In this document: piece by piece, positions 1-46,301 of the stretch
Layout of the letters: each line of letters opens with the position of its first letter
Position numbering within the stretch: position 1 is the stretch's first letter
Virus record (IMG/VR): IMGVR_UViG_3300007960_007614
Location: 1-46,301 of that record
Length of the DNA stretch: 46,301 nt
Source: a virus
Direction: 5' to 3' (one strand)
Translations under genes and position numbers: made by a program
The notes under the pieces: generated by a model
What the model was told of the DNA's origin: nothing
Seen by the model: only the letters and a program-made list of their open reading frames with translations
Databases searched by the model: none

Positions 1-317
1 ACTACTTCTTCTTCGTCAGTAGTTTCTTCTTCGGCAACTTCTTCTTCGGCATCGGCTTCTTCTTCAGCCTCTTCCTCTTCTTCTGCTGCCTCTTCGCCTT
101 CGACTTCTTCCTCTGCTTCTTCTTCAGCAGGGGCTTCCTCTTCGGCTTCTTCTTCTACCTCTTCTTCTGCTGGCTCTTCTTCCGCTTCTTCTTCAGCGGC
201 TTCCTCGCCTTCAGCAGCATCTGCTGCTTCTTCTACAGTAGTTTCTTCCTCTTCTTCACAGCCAATGAATGCTGCTGCAAAAGTGAAAGCGGTAAATAAA
301 ATAAATAAATTCTTCAA
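1..317 (-). CDS. Glutamate-rich putative lipoprotein, N-terminal part
   Basis: The frame runs from TTG at 317 off the left edge, giving 105 visible residues. Residues 1-20 form a type II signal peptide: a basic MKN start, hydrophobic LFILFTAFTFAAAF, then the lipobox FIGC with Cys20. A polyglutamate tail follows: 51 of the next 85 residues are Glu, the rest mainly Ala, Val, Thr and Asp, with no Lys or Arg. It would be a highly acidic chain anchored to the outer or inner membrane of the host. It is the last gene seen in the replication module, and its end is not in the window. Function is unknown. Spanin, superinfection exclusion or a metal-binding role are possible, but none is shown. Confidence 0.68.
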   Translation of the reverse strand, partial: MKNLFILFTAFTFAAAFIGCEEEEETTVEEAADAAEGEEAAEEEAEEEPAEEEVEEEAEEEAPAEEEAEEEVEGEEAAEEEEEAEEEADAEEEVAEEETTDEEEV

Positions 318-323
318 AATAAA

Positions 324-328
324 CTCCT
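324..328 (-). promoter_or_regulatory. Ribosome binding site for the glutamate-rich lipoprotein
   Basis: AAAGGAG directly after the TAA of the upstream gene, with six bases (TTTATT) before TTG at 317. It decides the TTG start. No ATG is available in the frame. Confidence 0.6.
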
Positions 329-817
329 TTATAGTTCAGTTGTAAAAGTGCCTTTTCCCATTGGCACTGAAGCGGTCCAACCAGAAAATACTTCTTCGTT
401 CTGACGAAGATCTCCTAGTGTGACCTTAATGGTCGCAGCAACAGTACAAGAACCTTCCTTGTAATCCCACTGCTCAACAGTTCGCTCAATGAAACTGTCC
501 ATATCCATATAGTTAGAAGTCAGGAAATCACTAAGTTTTTCAGTAAATCCTTCACTTCCAGCCTCTGTTCCTTCCATAGCCTCAGTAAAATCTGACTCCA
601 TATAGTCTGGGACAGAGTTCATAATAGGCTTGTTACCATAAACAGCCAAAACATTTACACCACTATTGATTACCTCGACCAAAGTTTCTACTGTGCTTGT
701 GTTTTCCACTGCCCATTGCTCAAACTCATCATCACAATGACGACCTTCGTAGACATCTTCATATGTCAAGGTAATCAAAGTATCATCGCTAAGTTGGATA
801 TCTTCCAATTGACTCAT
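329..817 (-). CDS. Hypothetical acidic protein, 162 aa
   Basis: The product is acidic, with two cysteines and no recognised domain. Strands such as DTLITLTYEDVYEG and VLAVYGNKPIMN, and an end ATIKVTLGDLRQNEEVF, suggest a mixed alpha/beta fold. There is no signal peptide or membrane helix. The ATG has a strong AAAGGAGA site, and the gene follows the primase after only 14 bases, so it is co-transcribed with the replication genes. Its stop is followed at once by the ribosome site of the lipoprotein gene. I do not recognise the family and assign no function. Confidence 0.68.
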   Translation of the reverse strand: MSQLEDIQLSDDTLITLTYEDVYEGRHCDDEFEQWAVENTSTVETLVEVINSGVNVLAVYGNKPIMNSVPDYMESDFTEAMEGTEAGSEGFTEKLSDFLTSNYMDMDSFIERTVEQWDYKEGSCTVAATIKVTLGDLRQNEEVFSGWTASVPMGKGTFTTEL

Positions 818-831
818 TAAACTCTCCTTTA

Positions 832-1791
832 TTAAAAATTAAAACTGCTGATAAACTTTTGTAAAAATGCATCTTCCGATGACATAAGCCTAGCGGCTTT
901 CTTCCTCTTTAGGAATTCTCTTTTCGGCATTTCGCCTACATCACTGTACGGAGCAACTTCTATTTTGTATACTTCCGCACCATATTTAATTAAGTTTTCA
1001 ATCAAACCCGATGCTTTCTCTTCGGCATCTGGATCCAAAGCAACATAAACTGTCGTATCATTAGAAATAATGCTTTTAAACAACTTAGATTGCTCCTTCA
1101 ACGACGATCCCAAGATAGGTACCGAGTTTTTCCCAGCGACTATAGCATCAAATACTCCCTCTGTCAAGATTAATTCTTCATCCCAATCAATATAAAGTTC
1201 ATTAAAGATGATTTTGCTCTTGGAAGTTGGCGGATTCATGTACTTTCGCCAGTCTCCCTGATAAGTTCTGCCAATAAAATAGTTGCAATCACCATTTTCG
1301 TTGAATGAAGGAATAACAATTCTTCCTCCGTATTCTCCGCTCGGGCAATATCCTATCTTCCAGAACAAAATGTCTTCTTCTGTGATCCCTCGTCTCGTAA
1401 GGTAGTTCCGTGCTTTAGTAGAAAGCAAAGATCTGCTTTTATTTGCGAGGGATACGAACTCATTTGGGAGTTTTACGATCTCGTCCAACTCTTCCTCTTC
1501 TTCAGGGAAGAGAGAGGCAATAATCTCGTCAAACTGCTCGATTTCGTATTGACCTGAAATCTCTTTCCATTTGGCTTTGAGATTGAAGTCGGCATACTTT
1601 CGAACAAGACGACCAATATTAGTGCCGCTGTATTCACAAATCCAACACTTGAAAACATTTTTATCAATGTTTACACTTAGTTTTCTCTTGTGGTGATTAC
1701 ATTTAGGGCAAGTGAAAAGATATTCGCCTCCTGACTTGTTGTAGCCACCGAGGAAATCTTTAAGGATTGTTATCTTTTCGCTGTTGGACAA
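832..1791 (-). CDS. DNA primase, DnaG type (zinc ribbon plus TOPRIM), TTG start
   Basis: The 319-aa protein has an N-terminal zinc ribbon, Cys28, Cys31, Cys49 and Cys52 (TCPKCNHHK and FKCWIC), which reads the template. A TOPRIM domain follows: LILTEGVFDAIVAG with its glutamate near residue 211, and VALDPDAEEKA with the DxD-type acids near 250. Together these are the signs of a DnaG-family primase that lays RNA primers for lagging-strand synthesis. No helicase domain is fused, so a separate helicase is expected elsewhere. It is shorter than bacterial DnaG. The start is TTG inside the resolvase gene, seven bases after AGGA. The only candidate ATGs lie further in, past or within the zinc ribbon region. 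Confidence 0.87.
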   Translation of the reverse strand: MSNSEKITILKDFLGGYNKSGGEYLFTCPKCNHHKRKLSVNIDKNVFKCWICEYSGTNIGRLVRKYADFNLKAKWKEISGQYEIEQFDEIIASLFPEEEEELDEIVKLPNEFVSLANKSRSLLSTKARNYLTRRGITEEDILFWKIGYCPSGEYGGRIVIPSFNENGDCNYFIGRTYQGDWRKYMNPPTSKSKIIFNELYIDWDEELILTEGVFDAIVAGKNSVPILGSSLKEQSKLFKSIISNDTTVYVALDPDAEEKASGLIENLIKYGAEVYKIEVAPYSDVGEMPKREFLKRKKAARLMSSEDAFLQKFISSFNF

Positions 1792-2308
1792 GTTCGTATC
1801 CTGCTTTTGCTATTACAATACTATCGGCAATGTCGTAATATTTAGGTTTGAGATTGCCTGATTTCGTGTACTCTACTACAAACTTGGGCTCGTTGTCAAG
1901 CAAAAACTGAACAACCACTTCTTTTGCCTTTTGTCCCTTGGGGATAGAAATGCCACAGGATTTGCGAGCAGAAGCGGCTGAAAGGTGCTCTGGTTTCTTC
2001 TTTAGTTCTCGGTAGCAAAGGTAGGAAACTACCCCGTTGAACGAGGAAAGTGTTGATAAAGTCTTTGCTGAAGAAAAGCCAGAGCGAAACATTTGTAGGC
2101 TTTGCTCAATGAAGATATGTGAGAAATTGTAGTTATAGTCTAGCTTCAGTTCCAAGAAATAAGCATAAACTCTTTCGTATTTCTTATACACATCTGGGTA
2201 GTGGTTTTTATTTCGCAGGTCTAGTGCTTCTGTATGTATAATATTGCCGTCTTTGTTCAAGATGGTAATACCAATAATACTAGTTGAAATGTCTAATCCT
2301 AGAATCAT
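1760..2308 (-). CDS. RuvC-like Holliday junction resolvase
   Basis: The 182-aa protein begins MILGLDISTS, giving the first catalytic aspartate of the RNase H/RuvC fold at residue 6. IFIEQS supplies glutamate 68, and YYDIADSIVIAKAG gives Asp159 and Asp162 near the C-terminus, in the RuvC order and spacing. RuvC-type enzymes cut four-way DNA junctions with two metal ions. In a phage this debranches replicated DNA before packaging, the job of endonuclease VII in T4. The ATG at 2308 is forced: TAA is in frame directly upstream, and Asp6 needs this start. No ribosome site precedes it, and the consensus promoter makes the message leaderless. It overlaps the primase gene by 32 bases. Confidence 0.85.
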   Translation of the reverse strand: MILGLDISTSIIGITILNKDGNIIHTEALDLRNKNHYPDVYKKYERVYAYFLELKLDYNYNFSHIFIEQSLQMFRSGFSSAKTLSTLSSFNGVVSYLCYRELKKKPEHLSAASARKSCGISIPKGQKAKEVVVQFLLDNEPKFVVEYTKSGNLKPKYYDIADSIVIAKAGYELVQQRKDNNP

Positions 2309-2314
2309 TTAATG

Positions 2315-2343
2315 ATTATAGCAGGTTACAGATTAAATGTCAA
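2315..2343 (-). promoter_or_regulatory. Perfect sigma-70 promoter for the replication module
   Basis: On the minus strand TTGACA (2343-2338) is followed by exactly 17 bases and TATAAT (2320-2315), both full consensus hexamers with ideal spacing. TGC before TATAAT gives an extended -10. The -35 lies in the last codons of the upstream structural gene. A start of transcription about seven bases after the -10 falls at or next to base 2308, the A of the resolvase ATG, so the mRNA is leaderless or nearly so. Host RNA polymerase should read this strongly, as for an early or middle gene. Confidence 0.85.
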
Positions 2344-3508
2344 GTTTTAATTTGAAAGTGAGATCTCTTTCTTCTGTCTTTTTGATTGGAGTTGCTAGTT
2401 TGGCGATTCCAATAAGATTTTTATCTTCGTCGTAAATACCAATCTTGGAAACGTAAGTTATTTTTTCAAACTCTGCATTGTAATCTGAATATGATCCACT
2501 AACAATATTCTTTGGCATTTTCTTGCCGTTTTCAACATAGCCAAATGTGCCTGTTGTTGGTTGAATATTTGCACTCGCTGATGCTACAAAAGTTGGATTG
2601 CTTGAGAAATTAAGAGATCCTCTCTCTGCTCTTGCAAACATTGTCATTCTTGGAATGGTAGATGATCCAGAAAACTTCAGTTCAAAACTGCTGTCTGGAA
2701 TGCTGTACCCCAAGCTGGCTGTCTCTGCTCCTACTCCGTAGTAAATCCACCTTGGTGGAACAGCAGATCCAATATAGTTTTCTGTGTGATCCGGATCTAA
2801 GTCCCAAGAGCCTGTTAGAGCTATGAAACCTTCATTGTAAAATACTACTCCAGCAACAGATCCAGATCCATAATCTGACCCAAGATTGTTTGCTGCTCCA
2901 GAAACCTGAATGAGTTCTCCGTTTCCATGTATGTCTTTTAATCTGGCTGTCAAAGTACCAGTAACATAAAAGTTAAGCTCGACAGTTCTTTTCTTGATTG
3001 AGTCTCCATAGAAAATAGAAGGTATAGAGATCAAGTTTATTGCCTGATCAGATTTGTCTCCCAAAGAAGACGTATAGCTGTAATGCCTGCTAACTGTTTT
3101 GTAATAATCAAAAGAAGTCTGAAGTGCTTCTATTCGATTTCTGTCTTGACCTTGTGAATAGTAGTTTCTAGAAATACTAGCCGACAAAGGATAGCTTCCA
3201 GTAATCGTATCACCATATTGGAAATCTGTATTAAACTCGCTTTTTGAAATGGTTTTGAAAGCAGACAAGCTTCCATCTTTTGTTATAAAAGGATAAATGA
3301 ACTCAGACTCTGGTCTATCAATGTTGAGTTCATACAAACTAGTGTATCCAACTGGAACATTTGTAACAGTTGTTGCGCCTCTCGTTGCTGCTTGTTCTGG
3401 AGTATTATTATAATAGATGGCGTTTTGGTATATAAAGAAGTTTTCTCTTGGATATACCTTAACTGTATTATAAATTAAATCATCTGGTCCAAACTTGTAA
3501 TAAGGCAC
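2333..3508 (-). CDS. Structural protein, paralogue of the 388-aa protein, GTG start
   Basis: The 391-aa protein starts MPYYKFGPDDLIYNTVKVYP and is the second member of a tandem pair (see the neighbour for the shared blocks). It ends KKTEERDLTFKLKLDI, matching KKTPETELTLRVRLDY of its partner. It is beta-rich with many Ser/Gly turns and no known catalytic motif. The start codon is GTG, nine bases after a strong AGGAGGTG that overlaps the previous stop, and no ATG is near. It is the last gene of the virion block. Its final codons contain the -35 element of the promoter for the replication module, so late and early control regions overlap here. Confidence 0.7.
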   Translation of the reverse strand: MPYYKFGPDDLIYNTVKVYPRENFFIYQNAIYYNNTPEQAATRGATTVTNVPVGYTSLYELNIDRPESEFIYPFITKDGSLSAFKTISKSEFNTDFQYGDTITGSYPLSASISRNYYSQGQDRNRIEALQTSFDYYKTVSRHYSYTSSLGDKSDQAINLISIPSIFYGDSIKKRTVELNFYVTGTLTARLKDIHGNGELIQVSGAANNLGSDYGSGSVAGVVFYNEGFIALTGSWDLDPDHTENYIGSAVPPRWIYYGVGAETASLGYSIPDSSFELKFSGSSTIPRMTMFARAERGSLNFSSNPTFVASASANIQPTTGTFGYVENGKKMPKNIVSGSYSDYNAEFEKITYVSKIGIYDEDKNLIGIAKLATPIKKTEERDLTFKLKLDI

Positions 3509-3523
3509 AATTCACTACACCTC

Positions 3524-4690
3524 CTAGTAGTCAAGTCTAACTCTCAAGGTAAGCTCTGTTTCCGGAGTTTTCTTGAGAGGTTCTGAAAGCTTTGCTACTG
3601 CAAGTAGTTCGTTTGTTGCACTATACAGACCGACAGTTGTGATGTAAGACACTGGCTGGTCGAGGGTTGTTTCTTTTACCCTGATTTGACTTGACGACAA
3701 GTACGTTGGATTAGAGCTATAGTTGAACTCATTGTGACCTGCTCTACAGAAATAGATTGTAGAGTTAAGCTCAGTTGTATTGTTAAAACTTACATTGTAA
3801 AGTCTGTTTCTAACCATATCAGCAGAGCCAGAAATGGAGGATCCTGTTATGAAAAGTTGCTGCCCTTTTGCATCAAAAGAAGCAACATCTCCAGTTTCAT
3901 CGGCGTTTGTCCTATACATATTCAAAGGCTTGCCTTGTTCAATAATACCGTTATTAAAATTGTCATCATCAGAGTTTCTTGTATTAAAGATAGATCCAGA
4001 CAAGACAGCGATTCCGGCTTGGTAATATACTAGACCAACTGCGACTTCCTCGTTCTCAAGAGTGTCGCCAGCAGCGCCTCCATCACTAGCTGTTGCATAA
4101 AGGATTCCATATTCGCCTGCTGGGGAGTTTGTGAAATATTGAGAAGACCCACTTAAATCGGCAACTTTAAATCTTTTCTCAAATGCAGAGCCATCGTATG
4201 ATCCAGTCTGAGTTGCTCCAAACTCCATCTCGAAGCTTCCTCTTTTGATTTCATCTTTTTGAAGAAGTCTTGCAAAGTTAAAGAAATAAGCAGTTTGAAT
4301 TTTGTCTCCACCTGTCAAATCTCCGTCTGCATCAAACTCTCTAATGTTTCCGTTAACATCGTGACCAACAAGAACTTGAGCCATTTGGTTGTAAATGTTG
4401 ATTTTATCCAAGTTCTGAGTGTTGGTGCTGGAAGACAATGGCGAGTTATTAGAATATCCAACTGTAATATCAAAGATGTGATTGGCTGAAGAACTCAAGT
4501 ATGGATAGTCATATACTGACTGAAACAAACCATGTGAATAGTTTTTGATATTGGTGGCTTCCGCATCAGACTGCCCACCTTCATTGTATGTTCCAGAAAC
4601 AATAGATCCAGTTACAGGAATGCTTTCATGCAATAAGGTTCTTGTTGTTGTAACGTCGTTATTTAAAAACTGTTTAAAAGTTGTTGCCAT
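3524..4690 (-). CDS. Structural protein, paralogue of the 391-aa protein downstream
   Basis: The 388-aa protein shares several blocks with its downstream neighbour. VGLVYYQAGIAVLSGSI here aligns with AGVVFYNEGFIALTGSW there, FNYSSNPTYLSSS with LNFSSNPTFVASA, and the C-terminus VGLYSATNELLAVAKLSEPL with IGIYDEDKNLIGIAKLATPI. The N-terminal halves differ. Both are beta-rich and lack signal peptides, as expected of virion parts. The tandem duplication could give a hetero-oligomer or two fibre sections (inference). AGGA lies six bases before ATG. Its TAG stop is part of the AGGAGG ribosome site for the next gene. Confidence 0.7.
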   Translation of the reverse strand: MATTFKQFLNNDVTTTRTLLHESIPVTGSIVSGTYNEGGQSDAEATNIKNYSHGLFQSVYDYPYLSSSANHIFDITVGYSNNSPLSSSTNTQNLDKINIYNQMAQVLVGHDVNGNIREFDADGDLTGGDKIQTAYFFNFARLLQKDEIKRGSFEMEFGATQTGSYDGSAFEKRFKVADLSGSSQYFTNSPAGEYGILYATASDGGAAGDTLENEEVAVGLVYYQAGIAVLSGSIFNTRNSDDDNFNNGIIEQGKPLNMYRTNADETGDVASFDAKGQQLFITGSSISGSADMVRNRLYNVSFNNTTELNSTIYFCRAGHNEFNYSSNPTYLSSSQIRVKETTLDQPVSYITTVGLYSATNELLAVAKLSEPLKKTPETELTLRVRLDY

Positions 4691-4707
4691 TTTTAATCCT
4701 GCCTATT

Positions 4708-5685
4708 TTATACTACTTTTGCGTATCTAATTGGGATATCTATTCTGTATCCAGTTGTTGCTCCGGTGATTCTCACTATTGTGTCGATGTAACTATAGGA
4801 CGAAATGTGGACAACACTGCATGATGCTCCCGTTGACCATGTTGCCCCAGTTACCCCGATTCTCTCAAACAAATAAGTGCTTGTTTGCAATTCAATGCTT
4901 GGCTTAAGCTTGAATTTGAAGCCTACTCCACGAGGTCCTGCAATTGGACTATCAGATGCATTTGTTCCAATGTTTGTAACAAAGAAATCAGTTCCCTGAC
5001 CTGCGTTTGAAATATTGTATGTCGCTATGTTGTCATCATCTAAAAATGAATATGATACAACTTGACCGGCTGGAGTCGTCAAAGATCCGAGTCTGTTGTC
5101 CATTTCAACAATAAACTGAGTTTCAACCAATGTTGTGTCTAGTGTCGATGCTGGTGAAATCGCTGTCGTATTGAGACCTTGATGAACTACGATGTTCTTT
5201 TCAGGCGGCTCTGAGTCAAACCCCTTGAATACTCCGACTCTTCGGTCAGGCATCAAAGCCGTAAAAGTATCGTCAGAAGTTTCATCAACCCCAACAACAT
5301 AGGATCCACTAGCCTGACATGTCTCATTATTCATTGGAGTGGAGCCACCTACAAATCCGCTGGCGTCACACAACTCAATAACTGGCAAAAAGAGAAGATT
5401 AGTTTGTGGAATGGAGATGAGTTTGCTTTTCATTGTAGAAGTGTTGTTAGTAAACGCTTCCAAAACCGGAGTTCTCAAGATATTGATATCATAGTAAGCA
5501 GAGCCGCTAGCGTTTGCTCCATCAACGTAGTTAGCATTTTGATACTTTGAGTAATCGATTTCATCGTCCCCAAAAGCATACTTTGCAATCTTAAAGGATC
5601 CATCTCCTTGTGCCAACCTAGCACGACCAGCATCGGTCAAGACAGCATCTAAAATAATGTCTCCACTGTTATCTAAAAAGCTCAT
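4708..5685 (-). CDS. Structural protein with the shared LT-x-x-G N-terminal domain, 325 aa
   Basis: The N-terminus MSFLDNSGDIILDAVLTDAG, continuing RARLAQGDGSF and YAFGDDEIDYSKY, is a pattern I associate with structural proteins of large uncultured marine myoviruses. A second copy of this small domain starts the 351-aa gene. The rest is beta-rich with strands such as TYLFERIGVTG and SYSYIDTIVRITG and ends IRYAKVV. There is no signal peptide or membrane helix. Function is not known, and a tail, collar or fibre role follows from the neighbourhood. The AGGAG site sits nine bases before ATG. It is the first gene after the 72-base gap and may begin a late transcript. Confidence 0.68.
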   Translation of the reverse strand: MSFLDNSGDIILDAVLTDAGRARLAQGDGSFKIAKYAFGDDEIDYSKYQNANYVDGANASGSAYYDINILRTPVLEAFTNNTSTMKSKLISIPQTNLLFLPVIELCDASGFVGGSTPMNNETCQASGSYVVGVDETSDDTFTALMPDRRVGVFKGFDSEPPEKNIVVHQGLNTTAISPASTLDTTLVETQFIVEMDNRLGSLTTPAGQVVSYSFLDDDNIATYNISNAGQGTDFFVTNIGTNASDSPIAGPRGVGFKFKLKPSIELQTSTYLFERIGVTGATWSTGASCSVVHISSYSYIDTIVRITGATTGYRIDIPIRYAKVV

Positions 5686-5757
5686 TCGTTTTCTCCTAAA
5701 ACTAAACTATTTTGCCATATAATTAGCACTTTACTGTAAATAGTGTGATATTTTAAA
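5686..5757 (-). promoter_or_regulatory. Largest intergenic gap, with imperfect inverted repeat and CTATTTA motif
   Basis: The 72-base gap divides the large-protein block from the last three tail genes. On the coding strand it holds CACTATTTACAGTAAAGTG (5727-5745), an inverted repeat with a two-base bulge. It includes the CTATTTA word at 5737-5743. TTAGGAG lies before the next ATG. No U-run follows the repeat, so it is unlikely to be a classical terminator. It may be a promoter or processing site. Confidence 0.35.
5737..5743 (-). promoter_or_regulatory. Intergenic motif CTATTTA upstream of the 325-aa gene
   Basis: The word lies in the 72-base gap, within the inverted repeat, about 50 bases before the ATG. 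A ribosome site TTAGGAG separates it from the start. It is the same word as at 13975, 27223 and 39890. Confidence 0.35.
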
Positions 5758-8700
5758 TCAATCGCATAAATTTGTGTTTTCATTGCCGTCTACAATGTGC
5801 CTTGTCTTGAATCGCATGTTCAAATCGATCATCTTTCCAGTTTGCTTAGATTTGATCCTAAACTTGAAAAGTTTGTCATTCCATAGTGACTTCTCTGCGA
5901 TTCCCAAAACTGGATCTGTCCCCGTTACAGCAGTCTGATCATCGACAATCCCGGTTTGATCTTCATTAAGAATGATTTGATCATCGGCAGCATCTATCAT
6001 TAGATATCTTCTAAAAGGCTTTGAGTTCGTGTGATCTTTTGGGCTATCAAACTTATCCAAGATTTTGATTATCGGATATGTTACATCTGAATCTTCTACC
6101 ATCTCTACCTCATAAACTGGTGAAGGATTAGAGATATTTCCATGGCGATCTATTGTTCTGAATGTATAGTAGTACTTAATATTTGTTGCGATAGTATCTT
6201 CATATCCTGCTTGCAAGTTTTCCATGCTAACTGTGGTAACCAAAGCATTTGAAAAGTTTTGATAACCTGTAGGCTTTTTACCTGCTATTTTAAATACTTG
6301 ATATCCCAAAGCCACATCGTCTGACTTGAATCTTAGTGTTGGATTGTACAAGGACCCATCTTTAGTTCTTGTAAATCTGCGTTGATAGAATCTTAATGTG
6401 TCAAAAATAAGCGAATCACCATCTTGGATTGGCACAGGAATAAGATCTCTATCTCCAGTCTGATTCTCGAAAGTCATTAAAAGCTTATTTTTCTGCCCAG
6501 ATAACGGATAAATATTCGTTAATGGAGGCATTGGTGGATTGTCCACAATTGCAACTCTCGACTCTTGATAATAAGGGACTGTTATAACTCTGACTGTTGG
6601 TCTGTACTTTACTTCAATAACAGATAATCCAATCTGCTCAGTTGTGTTAGATGTTGTTTTATTGATCCTGTTAAAAGTTGGGTGTCCGCCAAGTCCGCCA
6701 TTGGGAGCTTGGAAAGAACCAATATAATCTGTATCCAGATTAAAGTTTCCGTACTTATCGTTTTTATCTCCCGGTATAGAAGTGTTCTCTGCTATGCTAG
6801 AAAATGTATCTAAGTCAGCTTGCTGTTGAACTGTTGCCTTGTATTTGTACTCTGTACCGATTACCATCTTAATCGCTTCGATGGTATAGCTATACTCTCT
6901 GCCGTATCTAACTTGTGTATCAATGTACTTTATTGTATCTTGCAGCAAGCTAGGAGGAATGAAAATGCTTTGAAGAGTTGTGTTTTCAAGGTTGTCTCTC
7001 TTGGTGATTTGATACATGATTGTTTCAGAATAAGCCATTTTGCTAGCTTTTTTGTCTGCTGAAAAAATGTCATGCAATCCTCTGGTTTTTTCTGTCACAA
7101 ACTTTTGGAACTTTGGCATAAACTTTAATAATCCAAAAACCTTTTTTGGAGAAAAGTCTTTTAAAGCGTCCACTAGTTCTTGATTGTTGAGACCAAAAAA
7201 CTTTGTATGCCTCTGTATTGTGTTAGTTGGTCTAAATGGTTTCCAGTTATCTTGCGGATTATCTAAATACTGAATGTATGTTTCTAGCCAAGTAAGGAAG
7301 TTGTAATCTCCCACTGGTCCGTTTTGCAAAATGTATGATTCAGGAGTATCAGTTAATACTGCTGGTTTCTTTATTTTTGATGCAATGGAGCGATTGTTGG
7401 TTAAGTTTGGCTCAAAACTAGAATATACACCGGAGTTCAATATTCCCTGTTCTTCTAGTTCTTCCCAAGAAGCAAATATAGAATTAAGCTCTCCTTCAGA
7501 TAAGCTTCCCAGTGGCTTGTTTGCTGTATATATGTAACTTAGCAAGGTTTCATAAAACTCCAATAGCATTCCGCTTTCTTGAAGCATTATGCCAAGTTCA
7601 CCTAGAGGCTCCTGTTTGAAAGTAATCTCGGTGTACATCGGAAACTGATACTTGATATCATCTACTTTCTTTGTAAAATCGCCGATGGGAGTTGCAAAAA
7701 ACAAGTTGCTATAACGAAGAGATTCATCTTGATCTGCATCCAATCCACAATATAAAAGCTTGCTTCCATATTTGTCAAACTCGTACTTTAACTTTTCTGC
7801 ATCATTTTTATTAAATGCATATGCATATATGTTCCCAATAGCTAGCTCGTTGTTCACAGATGCTTGACCAGAGTCTGCTGCTTCAGGAAATAGCTGAAAG
7901 TTGTTTGTTGCTTTTTCCCAGAAGGGGGCTGTGAAGTTATATACAGGGACGATATCGGCTATAGCGTCGTTTTGGTTTAGTTCATCTGAAAACATCTCGA
8001 CAACTTCATCTGATAATGAAGCCTTGCAATAAAAAGAGTGATCTTCATAGTTATCTGGTGCGTATACTCCAAATGCTTTTGAGAGTATGTTGTTGGATAT
8101 TTGTTGTATACTGTTGTCTTCTTCTTCCGGGGTCTCACCTAGATTGTACTTTTGTATATACGGAAATACCCCATCCCAGTTTGTTTCTGATTCAGATTGA
8201 TCAAAGAATACTGTTGTCTCGCTGTATCCGCTTTTGTATCCGTCGGATACAATGTTTGCTTTTATACCTTCATTTTTGATCTCTAACCCACTGAATACAG
8301 TTAAGGGAACCGTGTTTTTAACATCGTCAGAGTTCCAATAATCTGTTGCAGTAGAGTTTTTGTTGAGATTTATTGCTGCCTTAGAATAGTTGTAGTGAAC
8401 TTTCAAGTATTGATTGAACCCAACATTTAAAACTGGTGATTTAAAATCGAAGGGCTTATTTGGAGTATACACGCTTGGCTCAGTGAACTCGAAATGCTCA
8501 ACACCATTTTTGAAATAAGCTGGGATTGTTTTATACAAAACTCCGGGCTTTATTTCTGAGTTAAAGTAGAAGGAGGAAATTATCTTAGATAGAGATGCAG
8601 GGTCTGTCTTATTCTCACTAAAGTAATTTGCATTTCCTTCTCCTCCCATTTCTTCTAGTTTTTTGGCTAGTTGATTCCGTGCATATGTTGGACCGATCAC

Positions 8701-9024
8701 TGGATCTAATACCCAAAAGAATCCGAGTGATTCTCTGATTGGATCTGCCGGGGACATTCCAAAGGCTTTTGTGTCAAATGCTCCGGGGATGATCCCATTA
8801 GATGTAACAACTGTATGTTCAGAAATATACTTACTTTCCTCTAAATCAGTTGGAAGTGAAGATCCCTTGATTAGACCTGTTGCAATGGAGGTATTAATCG
8901 ATCCGGGCAATCGCAAATCTAAAGGATTAATCTTGTCCTGCTGTTGAAATACAGCGATAGAATTGACATAGCTTTTTATAATCGAATCTAATGTATTCTT
9001 TGTCATTTCATTTGGATAAGACAT
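5758..9024 (-). CDS. Large structural protein with fibronectin-III-like C-terminal part, 1088 aa
   Basis: The N-terminal two thirds are unrecognised. They are helical and beta mixed, with FTAPFWEKATNNFQLFPEA and many aromatic residues. Residues about 905-975 look like a fibronectin type III-type beta sandwich: GYQVFKIAGKKP, YYYTFRTIDRHGNISNPSP, then EVEMVED. This is the usual Tyr-Tyr-x-Phe-Arg-x-x-Asp-x-x-Gly-Asn-x-Ser pattern. The protein ends FKTRHIVDGNENTNLCD. Such modules are common on exposed phage tail proteins and may bind sugars. An AAGGA site precedes the ATG. The gene is followed by the largest gap in the window. Position supports a baseplate or tail-fibre role, and a T4 counterpart is not evident. 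Confidence 0.65.
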   Translation of the reverse strand: MSYPNEMTKNTLDSIIKSYVNSIAVFQQQDKINPLDLRLPGSINTSIATGLIKGSSLPTDLEESKYISEHTVVTSNGIIPGAFDTKAFGMSPADPIRESLGFFWVLDPVIGPTYARNQLAKKLEEMGGEGNANYFSENKTDPASLSKIISSFYFNSEIKPGVLYKTIPAYFKNGVEHFEFTEPSVYTPNKPFDFKSPVLNVGFNQYLKVHYNYSKAAINLNKNSTATDYWNSDDVKNTVPLTVFSGLEIKNEGIKANIVSDGYKSGYSETTVFFDQSESETNWDGVFPYIQKYNLGETPEEEDNSIQQISNNILSKAFGVYAPDNYEDHSFYCKASLSDEVVEMFSDELNQNDAIADIVPVYNFTAPFWEKATNNFQLFPEAADSGQASVNNELAIGNIYAYAFNKNDAEKLKYEFDKYGSKLLYCGLDADQDESLRYSNLFFATPIGDFTKKVDDIKYQFPMYTEITFKQEPLGELGIMLQESGMLLEFYETLLSYIYTANKPLGSLSEGELNSIFASWEELEEQGILNSGVYSSFEPNLTNNRSIASKIKKPAVLTDTPESYILQNGPVGDYNFLTWLETYIQYLDNPQDNWKPFRPTNTIQRHTKFFGLNNQELVDALKDFSPKKVFGLLKFMPKFQKFVTEKTRGLHDIFSADKKASKMAYSETIMYQITKRDNLENTTLQSIFIPPSLLQDTIKYIDTQVRYGREYSYTIEAIKMVIGTEYKYKATVQQQADLDTFSSIAENTSIPGDKNDKYGNFNLDTDYIGSFQAPNGGLGGHPTFNRINKTTSNTTEQIGLSVIEVKYRPTVRVITVPYYQESRVAIVDNPPMPPLTNIYPLSGQKNKLLMTFENQTGDRDLIPVPIQDGDSLIFDTLRFYQRRFTRTKDGSLYNPTLRFKSDDVALGYQVFKIAGKKPTGYQNFSNALVTTVSMENLQAGYEDTIATNIKYYYTFRTIDRHGNISNPSPVYEVEMVEDSDVTYPIIKILDKFDSPKDHTNSKPFRRYLMIDAADDQIILNEDQTGIVDDQTAVTGTDPVLGIAEKSLWNDKLFKFRIKSKQTGKMIDLNMRFKTRHIVDGNENTNLCD

Positions 9025-9035
9025 AATATAAATCC

Positions 9036-12000
9036 TTAGTAAGAAGACTTCTTGCCGGTTGTATTAGTTGTTTCTGTGGTTCTTCTTTTTTCCTGCATTA
9101 TAGCAGATTTCGTTTGTATTGTTGCATTTTTATTTGCAGTCATATTTGTTTCTCTTCCAGTCGCCGAGTAACCTTTAAGCAGCCACCCTAAACCTTTATC
9201 TCTTAATCTTTGTTCGTTCTGACCCGTTGTAGATTCTAGAGCTTTCTTTTTGGTTTCAGCAGCTATTTGTTCTCTCGGAAGTGGGTCTGATAGCCCATCG
9301 TCTAATCTAGGTGCCTCTAATAAACCAGATTGAATATACTCAGGTCTAATCAAGTCATTTGGATTTCTTGTTTCAAACCTTTCTGCTCTTTCTGTCTTGA
9401 GTCTCCCAAGAGACACGTCAATTTCAGTTCGTGGAGGAACAGGAAGAGCTTCTGCAACGTCTACTTTCCTTACAAAGAAATATTCATCTAGAGTTGGTAG
9501 ATCAATGTTTTCACTTTTATATATACCATAAGAGGTAGTATAATATCTCTTTATTCTGCAAAGCATAAAGTTATTATCTTGAAAACTGTTTTCTAATAAA
9601 TCTTGTTCTGTGAGATCTTCAAAGATAGGGTCTGAAACGTTTAACTCTTCGTTTCTTTTACGAAAACCTTTGAATACTTCAATTCTGCTCAATATCTTAT
9701 GGTTCAACATAATGTATGGAAATCCATCGATATTTCTAAACGGATCCCTGTTCTGCTGAACATAGCTCGTGATTATGTTATTTTTTGAAGTTTCAGGGTT
9801 ATTTGTAGCCAACAACAAGGCTTTGATATGATTTGGAGCCTTTTTAAGTGGTGGCTCCATTCCATTCTTTGTAGCTTCTAAATATTGCTTCTTGAAGTTA
9901 TCTCCACCGTAAACTTTCGAAGGGTAGTAAAAATCAATAGTGTTCGCATTGCCACCATTTTTATCATTTCCTTGCAAAAGAGCAAAGTCATCTATATAAA
10001 GAACCATTGATAAAAGCTTATTTACATTAACACTAGTATCTAAAATGTAGTCTTTGAAGTCGTGCAAAAGAATATCGCTTGCAAAACCTACATCAAAACC
10101 AAACGGTCCAAAGCTAGTTGGAAAGATACTAGAAGTGTCCGGTGCTTGGGTTGGATTTGCTTCAATAGTACAGCCTTTATCGGCAAAGATTCGTATCAAG
10201 TCATATCTTTTTTGCTTTTCTGAATCGGTCAGATCTACTTGCGTCTGTCCTGCTTTGCCAGAGTTTGGTTCAAATCCATTAACATTTGTATTTAAATCTA
10301 AAAATCCATACTGCCTTATCTTAGATCCGTACATATCAATGAAGAACTCAGAAAAATCCTGTGGTCTATTATCCATTGCTGCGCCCAAAGAAAAGAATGG
10401 TCGTTTTCTGGATACATTGATGATTGATGGGGACAAGAAAGTATACTTTGTCGATAAAGCAGTATCGTTAGGGTTTAGAATTAAGTTCCCTAGAGCAGTT
10501 CCTGTTTGTACGTTTACTTCTGTGCTTGCATCTCCATTATCTCCAATATTAAAAAGCTTTTGCATTTCTAAATCAAATCTTACTTTTAAGTTTATATTTG
10601 TAAAAACCTTCAAGCTTGAATCAACAAAAGGATCTATAGCAGATGTTTCCAAGTCAGAGGAAAGAAAATCAAAACCATGACTTGGTGGAACAGATGCGTC
10701 ATATAAAGTATTGAAAACTTTTTTTAAGAGAAACGTTTTTTCTTTCGTGTTGGCAACAATATTTGGGTTATTCTCTATGTGCGGATCAGTAGAGCTAGAA
10801 ACCTCTTTTAACTTTACATATCCTTTAGCTGTTGCAATAACTTTACTTAGCTTTTGAAGAAAGTCATTAATGATATTGTAAGTCAATATTACCCCATCAA
10901 TGCTTCCGGTGTTTGCGCTAGAAATATTACACAAGAAGTTGAAATATTTTTCCATCTCTTTTTGCACAAACTGTGGCTGAGTTACGGAAACTTTGTTTAT
11001 CTTGTATAGATTTTCAATGAACAAGCTTATCGAAGAAGATATAAAGGTGCTAGAATACTTTTTAGAGAAAAAATCGTAAGCAGCAAAATTAAAGCGATCT
11101 GATATTTTGTTTGAAAAGTTTGGATCTGACATGTCATTCATGTATTCAATCCATCCTTTTTGGTTTTGTGTTCCTTGTAGTAATGTTGTCAATGCAGCTT
11201 TGATATTTTCCAGATATCCCAACATAGGATCAGTCATTCTTACTTGAACTTCATATTGGTATTTGCCGTTAATCTTTCTAGATACACCAGAGTCAACACC
11301 TGTAAATGTTCTGATTCCCGTATTAGAGTTGAGAAGCTTGACTTCAGATATTGTACATTCTATTTGTGATTTATAGTTTTCTTCTTTTCCCTGTTGCTCG
11401 ACAGGATTATAAGAGTTTTGCAAAAGAATGCCTGAATCTCCGTCGTTTGAGAAACATATCATTTCAGCAAAATCTTGTTTTGAAAAGTTTGTTTTCACAA
11501 CATTACTTTCTAATAGTTGTGCATCTCTCACTCTTTTACGCAATATTTTAAAGCTTGTTATCTTTGCTTTTTTAATAAGGCTGTTGAATTCTGTCTGGTT
11601 ATTCAAAGACATTTTCATCAACAAGTCTCCAAACATGCTATTTGCAATAACAGATTTCGTTATATCAATAGAAAACAAAAATCTATTTGCACCATTTACA
11701 TCTCTGGAGATATACATGGGGGAGAACAAGTTTGGATTTTTCTTTTTTAGCAACTCTTTGGTATGCTTAGATGCAGCCGAAGTCAAGTTGATGATTGCTT
11801 CATCGTTCGTAAAGTAATCTGAAAACTCGTTTAAGTTAAAGTTGTAGTTTTCTAACTCTATCTTTTGTCTAAAATCTTTGATCTTTACATTTGGTATAGA
11901 AATTTTATCTAAGTAATATTGCGATTCTTGATTTGGACCACCATGCTTTGCGCCAGTCATCCATTGTCCATTAGCCATTTGATGAACTGGACCTGTATAC

Positions 12001-12914
12001 CATGTGTTTTCAAGCTGCGAAAAGAAGTTAGCTACTTGATTTTGATATTGAGACAAAGATGCTGGTTGATTTTCTGAATATTTATACGCATAACTCTTGT
12101 CATCTAGCGCCCCATTTCTAATAACAATGTCACTAGCGACTCCTCCAAGTGTCAGCTTCTTTTCTAAAAGCGGACTCAAGTCTACATCTAAGCTATATTC
12201 CGTTTCACCTATTGTAAAAGAATCTTCAAGTTCGTCTAAGTCGAAGTATGTAAAAACAAAGTAAGACAAGAAATCAACATTGATGCCTCCAGCAGTAGCA
12301 GGTATTATCATCTTATACTTGAATGGTATCTTGTAATGTATTTTTCCAGTCGAGCTTTTTACTTTTTCGTATGGAAGTTCTGTTTGTATGCTTAAGTCAG
12401 AAAAATCTGATGTTCCATCTTCTTTTTCTAAAGCAGTACTGATGTAATCTGGTAGTTTTTCTGAAAAGTTTATGGATTCGTATTTTGTGTTCTTTTTTAT
12501 TGCATCGCTTTCTTGTTTTTTTATAAGACCACTTTTTGGATTAACGTAGTTGTACACATCCGCACTAATGCTGTTGTGAAGTTGTTTGTTGATGCATTGA
12601 ACAATTCCAATTTTTAAATACTTTGTAATATCTCCATCAAATAAAAAACTTAAATGTGTATTATTTTTGACTGGTAGTAGTGCATACAAGTCTAGGACGA
12701 CTTCCATAGCTGTAAATGCCGAAGCTAAGTTTGCAGACCCAACAGAAAGGGCAGATATTTCGTCCTTATGTTGAATGTGTGGGTTTTGTTTTGTTTTTAA
12801 AACATTAGCATTATCATATAAAGATATGGACTCTATTTTAACATCTGGATAAAACGCTCCTATGCCTTTGGTTTTTTCCAAATTGATATTAATTGTCTTA
12901 TTAGTAACAGTCAT
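9036..12914 (-). CDS. Large structural protein of unknown function, 1292 aa
   Basis: The protein is large, mostly beta-rich with helical insertions, and has no recognised domain. Early segments include MEVVLDLYALLPVKNNTHLS and FLFDGDITKYLKIG. Later parts contain VRIFA-like strands around a Pro-rich stretch (PTQAPDTSSIFPTSFGPFG). The last 80 residues are low complexity and basic, rich in Lys, Thr and Asn (RRTTETTNTTGKKSS), and probably disordered. It has no signal peptide or membrane helix. The start overlaps the previous stop (TAATG). It lies in the block after the gp7-like giant, where T4 encodes gp8 to gp12, so a baseplate or fibre role is likely. I cannot assign a T4 homologue. Confidence 0.62.
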   Translation of the reverse strand: MTVTNKTININLEKTKGIGAFYPDVKIESISLYDNANVLKTKQNPHIQHKDEISALSVGSANLASAFTAMEVVLDLYALLPVKNNTHLSFLFDGDITKYLKIGIVQCINKQLHNSISADVYNYVNPKSGLIKKQESDAIKKNTKYESINFSEKLPDYISTALEKEDGTSDFSDLSIQTELPYEKVKSSTGKIHYKIPFKYKMIIPATAGGINVDFLSYFVFTYFDLDELEDSFTIGETEYSLDVDLSPLLEKKLTLGGVASDIVIRNGALDDKSYAYKYSENQPASLSQYQNQVANFFSQLENTWYTGPVHQMANGQWMTGAKHGGPNQESQYYLDKISIPNVKIKDFRQKIELENYNFNLNEFSDYFTNDEAIINLTSAASKHTKELLKKKNPNLFSPMYISRDVNGANRFLFSIDITKSVIANSMFGDLLMKMSLNNQTEFNSLIKKAKITSFKILRKRVRDAQLLESNVVKTNFSKQDFAEMICFSNDGDSGILLQNSYNPVEQQGKEENYKSQIECTISEVKLLNSNTGIRTFTGVDSGVSRKINGKYQYEVQVRMTDPMLGYLENIKAALTTLLQGTQNQKGWIEYMNDMSDPNFSNKISDRFNFAAYDFFSKKYSSTFISSSISLFIENLYKINKVSVTQPQFVQKEMEKYFNFLCNISSANTGSIDGVILTYNIINDFLQKLSKVIATAKGYVKLKEVSSSTDPHIENNPNIVANTKEKTFLLKKVFNTLYDASVPPSHGFDFLSSDLETSAIDPFVDSSLKVFTNINLKVRFDLEMQKLFNIGDNGDASTEVNVQTGTALGNLILNPNDTALSTKYTFLSPSIINVSRKRPFFSLGAAMDNRPQDFSEFFIDMYGSKIRQYGFLDLNTNVNGFEPNSGKAGQTQVDLTDSEKQKRYDLIRIFADKGCTIEANPTQAPDTSSIFPTSFGPFGFDVGFASDILLHDFKDYILDTSVNVNKLLSMVLYIDDFALLQGNDKNGGNANTIDFYYPSKVYGGDNFKKQYLEATKNGMEPPLKKAPNHIKALLLATNNPETSKNNIITSYVQQNRDPFRNIDGFPYIMLNHKILSRIEVFKGFRKRNEELNVSDPIFEDLTEQDLLENSFQDNNFMLCRIKRYYTTSYGIYKSENIDLPTLDEYFFVRKVDVAEALPVPPRTEIDVSLGRLKTERAERFETRNPNDLIRPEYIQSGLLEAPRLDDGLSDPLPREQIAAETKKKALESTTGQNEQRLRDKGLGWLLKGYSATGRETNMTANKNATIQTKSAIMQEKRRTTETTNTTGKKSSY

Positions 12915-13969
12915 TAATCTTCACAAGGCTCCAAGAAGTTATTAGGCGACAAGCCACTTGCAACATCCGCTGCGTCAGGAGCCACTGCCCTAACAACATC
13001 TTCTATTTCATCATCAACTTTTATTTCAAAATAGTATTCAACGTATGACGAATCGATTTGTATATTATTATTTAGTTCTTCGCTAAACAATTTATTTTGA
13101 CCTAAGTCTAAATATTCATTGTTTCTAAACTTCATTTTGGTGAGGATTTCTTCTTCTTTACCATCTCTAAGTTCTACCTTGACTTCATAGACTTCAATAT
13201 CAAAGTTTGTTATGTCATCGTCTGTGTGCCCCTCAATAAGGTCGATAAGAGAAAAACCTCTTTTTATAAGAACCTGTGAGCCATCCTCATATACTGTTGG
13301 AGCATATATGGAAGTATCCGCATAGGTTTCTGGTGTCCCAAACTCGGTTGCTTCACCGTCGATAGTTAGGTTTGCAAGGGTTCCATTTTGAATGGCTGCA
13401 ATCTCATTTGTATCTTCATCTCCTGTTATATTTCCTTTGCTAACAAAAGTTTCGTAAAAAATATCGACATTTACTTGAGGTATTCTTTCTACATCATGAG
13501 AGCCAGTTAGGTAATCAGATGATGAACTAACTTCACCAACTAAGCTGTTTAGTTCCCAATAAGGAACATAAAAAGAGTTAAGCTTGGAACTACCCAAAGG
13601 GCTCACTAAAGTATAGTTGTTTAGTTTGTTTGGTGGTGGAGCAGACAATCTTTTAAGGGCATAATCTCTTGCATTGGAAATCAATCCCTGATCTTCTTTT
13701 GTTTCTGAAGTTTCTATTATGGTAGAAATATTTGTCTCTAATCCGTAAGTTACAGTTTGTGCCTTTGGTCTAAGCGCACTCTTGATTCTATCTTCGGATT
13801 CTTTTTGGACTTCTTCGTATCCATTTTCTCCATGATTGGTATCATATATGATGTCATCATCGAAAAAGGCATAATAAGTTGGCTTAAACTTACCCTTTGA
13901 CAGCTTGTGTTTGCCGTATTGGGTGAGTTTAATCTCGATTACTTCTTGTTTTCTATCGAAAAATTCCAT
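12914..13969 (-). CDS. Structural protein with N-terminal domain shared with the 325-aa protein
   Basis: The 351-aa protein starts with IKLTQYGKHKLSKGKF followed by YYAFFDDDIIYD. The gene at 4708-5685 has the matching LTDAGRARLAQGDGSF and YAFGDDEIDY, so both carry one small N-terminal domain. The rest is not alike. The middle mentions LSAPPPNKLNNY and strands such as YVPYWELNS; the C-terminus is acidic (DDEIEDVVRAVAPDA). Function is unknown, and I infer a tail or fibre part from position. The ATG has no ribosome site; it lies five bases after a CTATTTA motif. The stop overlaps the next start by one base. Confidence 0.68.
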   Translation of the reverse strand: MEFFDRKQEVIEIKLTQYGKHKLSKGKFKPTYYAFFDDDIIYDTNHGENGYEEVQKESEDRIKSALRPKAQTVTYGLETNISTIIETSETKEDQGLISNARDYALKRLSAPPPNKLNNYTLVSPLGSSKLNSFYVPYWELNSLVGEVSSSSDYLTGSHDVERIPQVNVDIFYETFVSKGNITGDEDTNEIAAIQNGTLANLTIDGEATEFGTPETYADTSIYAPTVYEDGSQVLIKRGFSLIDLIEGHTDDDITNFDIEVYEVKVELRDGKEEEILTKMKFRNNEYLDLGQNKLFSEELNNNIQIDSSYVEYYFEIKVDDEIEDVVRAVAPDAADVASGLSPNNFLEPCED

Positions 13970-13974
13970 ATTAC

Positions 13975-13981
13975 TAAATAG
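13975..13981 (-). promoter_or_regulatory. Intergenic motif CTATTTA upstream of the 351-aa gene
   Basis: CTATTTA lies five bases before the ATG at 13969 in a 20-base gap. No ribosome site is present in the gap, and an in-frame TAA upstream fixes that ATG. If the motif is a promoter -10 element, the transcript would start close to the ATG. Confidence 0.35.
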
Positions 13982-13989
13982 CTTTTACA

Positions 13990-16900
13990 TTATCTTTCTG
14001 TTTTAATATTTGTTTCAAGATTGCCTAAAGGCTTAGTTGTGTTCGCTTGAGGAGTCTTTTTGAGAGATTCCTTTTTTGTTTCAACTAGTTTTCTACCAGT
14101 CTCATAATATTCACCGGTAAGAGCATCAAACTGGCTAACAACTTCTTCTGTTAACTCAGATTCTATTGCGTTATTATCAGTTGGGCTAAACGTAGCCTCG
14201 ACATTCACTTTGGCTAATTCTACTAGTGAGCAGAAGTCATACGGCCAGTTATAGCTGTATTTAAGCTCCTGATCTCCGCTGATGTAGATTCCCTTAGCTG
14301 ACAAGTCTTCTTCTGTGTCCTTATCAAATCCGCTAGACCTCTCTGATGTCTTTGTAAGAGAAGCATAGTTGTTTCTAGCTCTCTGCTTTACCTTAAAGAT
14401 CATCCACCTAGTTTCAGGAGTAAACTGGTTGTTTGCAAACCCAAAGAACTCAAACTTACTTCCAACAGGATGTTCAATAGCAGATGTTTGTTTTTCTGCT
14501 GTCATAGAAATATCCGGCATTAAGTTCTGCCAAATGTAAGACAAGTCGTCACGACTCAAGGTATGCTCGAACTCAAAAATGTACATAACAAACGGATCCA
14601 CCTTTTCTGGGTTTTTAACAAAATCCATTTGTGGCGGGATATAGTATTTGTTCATCTTAGTGATCATGTCACTGATCGATGTGGACGTAATATCCTCTTG
14701 TGCTCCAAAATCTCCAGCAACAACCGCTGGTTTTCCGTTTTGAAGATTTTCAAGCTGCTTATTGAAAATATGCTTTGTAATTGAAATAGGGTTGTTTTGC
14801 TTATCGATAGGAACAGCAACAATAGCTTCATATATCTTTCTAGAAGAAGCAATCTCTCCTATTCTCTTTTCAGTGTTTTCAAAACCACAAGCGTTAATCA
14901 AAGATCCTGTTAAAGAATCAACCTTTGGCAAACCTTCTGCGGTAAGCTTTTCAGGGAAACTTTCTCTAAGACCGAAGTAAATCCCCGAGTTTCCTCTTGG
15001 TGGATTACCAAAACCTTTCCAGATTCCTTTTGTGTAAAGCCTTTCTGATCCCGGTGCAGCGTTTCTACCGTCTCCGGGGGACCCTGCGCCGAGCGCTTCT
15101 GTATCCATCCCAAACATATTGATTGATGGGCATTCAAACTTTGATTCAATGACCCAACGATTGAAACCATCTTGCCCCAAGCCGGGAGTCTCAACTTGAT
15201 TTGGGTGGTAGATTCCGTCTGGTCCGGGAGTAGCAGAAAACTGCTTTTGCTTTGATTGAAGTTTTCCAAACAAAGAAACCGAAGATGATAACTGCATCTG
15301 TGACAGACCCGCTGGAAACACCGATGTCCAAAATAGTGGGTCTTCATTCCACATTGGAACCGTTTCGTTTTTATTGAAATACACAGTTTCTATCTGGGCG
15401 TTTCCTAAAATGGCATCCAAATCAAACACCAATGTTTCTCCATCTTCAAGTCCCGGCTGTGCTTCCTTTGGAACAAAAGATATTCTCGCAACTGACGTTC
15501 CGTAAAAATAAGGAGGGCAATGCGGAGCATATGCTGGATCTTCTAAGGCAGAAGCTGCCGGTAGTCCATTGGCAACACTTCCGGTTCCAGATAAACCGTA
15601 GAAATAGTTTGATGTCTGATAAGGAGGTCCATAATGCATTCCACGAACAGAAGTTTTTGCTCCCTCTGCTGTCATTTGCTTGTCGCCATTTAATCTTTGA
15701 ATGTAATAAATCTGATCAGCATCTGTTCTACCAGCATCCTTATCTGGATAAACATAGTATTCGAAAGATTCTGCCGGTACCTCATAGGACATGAAGTTGT
15801 CTGTCTTATACATCACTACGTCCATGTAGTACCTTTTTCCTGCCTCCATTGGCTTAAATTTTGAAGCTGGTTTCGATACAAAGTGAGATGGTGCTCTATC
15901 TTCTAAGAAAAGATTTTCTACCTCTGCGAAGAAGTTGTTCGACGCCAAAGAGTATAGAGAGTCATTGTTTCCTCTCCATTCTACAAATATTTGTCCGGCT
16001 GTAGATCCAGAAGCGCCGCTGCGGACCAGCCCATTGGTAGCATCTTCTTGCCTCAAATAGAAGCCGTCAATATGATCACGATTATTCAAACTTGAAGTCA
16101 AGTGAGGATAAACAAAAAACATATTAGAAGCTGGAAGTATTTCGTCTTCTCTACCCTGTGATGCAGTCACTGGAATATATCTTGCAGGGTTCAAAATCGC
16201 TTCGAAAGGAATATCATAGTTTGGTATATCAGACAAAGGTCCACCCGGATGAGATGTTCCAAGAGTTCCTGTTCCCGGATTAATAAAATAAGTCGCAGCC
16301 AATGCAGAGTCTCTCTGCATAAGATCTGTTGTCGGCAATGTCCCAGTGTGAACTGGGTAACTAACTGCAACTCCAGACTTTATAGTGTTGAAGAACACTC
16401 CGGGAGCAAAGAAAGGCTGATAAAGAGCAGCCAATCTTTCCATTTGACCGTCTCTCAAGTTCGAGCCAGTTAGATATTCGTATTTACCAAATGAAGAAGA
16501 GAACATTGATCCAAGCTGAACAGATCTCAATGCAGGATAAAATCCCTGATAAGGTAACAGTTTTTTGATTCCGTTACATTCTAATCTAAGTTTACTTAAA
16601 TCTGCTGTATCGTTCTTTTTGTGGTCCTCTTTGAGTACTGCAAAGCTTGACAAAAAGTCACTATGAGAATAAATCTTAAAAAAGTCTTTATTTGATTTTC
16701 CACTTTGACCATCAGCGCTAGACGTATTCGCCAAAGAAGACCCAATCAAATCCAAGAAGTTGTTTGTATCCGAAAGAATACCATCGTTTACATAATGTTC
16801 AATGTGATCGGATACTCTATATTCTGGCAAAACAGAATAATCTTTGGCTATCCTCTTAATGTCATCAATATATTCTTCATAAGAATTAAACCATGGAGTT

Positions 16901-19900
16901 CTTCCTGATATTACATCAGCCCTATACGGTGGAATCAACGACAAGTTACCAGATGGAACTCTTGTCTGTCTCGTTGTGCCACCAAGTTCATGACGATGAA
17001 TAGTTGTTCCACTTGGGACCATATTTGGGTATTCAAACTGAACAGAAGCAGTTGGAGCGTAAATATAATCTTCTTTGTTAAATGGTCCAGAAGCTGTCAA
17101 AGCGGTATCTACACGAGCCTTACCTTGAATGTTTGGTTGCAATAGTGTATAAATCCATCCGGCATATGAAAGTTCGCCATTTTTAGTTACATTATCCCAT
17201 TTTATCTCATAATCACTTGAAAGAGTAGCACCACTAGGTCCAAGAGGTGCCAAGTATACATTATCTGCATCACTTCCATCACCATTTCTTGGAGCCAAAG
17301 AAGCCGAAGCCTGATATAAATCTAAATATGGCTGCTCTGCATCAAGCGGCCAGATGCTCAAATCTGACATTCCGAAATATGAAGACCCACTAACAACAAG
17401 AATGTCTCCTGCATTGCGAGCAGCAGCATCTTCTCTCAATCTAAGATTAATATTGTCTTTCCAAAACGCTCTAGATTTACCGAGCCTTACATTGAACTCG
17501 TCTGATCCGCTGGAAACAGTATAGTTTTCTCTTGCACGGATCTTGGCAAGACCAGTGTTTCTATCCTTTGGATAAACAGTTTCTTTGTATATCATAGAAG
17601 AGAAGCTCTTAATTGAACTTTGTGCAGTATCCAACTCTTGATCAATGTAGATCTTTTTAAGGTCGTCGTATACTTCTTCACCGGCTTGTCTACCGGCATA
17701 GCTTAATCTAGTATTGATTGCAGGATTTGCAAACTTTTGAAGATTATTAGTATAAGTGTTTCTCAACAAGATATCATCATTTGTATCCAAAACAAAGTTG
17801 TGAACAAGAGGATAGTTTTTGAAAGTTACAACTGGCTCTGTATAATCGATGGTTTCTTTTAAATAAACAAGACCACCTGCTGGTCCCGGTCCAAGAGGGG
17901 TTTCTCTTAGAATAGAATACCGATTATTCTTGTGCATATTCTTCACAAGAGGATTGTATGATTGCCTTACTTGTTTCCAAGAAGAGAAGCCGCCAGCGCC
18001 GTTTCTATTTAAGTTGATCGCATTTAAGAAAGCAGGCTTACCAATAACACCTGCATATTTGCTAGCATCTGAATATCCCGGTCCATCCTCGACAAACCCA
18101 TCATCTATGAGGTCCGTATTGAGAGTTGCCCCAATCGTGTTTGAGGATTCAGTAATCGTTGTTAATACGTTGTAATTTAATCCAGCAAAATCTGTAGGTA
18201 TTCTTCCCTCTGTTGCAAACGCATTTTCTTTTGAAACTCCAAAAACTTGAACAGGATTTGGATATATTCCGAAGTCGCTGTCTACAGATACATGCTGGCT
18301 TTCGCTAACGAAAAGTATATCTGTTGAAGCTTCGCTAGCATTACTCAAGTCGGGTTGAGAATATCCAAAAGGAGCCGATATAGCAGATGCTGTAATCCAA
18401 GCATATTGCATGTCGCTTTGCGGAATCATATGCTGAACCCAATAGTTGTCATAAGCACTAGCCGTTGTTACGTCAAATCCCGGATCATAAACCTTGTCTA
18501 TAGTGTATTCTATTCTTTTTGCGCCATTTCTTTGAGTCTTATGGTAGGAGGCAGAAGGTTCGCCAAGGACACTATCGTACCCTCCAAATGCACTGTGATC
18601 TGTCAACCATCCTTGGAGCGGTTGCCTTACAGTGAGGTTTCTAAATGGCAATGCATTATATACCGAATATGTTTCGGATTCTGCATCTAAATATCCGGGA
18701 CTGCTAACTTCTGGTCCACCGGGAGCAGAGAATCTATTGACCATAATGGCAGAATGCCTACCTCTATCTGGGACTGTATAGTCTTTTAGACCGAATACGG
18801 CAGGCGAATCAGAAGGAGAAGTTGAAATACCATTGTTTTCTGCAAAATATCTATTGTTGATGCTTCTATCTGCCGTTTGAACTATCTCATAGCTGTTGAC
18901 ATAGTTACCCACCGGTATCATTCCACCGTATTCATTGCTCAAAGAAGCAGTGTTGGTTTGTATATTGGCAATATTTACAGGTCTTTTTGCAATAGTTTCT
19001 CTACTAAAGTCTGCTCTTGGAAGATCTGCTCCAAAATAAGATGGGTTTGTAATGGTGTAATAGAAAGCTCCTCCAACTAATGACCCGAACATATACCAGC
19101 CCTGTGGTCTGGTTGCTTGATTAGCAGAAGATGCGGATACCAATCCAACATGTCTATGAGCATATCCACCAACATGAGTCTGTGTAAATGGACCTTGCAT
19201 CGGAACATCTTTTGTGTCGACATAGAAATCTAACAAATGCTCAGGACCAACTTGATACCCTGTTCCAATTCCTGTTGGAGTTGCAGAAACAGAAGATGAG
19301 TAGAAAGAATAAGGAGTTAATAGGTCTCCCGAGTATTTCGACTGAGTATTGGTTGCATCGCTGATTTCTACCTGAAAATCGGCTTTTCTTTTGAGATTTG
19401 GATTGATCTTTGTGTCATCGCCACAATCAACACTAGATGTAACAAAAGTAGTCTGATTAAAAGTCAAGTTTCTATTGTTGTCAAACGGTCTAGTTTCAGA
19501 CAATACTATTGACTTTTTCTTTAATCTTGTCTTGGTTTGCGTTTCGTCTATTGTGATTTTGTATGGTTTATTGAAATCTCTGTTGAAAACTTGCAAAGAA
19601 GCAGAGTGAATGTTTTGCCTACTAAAGTCGACTCCATCATTTCCAACTTCTAAATATGATTCACTTCTTAAGGCTTTTTTGTTCCACCAGTTACAGTTGC
19701 TATATTGACTTCCCGCATTAACTCCGCCAGAAAAAGTGGCTCTTGAATTGTCTCCTTCGCCGCCATTAGCAAGATTTGTTCCATCACCACCTGTAGCTAT
19801 TTGCAAAGTACGGACACTGCTTGAATCTGTAATAGTTACATTTTTTCCAGCAACAGACCCGTTGTTAATCAACTCAACAATCTCTGCTGATGTGATATTG

Positions 19901-22900
19901 ACAGGTGTTCCGCTATTGTTTGTTCCATCATTTGGTGTAACCTGAATGGATATTTGAGTTCGTGGCGTACCAATTGACACAAAAGAAACCAAGATTGTAT
20001 CTGTTGGGTTAGCTGCTGCTGCCAAAACATCAAACTGTATGTGCTCACCATTTCTAGACGCAGCACTATTGATATCGGTAGTGCTTGTAAAGATGATCGG
20101 AGTTGTTACTGCACAAGGGAAAATTGGAAGACACTCTTGTGTTCCAGTGGCATGGCGACCAACAGTTTCAGGGTATGGTGCATGTCCAAATTCCCAGTCA
20201 TACATCAACTCATTGATACCCCTAATAGTTCCCTCTGGAATATCTGACTTGAACTCCATTGTTGGAAAGCGATGTTGATATTTATTACGCTCTAAAACAT
20301 GGCTCTCAACAACATTTTCAATGTCTTTGAAGCCAGAGGACATTGGCACAACAGAATGAATCATTTCAGATATTGCACCATCGAGCCACTTATAGTATTC
20401 CAAATACTTGTCTAAATCTGGAGTGTTTGAGATTTTTTCATAAAACAGATTTCTAACTTTTTCTAAAGCTTTGTACTTATCTCTATATTTATTGACCCCT
20501 CGTCCAACAAGTGTCTCTAAGGCACTAGCATCAACACAAGCTGCCATAAAATTAAGCATTTCTTCAGAAATAACTTCATACATACTCTTCTCAACTGACA
20601 TTGAGAACTTAACCGGCTTGGTTCTTTGAGTGAACATTTCATCGTCTCTCTGAAGAACCTTGATTGTGTCAGATATATCAAGATTGTCTGGAACTTGCTG
20701 TTTATAGGCAAACAAAAAGTCTTTTGTCACACAGCTTGTATCACCAGATACAAACCCTATACCACGACCCGTGTGCTGTTTTTCTAATAAGGCAGATAAA
20801 TCAGTTCCAAACCTGCCATCACTAGTTCCATAACTCAAGTCTCCGACTTCAAAATCACCATTTGAATCTGAGCCTGTTAAAGTGCTAAACTCCCAGTTCA
20901 ATGCTAATGTTTCCATCTTTGGAACATTTACATCAAAATCTTGAAATAAGAATGCATTTTCATTTGGATTAAACACACCGTAGTTAGATGCATCTATAGC
21001 ATGAGCAATAATCTCATCAGTCTCCAGTGGAACTGCCCAATATCTACATGAAGATACTTTAATGTTTGTGGTTTGCAAGGCGGATCCAGTAAAGTTTTCT
21101 CTATGAGCACCAAAATACATTCTCTTCTTTCTAGAGAGCATTTTTGCTCCATCCGCTTCAGAAATATCAGAGGAAAGCACAAAAGAGTTTACAATCTCGT
21201 CTCCAATGGTGTTATATCCATGGAATTCGATCTTGTAACCTGTTGTCCCAGAAACAAAACCAAGATTCGGATAAGTTTCTGGCAATACCTTTACTGCAAA
21301 GTTCCACTTCTGTCCTTCGTATACATCTCTAAACTTTTGTGAGATAAGAGTAGTGAAGATTCCATCGTCTGCTGATGTGACACCGGATGATGTGAGCATG
21401 AAATACACTTCGTCGTCGGTAATATTGTCATTCCCATTTCTATTAAATCTATCTTTAACAGCGAAGACTTGGAAGTTTGCATAATCTTCTTCAGCCCAAG
21501 TCATGTCTCCTTCGTCTGTCTGATCTATTGGCACTGTGTGCATACCAAAAATAGATGCAGTTAAAGGAGTATATTCTCTTTGTGCATAAGCTGGATTTTC
21601 ATATCCCAATTGTGGAGGAAATACGGTCTCTATTTCTGCCGTAAATCCCATTTCTTTGTCGAATCCACCGCTTTCATTGCTGCTACCGGTCAAATATGCA
21701 ACACTATTTGTATTAGCAGATGAAGTGCTTTGATATACAGAGGCACCAAAGCTTCCGGTATGAGAGAAATCAATAAAGTTTTTCTCAACTGTTGCTGGTA
21801 ATATTGATTGATTGAGGGTTATTTCAGCATTATTTGCATAGAAGTTGATCGAATATAACTCTGTATCCACACCCAAACTTCTGAGAAGATTTCTGATTGA
21901 TTTTTCTGTTCCCTTTGATTTGTTAATCGCTGTTAAGTTGTTATAAACATTAGTATATAACTGATTTTTAACATCAAAAAGGGTCTTTTCGTATTCTCTC
22001 TCTTCGTCTCTATTAGCCAAAGTAGCCAACACATCGGCATCCGCAAACAGTTCAGGAGCAGCGAAACCGTGACTAGTCAACAACCTGTTGGCAAATGGAA
22101 GAGGTTTGTAAGCACTTCCTGTCAAGCTTCCGCTGACATATACAATATCTTGAAGTTTTGACACTTCTTTTGTTTGTATGTATAACTCATCGAAATAGCT
22201 AGATAAAATCTGTGTCAATTCTCTGAGTTTGAATCCATCTTTACTCGAATCATCATCCAGCATCCACTGGGGCATCATTCGATATATCCCCATGGAGTTT
22301 CGAGTATCATACTCCAAGCCTTTTGAAAGAGCATTGTTGTAATAAGAAACAACGCTTGGGTGATTTTTGTACAAAATGGGATCTTTAAATTCTCTTTCTG
22401 CTGCTGATGCGCTCACCATAGCAGAACCGACAAACCTCATCGCAGGAGAGGAACTGTAGTTTGTGATTGTACCATTAGAAACTCGCCCAGAATAATCTAT
22501 AACATTGCTATCTAAGCCATCTTGTGTTGAGATTCCTTCGTTAAACTTATAATAAACACCCAAATCAACTGGATTTGCAGACCCAGTATACTTCGAACCA
22601 TATGATCCGTAGTCAGAGTTTGTTCCTCCAGCTACTTGCTTGAACCAGTTTAATCCAACTTGTTCAGAGTTTCTTGCGGTTTTCCAAAATCTAAACTCAT
22701 CAATCGATGAGCCAGATAAAGATCCGTGTCCATTGCCAACACCTGCTGTGGTCAAAGCTGTAGTTGGTCCACCCCTATATGCACCAATATTTGCATTCAA
22801 TGGTCCAGTTCCAACAGAAGCAACTTGAGAGCCTGTGTGAACTGTGTCGATGAGATTTCCATTTAAATAAAGCTTCATCAACAAATGGTCAGACCCAGTA

Positions 22901-23820
22901 GGGTTGTTCTGTATCACAAAAGCATAATGATTCCAGTCAGATAATGAAACATTTTCGCTTGTTGGAAAAGACGAAGGTCCTATTTTAGCTCTTTGAACTC
23001 CGGACGAACCCGAAGCGTAACTCACATAAAAAATGGAGTCTCCAAGGTAAGAGCCATCAGGATCTCCGGAGCCATCAACATCAAAAATACTTTCTACCAG
23101 AATTCTTCCATAAGAATGATCTCCAATGGTCTCTTCATTCCAAAGATCGAAATAAGCATGTGCTGGAGATGTTTGGCTTGTATCTGGATCAGTTGGCAAC
23201 TTAAGCCAAAACTCGACTGTGTTACCTGCTGCTCCATCAATATTTAGATTTTGTTCATGACTACTAGTTGGATTGTAATAGTTCGCTTTAAATCTTTTCT
23301 TTTTTAAATCAGGAGTTTCGAGTGGATTGTCTAGCTCATATGTTAAGTTTGAAGCAGCATTTGGTCCACCCTTGATAAAAACATATTGAGGAGTTTCTGA
23401 TTTTTTATAGATGGAATCGCCATCGCCTGTAGCGTCGACAGTATCTCCACTACTAACAGTTCCCCAGTTTTGCCCTAAGACAATATATCCATTTGTTCTT
23501 GGATACTCGTATTCAAAAAGGTAGTTATCTAAATAAGAAGAAGAGTTATGCCACTCGTATTTTTCTTTCAAAGATCCATCATAGGGATAGGACTTGTATA
23601 TGTTTTCAATAGATTTTTTATAATATTCTTCAGCAGATCCAAACCTAGCAAAGTTAGTTGGATTAGAAAAATCAATATTTGGAAAAAATCTTTTTTGATC
23701 TTTTAAAAACTCCTCCACATATTCTGGAGATTCTATTTTTCTACCGACTTCATCCAAACTTGAAGAGGGTAAAACTTTGCTTTTTTTAAAAAGATTCTTG
23801 ATATCTTGTGACTTTGGCAT
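13990..23820 (-). CDS. Giant baseplate wedge/tail protein, 3276 aa, with LamG lectin-like domain and gpI/gp7-like segment
   Basis: One 9.8-kb frame. Residues about 195-390 form a LamG/concanavalin-like domain: NTVEFWLKLP at the first strand, LSDWNHYAFV, LYLNGNLIDT, then GSSIDEFRFWKTARN at the end. About 490-680 resembles phage tail protein I and T4 gp7: LRELTQILSSYFDELYIQTK, then YNNLTAINKSKGTEKSIRNLL and RSLGV. About 1225-1375 is a Thr/Asn/Gly-rich insert bounded by cysteines (CLPIFPC and SNCNWW). The remainder is beta-rich with many Gly-Ser-Gly runs. Order gp25, gp6, this gene suggests it fills the gp7 position in the wedge core and adds outer sugar-binding parts. The start overlaps the previous stop (TAATG). 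No signal peptide. Confidence 0.72.
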   Translation of the reverse strand: MPKSQDIKNLFKKSKVLPSSSLDEVGRKIESPEYVEEFLKDQKRFFPNIDFSNPTNFARFGSAEEYYKKSIENIYKSYPYDGSLKEKYEWHNSSSYLDNYLFEYEYPRTNGYIVLGQNWGTVSSGDTVDATGDGDSIYKKSETPQYVFIKGGPNAASNLTYELDNPLETPDLKKKRFKANYYNPTSSHEQNLNIDGAAGNTVEFWLKLPTDPDTSQTSPAHAYFDLWNEETIGDHSYGRILVESIFDVDGSGDPDGSYLGDSIFYVSYASGSSGVQRAKIGPSSFPTSENVSLSDWNHYAFVIQNNPTGSDHLLMKLYLNGNLIDTVHTGSQVASVGTGPLNANIGAYRGGPTTALTTAGVGNGHGSLSGSSIDEFRFWKTARNSEQVGLNWFKQVAGGTNSDYGSYGSKYTGSANPVDLGVYYKFNEGISTQDGLDSNVIDYSGRVSNGTITNYSSSPAMRFVGSAMVSASAAEREFKDPILYKNHPSVVSYYNNALSKGLEYDTRNSMGIYRMMPQWMLDDDSSKDGFKLRELTQILSSYFDELYIQTKEVSKLQDIVYVSGSLTGSAYKPLPFANRLLTSHGFAAPELFADADVLATLANRDEEREYEKTLFDVKNQLYTNVYNNLTAINKSKGTEKSIRNLLRSLGVDTELYSINFYANNAEITLNQSILPATVEKNFIDFSHTGSFGASVYQSTSSANTNSVAYLTGSSNESGGFDKEMGFTAEIETVFPPQLGYENPAYAQREYTPLTASIFGMHTVPIDQTDEGDMTWAEEDYANFQVFAVKDRFNRNGNDNITDDEVYFMLTSSGVTSADDGIFTTLISQKFRDVYEGQKWNFAVKVLPETYPNLGFVSGTTGYKIEFHGYNTIGDEIVNSFVLSSDISEADGAKMLSRKKRMYFGAHRENFTGSALQTTNIKVSSCRYWAVPLETDEIIAHAIDASNYGVFNPNENAFLFQDFDVNVPKMETLALNWEFSTLTGSDSNGDFEVGDLSYGTSDGRFGTDLSALLEKQHTGRGIGFVSGDTSCVTKDFLFAYKQQVPDNLDISDTIKVLQRDDEMFTQRTKPVKFSMSVEKSMYEVISEEMLNFMAACVDASALETLVGRGVNKYRDKYKALEKVRNLFYEKISNTPDLDKYLEYYKWLDGAISEMIHSVVPMSSGFKDIENVVESHVLERNKYQHRFPTMEFKSDIPEGTIRGINELMYDWEFGHAPYPETVGRHATGTQECLPIFPCAVTTPIIFTSTTDINSAASRNGEHIQFDVLAAAANPTDTILVSFVSIGTPRTQISIQVTPNDGTNNSGTPVNITSAEIVELINNGSVAGKNVTITDSSSVRTLQIATGGDGTNLANGGEGDNSRATFSGGVNAGSQYSNCNWWNKKALRSESYLEVGNDGVDFSRQNIHSASLQVFNRDFNKPYKITIDETQTKTRLKKKSIVLSETRPFDNNRNLTFNQTTFVTSSVDCGDDTKINPNLKRKADFQVEISDATNTQSKYSGDLLTPYSFYSSSVSATPTGIGTGYQVGPEHLLDFYVDTKDVPMQGPFTQTHVGGYAHRHVGLVSASSANQATRPQGWYMFGSLVGGAFYYTITNPSYFGADLPRADFSRETIAKRPVNIANIQTNTASLSNEYGGMIPVGNYVNSYEIVQTADRSINNRYFAENNGISTSPSDSPAVFGLKDYTVPDRGRHSAIMVNRFSAPGGPEVSSPGYLDAESETYSVYNALPFRNLTVRQPLQGWLTDHSAFGGYDSVLGEPSASYHKTQRNGAKRIEYTIDKVYDPGFDVTTASAYDNYWVQHMIPQSDMQYAWITASAISAPFGYSQPDLSNASEASTDILFVSESQHVSVDSDFGIYPNPVQVFGVSKENAFATEGRIPTDFAGLNYNVLTTITESSNTIGATLNTDLIDDGFVEDGPGYSDASKYAGVIGKPAFLNAINLNRNGAGGFSSWKQVRQSYNPLVKNMHKNNRYSILRETPLGPGPAGGLVYLKETIDYTEPVVTFKNYPLVHNFVLDTNDDILLRNTYTNNLQKFANPAINTRLSYAGRQAGEEVYDDLKKIYIDQELDTAQSSIKSFSSMIYKETVYPKDRNTGLAKIRARENYTVSSGSDEFNVRLGKSRAFWKDNINLRLREDAAARNAGDILVVSGSSYFGMSDLSIWPLDAEQPYLDLYQASASLAPRNGDGSDADNVYLAPLGPSGATLSSDYEIKWDNVTKNGELSYAGWIYTLLQPNIQGKARVDTALTASGPFNKEDYIYAPTASVQFEYPNMVPSGTTIHRHELGGTTRQTRVPSGNLSLIPPYRADVISGRTPWFNSYEEYIDDIKRIAKDYSVLPEYRVSDHIEHYVNDGILSDTNNFLDLIGSSLANTSSADGQSGKSNKDFFKIYSHSDFLSSFAVLKEDHKKNDTADLSKLRLECNGIKKLLPYQGFYPALRSVQLGSMFSSSFGKYEYLTGSNLRDGQMERLAALYQPFFAPGVFFNTIKSGVAVSYPVHTGTLPTTDLMQRDSALAATYFINPGTGTLGTSHPGGPLSDIPNYDIPFEAILNPARYIPVTASQGREDEILPASNMFFVYPHLTSSLNNRDHIDGFYLRQEDATNGLVRSGASGSTAGQIFVEWRGNNDSLYSLASNNFFAEVENLFLEDRAPSHFVSKPASKFKPMEAGKRYYMDVVMYKTDNFMSYEVPAESFEYYVYPDKDAGRTDADQIYYIQRLNGDKQMTAEGAKTSVRGMHYGPPYQTSNYFYGLSGTGSVANGLPAASALEDPAYAPHCPPYFYGTSVARISFVPKEAQPGLEDGETLVFDLDAILGNAQIETVYFNKNETVPMWNEDPLFWTSVFPAGLSQMQLSSSVSLFGKLQSKQKQFSATPGPDGIYHPNQVETPGLGQDGFNRWVIESKFECPSINMFGMDTEALGAGSPGDGRNAAPGSERLYTKGIWKGFGNPPRGNSGIYFGLRESFPEKLTAEGLPKVDSLTGSLINACGFENTEKRIGEIASSRKIYEAIVAVPIDKQNNPISITKHIFNKQLENLQNGKPAVVAGDFGAQEDITSTSISDMITKMNKYYIPPQMDFVKNPEKVDPFVMYIFEFEHTLSRDDLSYIWQNLMPDISMTAEKQTSAIEHPVGSKFEFFGFANNQFTPETRWMIFKVKQRARNNYASLTKTSERSSGFDKDTEEDLSAKGIYISGDQELKYSYNWPYDFCSLVELAKVNVEATFSPTDNNAIESELTEEVVSQFDALTGEYYETGRKLVETKKESLKKTPQANTTKPLGNLETNIKTER

Positions 23821-25388
23821 TACTCTTCAACCTTAAATTTAAATACTTCTTCCTGTTCTCTGTAGTCTCCATTGATATAGTACGCTAGCTTGATGCCATA
23901 CTGATATCCCGGCTGTAACAAGTCCATACTTAAATCAAAGTAGTTCCCAGAAACATCATAAGACAATCTAGTATATGACTCGGAAGAGCCAGTTGCCAAT
24001 GGAGCAATGTTGCTACCAGTGCCGAAAGGAATAACTTCGTAGTTGTCTGTCACTCTATAAACAGAATAGTATGCATCTTCTATAACCTCTGGCTTCAACT
24101 CGGACTGCATAACTGTATAGTTATTTGGATTCCAGTTCTTTTCTCTAACAAACAATCTGAACCTAGCATTTTCTTCTTGAGAATATATTGGCTTAAGGTT
24201 ATCAATAGTTGTCAAATACTTTTGATTTGGATTGTAGTTGTATGCATTAATATTGTTAACTTCAATTTCAGAACCTGTGTGGTATGTTACTATATCCTCA
24301 TAATGCCAAACAGGATAGACCGATTCAACCGAGGATGTAGTTGCAAATGATGCTGTATATATACCATCGACTGCACCCTCTGGACCGATGAAGATTCCTC
24401 CGGTCACGTTCAAGTCTCCAGAGGCAACTACTCCACCCCCAACTGGTAGACCGAGCTTGTTGTAAATATTGCCAGTAGATCCACTGTATATACTGACATA
24501 GACTGTGTACGGGTCTGCATGATTATCAGACTCTGGTATATTTTTTAGCCTTCCTTTTACATAGTTGTATAAGAAGATGGTGTTTAGGTTGTCGTCTCCG
24601 GTAGCCAAAGAGCTACTCAATACAAAGTTGGCAGCATTATCTTTTTTCGTATCATCCCATCTTGCTTCCAAGTTTGGTCTATAAAAGAAATACTCACTTG
24701 ATCTTGCAAAAAACTTTTTAGTGTAGTAGGAATAAGAGCCGGTTTCAAATGCATCAGCCAACTTAATTCCAAAGCCATAGTTTGTTGTGTCTCCATTTAG
24801 CCACTTTTCCATCAAATCGCTTACATCTAAAGTTAAGTTCTCCGTTCCATCTACAAATGATACACTATAATCATCGTAACCACTAGAACTCAAAATCAGT
24901 TCATTGCTCAGGAAATCACCGCCGGGGTTTGTCCAAGCCGCAAAACCATCTCCAGATGCGCCTCTCAGGATCCAGTTTGAGCCAGTTCCTTCATAAGTCT
25001 CATCTGAATAGTTTTCCATATCTAATCCACGACCTTCTTGCCATGAAGCAGATATTGCTTGAACTGTCATAGAAAAGTTCTTTGGTGTCTGGAAGGCATG
25101 CGGAGCATTATAAAGATTTAAATGCCATGATACGTTTCCACTTGCTGGTAATGTCCCATTGTTTCGGTCTTCATTTATCTTATCTGTATCAAACTGAACC
25201 AATAACCTTGACTTTTCTGCCGAGTTAGATACAGATGCTGTACCAGTAGATACCTGACCATAAATATAGAAAGCTTCCATAACGTCTGCTGCTCCCATGT
25301 TGGAGCCTGTTCCACGGGTAGTTAGGTCGCTTTTTAGTGCGTCAGTTATTGTATTGTCAGCATTTGCTATATATCTTTTAATAGGCAT
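23820..25388 (-). CDS. Baseplate-associated protein with DNRLRE-like beta domain
   Basis: The 522-aa protein is beta-rich and full of Gly-Ser-Thr runs. Residues about 50-230 follow the DNRLRE pattern of secreted carbohydrate-associated proteins: a long beta domain with ISASWQEGRGLD, TLDVSDLMEKWLNGD, NYGFGIKL and a late SSEYFFYRPNLEARWDD. This fold often sits on adhesion or sugar-binding proteins. The second half (about 270-522) has repeated strands such as YTVYVSIYSGSTGNIYN and ends KFKVEE. Placed between gp6 and the gp7-like giant, it should be part of the wedge or an attached fibre. It overlaps both neighbours by one base. No T4 counterpart is obvious, and function is inferred from position. 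Confidence 0.65.
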   Translation of the reverse strand: MPIKRYIANADNTITDALKSDLTTRGTGSNMGAADVMEAFYIYGQVSTGTASVSNSAEKSRLLVQFDTDKINEDRNNGTLPASGNVSWHLNLYNAPHAFQTPKNFSMTVQAISASWQEGRGLDMENYSDETYEGTGSNWILRGASGDGFAAWTNPGGDFLSNELILSSSGYDDYSVSFVDGTENLTLDVSDLMEKWLNGDTTNYGFGIKLADAFETGSYSYYTKKFFARSSEYFFYRPNLEARWDDTKKDNAANFVLSSSLATGDDNLNTIFLYNYVKGRLKNIPESDNHADPYTVYVSIYSGSTGNIYNKLGLPVGGGVVASGDLNVTGGIFIGPEGAVDGIYTASFATTSSVESVYPVWHYEDIVTYHTGSEIEVNNINAYNYNPNQKYLTTIDNLKPIYSQEENARFRLFVREKNWNPNNYTVMQSELKPEVIEDAYYSVYRVTDNYEVIPFGTGSNIAPLATGSSESYTRLSYDVSGNYFDLSMDLLQPGYQYGIKLAYYINGDYREQEEVFKFKVEE

Positions 25389-27193
25389 TAGACTATTGAT
25401 CCTCTTATGTCTGCATTTGGAAATCTTATTTCAAAAACATGATCTTCTGGGCACACAATCATTCTACCATCTGCTGACTTGTTCTTTTCGATGTCGAAAT
25501 AACTTGTTGAATACGCAGGACCGGTCTTCAAACCAACAGAAATACTTTTTACGTCCAAAACAAACGGAATATCTTTCAAAACAGCGTAGACATCTGAATA
25601 TAAGAATGGCTCACCGAGATCAAACTTGTTTGTATAAAAACTAGCCAACTCTCTGTTGATTACATCGATAGCTCCGAACTTATTTTCTTCTTTATCTATC
25701 ATTGCCTCGTACTCTATATATAAGTTGATTATGTTGCCATCTAAGATGTCTATGGTATCATTAATCATTTTATATCTTGCAAGCCAAGTTTTTAAGTTAT
25801 TCTTTATTGTAGAAGGACATTGAATAAGATTTCCATTTTGATTTTCAGCCAAAACATATAAGTTCAAGTTTCTTTTGAATGAATTCTTGTCTTGAGTAAG
25901 GTTTGCTCTCTTTACAGATCCAAACTTTGGAGGCATGTTGTAAATCAAAGAAATGTAATCTTGTCTTGTTACTGCTCTATTCTGTGCAGTATAGAATCCC
26001 AAAGCTCTATTTCTTATTTCTTCCACATCTGGAATCGTTGTGTCTCCAACTATTGGACTTTCATTTTCAAACTGCAAACTCGATACAACATTCGATACTT
26101 GAGCAGAACTCAATGAAGCTATATTCGAAAATGAAAACTGCAAATCTGATGTTTCAGTAAGCGAGTCGGTGGCAATATTTACATTGTTAGCTGTGTTCGA
26201 TCTATAAATAACTGTCAAAGTTGTGTTTGATGGTGCCACTCCAAGCTTGTCAGTCTCTAAAAGCTGAGTTGGGTCAAATACTCTGTCTGAAACATATTCT
26301 TTTGCATGTTGTTGTAAAACAACTTTTGATGGGTCTGATATTTTTTCAGTTGTAAGGTTTTTGTCTGAACCATGTCCAAACTGAAGGAAGGTATTTCTTC
26401 CGATCATTTCAACCGTAAATCTTCTTGGAACAGGTCTTGGCTTGATGACATACGGTGCCAAGCTATTATCAGATCTTGTGTTCTTTACTGGCTCGTATAC
26501 AATATCTTGTGCTAAGTGATCTACTTCGTAATATTTGTTACCCTGAGAATCAACAACAGATACAACTTCAACGATGTTAGAATCAGCTAAAACAAATCTT
26601 GGATATCTTGCATAATCACCAACAGAAATATATTCTATTTTAAATTCTCCAGATACCAGCTTTCCATACGCTTTTACTGCATATGACAAAGGCACACCAG
26701 TTGTAGAGTTTGTTGATGCTACAACAATATCATTTGCTGGGTTGGAAAAGTCTACGTCTTCTGTTAAAGTGAAGATTACGCCACCCGAAGATACGAACTT
26801 AGAGCCATTTTTTAATATTGGCGCATATGACAAGTCTGGTCCGATTGAACCATTTGTAGTCAATGCAGGCACAATAATATAAAGTGTAACTTCTCCTGTG
26901 GAAGAAAAAGAACGAGTTGGTTTGAATCCAACTTGTCTAGCTAATCTGAATATATTATCATACTCGATTGCCGTGTCCAAAAAGGACTCGTTTGTTTGAT
27001 AATCAACATAGAAAGATAATACGTCGCCCACATATGCAACCATATCAACCATCATCGATGCAAAAGATGCTTCGCTGAAATCTGCAACAGTGTCTGGATA
27101 GTATCTTTTTGCATAAGATACAAGATCCGCCTTGATAGTAGCGAACTCTCTACTTGTATATGAAATAGGTGGTGTTTCTTGTATGTTGCCCAA
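25388..27193 (-). CDS. Baseplate wedge protein, T4 gp6-like (baseplate J family), TTG start
   Basis: The 601-aa protein matches the gp6/J family. Its N-terminus SYTSREFATIKADLVSYAK...YPDTVADFSEASFASMMVDMVAYVGDVLSFYVD is the typical membrane-distal arm region, and the middle has NRAVTRQDYISLIYNMPP with FGSVKRA, the conserved J core. In T4, gp6 dimers with gp7 form the inner ring that holds the baseplate together. Length is close to T4 gp6. The start is TTG: in frame upstream there is a TGA four codons before, and no ATG lies between it and the conserved arm. GAGAGG stands eight bases upstream. The gene ends TAATG, overlapping the next start. Confidence 0.9.
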   Translation of the reverse strand: MGNIQETPPISYTSREFATIKADLVSYAKRYYPDTVADFSEASFASMMVDMVAYVGDVLSFYVDYQTNESFLDTAIEYDNIFRLARQVGFKPTRSFSSTGEVTLYIIVPALTTNGSIGPDLSYAPILKNGSKFVSSGGVIFTLTEDVDFSNPANDIVVASTNSTTGVPLSYAVKAYGKLVSGEFKIEYISVGDYARYPRFVLADSNIVEVVSVVDSQGNKYYEVDHLAQDIVYEPVKNTRSDNSLAPYVIKPRPVPRRFTVEMIGRNTFLQFGHGSDKNLTTEKISDPSKVVLQQHAKEYVSDRVFDPTQLLETDKLGVAPSNTTLTVIYRSNTANNVNIATDSLTETSDLQFSFSNIASLSSAQVSNVVSSLQFENESPIVGDTTIPDVEEIRNRALGFYTAQNRAVTRQDYISLIYNMPPKFGSVKRANLTQDKNSFKRNLNLYVLAENQNGNLIQCPSTIKNNLKTWLARYKMINDTIDILDGNIINLYIEYEAMIDKEENKFGAIDVINRELASFYTNKFDLGEPFLYSDVYAVLKDIPFVLDVKSISVGLKTGPAYSTSYFDIEKNKSADGRMIVCPEDHVFEIRFPNADIRGSIV

Positions 27194-27222
27194 AGTATTA
27201 TCCTCTCAAATAAATAACTCTA

Positions 27223-27229
27223 TAAATAG
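27223..27229 (-). promoter_or_regulatory. Intergenic motif CTATTTA upstream of the gp6-like gene
   Basis: The gap of 45 bases between gp25 and gp6 contains CTATTTATAG on the coding strand, followed by a second TTATTTATTT and then the ribosome site GAGAGG. The opposite strand of the first copy reads TATAAATA, identical to the T4 late promoter but pointing away from the genes. Role unknown. It shares the 7-base core with gaps at 5737, 13975 and 39890. Confidence 0.35.
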
Positions 27230-27238
27230 TCTTTTTTA

Positions 27239-27640
27239 TTAAAAAACATTTTCAGAAACACTAACTTCCAGCACATCTGACGCATTTAGAGTTTTTATGT
27301 AATATTCTATTCTGACATACAAAGTGTTATAGTCTGTTGTATGGGGAGAATTGTCGCTTGTCTCAAATGACATATCTCTGATAGAGATGTAGGGCAAATA
27401 CGTTCTAGTCTGGTTAATAATGCTTCCACGAATCCGATCTTGCAGTTCTTCAGAGGGGATCTGTTCAAACAAAAATCGATATAGACCAACCCCGAAGTCT
27501 GGGTTCATGATCCGTTCTCCCGGAACAGTCAGGATTAACATCCTAAAGTTTTGTTTTACAACATCTTTAAGATTGTCAAGCATTGCATAGCCAGTATTTG
27601 GATCTCTTGATAAAGGTAGTTTCGGGGCATAATAAGCCAT
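27239..27640 (-). CDS. Baseplate wedge protein, T4 gp25-like
   Basis: The 133-aa protein has the gp25/phage W family core: DNLKDVVKQNFRMLILTVPG, then GERIMNPDFGVGLYRFLFEQ, then beta strands to the end (LYVRIEYYIKT). Length equals T4 gp25, which starts sheath assembly at the top of the baseplate wedge and joins gp6 and gp53. The next gene is gp6-like, the same neighbour pair as in many contractile-tail clusters. The ribosome site is weak (GGAAA about eight bases before ATG). Confidence 0.92.
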   Translation of the reverse strand: MAYYAPKLPLSRDPNTGYAMLDNLKDVVKQNFRMLILTVPGERIMNPDFGVGLYRFLFEQIPSEELQDRIRGSIINQTRTYLPYISIRDMSFETSDNSPHTTDYNTLYVRIEYYIKTLNASDVLEVSVSENVF

Positions 27641-27665
27641 TTATTCTGTTTCCATTAATAAAAAA

Positions 27666-30600
27666 TTAAAATTTTGGACCAGATATCATTTTGTATTTTT
27701 CAGGTCCAGTCATATCATAAATACTATTGAATAATGTTTTTAAAGCATTTTTTGTTCCAGAAAACGCCTCTTTTACATTTGGGTCCGCAGAAACAATGGC
27801 AATATTAAATATTGTAAAAATATCAATCAAATCTTTTGTTGGGAAAGAGTATTGCAACAATGCCCCGTACTCATCAGAGAGAACAATGTTTGTCAAGTTT
27901 TTTGTTAATAAGCTAATTCCATATTCTTCAAACAGTAACTCTCTTATATTTTCTGGTCTTAATGCTACTTCTTGAGTTGGCTCATTGAATATTTCAAAAG
28001 ACATTCCTGTATCATTGTTCATTAAATCTATTTTTGATTCAATGATTGGAAATATGTAAGTTTTAAAAGCATCCAGCTTGTAATCATCTCTTTCGATAAC
28101 AAGTATGCTCTTTGTCAACTCTATGTATTTTTTAAAATCTTCATCAATCAAAAGAGACAGAGACCCTTTTCCAGAGATATCTCCAGTAATCCCAATAAGT
28201 TCATCAACAGATTTTGACAAGCTCTTTAAAGTCTCGCTTTGACCATCTGAATATGGCTTTATTTTTCCATCTTCAATGGTTCCTCCGAACTCTACTGCGT
28301 TTAGCTCTAGTTCAGATGTGGCGAATGCATAGCAGAATCTAGTTCCAAGATTTATAGATTTGAAAAACTTAACAAAAGGTTCATTTTGATTTTGATCTAA
28401 AGTCAAAAGCCCATCTCCGGATCCTTGCAAGTTGCCAAGATTTTGTTGTCCAGACATTAATCTGATTAATTCAAATAGGTTATCTTGACTAAGAACTCCT
28501 TTCAATTTTGCATCTCTATTTACTAAAGATTCGACATAGATACCACCGCCAGCCTGAGCTTCTGCCTCGTCTGCCCATTCTTCTATTTGATAATAAACTT
28601 GATTTACAAACTTTCCATTTTTGAACTCTTCAAATCTAGCATCAGAAAACAAAGAACTTGGATAGTCATACGCATTTGCATCCTGATCATTTGCGGGTGG
28701 TGTATCAACTCCATTGGAGAATGCTGTGTCGTGGACAAACAGAGGGGCATTGTAAGATATTAAATCTAAAGGATTTACTTGAGATATACTCGTAAAACTC
28801 TGTCCAGATCCGCCGAAGGTGCCAAGCTTTGCAAAAATGAAATCAAGAGGATAATCAAGATTTTCTCTAATCAAAAACCTTATGGCATCATTAGAGTTTT
28901 CTATTGCATACTCTTTACCAGTTCTTTTATCCAAGATCATTCCAGCATTTCCAACTTCTGTCTGTTCTGGGTCTGAATAAGTAAAGACACTTCTTCTAGA
29001 AATCATTTCCATGCATGTTTCGTGTAGCTTAGTTTTTTCTCCTTCACCAGATTCGTCAAGCTGTTTATTGAAGCTTTTCAAAATAAGCTCTACTAACATA
29101 TCACCTTCAGTTAATAAAAACTTTGGAAACTTACTTATTGTTGGCAATGCTCTAACTAATATATCTCCTGACACAATCTGGATATAAGCTGATAGAGCCC
29201 CTTCTAGTAAAGCAAAGTGGGACATTCCAAGTTCATTTGAGTTTGGATCATCATAGTTTGAGAAATCGTAATTGTCTTTTACTTTCTTCTCTATGACCTT
29301 CATATCCATAAGACCTTTGAGGTATGTGCCGTCTTTGTCAAAAAACTTTTCTGGCTTTAAACTTAACAAACCAAGCTCTTTCTTGCCTGTTGGAGCAGTT
29401 ATATCTACCCCTGCGGCTTCCCAAAGCCCCTTCAGTACAGACACAAGCCCAGATGCTATTGGGAAGTTTTTGGCTAAATCATCAAACAAATCAACATTAT
29501 AAGACCTCAACAACTCTGAGTTGCCGATCGTCTCCGAAATACCTGATAGGATTGAAGAAAATATACTAGCATACATGTCGTTTACTAATATTGGATACAT
29601 TTCTTGGACGGCTTTGTTGTATTTTTCAGATCCCAAATCCTCCGAGGGCGGTAATGCCTTATCAATGAACAGCCTTGCAAAATATTGCTTTTGAGGAGGT
29701 ATATTGGCATCTTCTAAAGGATATTTTTCCAACTGTTGCAGCATAGAATCTGACACCTTTTTGTTTTCTACTCCCAAATCTTGCAGACTGTATGGTGCTT
29801 CAATGATTTGCGGAGTATCAAAGAATACTTTAAGGTTGTTTGTGTAAACTAAATTGTCTTGCTCATCTACATCTGGATTAGAAAAGAATAAATCTATTTT
29901 TACTTTTTGCCCGTAAAACTCCGGTAGCTGCACATTTAGCGAAACGTTTTGTTCATTTGTGCTTAAGTACGTTGGAGAATTAGTTGCTAGATCTGTCAAT
30001 ATATCATCGACACCAAGCAAATACTTATCATCACCAGTGTTATTTCCGTTAAAGTCTTCTGTATAAGGAGCAGTTCTGTCATTTATTGGGAACCACAAGT
30101 CTTTATACAAAGCATTCTTAGACAGATTTGGTTGCGTAGCTATAGAAGCGAGGAACAAAGGTGTAGATGGATAAAGTGGTGCATAAAACAATGCTCCCAA
30201 TGGATTACCAGTTGTCAATAGTTCTCTGGTTTTGCTAGCTTTAACCAAAACATTTGCATTTGCATTAGTTAACCTTGTGCTTTCTCTAGAAAACTCATCT
30301 TCAACTACCCTGAACATGTTTTTAACAGTTTGTTCAATGGCGTGATCTATTGTTGGGTTAGGCAACCCTGACAAAATACCCTTGTTTCCTTTATCGTCTG
30401 CAAACAAAGAAGGTATCTGTTGAGTTAGATCAGGAACTTTTCTGATCAGATTTGCTAACTTGATGTAGTTATCCAAGTCAACTTCTGTGGCTGCTTTTAC
30501 AAGCTTGTCTTGTTCATCTAAGTCTCCACATTTACTTCTCAGTTGTGCCTTGGCTTGCTCATAAATATTGTCACATATGTCAGGATTTTCGAATGTTTCA

Positions 30601-33600
30601 ATAATGTCATTCTCAATCTTTGCAAGTTTCTCTGGTTGGACCTTGAATCCAACGCATCTGAAGAAGTCTCTCGCTCTTGCAGTATTTGGAAGCTGCGAGG
30701 CTAATGATGGATACTTGTTTATTTTGCCTTGAACAACTTTCGAAAGTCTTATCGACATAGAGCCATCAAGAAGCTCCAAGACTTCTCCAGAACTTAGACT
30801 GCTTGATATGTCTGCCAAAAGAGCTTCAACATCGGCAGCAATTGTTCCTTGCTCGTCCATTATTATACCGCAACTTTCAAAGACAGCCGAGGCAGGTCCT
30901 ATTCCGGGAGTTGCAATGATATTCGAAAGATCTTGCGCTCCATAGTCAACAACCCTCTTGACTCCTTCAGGGCAAGTAATCTCAGGACACTTAAGTAATA
31001 ACTCAAGCAATGTAGCAAAAAGCTCGACCAAAAGTTGTGCCAAGATATATTCAAGCGCCTTTAACAAGGCATCCAAGAAGAAATCTAAAATATTTGTAGT
31101 TGGCAATCTTAAGAAAAAATCAGGGATTTCTAAGCAATACGAACAGATTAAATCCTCTGCATCGAACATTGTTTTCTCATTACTAAATGAGTCTGCAAAG
31201 TCTTGCCCAGAACCAAATGACCCTAAATCATACTCATACTCTTGATCTTTTTGCCACCCTGCTTTAGCTCCTCCAGTTACAGATTGATTTGCTGGCGCAT
31301 TGCTTCCTATAGCAGGAACATAAGACAAGGGCTTGACATTTAAGCCTGCTGATGGTCCTTGGAGGTCTACTTTGAAGTTGGGCACTCCGATCTCGTCAAT
31401 CCCTGCCAAATCCAAGAAACATTTGCAAATCTTGCTGTAAATCGCATCAAGACCCCCAACACGTCGTAGAACATTGCTCCACAGATCATCCAAGTTAACT
31501 ACATTGTCTCCTATCTGCCGCAAACCTTCTGCTGAAGACATGAAGTCCCCGACGTATTCTTTGTAGCCAAGCTGGAGGTCTTTCATTCTTGTTAGCGATT
31601 CAAATGAATCAAAGAACAATCTTTCTGACTCAGTTTCAACTTCTCCTCTAAAAAGAGCGCCACCTTTTCCAGTCGGTGGTTTCGGGCACGGAGGCAGGTA
31701 ATCTGTTAAGCTGAACTGGAAAGATCCCAAGTCAAAACGTGGATCTAACTGTAAAGCATCGTCTAGCTGTCCAGCAATTGGTCCCAACAACTCTTGCCAA
31801 GAAGGCAAAGTGAATCTTGGAGGTTTGCACTTTGAAGAAGGAATATCTGGCAATGTGCTTTCGCTCTTTGGAATAACTGTTGGCTTGGGATCTAGGAACA
31901 TTTCCTTGATTGCCTGCTGCCATTTCAATAAAGGATTTTTTAACTGTCTATGATAAAAGAATATAGACATGGTATTTTTTACATTAAAGGGCTCTTGTTC
32001 TTTGATATATTCAAAGCCTATATTCAAAAGCTTTTCGTTATCCTCTTTTGCACCTTCATTGTAAGAAATAAAAGTTACATTAAACTCTGAGTCAAAACCA
32101 ATGTTGATTAGATTCTGTTCTTCTGACGCTATTAAGTAACCATTAAAACTAACAAGCTTTTTAAACAATACCGGTATTCTGTCTAGTCTTTCTGCTTCAA
32201 GAGCAAAATTAACCCCTTGAACTCTGAAATCAGATTTGATGATGTCGAGATACATCTGATTCAATCCATAGCCAGCCTGAACAAGGTGATTAATGTAATA
32301 TCTTGTATCAAGTGTCAAGATTTTACTCGACTCACCTTTCAACTCTGCAAGAGACTTTTGAATATTTGGGAATGCCTGCAAGTAAATGGCACCGACTTTC
32401 AAAAGAAACTTGACATTCTCTCCCGGTCTAATGTCAATATAATAATCTTCTATTCTACTAGTAAGATATGTTTTTATGAACTTATCTATTTCATCAGAAC
32501 TGATCAGCTTTCCATGGAACGCAAATAACTCTTCGACACCTTTTCGGAGTGCTTGCTCTTTTTTAAGCTCTAAGTCTGCCTTAGTCAACACGCATGTGTC
32601 TTCAAGTTCTACGGCATACCAATATTCTGCATCTTCCGTGTGATAGTATGGGACTTCATTTGTCCACCAAGTCGGTATAACAACTCTCTGACCTTCTGTT
32701 AATTGCTTGACAGCTAGCAAACCATCGAGCTTTGCAGTTTGCAGTTTCTCTGACTCGAATACTTCCGAGAAGAAACCATTGAACTTTTCTATTGTTACAA
32801 TGTCATTTCTTTCAATGTAGCCCTCTACACCATTGGATGGCGAATCTGGATCTACAACTCGAACAAGGTCATACTTGTTTTCTCCATTGACGGATTCTTT
32901 TAAAACCTTTAATACAGTAAAGTTTGTTAGAGGCGCAAGAGAATCTGCTCTTTCTCCCGGTTGAACTTTCAGGATAGATTTTGAAGTTACAGAAACACTT
33001 TCACCTTTATTCACCAAAACATAACTTGTAGCAGCCGATATGTCAACTGTCTCTTCAACAAGGTTATCGTATTTTTGATTAATGATTGGCAGATTTTCAT
33101 CTAAAGCCAGAAGCATGTCTTGAGATACGTCTGGTCCTTTGAGAAAAGAAGGTATTTGAGAAAAATCTACTGACTCTAAAGTTCCTGCTATTGATTTTTT
33201 GTATTGCTCATAATCTTGCTTTAGAGACTCGGAATACAAAGCGGCATCGCCAGAACCTTTAAAGATATCATCCAAGTCTAAGCCAGCGGCTCTATACTCA
33301 TCTGATTCTCCCGCCAAAGCAAACACTCCGTGGCGAACCATGTCAGCTACGAGTTTTACTTCATCGATATCTAGATCAACAGCGTATGTTAAAGATGCAT
33401 TCGCTAACAGTAACTGTCGGTAGTATTCACTAGATCCCTCTCCTTGTCTGTAATCTTTTTCTAAAGCACTTGGAAAATCTTCAGATGGATGTTTTTCATA
33501 AAGTTCTCCAACAGCGATGTTGGTGTCATACTCATAATCTATAACAACATAGGGCTTTGCTTTTTCGTATAAAGACAAGTTTTCATCTTTATAGTTTTTC

Positions 33601-36392
33601 ACAAAAGGACTAGAAGAGTCGATTACTGTAGCAAACGAAGTTTCTGCTTCATTTAAATATGTGTTGGATAAAACTTTGTTTTCTCCATAATATATATTAG
33701 CTGTCGACAAACCAAAGTCTGGGCTGATTAAACCGTAACTTACCGGCTCTTTCTCTACTGTTGGATAAATGACTAACTTGTTACACCAATCAGGAACACA
33801 TTTTCTTTCCTTATTAATGAGTGATGGATTTTGTTCTAGATATGGAGTCCACGGGCTATCTTCTTTTGTATAATCTAACCCCTTAGATATATTATTATTA
33901 ATGATCTTTGGCCACACAATAGAATTGAGACTTTGAGCTTGCCCTGTGTTTTCTCTGCTGTAGTTCCAAACTGGGAACTTCATTGGAGACTTGTGGCTCA
34001 CTCCATAAGGAACATTGTTTTTAGCTGCGAAAAAAGCACTTCCCTGTTGGTTAAGAATGTTTTGCAAACTAAAAAGAGTTCCTGTTGCATCATCTCCAAC
34101 ATCACTAAAGTTTCCAAAAAAGCTTTTGAACTTGTTGAGAAAATGATTTTCTCCTGAAGTTCCCAGCAGTGCAGAAGTATTACTTAATGCACTAATATTT
34201 ATGTTACTTCCAGCAGGCAAGTAAGACAGCAAACTAGGATCTTTTGTTATGTGTTGAAAGATTAGTGGTACCATATCGGCATAAATGCCGTAACCACCCT
34301 GACCACCATTAGCATGCAAATCAACATCATAAAAAAGAAAAGAACTCAAAGGGTCTTCTAAAAGCCCTTTTGTTCCATAGAGATATGGAGGAATAGACCC
34401 AAAATGATACATCAGCCACAATGAGGTAATAAACCTTGTTACATCCATTTCACTTTTTGAATCTGTAGATTCAGGGTTGTTGAAAAAGTGTCCATAATAT
34501 GGTATCACTGCGGAGTTAACAGTCTGAGGCTTAAAAGCCAATCTTGTGCTATCTGGCAATGAATCAAACATAGACTTGATTGTTTGTCTATTTCTAGGGA
34601 TAGCTGTGAACTTTCTAGCTTCTATTGATCCGGGAATTGAATCAGCATCTGCTCCCGACAATCCCAATGGCTGACCGATACCAATAAAGTTTGTTGGTGG
34701 CAGACCAAATTTGTAAGAATATTCTTTTTGGGCTGCGTCCATTTTTGTGGAAGATTTGTTATATAAATATCTTGCTGGGTCTTCTTCGTACAGATCTGGT
34801 CTGTTGTACTTAAATAATGAAGTGGATCCCTTGCCCCAAAGAACATTACTGATTACATCGCTAAGTGCATCTCCAGAATAGTTACCCTGCTGATCTGGAT
34901 CTGATGCTCCAAGATAGTTTTCTTTTCCCTGCTTTGAGTATCCAACGAGTGGAGGCAAAGAGTTCAACTCAAAAAAGCTACCACTTATGATTCTGTTCAC
35001 TTGCTGCTGATTTGCAGACAACAAATCTTCACAAGCTTCTGGTTTGTTTTCTCCAGTTATGCTGTCTGTTCCCGGTTCTTTAATGGTTGGCTTTGGACCA
35101 GCATATCTAACGTTCTGTGGCACAACATGCATCACATATTCAAAAACATTTTTGATAACTTCGTTTAATGTCTTCTCTGGATTATCCAAATATTCTTGCA
35201 CTTGACTAGGGTCGATACCGGGGGGAACCAGCTTCAAGGATGACACCAAGTTTGAATACTTAAAATATTTAGCTGGTGATTCTGCCTGCTCGCTGTTTCC
35301 GTGATACCATTTGGTTGTGAAAGCCCCCTGCTCTCCACCCATTAATCCTGCCAAAGAAGGGTAAACTGCGCTGTTTAGTCCCGGCATAAACATTTTTGCA
35401 TGTGTCGGGGTCAGCTTTTGATCGATTGCATCAAAGTTTGTATTTTGCCTTCCGCTTTCAAACTTTGGAGATAGTGTAGAAAGTGGTTCGAGATAGTCCC
35501 ACGGATCACTATCAGCCCAAACGTAATCAAAATAGTTTATTCCAAATGTCAGGTTTGTTGGTGCGATTGGGCTAGTTTTTGAATTGGAGTAAACAACAGA
35601 GAAGCTATTACCTGCTGCACTACTTTCTCCAAAAGATCCCGCCAATGTTTGCGTGATTCTTAAGTCTAGATTTACGAGAGTCTCTTGCTCTTCTTCTCCC
35701 AATAAAAAGAAGTTGAAGTTTGAAACTCCAGTCTGTTGGTCAAATCCATCTTGATCGTTCAATAAGTTAGTTGCTGAAGATCCGAAGTTGGATATTTTCC
35801 CCATTTTTTGTAAGTCAGTATAGATTAATGTATTGCTTCCCGGAGGAAATGCTTTTACATATTCTTCTGTCTGTCCGTCTGGACCAAATCCAGATCTTCC
35901 TGCAACCCTACCAATATTTGATACTGGATATCCGAAATAGTTATACAATATTGCTTGAGTCAAAGCTTTTCCAACTAAGTTTTCAAGAATAAAATCTGTA
36001 AACTTAGATGAATCCCAGCTTTTGTACATTGCAAAAAATGACAATGGAGCAACATAGTTATCTTGATATATCTTTTCGGCTGTCAGTTCTCTTCTTAAGA
36101 TCTTGTTTACTTGCTCTTGCTTTGATGAAGATCCACCAGCTATGCTATATACATCCGCACCGAATCCAGCAGATGCCAACAAAGCTTTAGAAACATCGCC
36201 ATCATAGTTTGAAATGTTCTCATCAAAATACCCTTTAGGGCTTGATTGTTGAAATGGTATACCAAAACCATGATTCCAGTCCCCAACTTTCCACTGATCG
36301 ATCAGCGGTATTTTGATTGTAGCAGTAGAAGTTACTTTTACGCTCTTCTTGGGCTCTGTTCCTTTTTTAAAATAAAAATCTTTATTAGACAT
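27666..36392 (-). CDS. Giant baseplate-region structural protein, 2908 aa, function unknown
   Basis: This single frame of 8.7 kb lies between the spike gene and gp25, so it is very probably a tail-tip or baseplate component. I recognise no whole-length family. Visible parts are an SH3-like beta stretch at about 1125-1200 (GESVSVTSKSILKVQPGE... GYIERNDIV), a proline-rich link near 1540-1610 (LPPCPKPPTGKG), and an unusual helical hydrophobic block at about 1757-1802 (FFLDALLKALEYILAQLLVE). The block is flanked by cysteine pairs (CKC, CSYC, CPEITCPEG). The last third is helical and charged. There is no signal peptide and no internal stop. The ribosome site is a weak AAAGAAG. It may replace several smaller T4 baseplate proteins. 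Confidence 0.7.
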   Translation of the reverse strand: MSNKDFYFKKGTEPKKSVKVTSTATIKIPLIDQWKVGDWNHGFGIPFQQSSPKGYFDENISNYDGDVSKALLASAGFGADVYSIAGGSSSKQEQVNKILRRELTAEKIYQDNYVAPLSFFAMYKSWDSSKFTDFILENLVGKALTQAILYNYFGYPVSNIGRVAGRSGFGPDGQTEEYVKAFPPGSNTLIYTDLQKMGKISNFGSSATNLLNDQDGFDQQTGVSNFNFFLLGEEEQETLVNLDLRITQTLAGSFGESSAAGNSFSVVYSNSKTSPIAPTNLTFGINYFDYVWADSDPWDYLEPLSTLSPKFESGRQNTNFDAIDQKLTPTHAKMFMPGLNSAVYPSLAGLMGGEQGAFTTKWYHGNSEQAESPAKYFKYSNLVSSLKLVPPGIDPSQVQEYLDNPEKTLNEVIKNVFEYVMHVVPQNVRYAGPKPTIKEPGTDSITGENKPEACEDLLSANQQQVNRIISGSFFELNSLPPLVGYSKQGKENYLGASDPDQQGNYSGDALSDVISNVLWGKGSTSLFKYNRPDLYEEDPARYLYNKSSTKMDAAQKEYSYKFGLPPTNFIGIGQPLGLSGADADSIPGSIEARKFTAIPRNRQTIKSMFDSLPDSTRLAFKPQTVNSAVIPYYGHFFNNPESTDSKSEMDVTRFITSLWLMYHFGSIPPYLYGTKGLLEDPLSSFLFYDVDLHANGGQGGYGIYADMVPLIFQHITKDPSLLSYLPAGSNINISALSNTSALLGTSGENHFLNKFKSFFGNFSDVGDDATGTLFSLQNILNQQGSAFFAAKNNVPYGVSHKSPMKFPVWNYSRENTGQAQSLNSIVWPKIINNNISKGLDYTKEDSPWTPYLEQNPSLINKERKCVPDWCNKLVIYPTVEKEPVSYGLISPDFGLSTANIYYGENKVLSNTYLNEAETSFATVIDSSSPFVKNYKDENLSLYEKAKPYVVIDYEYDTNIAVGELYEKHPSEDFPSALEKDYRQGEGSSEYYRQLLLANASLTYAVDLDIDEVKLVADMVRHGVFALAGESDEYRAAGLDLDDIFKGSGDAALYSESLKQDYEQYKKSIAGTLESVDFSQIPSFLKGPDVSQDMLLALDENLPIINQKYDNLVEETVDISAATSYVLVNKGESVSVTSKSILKVQPGERADSLAPLTNFTVLKVLKESVNGENKYDLVRVVDPDSPSNGVEGYIERNDIVTIEKFNGFFSEVFESEKLQTAKLDGLLAVKQLTEGQRVVIPTWWTNEVPYYHTEDAEYWYAVELEDTCVLTKADLELKKEQALRKGVEELFAFHGKLISSDEIDKFIKTYLTSRIEDYYIDIRPGENVKFLLKVGAIYLQAFPNIQKSLAELKGESSKILTLDTRYYINHLVQAGYGLNQMYLDIIKSDFRVQGVNFALEAERLDRIPVLFKKLVSFNGYLIASEEQNLINIGFDSEFNVTFISYNEGAKEDNEKLLNIGFEYIKEQEPFNVKNTMSIFFYHRQLKNPLLKWQQAIKEMFLDPKPTVIPKSESTLPDIPSSKCKPPRFTLPSWQELLGPIAGQLDDALQLDPRFDLGSFQFSLTDYLPPCPKPPTGKGGALFRGEVETESERLFFDSFESLTRMKDLQLGYKEYVGDFMSSAEGLRQIGDNVVNLDDLWSNVLRRVGGLDAIYSKICKCFLDLAGIDEIGVPNFKVDLQGPSAGLNVKPLSYVPAIGSNAPANQSVTGGAKAGWQKDQEYEYDLGSFGSGQDFADSFSNEKTMFDAEDLICSYCLEIPDFFLRLPTTNILDFFLDALLKALEYILAQLLVELFATLLELLLKCPEITCPEGVKRVVDYGAQDLSNIIATPGIGPASAVFESCGIIMDEQGTIAADVEALLADISSSLSSGEVLELLDGSMSIRLSKVVQGKINKYPSLASQLPNTARARDFFRCVGFKVQPEKLAKIENDIIETFENPDICDNIYEQAKAQLRSKCGDLDEQDKLVKAATEVDLDNYIKLANLIRKVPDLTQQIPSLFADDKGNKGILSGLPNPTIDHAIEQTVKNMFRVVEDEFSRESTRLTNANANVLVKASKTRELLTTGNPLGALFYAPLYPSTPLFLASIATQPNLSKNALYKDLWFPINDRTAPYTEDFNGNNTGDDKYLLGVDDILTDLATNSPTYLSTNEQNVSLNVQLPEFYGQKVKIDLFFSNPDVDEQDNLVYTNNLKVFFDTPQIIEAPYSLQDLGVENKKVSDSMLQQLEKYPLEDANIPPQKQYFARLFIDKALPPSEDLGSEKYNKAVQEMYPILVNDMYASIFSSILSGISETIGNSELLRSYNVDLFDDLAKNFPIASGLVSVLKGLWEAAGVDITAPTGKKELGLLSLKPEKFFDKDGTYLKGLMDMKVIEKKVKDNYDFSNYDDPNSNELGMSHFALLEGALSAYIQIVSGDILVRALPTISKFPKFLLTEGDMLVELILKSFNKQLDESGEGEKTKLHETCMEMISRRSVFTYSDPEQTEVGNAGMILDKRTGKEYAIENSNDAIRFLIRENLDYPLDFIFAKLGTFGGSGQSFTSISQVNPLDLISYNAPLFVHDTAFSNGVDTPPANDQDANAYDYPSSLFSDARFEEFKNGKFVNQVYYQIEEWADEAEAQAGGGIYVESLVNRDAKLKGVLSQDNLFELIRLMSGQQNLGNLQGSGDGLLTLDQNQNEPFVKFFKSINLGTRFCYAFATSELELNAVEFGGTIEDGKIKPYSDGQSETLKSLSKSVDELIGITGDISGKGSLSLLIDEDFKKYIELTKSILVIERDDYKLDAFKTYIFPIIESKIDLMNNDTGMSFEIFNEPTQEVALRPENIRELLFEEYGISLLTKNLTNIVLSDEYGALLQYSFPTKDLIDIFTIFNIAIVSADPNVKEAFSGTKNALKTLFNSIYDMTGPEKYKMISGPKF

Positions 36393-36403
36393 AACAGCTT
36401 CTT

Positions 36404-37381
36404 TTAGTTAGTATTGTTTGCATCGCTGCAAATATAATCTCCAACCCCCGGTGTTAAATATTTGAATCTCAATAAAACATTGTTAATAATTTGTGCAATA
36501 TGGCTAGGATAGTCTTGCACCAACGATTTTACAGATTTAATTCCTGCTCCTACACCCACTTCAATAGAAGGAACAGCAACACCAATGGGGACAGGCGGAG
36601 TAACTGGTGATGGAGGGGTTGTTACAACGTGTGTATGACCTGCGAGTATGCCGTCAAAAGCTTGCTGAGTTAAGGCTAAATCATGCACTGCTTGCGTAAC
36701 ATTGACAATATCTTGAATCATATAAAACAATAACTCTCTTAAGTTATTCCCTTTTACCAAAGGCTGCAAACCTGAGTCGTCGTTTCCTGCAATAAGATCG
36801 ATTCCTCCTACTACTCCGATGGGACCGCTTTGTGAGTTGATATCATCTGTTCTTGTGACAAGTTTTATGTTTTCTCTAGCCACTACTCTAACCAAGTCTG
36901 CTTTCATACCAATAGCAGACCTTGGAAACGGAGAGCCTTGGTATCCCGGTCTTAAACCAAAGTTTTTATCGATAGCCGTCTTTTGACTGATATATATCCT
37001 TGCAGCATCTGATTTGAAATCGTTATCAACTGATAGAAGTTCTCCATCTTTGGTTCCTTTTTTTGCCTCTTTCGATGCTCGACCAACGCAAATATCAATA
37101 GATCCAGCACCAGAAGATGCATCACCACCATATCCAGATGCTCTAGATCCCGGTCTATCTCTTCCCAATACAATCCAAGTATTGTTTTGTCCATGAATAA
37201 CTTCTTCACAGTCTGACTGAATGAACTGAGGAACTGGCTCTATCTTTTTGCCGCCTCCAAAACCTTCCAATCTGGCTTGAGTTTCTTTATCAAGCTTATC
37301 CCAAGCTTCTTGAACCGAATTGGTCCAGCCTGCCAAAGAATTCTTGTCGATATTTCTGTTTTTATACTTTTGTTCAGTCAT
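36404..37381 (-). CDS. Baseplate spike-tip/assembly protein with HxH motif
   Basis: The 325-aa protein has a glycine-rich beta-structured middle (GRDRPGSRASGYGGDASSG; VVGGIDLIAGND) and the segment AGHTHVVTTPPSPVTPPVP with His249 and His251. The pattern H-T-H followed by a proline-rich stretch is typical of central-spike tips of contractile phages such as P2 gpV, where histidines bind an iron ion at the point of the needle. The residues before it (DIVNVTQAVHDLALTQQAFD) form the usual helical stretch. It lies directly after the peptidase hub gene, where a spike gene is expected. An iron site and trimeric needle are inference. The weak ribosome site is AAGG with a long spacer. Confidence 0.68.
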   Translation of the reverse strand: MTEQKYKNRNIDKNSLAGWTNSVQEAWDKLDKETQARLEGFGGGKKIEPVPQFIQSDCEEVIHGQNNTWIVLGRDRPGSRASGYGGDASSGAGSIDICVGRASKEAKKGTKDGELLSVDNDFKSDAARIYISQKTAIDKNFGLRPGYQGSPFPRSAIGMKADLVRVVARENIKLVTRTDDINSQSGPIGVVGGIDLIAGNDDSGLQPLVKGNNLRELLFYMIQDIVNVTQAVHDLALTQQAFDGILAGHTHVVTTPPSPVTPPVPIGVAVPSIEVGVGAGIKSVKSLVQDYPSHIAQIINNVLLRFKYLTPGVGDYICSDANNTN

Positions 37382-37414
37382 TTTATTGTATTTTACCTTA
37401 AAACTTTCTTTTGT

Positions 37415-39598
37415 TTAACTTCTTCTATCTGTATCTCTTTGTCTTAAGTCTATTTCTCTTATTCTTCTTTGGTTAAAATATTTGATACTAAAGTAGTTTT
37501 TTGTTGGATCAGTAAACTCATCTGATGCTTTTCTTATCTTCTCTAGCAACTCTTGCTTTTTCTCTTGAGAATCTACTTTTATTCCACCTGCTGGAAAGCT
37601 TATTGCAGAATCTGAGTTTTCTAGATATTGTTTTACCACTCCTCGGGCTCCAGAAAAGGATGATATTTCTCTTCTTCCATTTTCATTTTCGGATTCTCTA
37701 ACCCACACACAATATGGAAGAGGCATGTCTAATGGTATATTGTAGTCGAATACAATGTCGAGTTCTTCCTCGTAAAGATTTCTTAAGCTTTCATCTGGAA
37801 CAATGTCTGGATTGTTAATAATGTCTCCCAAAGTTACTGGGGCTAACTGGTTTGTTTGACTTATCCTTTCTTTTTCTACTCTCTCCAAAGTAGCTACTAT
37901 TTCTTCATCTGTATATCTTCCAGAATTAATCAACTGTTGCCCAAGAGCATTACGCTCGTTTTCAGTCAATAGATTTCCTTGATTGCTGGAAACATTTTGA
38001 AATCCATTTCTGTATTTCTTTTTGACTGACACGTTGGAATCGCAAAACTCTTGAGCATGATACCAACTGTTTCTGGGCACTTTTATTTCCCAATGCCACG
38101 ATTCAGTTTTATATGCATAGAATCCAAATAACCATCCATATTTAGCCATAAACTTCCAACCAATAGATGCGTATTGTGGAATATGGATGCCTGATTTTTT
38201 TGATTTATCGTAACCAAAAAGAGTAGCTTGAGATGGGTGCATCCCGTTATTTCCAAAGTCAACAGCCAATCCAGTAGAATGATTACTCATTCCGGGATAT
38301 GTTAGCTTGCTAAAGTTTATTGCAGATTTAGATCCGGGTTTTTTTTGAGATATTTGATTTTCTATATATTTTTTTATATTTGAAGGGCTTATTTCAATAA
38401 ACCCTGTTCTCTCTGTCATACCTTGAGAAACAGTAAATCTTTCAGAATATGGCTTAACTGGCGATTGTTTGGTTGCTTCACGGTACTTGAAGTTATCTGC
38501 TGTTACTCCATCAAATTTCCCATCAATAAACGCTCTATAGAAGTGACCCCAAAAGTCATTTAAAGCATTAAGCCTAGTTGCTACAAGCTTGTGAACCCCA
38601 ATGTTATCTCCAGCATAGCTGGTTAACTGATTTCCTGTGGCGAGACCATATCCTAAAAACTTTGGTCTATTTGTTACTAGCTTATTCCTACCACTTCTAA
38701 GAAAACTTTTATAAGACGCTGCTCCGATTTGACTAAAGTTTGTTCCTTCTTTTCCTCCAGAGGTATCCAATTTCATATCTGTAAATTTGACAAAGTTTAA
38801 ATCAAACCCTTGTGGAAGAAAAGGCTTCCCCGGTTGTATGCTGAGGTTTGCATCTTCATAATCCAACGGAGGGAAAAGAACCTCGCAATTGTCTTTCCCA
38901 GATTCAATACAAGCTTGCTTGTTGAACATGCTTTTTATTCCTCCGGGGGTTGTAACTCCAGCACCTGCTACTGGGTTCTGGGCATCTCCTTGGTTGACCG
39001 GTCCTACATATATCCCTCCTTCTAGGGTGTTCTTGTTTTGAAAGTCGACCCAGACTAAATCTCCCGGTGCTGGCGTAAACCCAGACACTTTTGAGTTTTG
39101 TGCAACAAAAACTGGATATTGATTGATTATTCTGTGATCTATGTCATACTCTTCTCCCCTTTGCTGTAAAGTCGGGAGATAACTGGGTATTGGTAATGCT
39201 GCATGTATTTCAGGTATTCTGACTCTCAATTGCAGAAGACCGGGGAGGTTGATTACCTTTTCTTTAGCAATCCCTCCGCCGCTTCCATTGGTGCTTTCCA
39301 AATCAGCATCCTCTCTAATATAATGAGAAAATGGTCCGGAAACCCAACTAGATATATCTGCAATGTTTTTATTTGTTGGTCCCTCGTTTCTCAAAACGAT
39401 TCCAATAAATGGACCGGTGCCAAGGAATGTATTTGCCGAATAAAACGACTTATACATATTTCTTATAAGATCTATACTTGATACATCTGAATGATCAAAG
39501 TTCTTGCCAGTTAACGTGTCTCTGATTGGGTTCAAGACTCCGTAACCAATATTCAATATCTTACTGTAAGAAGTCTTGACATTGGGTTTTTTAGCCAT
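37415..39598 (-). CDS. Baseplate hub/tail lysin: OB-fold domain with M15 (VanY-like) peptidase
   Basis: The 727-aa protein combines a gp5-like N-terminal region (about residues 50-235, a beta-rich OB-fold pattern with PGDLVWVDFQNKN) with a peptidase M15 domain (about 300-505). The zinc site is clear: SNHSTGLAVDFG gives His440 and Asp447, and ESWHWE gives Glu499 and His502. M15 enzymes cut D-amino-acid peptide bonds in peptidoglycan stems. In T4 the hub protein gp5 carries a lysozyme instead, so this phage seems to pierce the wall with a peptidase. A C-terminal region of about 220 residues follows, including a basic end (QRRIREIDLRQRDTDRRS). The start overlaps the previous gene and has AAGGA eight bases upstream. 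Confidence 0.85.
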   Translation of the reverse strand: MAKKPNVKTSYSKILNIGYGVLNPIRDTLTGKNFDHSDVSSIDLIRNMYKSFYSANTFLGTGPFIGIVLRNEGPTNKNIADISSWVSGPFSHYIREDADLESTNGSGGGIAKEKVINLPGLLQLRVRIPEIHAALPIPSYLPTLQQRGEEYDIDHRIINQYPVFVAQNSKVSGFTPAPGDLVWVDFQNKNTLEGGIYVGPVNQGDAQNPVAGAGVTTPGGIKSMFNKQACIESGKDNCEVLFPPLDYEDANLSIQPGKPFLPQGFDLNFVKFTDMKLDTSGGKEGTNFSQIGAASYKSFLRSGRNKLVTNRPKFLGYGLATGNQLTSYAGDNIGVHKLVATRLNALNDFWGHFYRAFIDGKFDGVTADNFKYREATKQSPVKPYSERFTVSQGMTERTGFIEISPSNIKKYIENQISQKKPGSKSAINFSKLTYPGMSNHSTGLAVDFGNNGMHPSQATLFGYDKSKKSGIHIPQYASIGWKFMAKYGWLFGFYAYKTESWHWEIKVPRNSWYHAQEFCDSNVSVKKKYRNGFQNVSSNQGNLLTENERNALGQQLINSGRYTDEEIVATLERVEKERISQTNQLAPVTLGDIINNPDIVPDESLRNLYEEELDIVFDYNIPLDMPLPYCVWVRESENENGRREISSFSGARGVVKQYLENSDSAISFPAGGIKVDSQEKKQELLEKIRKASDEFTDPTKNYFSIKYFNQRRIREIDLRQRDTDRRS

Positions 39599-39881
39599 TT
39601 CCAGATTCCTTTATAAGATCAAACAACTCACTCTTGTCCTCGTCGCTAAGTCCTTGATCTGCTCCAACCTTTTTCTGAAGGAGGGCGCTGACTTTGACAA
39701 GTTGCTCGTTTGATCTCTGTAAAGTTTCGACGTATTTAGCGGCGATGGGACCAACCTTTTCTTTGCGTTCGTCCTCGGTCTTCATGTATTCCATCAACTC
39801 CATTAGTAGAGTTGTTGTAATAGCACGGTCGCTTCTTATGTTTTTGATTGCTTCATCAATGTAGGATTCTAAGTCTTTCAT
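39591..39881 (-). CDS. Small helical protein of unknown function after the sigma gene
   Basis: The 96-aa protein is predicted to be almost wholly alpha-helical, with a central run GPIAAKYVETLQRSNEQLVK and an acidic C-terminus ending KSELFDLIKESGNG. No cysteine, signal peptide or membrane segment is present. The start ATG has no purine-rich ribosome site: the bases before it are TATTTATTTTTGTT. It lies 33 bases after the sigma gene and overlaps the hub gene by eight bases. The helical spacing is faintly like small terminase subunits, and the terminal LFDLI is faintly like a clamp-binding peptide. Neither is firm, so I leave the function open. Confidence 0.6.
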   Translation of the reverse strand: MKDLESYIDEAIKNIRSDRAITTTLLMELMEYMKTEDERKEKVGPIAAKYVETLQRSNEQLVKVSALLQKKVGADQGLSDEDKSELFDLIKESGNG

Positions 39882-39889
39882 AACAAAAA

Positions 39890-39896
39890 TAAATAG
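39890..39896 (-). promoter_or_regulatory. Intergenic motif CTATTTA upstream of the 96-aa gene
   Basis: The 7-base word reads CTATTTA on the coding strand and TAAATAG on the other strand. It lies eight bases before the ATG of a gene without a ribosome site. The same word stands in three other gaps of this window. It could be a late promoter element for the phage sigma factor, but no transcript data support this here. Confidence 0.35.
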
Positions 39897-39914
39897 TTGA
39901 AGGACAAAAAAGTA

Positions 39915-40598
39915 TTACAAATCGCCTCGATCCCATTTCTTTTTGAATACTCTATATTTGACTCTCATTTTATTTAAGTTATTGACGACTTGTTTTGTGT
40001 TGAGACCGGTGATTTCTCTTATGTAAAAGTAAATAGCTTTTTTATTAAAGATGTCAATCCGATCTGGATTTGAGAAAATCAACCTTACTGCTTCATAAAC
40101 CTTTTCCTCGTTTGGTTTCATGTTAACAGTTTCCCAAGAGTTCACCTCTTCCCAGAAACTCATCCAGAATTCTTTTTCAACACGACTGGATTCATACTCG
40201 TTTACAACTGTGAACTGTCTAATCTCAATATTTTTTGGAATCTGATCTAACTGAACTTCTCTTTTATTTTCTAATGTTGTCTTCTTTACCTTGTGAATGA
40301 ACCAGTTCTTGGTAATCACTGAAAAATATGAGAAGGCTTTTGATCCTTTATTCGGATCATACTTATCTAGAATAGTTGTGAGCCAAATCTTGCAATCGTC
40401 TTTTAATACTTCAATGTTAGGAAGGTTTGTAAACTTATAAGTATAGATGATTTTATCAACCATCTCGTTAAAAGCTGGTTCGATATATTCAATATAAAGT
40501 TCTGTTCTTACTTTGATGTCGTCCGTATTTGCATACTTAACGATTGCATCTTCATGTACTTGTGTAAAGTATAGATTTTTCTTTTTGGCTTTTGGCAT
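39915..40598 (-). CDS. T4 gp55-like sigma factor for late transcription
   Basis: The 227-aa protein resembles phage late sigma factors of the gp55 family. The segment LDKYDPNKGSKAFSYFSVI followed by KNWFIHKVKK matches sigma region 2, which binds the RNA polymerase beta-prime coiled coil and the -10 DNA. The C-terminal part contains a helix-turn-helix-like run (IREITGLNTKQVVNNLNKMRVKY). T4 gp55 is somewhat shorter. I do not see the clamp-binding hydrophobic peptide that ends T4 gp55: this protein ends KKKWDRGDL. A GTG one codon upstream (40601) is possible, but ATG at 40598 overlaps the previous TGA (TGATG) and is preferred. It would redirect host polymerase to the virion genes. Confidence 0.85.
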   Translation of the reverse strand: MPKAKKKNLYFTQVHEDAIVKYANTDDIKVRTELYIEYIEPAFNEMVDKIIYTYKFTNLPNIEVLKDDCKIWLTTILDKYDPNKGSKAFSYFSVITKNWFIHKVKKTTLENKREVQLDQIPKNIEIRQFTVVNEYESSRVEKEFWMSFWEEVNSWETVNMKPNEEKVYEAVRLIFSNPDRIDIFNKKAIYFYIREITGLNTKQVVNNLNKMRVKYRVFKKKWDRGDL

Positions 40599-40900
40599 CA
40601 CTCTTGTTCTTCATCATCTTCTAGACCCTCATTGGTTAAAGCATAGATGTCTTCGAACTCTTTTATGTCTTCTATGACTTGTTTAGAGTGCCTAATCAAT
40701 CCTCCAAGTGTCTCATCCCCATAATACATTTCCATAGCATGCAAGCCATCTAAGTGTTGAGAAAAGTTCTTGGCTGATACCAATAAAGATCCGATGCTAT
40801 CAGAAATATAAAGAAGTTTCTGTAGCATTTTTCTAATATACCAGACCAACAGCACGTTGATGCTCACTGAAAGTATCAAAAAGAAGATTAGTAAGCTCAA
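40598..40900 (-). CDS. Small single-pass membrane protein, unknown function, TTG start
   Basis: The 100-aa product has one N-terminal hydrophobic segment (residues 2-20, LLIFFLILSVSINVLLVWY) followed by basic residues RK, so the C-terminus is probably cytoplasmic. The rest is amphipathic helix (KLLYISDSIGSLL, HLDGLHAMEMYYGDETLG) ending in a very acidic tail EGLEDDEEQE. The start is TTG, overlapping the upstream TGA (TTGA), with AAGGA about nine bases before it. No ATG is available before the membrane segment. I recall similar small membrane proteins beside gp55 in marine T4-like phages but cannot check this. A tether or partner of the sigma factor is only a guess from position. Confidence 0.72.
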   Translation of the reverse strand: MSLLIFFLILSVSINVLLVWYIRKMLQKLLYISDSIGSLLVSAKNFSQHLDGLHAMEMYYGDETLGGLIRHSKQVIEDIKEFEDIYALTNEGLEDDEEQE

Positions 40901-41139
40901 CCGGTGTAGTCCTTTCGCATTTGCTCTTTGTCCTCACGGACTTGTTGTTTAGCTTCTTCGATATGTTGCTTAACAACATTGCCAGAAGTGTTCGACTTTA
41001 CATAAATCGGCACTTCTGGAATCTTATTTAGTGTACTTTTGGCTCCGCAGGCTTCACAATCGGTCCTATCTTCACTCATGGAGTGATAAATCTCCATTAC
41101 TTCTTCGCAGTCAGAGCATTCATACACATAGTTTGGCAT
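40897..41139 (-). CDS. FmdB-type putative zinc ribbon protein
   Basis: This 80-aa protein begins MPNYVYECSDC and has two CxxC pairs, cysteines 8/11 and 28/31. This is the pattern of the FmdB/CxxC regulatory zinc ribbon family, which is common in bacteria and in marine T4-like phages. The ribbon would hold one structural zinc. The C-terminal half is charged and helical (EEAKQQVREDKEQMRKDY). Proteins of this family are suspected of acting in transcription, but the function is not established. Its place two genes before the sigma factor fits a regulatory role (inference). The start overlaps the previous stop, with GAGGGCGA upstream. The TGA stop overlaps the TTG start of the next gene. Confidence 0.82.
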   Translation of the reverse strand: MPNYVYECSDCEEVMEIYHSMSEDRTDCEACGAKSTLNKIPEVPIYVKSNTSGNVVKQHIEEAKQQVREDKEQMRKDYTG

Positions 41140-41342
41140 TATTCGCCCTCTTGTACTGTATCCTCGTTACCAAATTTGACCAGAGGAGGGTTTTTTACAT
41201 AAAGTTCTGCTTCTGCACCTTCATCGTCTGCTCCGGGAACAAAATCCATCTTTTCAAGTGTCTCAGTGATGTCACTTTGTTCCATAAGACTCTTTTGGAG
41301 AGCCATCATAAGTGATCCCATTGCTTGTTTTGAAAGTTTCAT
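41139..41342 (-). CDS. Small conserved-looking phage protein of unknown function
   Basis: The product is 67 aa. Its N-terminal half is a methionine-rich helix (KLSKQAMGSLMMALQKSL), followed by an acidic linker (GADDEGAEAE) and a short basic and hydrophobic run YVKNPPLVKF. There is no membrane segment, signal peptide or cysteine. I do not recognise a family. It sits directly upstream of the FmdB-like gene and overlaps it by one base (TAATG), inside a chain of coupled small genes that leads to the late sigma factor. The stop codon and ribosome sites leave little doubt that it is translated. Its function is open. Confidence 0.7.
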   Translation of the reverse strand: MKLSKQAMGSLMMALQKSLMEQSDITETLEKMDFVPGADDEGAEAELYVKNPPLVKFGNEDTVQEGE

Positions 41343-41347
41343 ACTAT

Positions 41348-41352
41348 CTCCT
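41348..41352 (-). promoter_or_regulatory. Ribosome binding site that fixes the start of the 67-aa gene
   Basis: AGGAG on the minus strand is followed by ATAGT and ATG at 41342. An in-frame ATG at 41357 lies upstream of this site and would overlap the dehydratase stop. The spacing favours 41342. The AGG overlaps the TAG stop of the upstream gene, which couples the sugar operon to the small-gene block. Confidence 0.6.
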
Positions 41353-42307
41353 ACCATTTAAAGTTATTTTTATAGAATTCTACCAGTTTTGGTATCTCTT
41401 CGTTAAATATTTTTTGAGGTTTCCACCCCAAAGATCGCAGTTTATCGTCGTTTAAGGCGTATCTAACGTCTTGACCTTCTCTTTTATAGCCCAAATCGAC
41501 ATGATCAAGCCAATCAACGTCTCCTCCATGAAAAGATTGAATAATCTTTCGTACTGTCTCACGGTTTTCTTGTTCAAAGCCACCTGCAACATTGTAAATC
41601 TCGTTAGTTTTTCCACTATTTATAATAGTTATGACCGCATTTGCAGTGTCTTCAGCATGTAGCCAGTTACGAATCGGCTTTCCTTCGTCGTGAAGTCTAA
41701 TCTTTTTACCTCTCTGTAAAAGTTTTACAGCCAAGGGAATAAGTTTCTCTGGATATTGGTATTGTCCATAATTGTTTGTGGGGCGGAAAATAACATATTC
41801 TACACCATAGGTTCTCGCCCAAGCAGTAATCAGCATATCGGCTGCTGCTTTGGAGGCTGAATAAGGATTGCTTGGGTTTAGGTGATCTGTTTCGTAGTGA
41901 TCACCTGCTACAATGTCTCCATAGACTTCATCTGTACTAAAGTGGAACAAAATCGGTCGGTTATCGACATTATTTGGCTTTGCTTTGATCAAATCAAGGA
42001 GATTTTGAACCCCATTTATGTTTGATTTCAGGAAGTCTTTGCTGTCAATAATGCTGTTTCCAACGTGTGTTTCGGCTGCTGTATTGATTACATAGTCGCA
42101 ATCTGGTAAATATTTTAGGTCTGCGATGTCACTTCTTACAAAGTCAAAGTTTTCTGGATATTTTTCAAAGAAATATCCTACCAAATCTTCATTTGCAGCG
42201 TAAGTGAAGTTATCAATGCCATAAACTTTCCAGCCTAAATCTAAACATTTCTTTGTGACATGTGAGCCAATAAATCCCAAACATCCTGTAATTACAACTA
42301 GTTTCAT
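41351..42307 (-). CDS. dTDP-glucose 4,6-dehydratase-like NAD-dependent sugar dehydratase/epimerase
   Basis: The 318-aa protein has the NAD-binding motif TGCLGFIGSH (glycines 8, 11 and 14) and the dehydratase catalytic run STDEVYG (Thr125, Asp126, Glu127). It also has YSASK with Tyr149 and Lys153, and the nucleotide-sugar segment RPTNNYG. These are the RfbB/RmlB signatures. The usual reaction makes a 4-keto-6-deoxy sugar nucleotide from dTDP-glucose. The protein is shorter than typical RmlB, so a related substrate is possible. It ends in TTTAAATGGTAG, and the stop overlaps the ribosome site of the next gene. No dTDP-glucose pyrophosphorylase is seen here, so the host or another part of the phage must supply the substrate. 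Confidence 0.85.
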   Translation of the reverse strand: MKLVVITGCLGFIGSHVTKKCLDLGWKVYGIDNFTYAANEDLVGYFFEKYPENFDFVRSDIADLKYLPDCDYVINTAAETHVGNSIIDSKDFLKSNINGVQNLLDLIKAKPNNVDNRPILFHFSTDEVYGDIVAGDHYETDHLNPSNPYSASKAAADMLITAWARTYGVEYVIFRPTNNYGQYQYPEKLIPLAVKLLQRGKKIRLHDEGKPIRNWLHAEDTANAVITIINSGKTNEIYNVAGGFEQENRETVRKIIQSFHGGDVDWLDHVDLGYKREGQDVRYALNDDKLRSLGWKPQKIFNEEIPKLVEFYKNNFKW

Positions 42308-43320
42308 TGTTTGCTTTCACCTGTATCTATCTGTCGCTTAATCCAAGCATAGGTTGTTTTCATGCCTTCTAACAAAGGTTGAGAAGGTTCCCATTCCATC
42401 TTTTCCCTATACAATGCATTGTCGCTGTTTCTTCCTTTAACCCCAATAGGACAAGGAAATCCATATTTGTCTTGAAACTCTTGTCCTTGGATGTTGTTTA
42501 TTGTAACATCTTTTTCAGAAATTGCAATAGCCATTTTAGCAAAATCGTTAATAGCAATCATTTCTTCAGATCCAATATTTACCGGACCTTGGAAATCTTC
42601 GTTGTCCATGAATCTTCTTGTTGCCTCAATACACTCATCAATAAACAAAAAAGATCTAGTTTGTTTTCCATCACCCCAAACCTCAATCGTTTCTCCCTCG
42701 GGGCATCGTGCTACTTTGCGACAGAATGCTGCTGGAGCTTTTTCTCTTCCTCCGTCCCAAGTTCCTTCTGGACCAAAAATGTTGTGATATCGTGCTACCC
42801 TAACAGTTAATCCGTGGTTTCTAGCAAACGCAAACCACAATCTTTCACTAAAGAGTTTTTCCCATCCGTATTCGCTGTCGGGCGCTGCTGGATATGCAGA
42901 ATCCTCGGAACACTTTGGATTGTCTGGATCCATTTGGTTGTGCTCTGGATACATGCAGGCAGATGAAGAATAAAAGATTCTTTTAACTCCTTTTTTAACA
43001 CATTGATCTGCGATATTAAGATTAATCATAGCAGAATTGTGCATAATATCTGCGTCGTTTTCTCCAGTGAAAACAAAGCCTGCACCGCCCATATCCGCAG
43101 CAAACTGGTATATTTCGTCGATATCTTCGGTTACAACTTGTTCACAAACTTGTGGGTCTCTCAAATCTCCAAGAACAAAATGGTCTGCCACTTCATGGCA
43201 ATCAAAATACTCATGTTCTTTGATATCCACTCCTCGAACCCAGTGTCCTTCCGCCTTGAGGCGCTTCATCATGGCTCCGCCAATAAATCCACCTGCTCCA
43301 CAAACTAAAATCTTTTTCAT
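42304..43320 (-). CDS. NAD-dependent epimerase, GDP-mannose 3,5-epimerase-like
   Basis: This 338-aa extended short-chain dehydrogenase has the motif GAGGFIGG at residues 8-15. Its central and C-terminal parts closely follow plant GDP-mannose 3,5-epimerase: AADMGGAGF, SSSACMYPE with cysteine 122, YGWEK with tyrosine 151 and lysine 155, GTWDGGREKAPAAFCRK with lysine 194, then TRSFLFIDEC, VNIGSEEM and GRNSDN. These include the acid/base cysteine and lysine of the known enzyme. That enzyme turns GDP-D-mannose into GDP-L-galactose and GDP-L-gulose. I judge the resemblance strong by eye but have not aligned it. The start follows directly after the previous TAA and has GAGGAAAG upstream. The stop overlaps the next start as ATGA. 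Confidence 0.85.
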   Translation of the reverse strand: MKKILVCGAGGFIGGAMMKRLKAEGHWVRGVDIKEHEYFDCHEVADHFVLGDLRDPQVCEQVVTEDIDEIYQFAADMGGAGFVFTGENDADIMHNSAMINLNIADQCVKKGVKRIFYSSSACMYPEHNQMDPDNPKCSEDSAYPAAPDSEYGWEKLFSERLWFAFARNHGLTVRVARYHNIFGPEGTWDGGREKAPAAFCRKVARCPEGETIEVWGDGKQTRSFLFIDECIEATRRFMDNEDFQGPVNIGSEEMIAINDFAKMAIAISEKDVTINNIQGQEFQDKYGFPCPIGVKGRNSDNALYREKMEWEPSQPLLEGMKTTYAWIKRQIDTGESKQ

Positions 43321-44421
43321 TTATCTTTCCTCGTATTCAAACAAGTTTCCATACTTTTGTTTGAGTTGATCAACAACTTCTTTTCTTTCTCTAACTTTTA
43401 CTTTAAAGCCTTCATTAGCAATACCAACAGCGAATGCAAGTTGTTGTGATTCAACCAACAAAGTAGATTCTGGCTTGTATGTGACATAATCAAAAACAAC
43501 CTCTGTGCTTTTATCATTGTTCTCTACATACTCTTTTATTTGATAATCTAAATGCTTACTATTGCTATCGTCAGAAGCGAGACTGATTAATGCTTCAATA
43601 CCAATGTCTTTTGCGTATATTGCTAAAGCTCTGTTGTCTCTTGGAAAGCAAGGACCCCCATATCCATAACCGTAGCCAAGGTATTTGTTTCCAATTCTTG
43701 TGTCTTGCCCAACAGCATTAAGGACTACATTTGGATCTCCGCCTGAAGATTTTACAATGTCTCCGACCATATTTGCGTATGCGATCTTTGTAGTCAAAAA
43801 ACAGTTCAAAGCAATCTTGGTTATTTCTGCTTCTGTCGGAGTCATTCTACAAATGCGTGGCTCGTTTGTTGTATGTTTTACATAGATTTCTTCCAGAATA
43901 TCTCCAGCTTCTACACTAGATTCTCCAATCAAAACCATGTCTGGCTGTGCTTGGTTTTTAATAATAGTCCCTTGAGCAATGAACTCTGGGTTGTAGCTGA
44001 CCTCATAGTTTAAAGCCAGCATTCTTTCTTTGATTGAGTCGCAATATCCGGGCATTGTCGTACAACACACCACAAAATGTTTTCTAGCATTAGAAACCCC
44101 AAGCATCTCAATAGAATTAATAAGATTATCAACTTGCCTATGATCATATCTGCCATTTTCTAATGATGGAGTTGCAACAACAACAAATAGCATGTCTGAA
44201 TGATTGACTGCTTCGCTTAGGGAAGTCGTGGCTGTAAAGTTACTTGAACCTTGGAGATACTCGTCGACACTTGGTTCAGAGCTACTAAATGTTTTATTGT
44301 TTAAAGATTCTACATAATCTTTATTTACATCTACTCCAACAACATTGTATCCAGCTTTTTCCAAAGTCAAAGAAAAACAAAGACCTAGCTTTCCTATTCC
44401 AATAACAGAAACGTTTTTCAT
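43321..44421 (-). CDS. UDP-glucose/GDP-mannose 6-dehydrogenase family protein
   Basis: The 366-aa protein begins with a Rossmann NAD-binding motif (GIGKLG, residues 8-13). It carries the family's catalytic segment GYGGPCFPRDN with the nucleophilic cysteine at about residue 258, plus the conserved lysine and asparagine near residues 202 and 206 (EITKIALNCF). The family oxidises the C6 hydroxyl of a nucleotide sugar twice to a uronic acid using two NAD+. The C-terminal domain is present but short (YKPE...LLVES), so the protein is at the compact end of the family. UDP-glucose, UDP-HexNAc or GDP-mannose are all possible substrates, and the sequence does not decide between them. An AGGAG site precedes the ATG. 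Confidence 0.88.
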   Translation of the reverse strand: MKNVSVIGIGKLGLCFSLTLEKAGYNVVGVDVNKDYVESLNNKTFSSSEPSVDEYLQGSSNFTATTSLSEAVNHSDMLFVVVATPSLENGRYDHRQVDNLINSIEMLGVSNARKHFVVCCTTMPGYCDSIKERMLALNYEVSYNPEFIAQGTIIKNQAQPDMVLIGESSVEAGDILEEIYVKHTTNEPRICRMTPTEAEITKIALNCFLTTKIAYANMVGDIVKSSGGDPNVVLNAVGQDTRIGNKYLGYGYGYGGPCFPRDNRALAIYAKDIGIEALISLASDDSNSKHLDYQIKEYVENNDKSTEVVFDYVTYKPESTLLVESQQLAFAVGIANEGFKVKVRERKEVVDQLKQKYGNLFEYEER

Positions 44422-44425
44422 TATA

Positions 44426-45175
44426 CTATTCTCCTAACTTATAGACAGGTATTGGCTCCATTTTGTGCTTATTTTTTGTATTAAAACTATTATAAATTCC
44501 AAGCACTTCTCTTTGCCTCTGCGTGAGACTGCCAACATGAGCCATAGCCCATTCAAGTTCTTCATATGATGCGCCGATTTGACTCTCATCTGTTCTAGAA
44601 TCTTCCCACAATCCATCAGTGGGAGGGGCATTTAAGATTTCTTGACTAATCTCTAGAGAAGCAGCCATTTGCCTAACTTGCGTTTTTGTGAGGTCCGCTA
44701 TTGGGCTAATGTCAACTCCTCCATCACCATATTTTGTATAGAAGCCAACTCCAAAATCTTCAACTTTATTTCCTGTTCCAACAACAAGACCGCTTTTTGC
44801 AGTAGCCAAATAGTACAACACCATCATTCTCATTCTAGATTTTGAGTTAGCATTTGCCAGAAGATTAAAATTAGATGATTCCTTAAACATTCCCTCAAAT
44901 GATTCATATGCAGAAGTGGCATCTATGTGAAGTTGCTCGACATTCATATATCGTTTACAGAGCCAGTCGCAATGAAGTTGTGATAAATCTGTATTTTTTT
45001 GTTTTGACTTAATAGGGATGTTAATAACATAAGTTTTTGCACCAGTTTCTGCACACAATGTTGAAGCTAATGCCGAATCAACTCCGCCCGAAACTCCAAT
45101 TACAAAACATTTTGTTCCACTAGTGGTCATGTAATCTTTTAACCACTGAGATATTTTTGTGGCTGTATCTCTCAT
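44426..45175 (-). CDS. nadE: NAD+ synthase, ammonia-dependent type
   Basis: The protein (249 aa from the preferred start) has the ATP pyrophosphatase P-loop SGGVDS at residues 29-34. It also has the NAD+ synthase blocks GTGNKVEDFGVGFYTKYGDGG and PPTDGLW...RTDESQIG, which bind nicotinate adenine dinucleotide and Mg-ATP. The enzyme amidates that dinucleotide to NAD+ in the cytosol. No glutaminase domain is present, so ammonia is the likely nitrogen donor. An ATG at 45187 would add four residues, but it has no ribosome site. The ATG at 45175 has GGAGA five bases upstream and an ATGA overlap with the previous stop, so I prefer it. The gene is unusual inside a sugar operon. A role in NAD+ supply or in countering NAD-depleting defence is inference. 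Confidence 0.9.
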   Translation of the reverse strand: MRDTATKISQWLKDYMTTSGTKCFVIGVSGGVDSALASTLCAETGAKTYVINIPIKSKQKNTDLSQLHCDWLCKRYMNVEQLHIDATSAYESFEGMFKESSNFNLLANANSKSRMRMMVLYYLATAKSGLVVGTGNKVEDFGVGFYTKYGDGGVDISPIADLTKTQVRQMAASLEISQEILNAPPTDGLWEDSRTDESQIGASYEELEWAMAHVGSLTQRQREVLGIYNSFNTKNKHKMEPIPVYKLGE

Positions 45176-46047
45176 ATAACTCTCCATTTATCTGGGTAAA
45201 ACCCTTTTGATACTCTCCCGTCATCTGGGATTGTATAATGCGATGGCGCAATAACAGTCTTGTTTGGCTTGTCATTTAAAAACGCAGCCCAATATCCGAA
45301 AGAAGTCATATGACTAGCAATATGATGGTCACAGTTTTTCATGACAGAAAAATCTTGAATGTCTGTATTGCCTTCACAAAACACAAACTTATCTCCTTTA
45401 AGATTGCTTTTGCACCATTCGATATCTGTTTGGTTATGACTCATTCCCTTTCTGCTTCCTCCAGAAAAAACAAGAAACTTTACATTTTCTCCTTCGAAGG
45501 TATCCAAAGCAGGGTAGAAGTATTTTCCAAAACTACTATCCGGAGTTAGTATATCATTTTCTCCATAATAATTTAAGTATTCTGGATTAGTTCCGTCACT
45601 ATTGTCCCCTCTCCTAATGTGGACACTGACTATTTTTTCATTATTTGTTTTCAAGGAGTTGACATAATCATAGCCAAAACTTTCTAGATCTTTATTTAAT
45701 CTAAACTCTTTTCTAATTTCTTTTTCATACTTTTTAAAGTATTGATATGATTGAAAAAATCCGTGAAAGTTAACAAAATCTGGAACTTGAAACACTTGTG
45801 GATAAAATGCTGAATGGTCTCTCTCTAAAAATGTCGCATTGAGTTCCTGATAATCTGATTCTTGCAAGTAATCACATGAGATACTAAAAAGATTCAACAA
45901 ACACTTTTGATTTTCAAACTCAATATTCTCTGGGTCTGGTATTTTTATTTCGTACCCTGTTTCTAAAGATACAGACTTTAACATTGCATATTGAAAAAGC
46001 TGATTTCCTAATCTTCCTAGCTTTCCAAGATCTAAAAAAGTAATCAT
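45172..46047 (-). CDS. GT11 family glycosyltransferase, alpha-1,2-fucosyltransferase-like
   Basis: The 291-aa protein has the two hallmarks of family GT11. A glycine-rich N-terminal motif GRLGNQLFQYA lies at residues 11-21, and HIRRGD at residues 143-148 is the HxRRxD donor-binding signature. A later segment with KNCDHHIASHMTSFGYW matches the third conserved block. Length is normal for the family. Known GT11 members transfer L-fucose from GDP-fucose onto a galactose. Here no GDP-fucose synthase is seen, but a GDP-mannose 3,5-epimerase-like enzyme lies in the same operon, so L-galactose is a possible donor (inference). The start has a GGAG ribosome site five bases upstream. The 3' end overlaps the next gene. 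Confidence 0.85.
   Translation of the reverse strand: MITFLDLGKLGRLGNQLFQYAMLKSVSLETGYEIKIPDPENIEFENQKCLLNLFSISCDYLQESDYQELNATFLERDHSAFYPQVFQVPDFVNFHGFFQSYQYFKKYEKEIRKEFRLNKDLESFGYDYVNSLKTNNEKIVSVHIRRGDNSDGTNPEYLNYYGENDILTPDSSFGKYFYPALDTFEGENVKFLVFSGGSRKGMSHNQTDIEWCKSNLKGDKFVFCEGNTDIQDFSVMKNCDHHIASHMTSFGYWAAFLNDKPNKTVIAPSHYTIPDDGRVSKGFYPDKWRVI
45181..45185 (-). promoter_or_regulatory. Ribosome binding site that fixes the nadE start
   Basis: On the minus strand GGAGA is followed by GTTAT and then ATG at 45175. This spacing of five bases supports the second ATG as the nadE start. The first ATG at 45187 lacks a purine-rich stretch upstream. The chosen start overlaps the TGA of the upstream glycosyltransferase gene as ATGA, a common coupling arrangement. 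Confidence 0.65.
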
Positions 46048-46301
46048 TATATCTCCAGTGCTTTAATCCATTGTTTTTTCATCTTTTCTTCATCATAAAA
46101 GTCTACAAATGATTTACTAGATTCAATAAACATTGCTTCTTTTTCTTTTCTTGATTTTCTAACATATTCCACAATGTAATCAGCAAAAGCATAAGTGTCG
46201 GCGGTTTTAATATGCTGTCCATTGTTTCCATTTAAAATATCTTTCGCTATACATGCATCAAATGAGACAACCGGAGTTCCTGCATATAGAGATTCCGAAA
46301 C
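46047..46301 (-). CDS. Glycosyltransferase family 4 (group 1), C-terminal part only
   Basis: This is the last 84 codons of a gene that enters from the right edge. The visible protein opens with the pattern SESLYAGTPVVSFD, which matches the donor-binding E-x7-E region in the C-terminal Rossmann domain of GT-B (GT4) glycosyltransferases. A basic, helical tail ending WIKALEI follows. Such enzymes transfer a sugar from a nucleotide donor to a growing glycan in the cytoplasm or at the inner membrane face. The TAA stop shares one base with the ATG of the next gene (TAATG), so the two are translationally coupled. The acceptor and donor cannot be read from this fragment, and the N-terminal domain lies outside the window. 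The family call rests on the motif alone. Confidence 0.75.
   Translation of the reverse strand, partial: VSESLYAGTPVVSFDACIAKDILNGNNGQHIKTADTYAFADYIVEYVRKSRKEKEAMFIESSKSFVDFYDEEKMKKQWIKALEI

Follow-up and report, generated by a model that had tools for sequence, protein, structure and literature searches.

NAD synthetases adenylate deamido-NAD and then let the intermediate react with ammonia, and a NadE relative from F. tularensis is known for an NMN role (PMC3376133). Among viruses, NadE is already annotated in cyanophages and in one pelagiphage. A tblastn search with the NadE described here returned 42 phage records. The annotated phage NadEs (HTVC008M, Sf-FS3, S-SSM7, Bellamy, P-TIM68 and S-SCSM2R) are 45 to 54% identical to it and are all found in sugar operons. 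In each of these phages a UDP-glucose 6-dehydrogenase-like gene (UGD) lies directly downstream of nadE or one gene away; the P-TIM68 UGD is annotated as 'hypothetical protein' in one record, yet it matches UGD. A first-pass annotation of the DNA under study had considered a standalone NadE in a sugar setting to be a new variant. This is not so, since NadE beside UGD is annotated in HTVC008M, S-SSM7, Bellamy and S-SCSM2R. No discussion of the nadE-UGD pairing was found in open-access papers, which is weak evidence of novelty because subscription papers and preprints were mostly outside the scope of the search. The enzyme and its occurrence in phages are known; a systematic NadE-UGD unit appears to be undescribed. 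Phage nadE has so far been taken for an isolated gene of NAD metabolism, and the pairing would make it part of a functional unit.

Two cyanophage proteins of about 145 aa, S-SSM7 YP_004324291 (L084:1978-2415) and P-TIM68 AIR93507 (L086:6617-7051), are also annotated as 'NAD synthetase'. The S-SSM7 protein matches PF19835 (2.3e-56), and the P-TIM68 protein aligns closely with it along its length. By these matches both are GIY-YIG SegE-like endonucleases. Cyanophage auxiliary-gene surveys include 'NAD synthetase' (PMC10452541; PMC7238727), and their counts may include this misnamed SegE-like family.

The nadE gene and its operon

The window, that is, the whole stretch of DNA that was analysed, is a linear virus contig of 46,301 bases. 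Genes for a baseplate wedge, a primase and a late sigma factor on the contig indicate a tailed phage. The tail region contains two giant ORFs, one of 3276 aa (positions 13990-23820) and one of 2908 aa (27666-36392); the latter has no Pfam match at 0.001. In the 727-aa protein encoded at 37415-39598, residues 421-504 resemble VanY (a peptidase) weakly, with a score that just misses the Pfam cut-off; the protein is possibly a virion lysin.

The nadE gene (44426..45175, minus strand) encodes a protein with strong matches to PF02540 (4.8e-50, 170 bits; cut-off 21), TIGR00552 (2.3e-55, 187.5 bits; cut-off 63.65) and phrog_11189 'NAD synthetase' (1.9e-83). Its score is under the tighter PRK13980/PRK00768 equivalog cut-offs. 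The PDB sequence matches are NAD synthetases. Read from the first ATG, the ORF covers 44426-45187 (minus strand, 253 aa); from the ATG at 45175 the product has 249 aa. The latter ATG overlaps the TGA of the upstream glycosyltransferase gene as ATGA and agrees with the start positions of relatives in the alignment, so that 44426-45175 are probably the right coordinates. The 253-aa product consists of one domain and has no nitrilase-type glutaminase domain. By family, it is classified as a complete single-domain ammonia-type NAD synthetase. A separate glutaminase was considered in Sf-FS3, where a 'CN hydrolase' is annotated near nadE; this protein gives no Pfam match.

The genes on the minus strand follow in the direction of transcription as GT group 1, GT11, nadE, UGD, a GDP-mannose-3,5-epimerase-like gene and an RmlB-like gene. 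The GT group 1 glycosyltransferase gene (46047..46301; PF00534 2.6e-5, a little below the curated cut-off) is cut by the contig end, which falls inside the sugar operon, and the upstream part of the operon is missing. The GT11-type (fucosyltransferase-like) glycosyltransferase gene (45172..46047) matches PF01531 (4.2e-20) and phrog_2644 (2.9e-44), and its stop overlaps the nadE start. UGD (43321..44421, 366 aa) starts 4 nt downstream of nadE and matches TIGR03026 (4.5e-68) and the UDP-glucose 6-dehydrogenase structure 3vtf (2.2e-42). Pfam domains PF03721 and PF00984 were found in UGD, and its catalytic Cys (GGPCFPRD) is invariant in aligned set A2. The neighbor of nadE is therefore assigned to the UDP-glucose 6-dehydrogenase family, and its substrate is a prediction. 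Two SDR enzyme genes follow, one GDP-mannose-3,5-epimerase-like (42304..43320; PDB 2c59, 7.3e-92) and one dTDP-glucose 4,6-dehydratase (RmlB)-like (41351..42307; TIGR01181 6.4e-87, below its cut-off; PDB 2hun, 1.6e-64). The first-pass description of a complete nadE with a P-loop, located between a glycosyltransferase and a sugar dehydrogenase, was borne out by these family matches and neighbors.

The P-loop reads G-V-S-G-G-V-D-S (SGGxDS). In 66 UGD-linked NadEs the ATP/Mg residues (S33 G34 G35 D37 S38, T138, E143, K168, T190) and the deamido-NAD residues (N114, R118, Y125, F149, K152, D155, D159, H241, K242) are invariant; one protein that differs at E201 is the sole exception among the site residues checked. 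The same residues are nearly invariant in 80 cellular NadEs. Seven of the deamido-NAD positions align with B. subtilis N133, R137, Y144, F167, K170, D173 and D177, and we take H241 and K242 to be B. subtilis H257 and K258. The contact roles given here to the ATP/Mg and deamido-NAD residues are presumed after the B. subtilis structures. In human NAD synthetase a tyrosine stacks on the nicotinate (PMC6946656), and F149 is equated with this tyrosine. Of 84 positions invariant in cellular NadEs, the UGD-linked members conserve 70 to at least 95%, and 14 are relaxed (e.g., 61, 72 and 116). We looked for a specificity switch common to the UGD-linked NadEs and found none: the 14 relaxed positions differ from lineage to lineage, and no position is altered in every member. 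A conserved site is what an unchanged substrate predicts, short of proof.

An AlphaFold2 model was built from 34 sequences of the window and the contigs (mean pLDDT 84.9, pTM 0.85). Its best fold match is 3fiu, the F. tularensis NMN synthetase (Z 28.8), followed by the NadEs of H. pylori, P. horikoshii and B. subtilis (Z 25-28). VIA-align against B. subtilis 1nsy gave Z 25.4. GMP synthetase and LarE rank lower (Z 15-17). The structure search, which had been proposed as a check against sugar amidotransferases, groups the protein with NAD synthetases.

Distribution of the nadE-UGD pair

The viral NadE set has 91 loci, counting the window and its short duplicate. UGD is found within 1.2 kb of nadE in 67 of them and farther off in 5 more. 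Among 54 non-redundant viral nadE loci, 31 have UGD as the gene immediately downstream of nadE and 9 as the gene immediately upstream. In the reverse test, viral loci were fetched by UGD alone, and nadE was present in 77 of 80, mostly 0-12 nt upstream of UGD; these loci are near relatives in one UGD subfamily and the 77 are not independent cases. Of the three loci counted without nadE, two (L199 and L257) are truncated near the start of their contigs, and in the third, L255, the contig carries nadE at another place. Several other viral UGDs (L176-L184) occur without nadE. In a neutral-anchor test, the GDP-mannose-3,5-epimerase-like or the RmlB-like gene was used to retrieve loci, with a minimum length of 12 kb. 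With the former anchor nadE was present in 16/22 loci with UGD vs 1/42 without (Fisher p 2e-9, relatedness ignored), and with the latter in 4/8 vs 0/58 (p 1e-4, relatedness ignored). It was concluded from these counts that nadE tracks UGD and not sugar epimerases in general.

The pairing also outlives partner swaps, since NadEs that are 75-76% identical adjoin UGDs that are 25-27% identical (L036/L023, L090/L088). Overall, the distances among NadEs correlate with those among UGDs (Spearman 0.43, Mantel p 0.001). Both shared history and repeated re-pairing lie behind the association, and the swaps argue for function. The pair is present in nearly every virus with this UGD subfamily and has been re-formed after partner swaps; this suggests that the two genes work together in phage sugar chemistry, in a partnership not described so far, and speaks against a stray metabolic or defence-escape gene.

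Some viral NadEs of the same family have other neighbors. In seven contigs (L025, L028, L035, L037, L057, L063, L064) nadE lies directly downstream of GroES-/GroEL-like genes (named by eye) and not beside UGD. In six others (L011, L012, L014, L016, L017, L024) it overlaps an upstream GT2 glycosyltransferase gene and a downstream AAA_28-family kinase-like gene, and no UGD was found within the sequence stretch examined around it.

The closest cellular NadEs, 50-57% identical, come from Bacteroidota, marine group II archaea, Desulfobacterales and others. In 17 of the 18 cellular genomes that were sampled, just one strong full-length PF02540 gene is present; the cellular relatives are therefore the NAD synthetases of those cells. 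UGD was found within 8 kb of cellular nadE in 0 of 80 loci, all of them nearest relatives (bacterial pairs elsewhere are possible).

In the NadE tree, a quick tree with many weak nodes, the UGD-linked NadEs are interspersed among cellular housekeeping NadEs. Forcing them into one clade, which would favour a new function, was rejected by the AU test (p-AU 3.2e-5) at a cost of 152 log-likelihood units. The chromosomal NadE of L137 is sister to the NadE of a viral sugar operon (L070) with support 100; its gene adjoins an asparaginyl-tRNA-ligase-like gene and a PolA/DNA polymerase I gene (both named by eye from the protein start).

Possible roles of NadE beside UGD

NadE is likely to have NAD synthetase activity, given its family, fold and conserved site. 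Our main reading, with a probability of about 0.5, is that phages carry a true ammonia-dependent NAD synthetase to go with UGD, and that this enzyme is of the type used for housekeeping in Bacteroidota, marine group II archaea and some Desulfobacterales. Going by family chemistry and the conserved residues, ATP would adenylate the carboxylate of deamido-NAD and ammonia would displace AMP to give NAD+. The extra NAD+ would then support the adjoining UGD at each UDP-sugar oxidation. Each turn of UGD uses up two free NAD+, whereas epimerases and RmlB keep their NAD bound and regenerate it in the same turn; this difference would account for nadE tracking UGD and not the epimerases. The earlier suggestion that NadE feeds both the NAD-dependent dehydrogenase and the epimerases around it is compatible with the data as far as the dehydrogenase is concerned, though by the neutral-anchor counts the link is to the UGD type and not to the epimerases. 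There are points against NAD+ supply. Host respiration regenerates NAD+, and one extra copy of the last-step enzyme would be a weak remedy. A tight pairing with a carboxylate-forming enzyme is equally predicted by amidation of the product. The relaxation of 14 of the 84 cell-invariant positions in the UGD-linked NadEs also speaks against it. In most phages checked, no other NAD-pathway genes were recognised beside nadE. CTP_transf_like matches were considered as NAD-pathway partners and rejected, as by eye those that were read resemble sugar or cytidylyl nucleotidyltransferases, except for one unclassed match in the 642-kb W08.

The main rival of NAD+ supply for UGD is that the NAD synthetase scaffold was recruited to amidate UGD's own product (UDP-GlcA + ATP + NH3 -> UDP-glucuronamide), alone or besides making NAD+. 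This would give a neutral sugar for a phage-directed glycan by a two-gene phage route without AsnB-like enzymes. The chemistry of NadE, carboxylate adenylation and ammonia attack, would simply be applied to another carboxylate, and the specific pairing with a carboxylate-forming enzyme, which persists after UGD is replaced by one only ~25% identical, is explained better by amidation than by NAD+ supply. In bacteria, the AsnB-like WbpS is known to make uronamides that occur in glycans (PMC7468200). No AsnB-like gene is present in the window and one clear one, outside the operon, was found among 16 nadE phages; some operons also contain carbamoyl- and methyltransferases, which stand for other neutral decorations. 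We nevertheless consider this role unlikely. The deamido-NAD contacts do not vary, and this holds for F149, the aromatic on the nicotinate side, and for H241-K242 at the C-terminus. The predicted pocket changes were not seen, with no switch common to all UGD-linked NadEs, and these NadEs are interspersed with the housekeeping type. A search of 17 virus records with UGD (L255 has nadE, the other 16 do not) for an AsnB-like enzyme standing in for NadE gave nothing over the cut-off.

The other explanations keep NadE in NAD metabolism. It is rather improbable that the gene is a general auxiliary metabolic gene that raises the NAD pool and was passively inherited beside UGD with the sugar cassette. 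Other viral NadEs do adjoin GroEL or other non-sugar genes and the distance correlation (Spearman 0.43) is expected of co-inheritance, but UGD types are swapped under closely related NadEs, gene order varies, and nadE still tracks UGD when loci are retrieved through other anchors. Slightly less credible still is an NMN synthetase which, like the Francisella NadE relative, would amidate nicotinate mononucleotide instead of deamido-NAD and still feed NAD+. The best PDB match by sequence and by fold is indeed 3fiu; however, the identity is only ~30%, true NAD synthetases score nearly equal, and the nucleotidyltransferase-family matches that were classified, a part of the total, resemble sugar or cytidylyl types. 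The possibility that NadE rebuilds NAD+ after attack by host NADase defences (Thoeris, DSR2 and similar), as raised in the first-pass annotation, found no support and seems very unlikely. Phage NAD+ reconstitution exists (NARP1; PMC12774641), and a NAMPT-type gene is present in 3 of 16 nadE relatives. However, such NADases leave nicotinamide or ADP-ribose, neither of which NadE can use by itself; NAMPT is absent from the window (a genome fragment) and from 13 of the 16 relatives; PADLOC gave no match; and nadE tracks UGD. Three viral genomes, L022 (G021), L071 (G023) and L089 (W08), contain both NadE and a NAMPT/NAPRTase-family gene and may hold more of the NAD route.

The question is then whether NadE makes NAD+ for the dehydrogenase or amidates its product, and either answer bears on the use that marine phages make of their large sugar operons. 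Amidation, if true, would mean an enzyme class new to glycan chemistry.

Comparison with described systems

The phage protein shares its domain, fold, P-loop and Mg/ATP/deamido-NAD residues with NadE of the TIGR00552/PF02540 family (B. subtilis 1nsy/1ee1, E. coli 1wxi), and all are alike in having no glutaminase domain. It differs from the B. subtilis and E. coli enzymes in being phage-encoded, in its tie to a sugar dehydrogenase gene and in its place on a Bacteroidota/MGII-like branch. Amidotransferases of the WbpS/WbqG type convert a sugar carboxylate to an amide in glycan operons, the reaction that amidation of UGD's product would require of NadE. They are AsnB-like class II amidotransferases, whereas the window gene is a NadE. 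PF00733, the AsnB-like synthetase domain, is absent from the window and the ORF itself matches PF02540, so that membership of the WbpS type is barred, though NadE may carry out the same reaction. NARP1 (Adps + Namat) likewise consists of phage genes that make NAD+, with enzymes and substrates different from those of NadE; no gene for its Namat (NAMPT-like, PF04095) was found in the window, which covers a genome fragment. Close described counterparts are HTVC008M AGE60495, S-SSM7 YP_004324310, Bellamy gp225 and S-SCSM2R XQU50155 (phrog_11189), which have the NadE family and the UGD neighbor in common with the window and belong to different phages.
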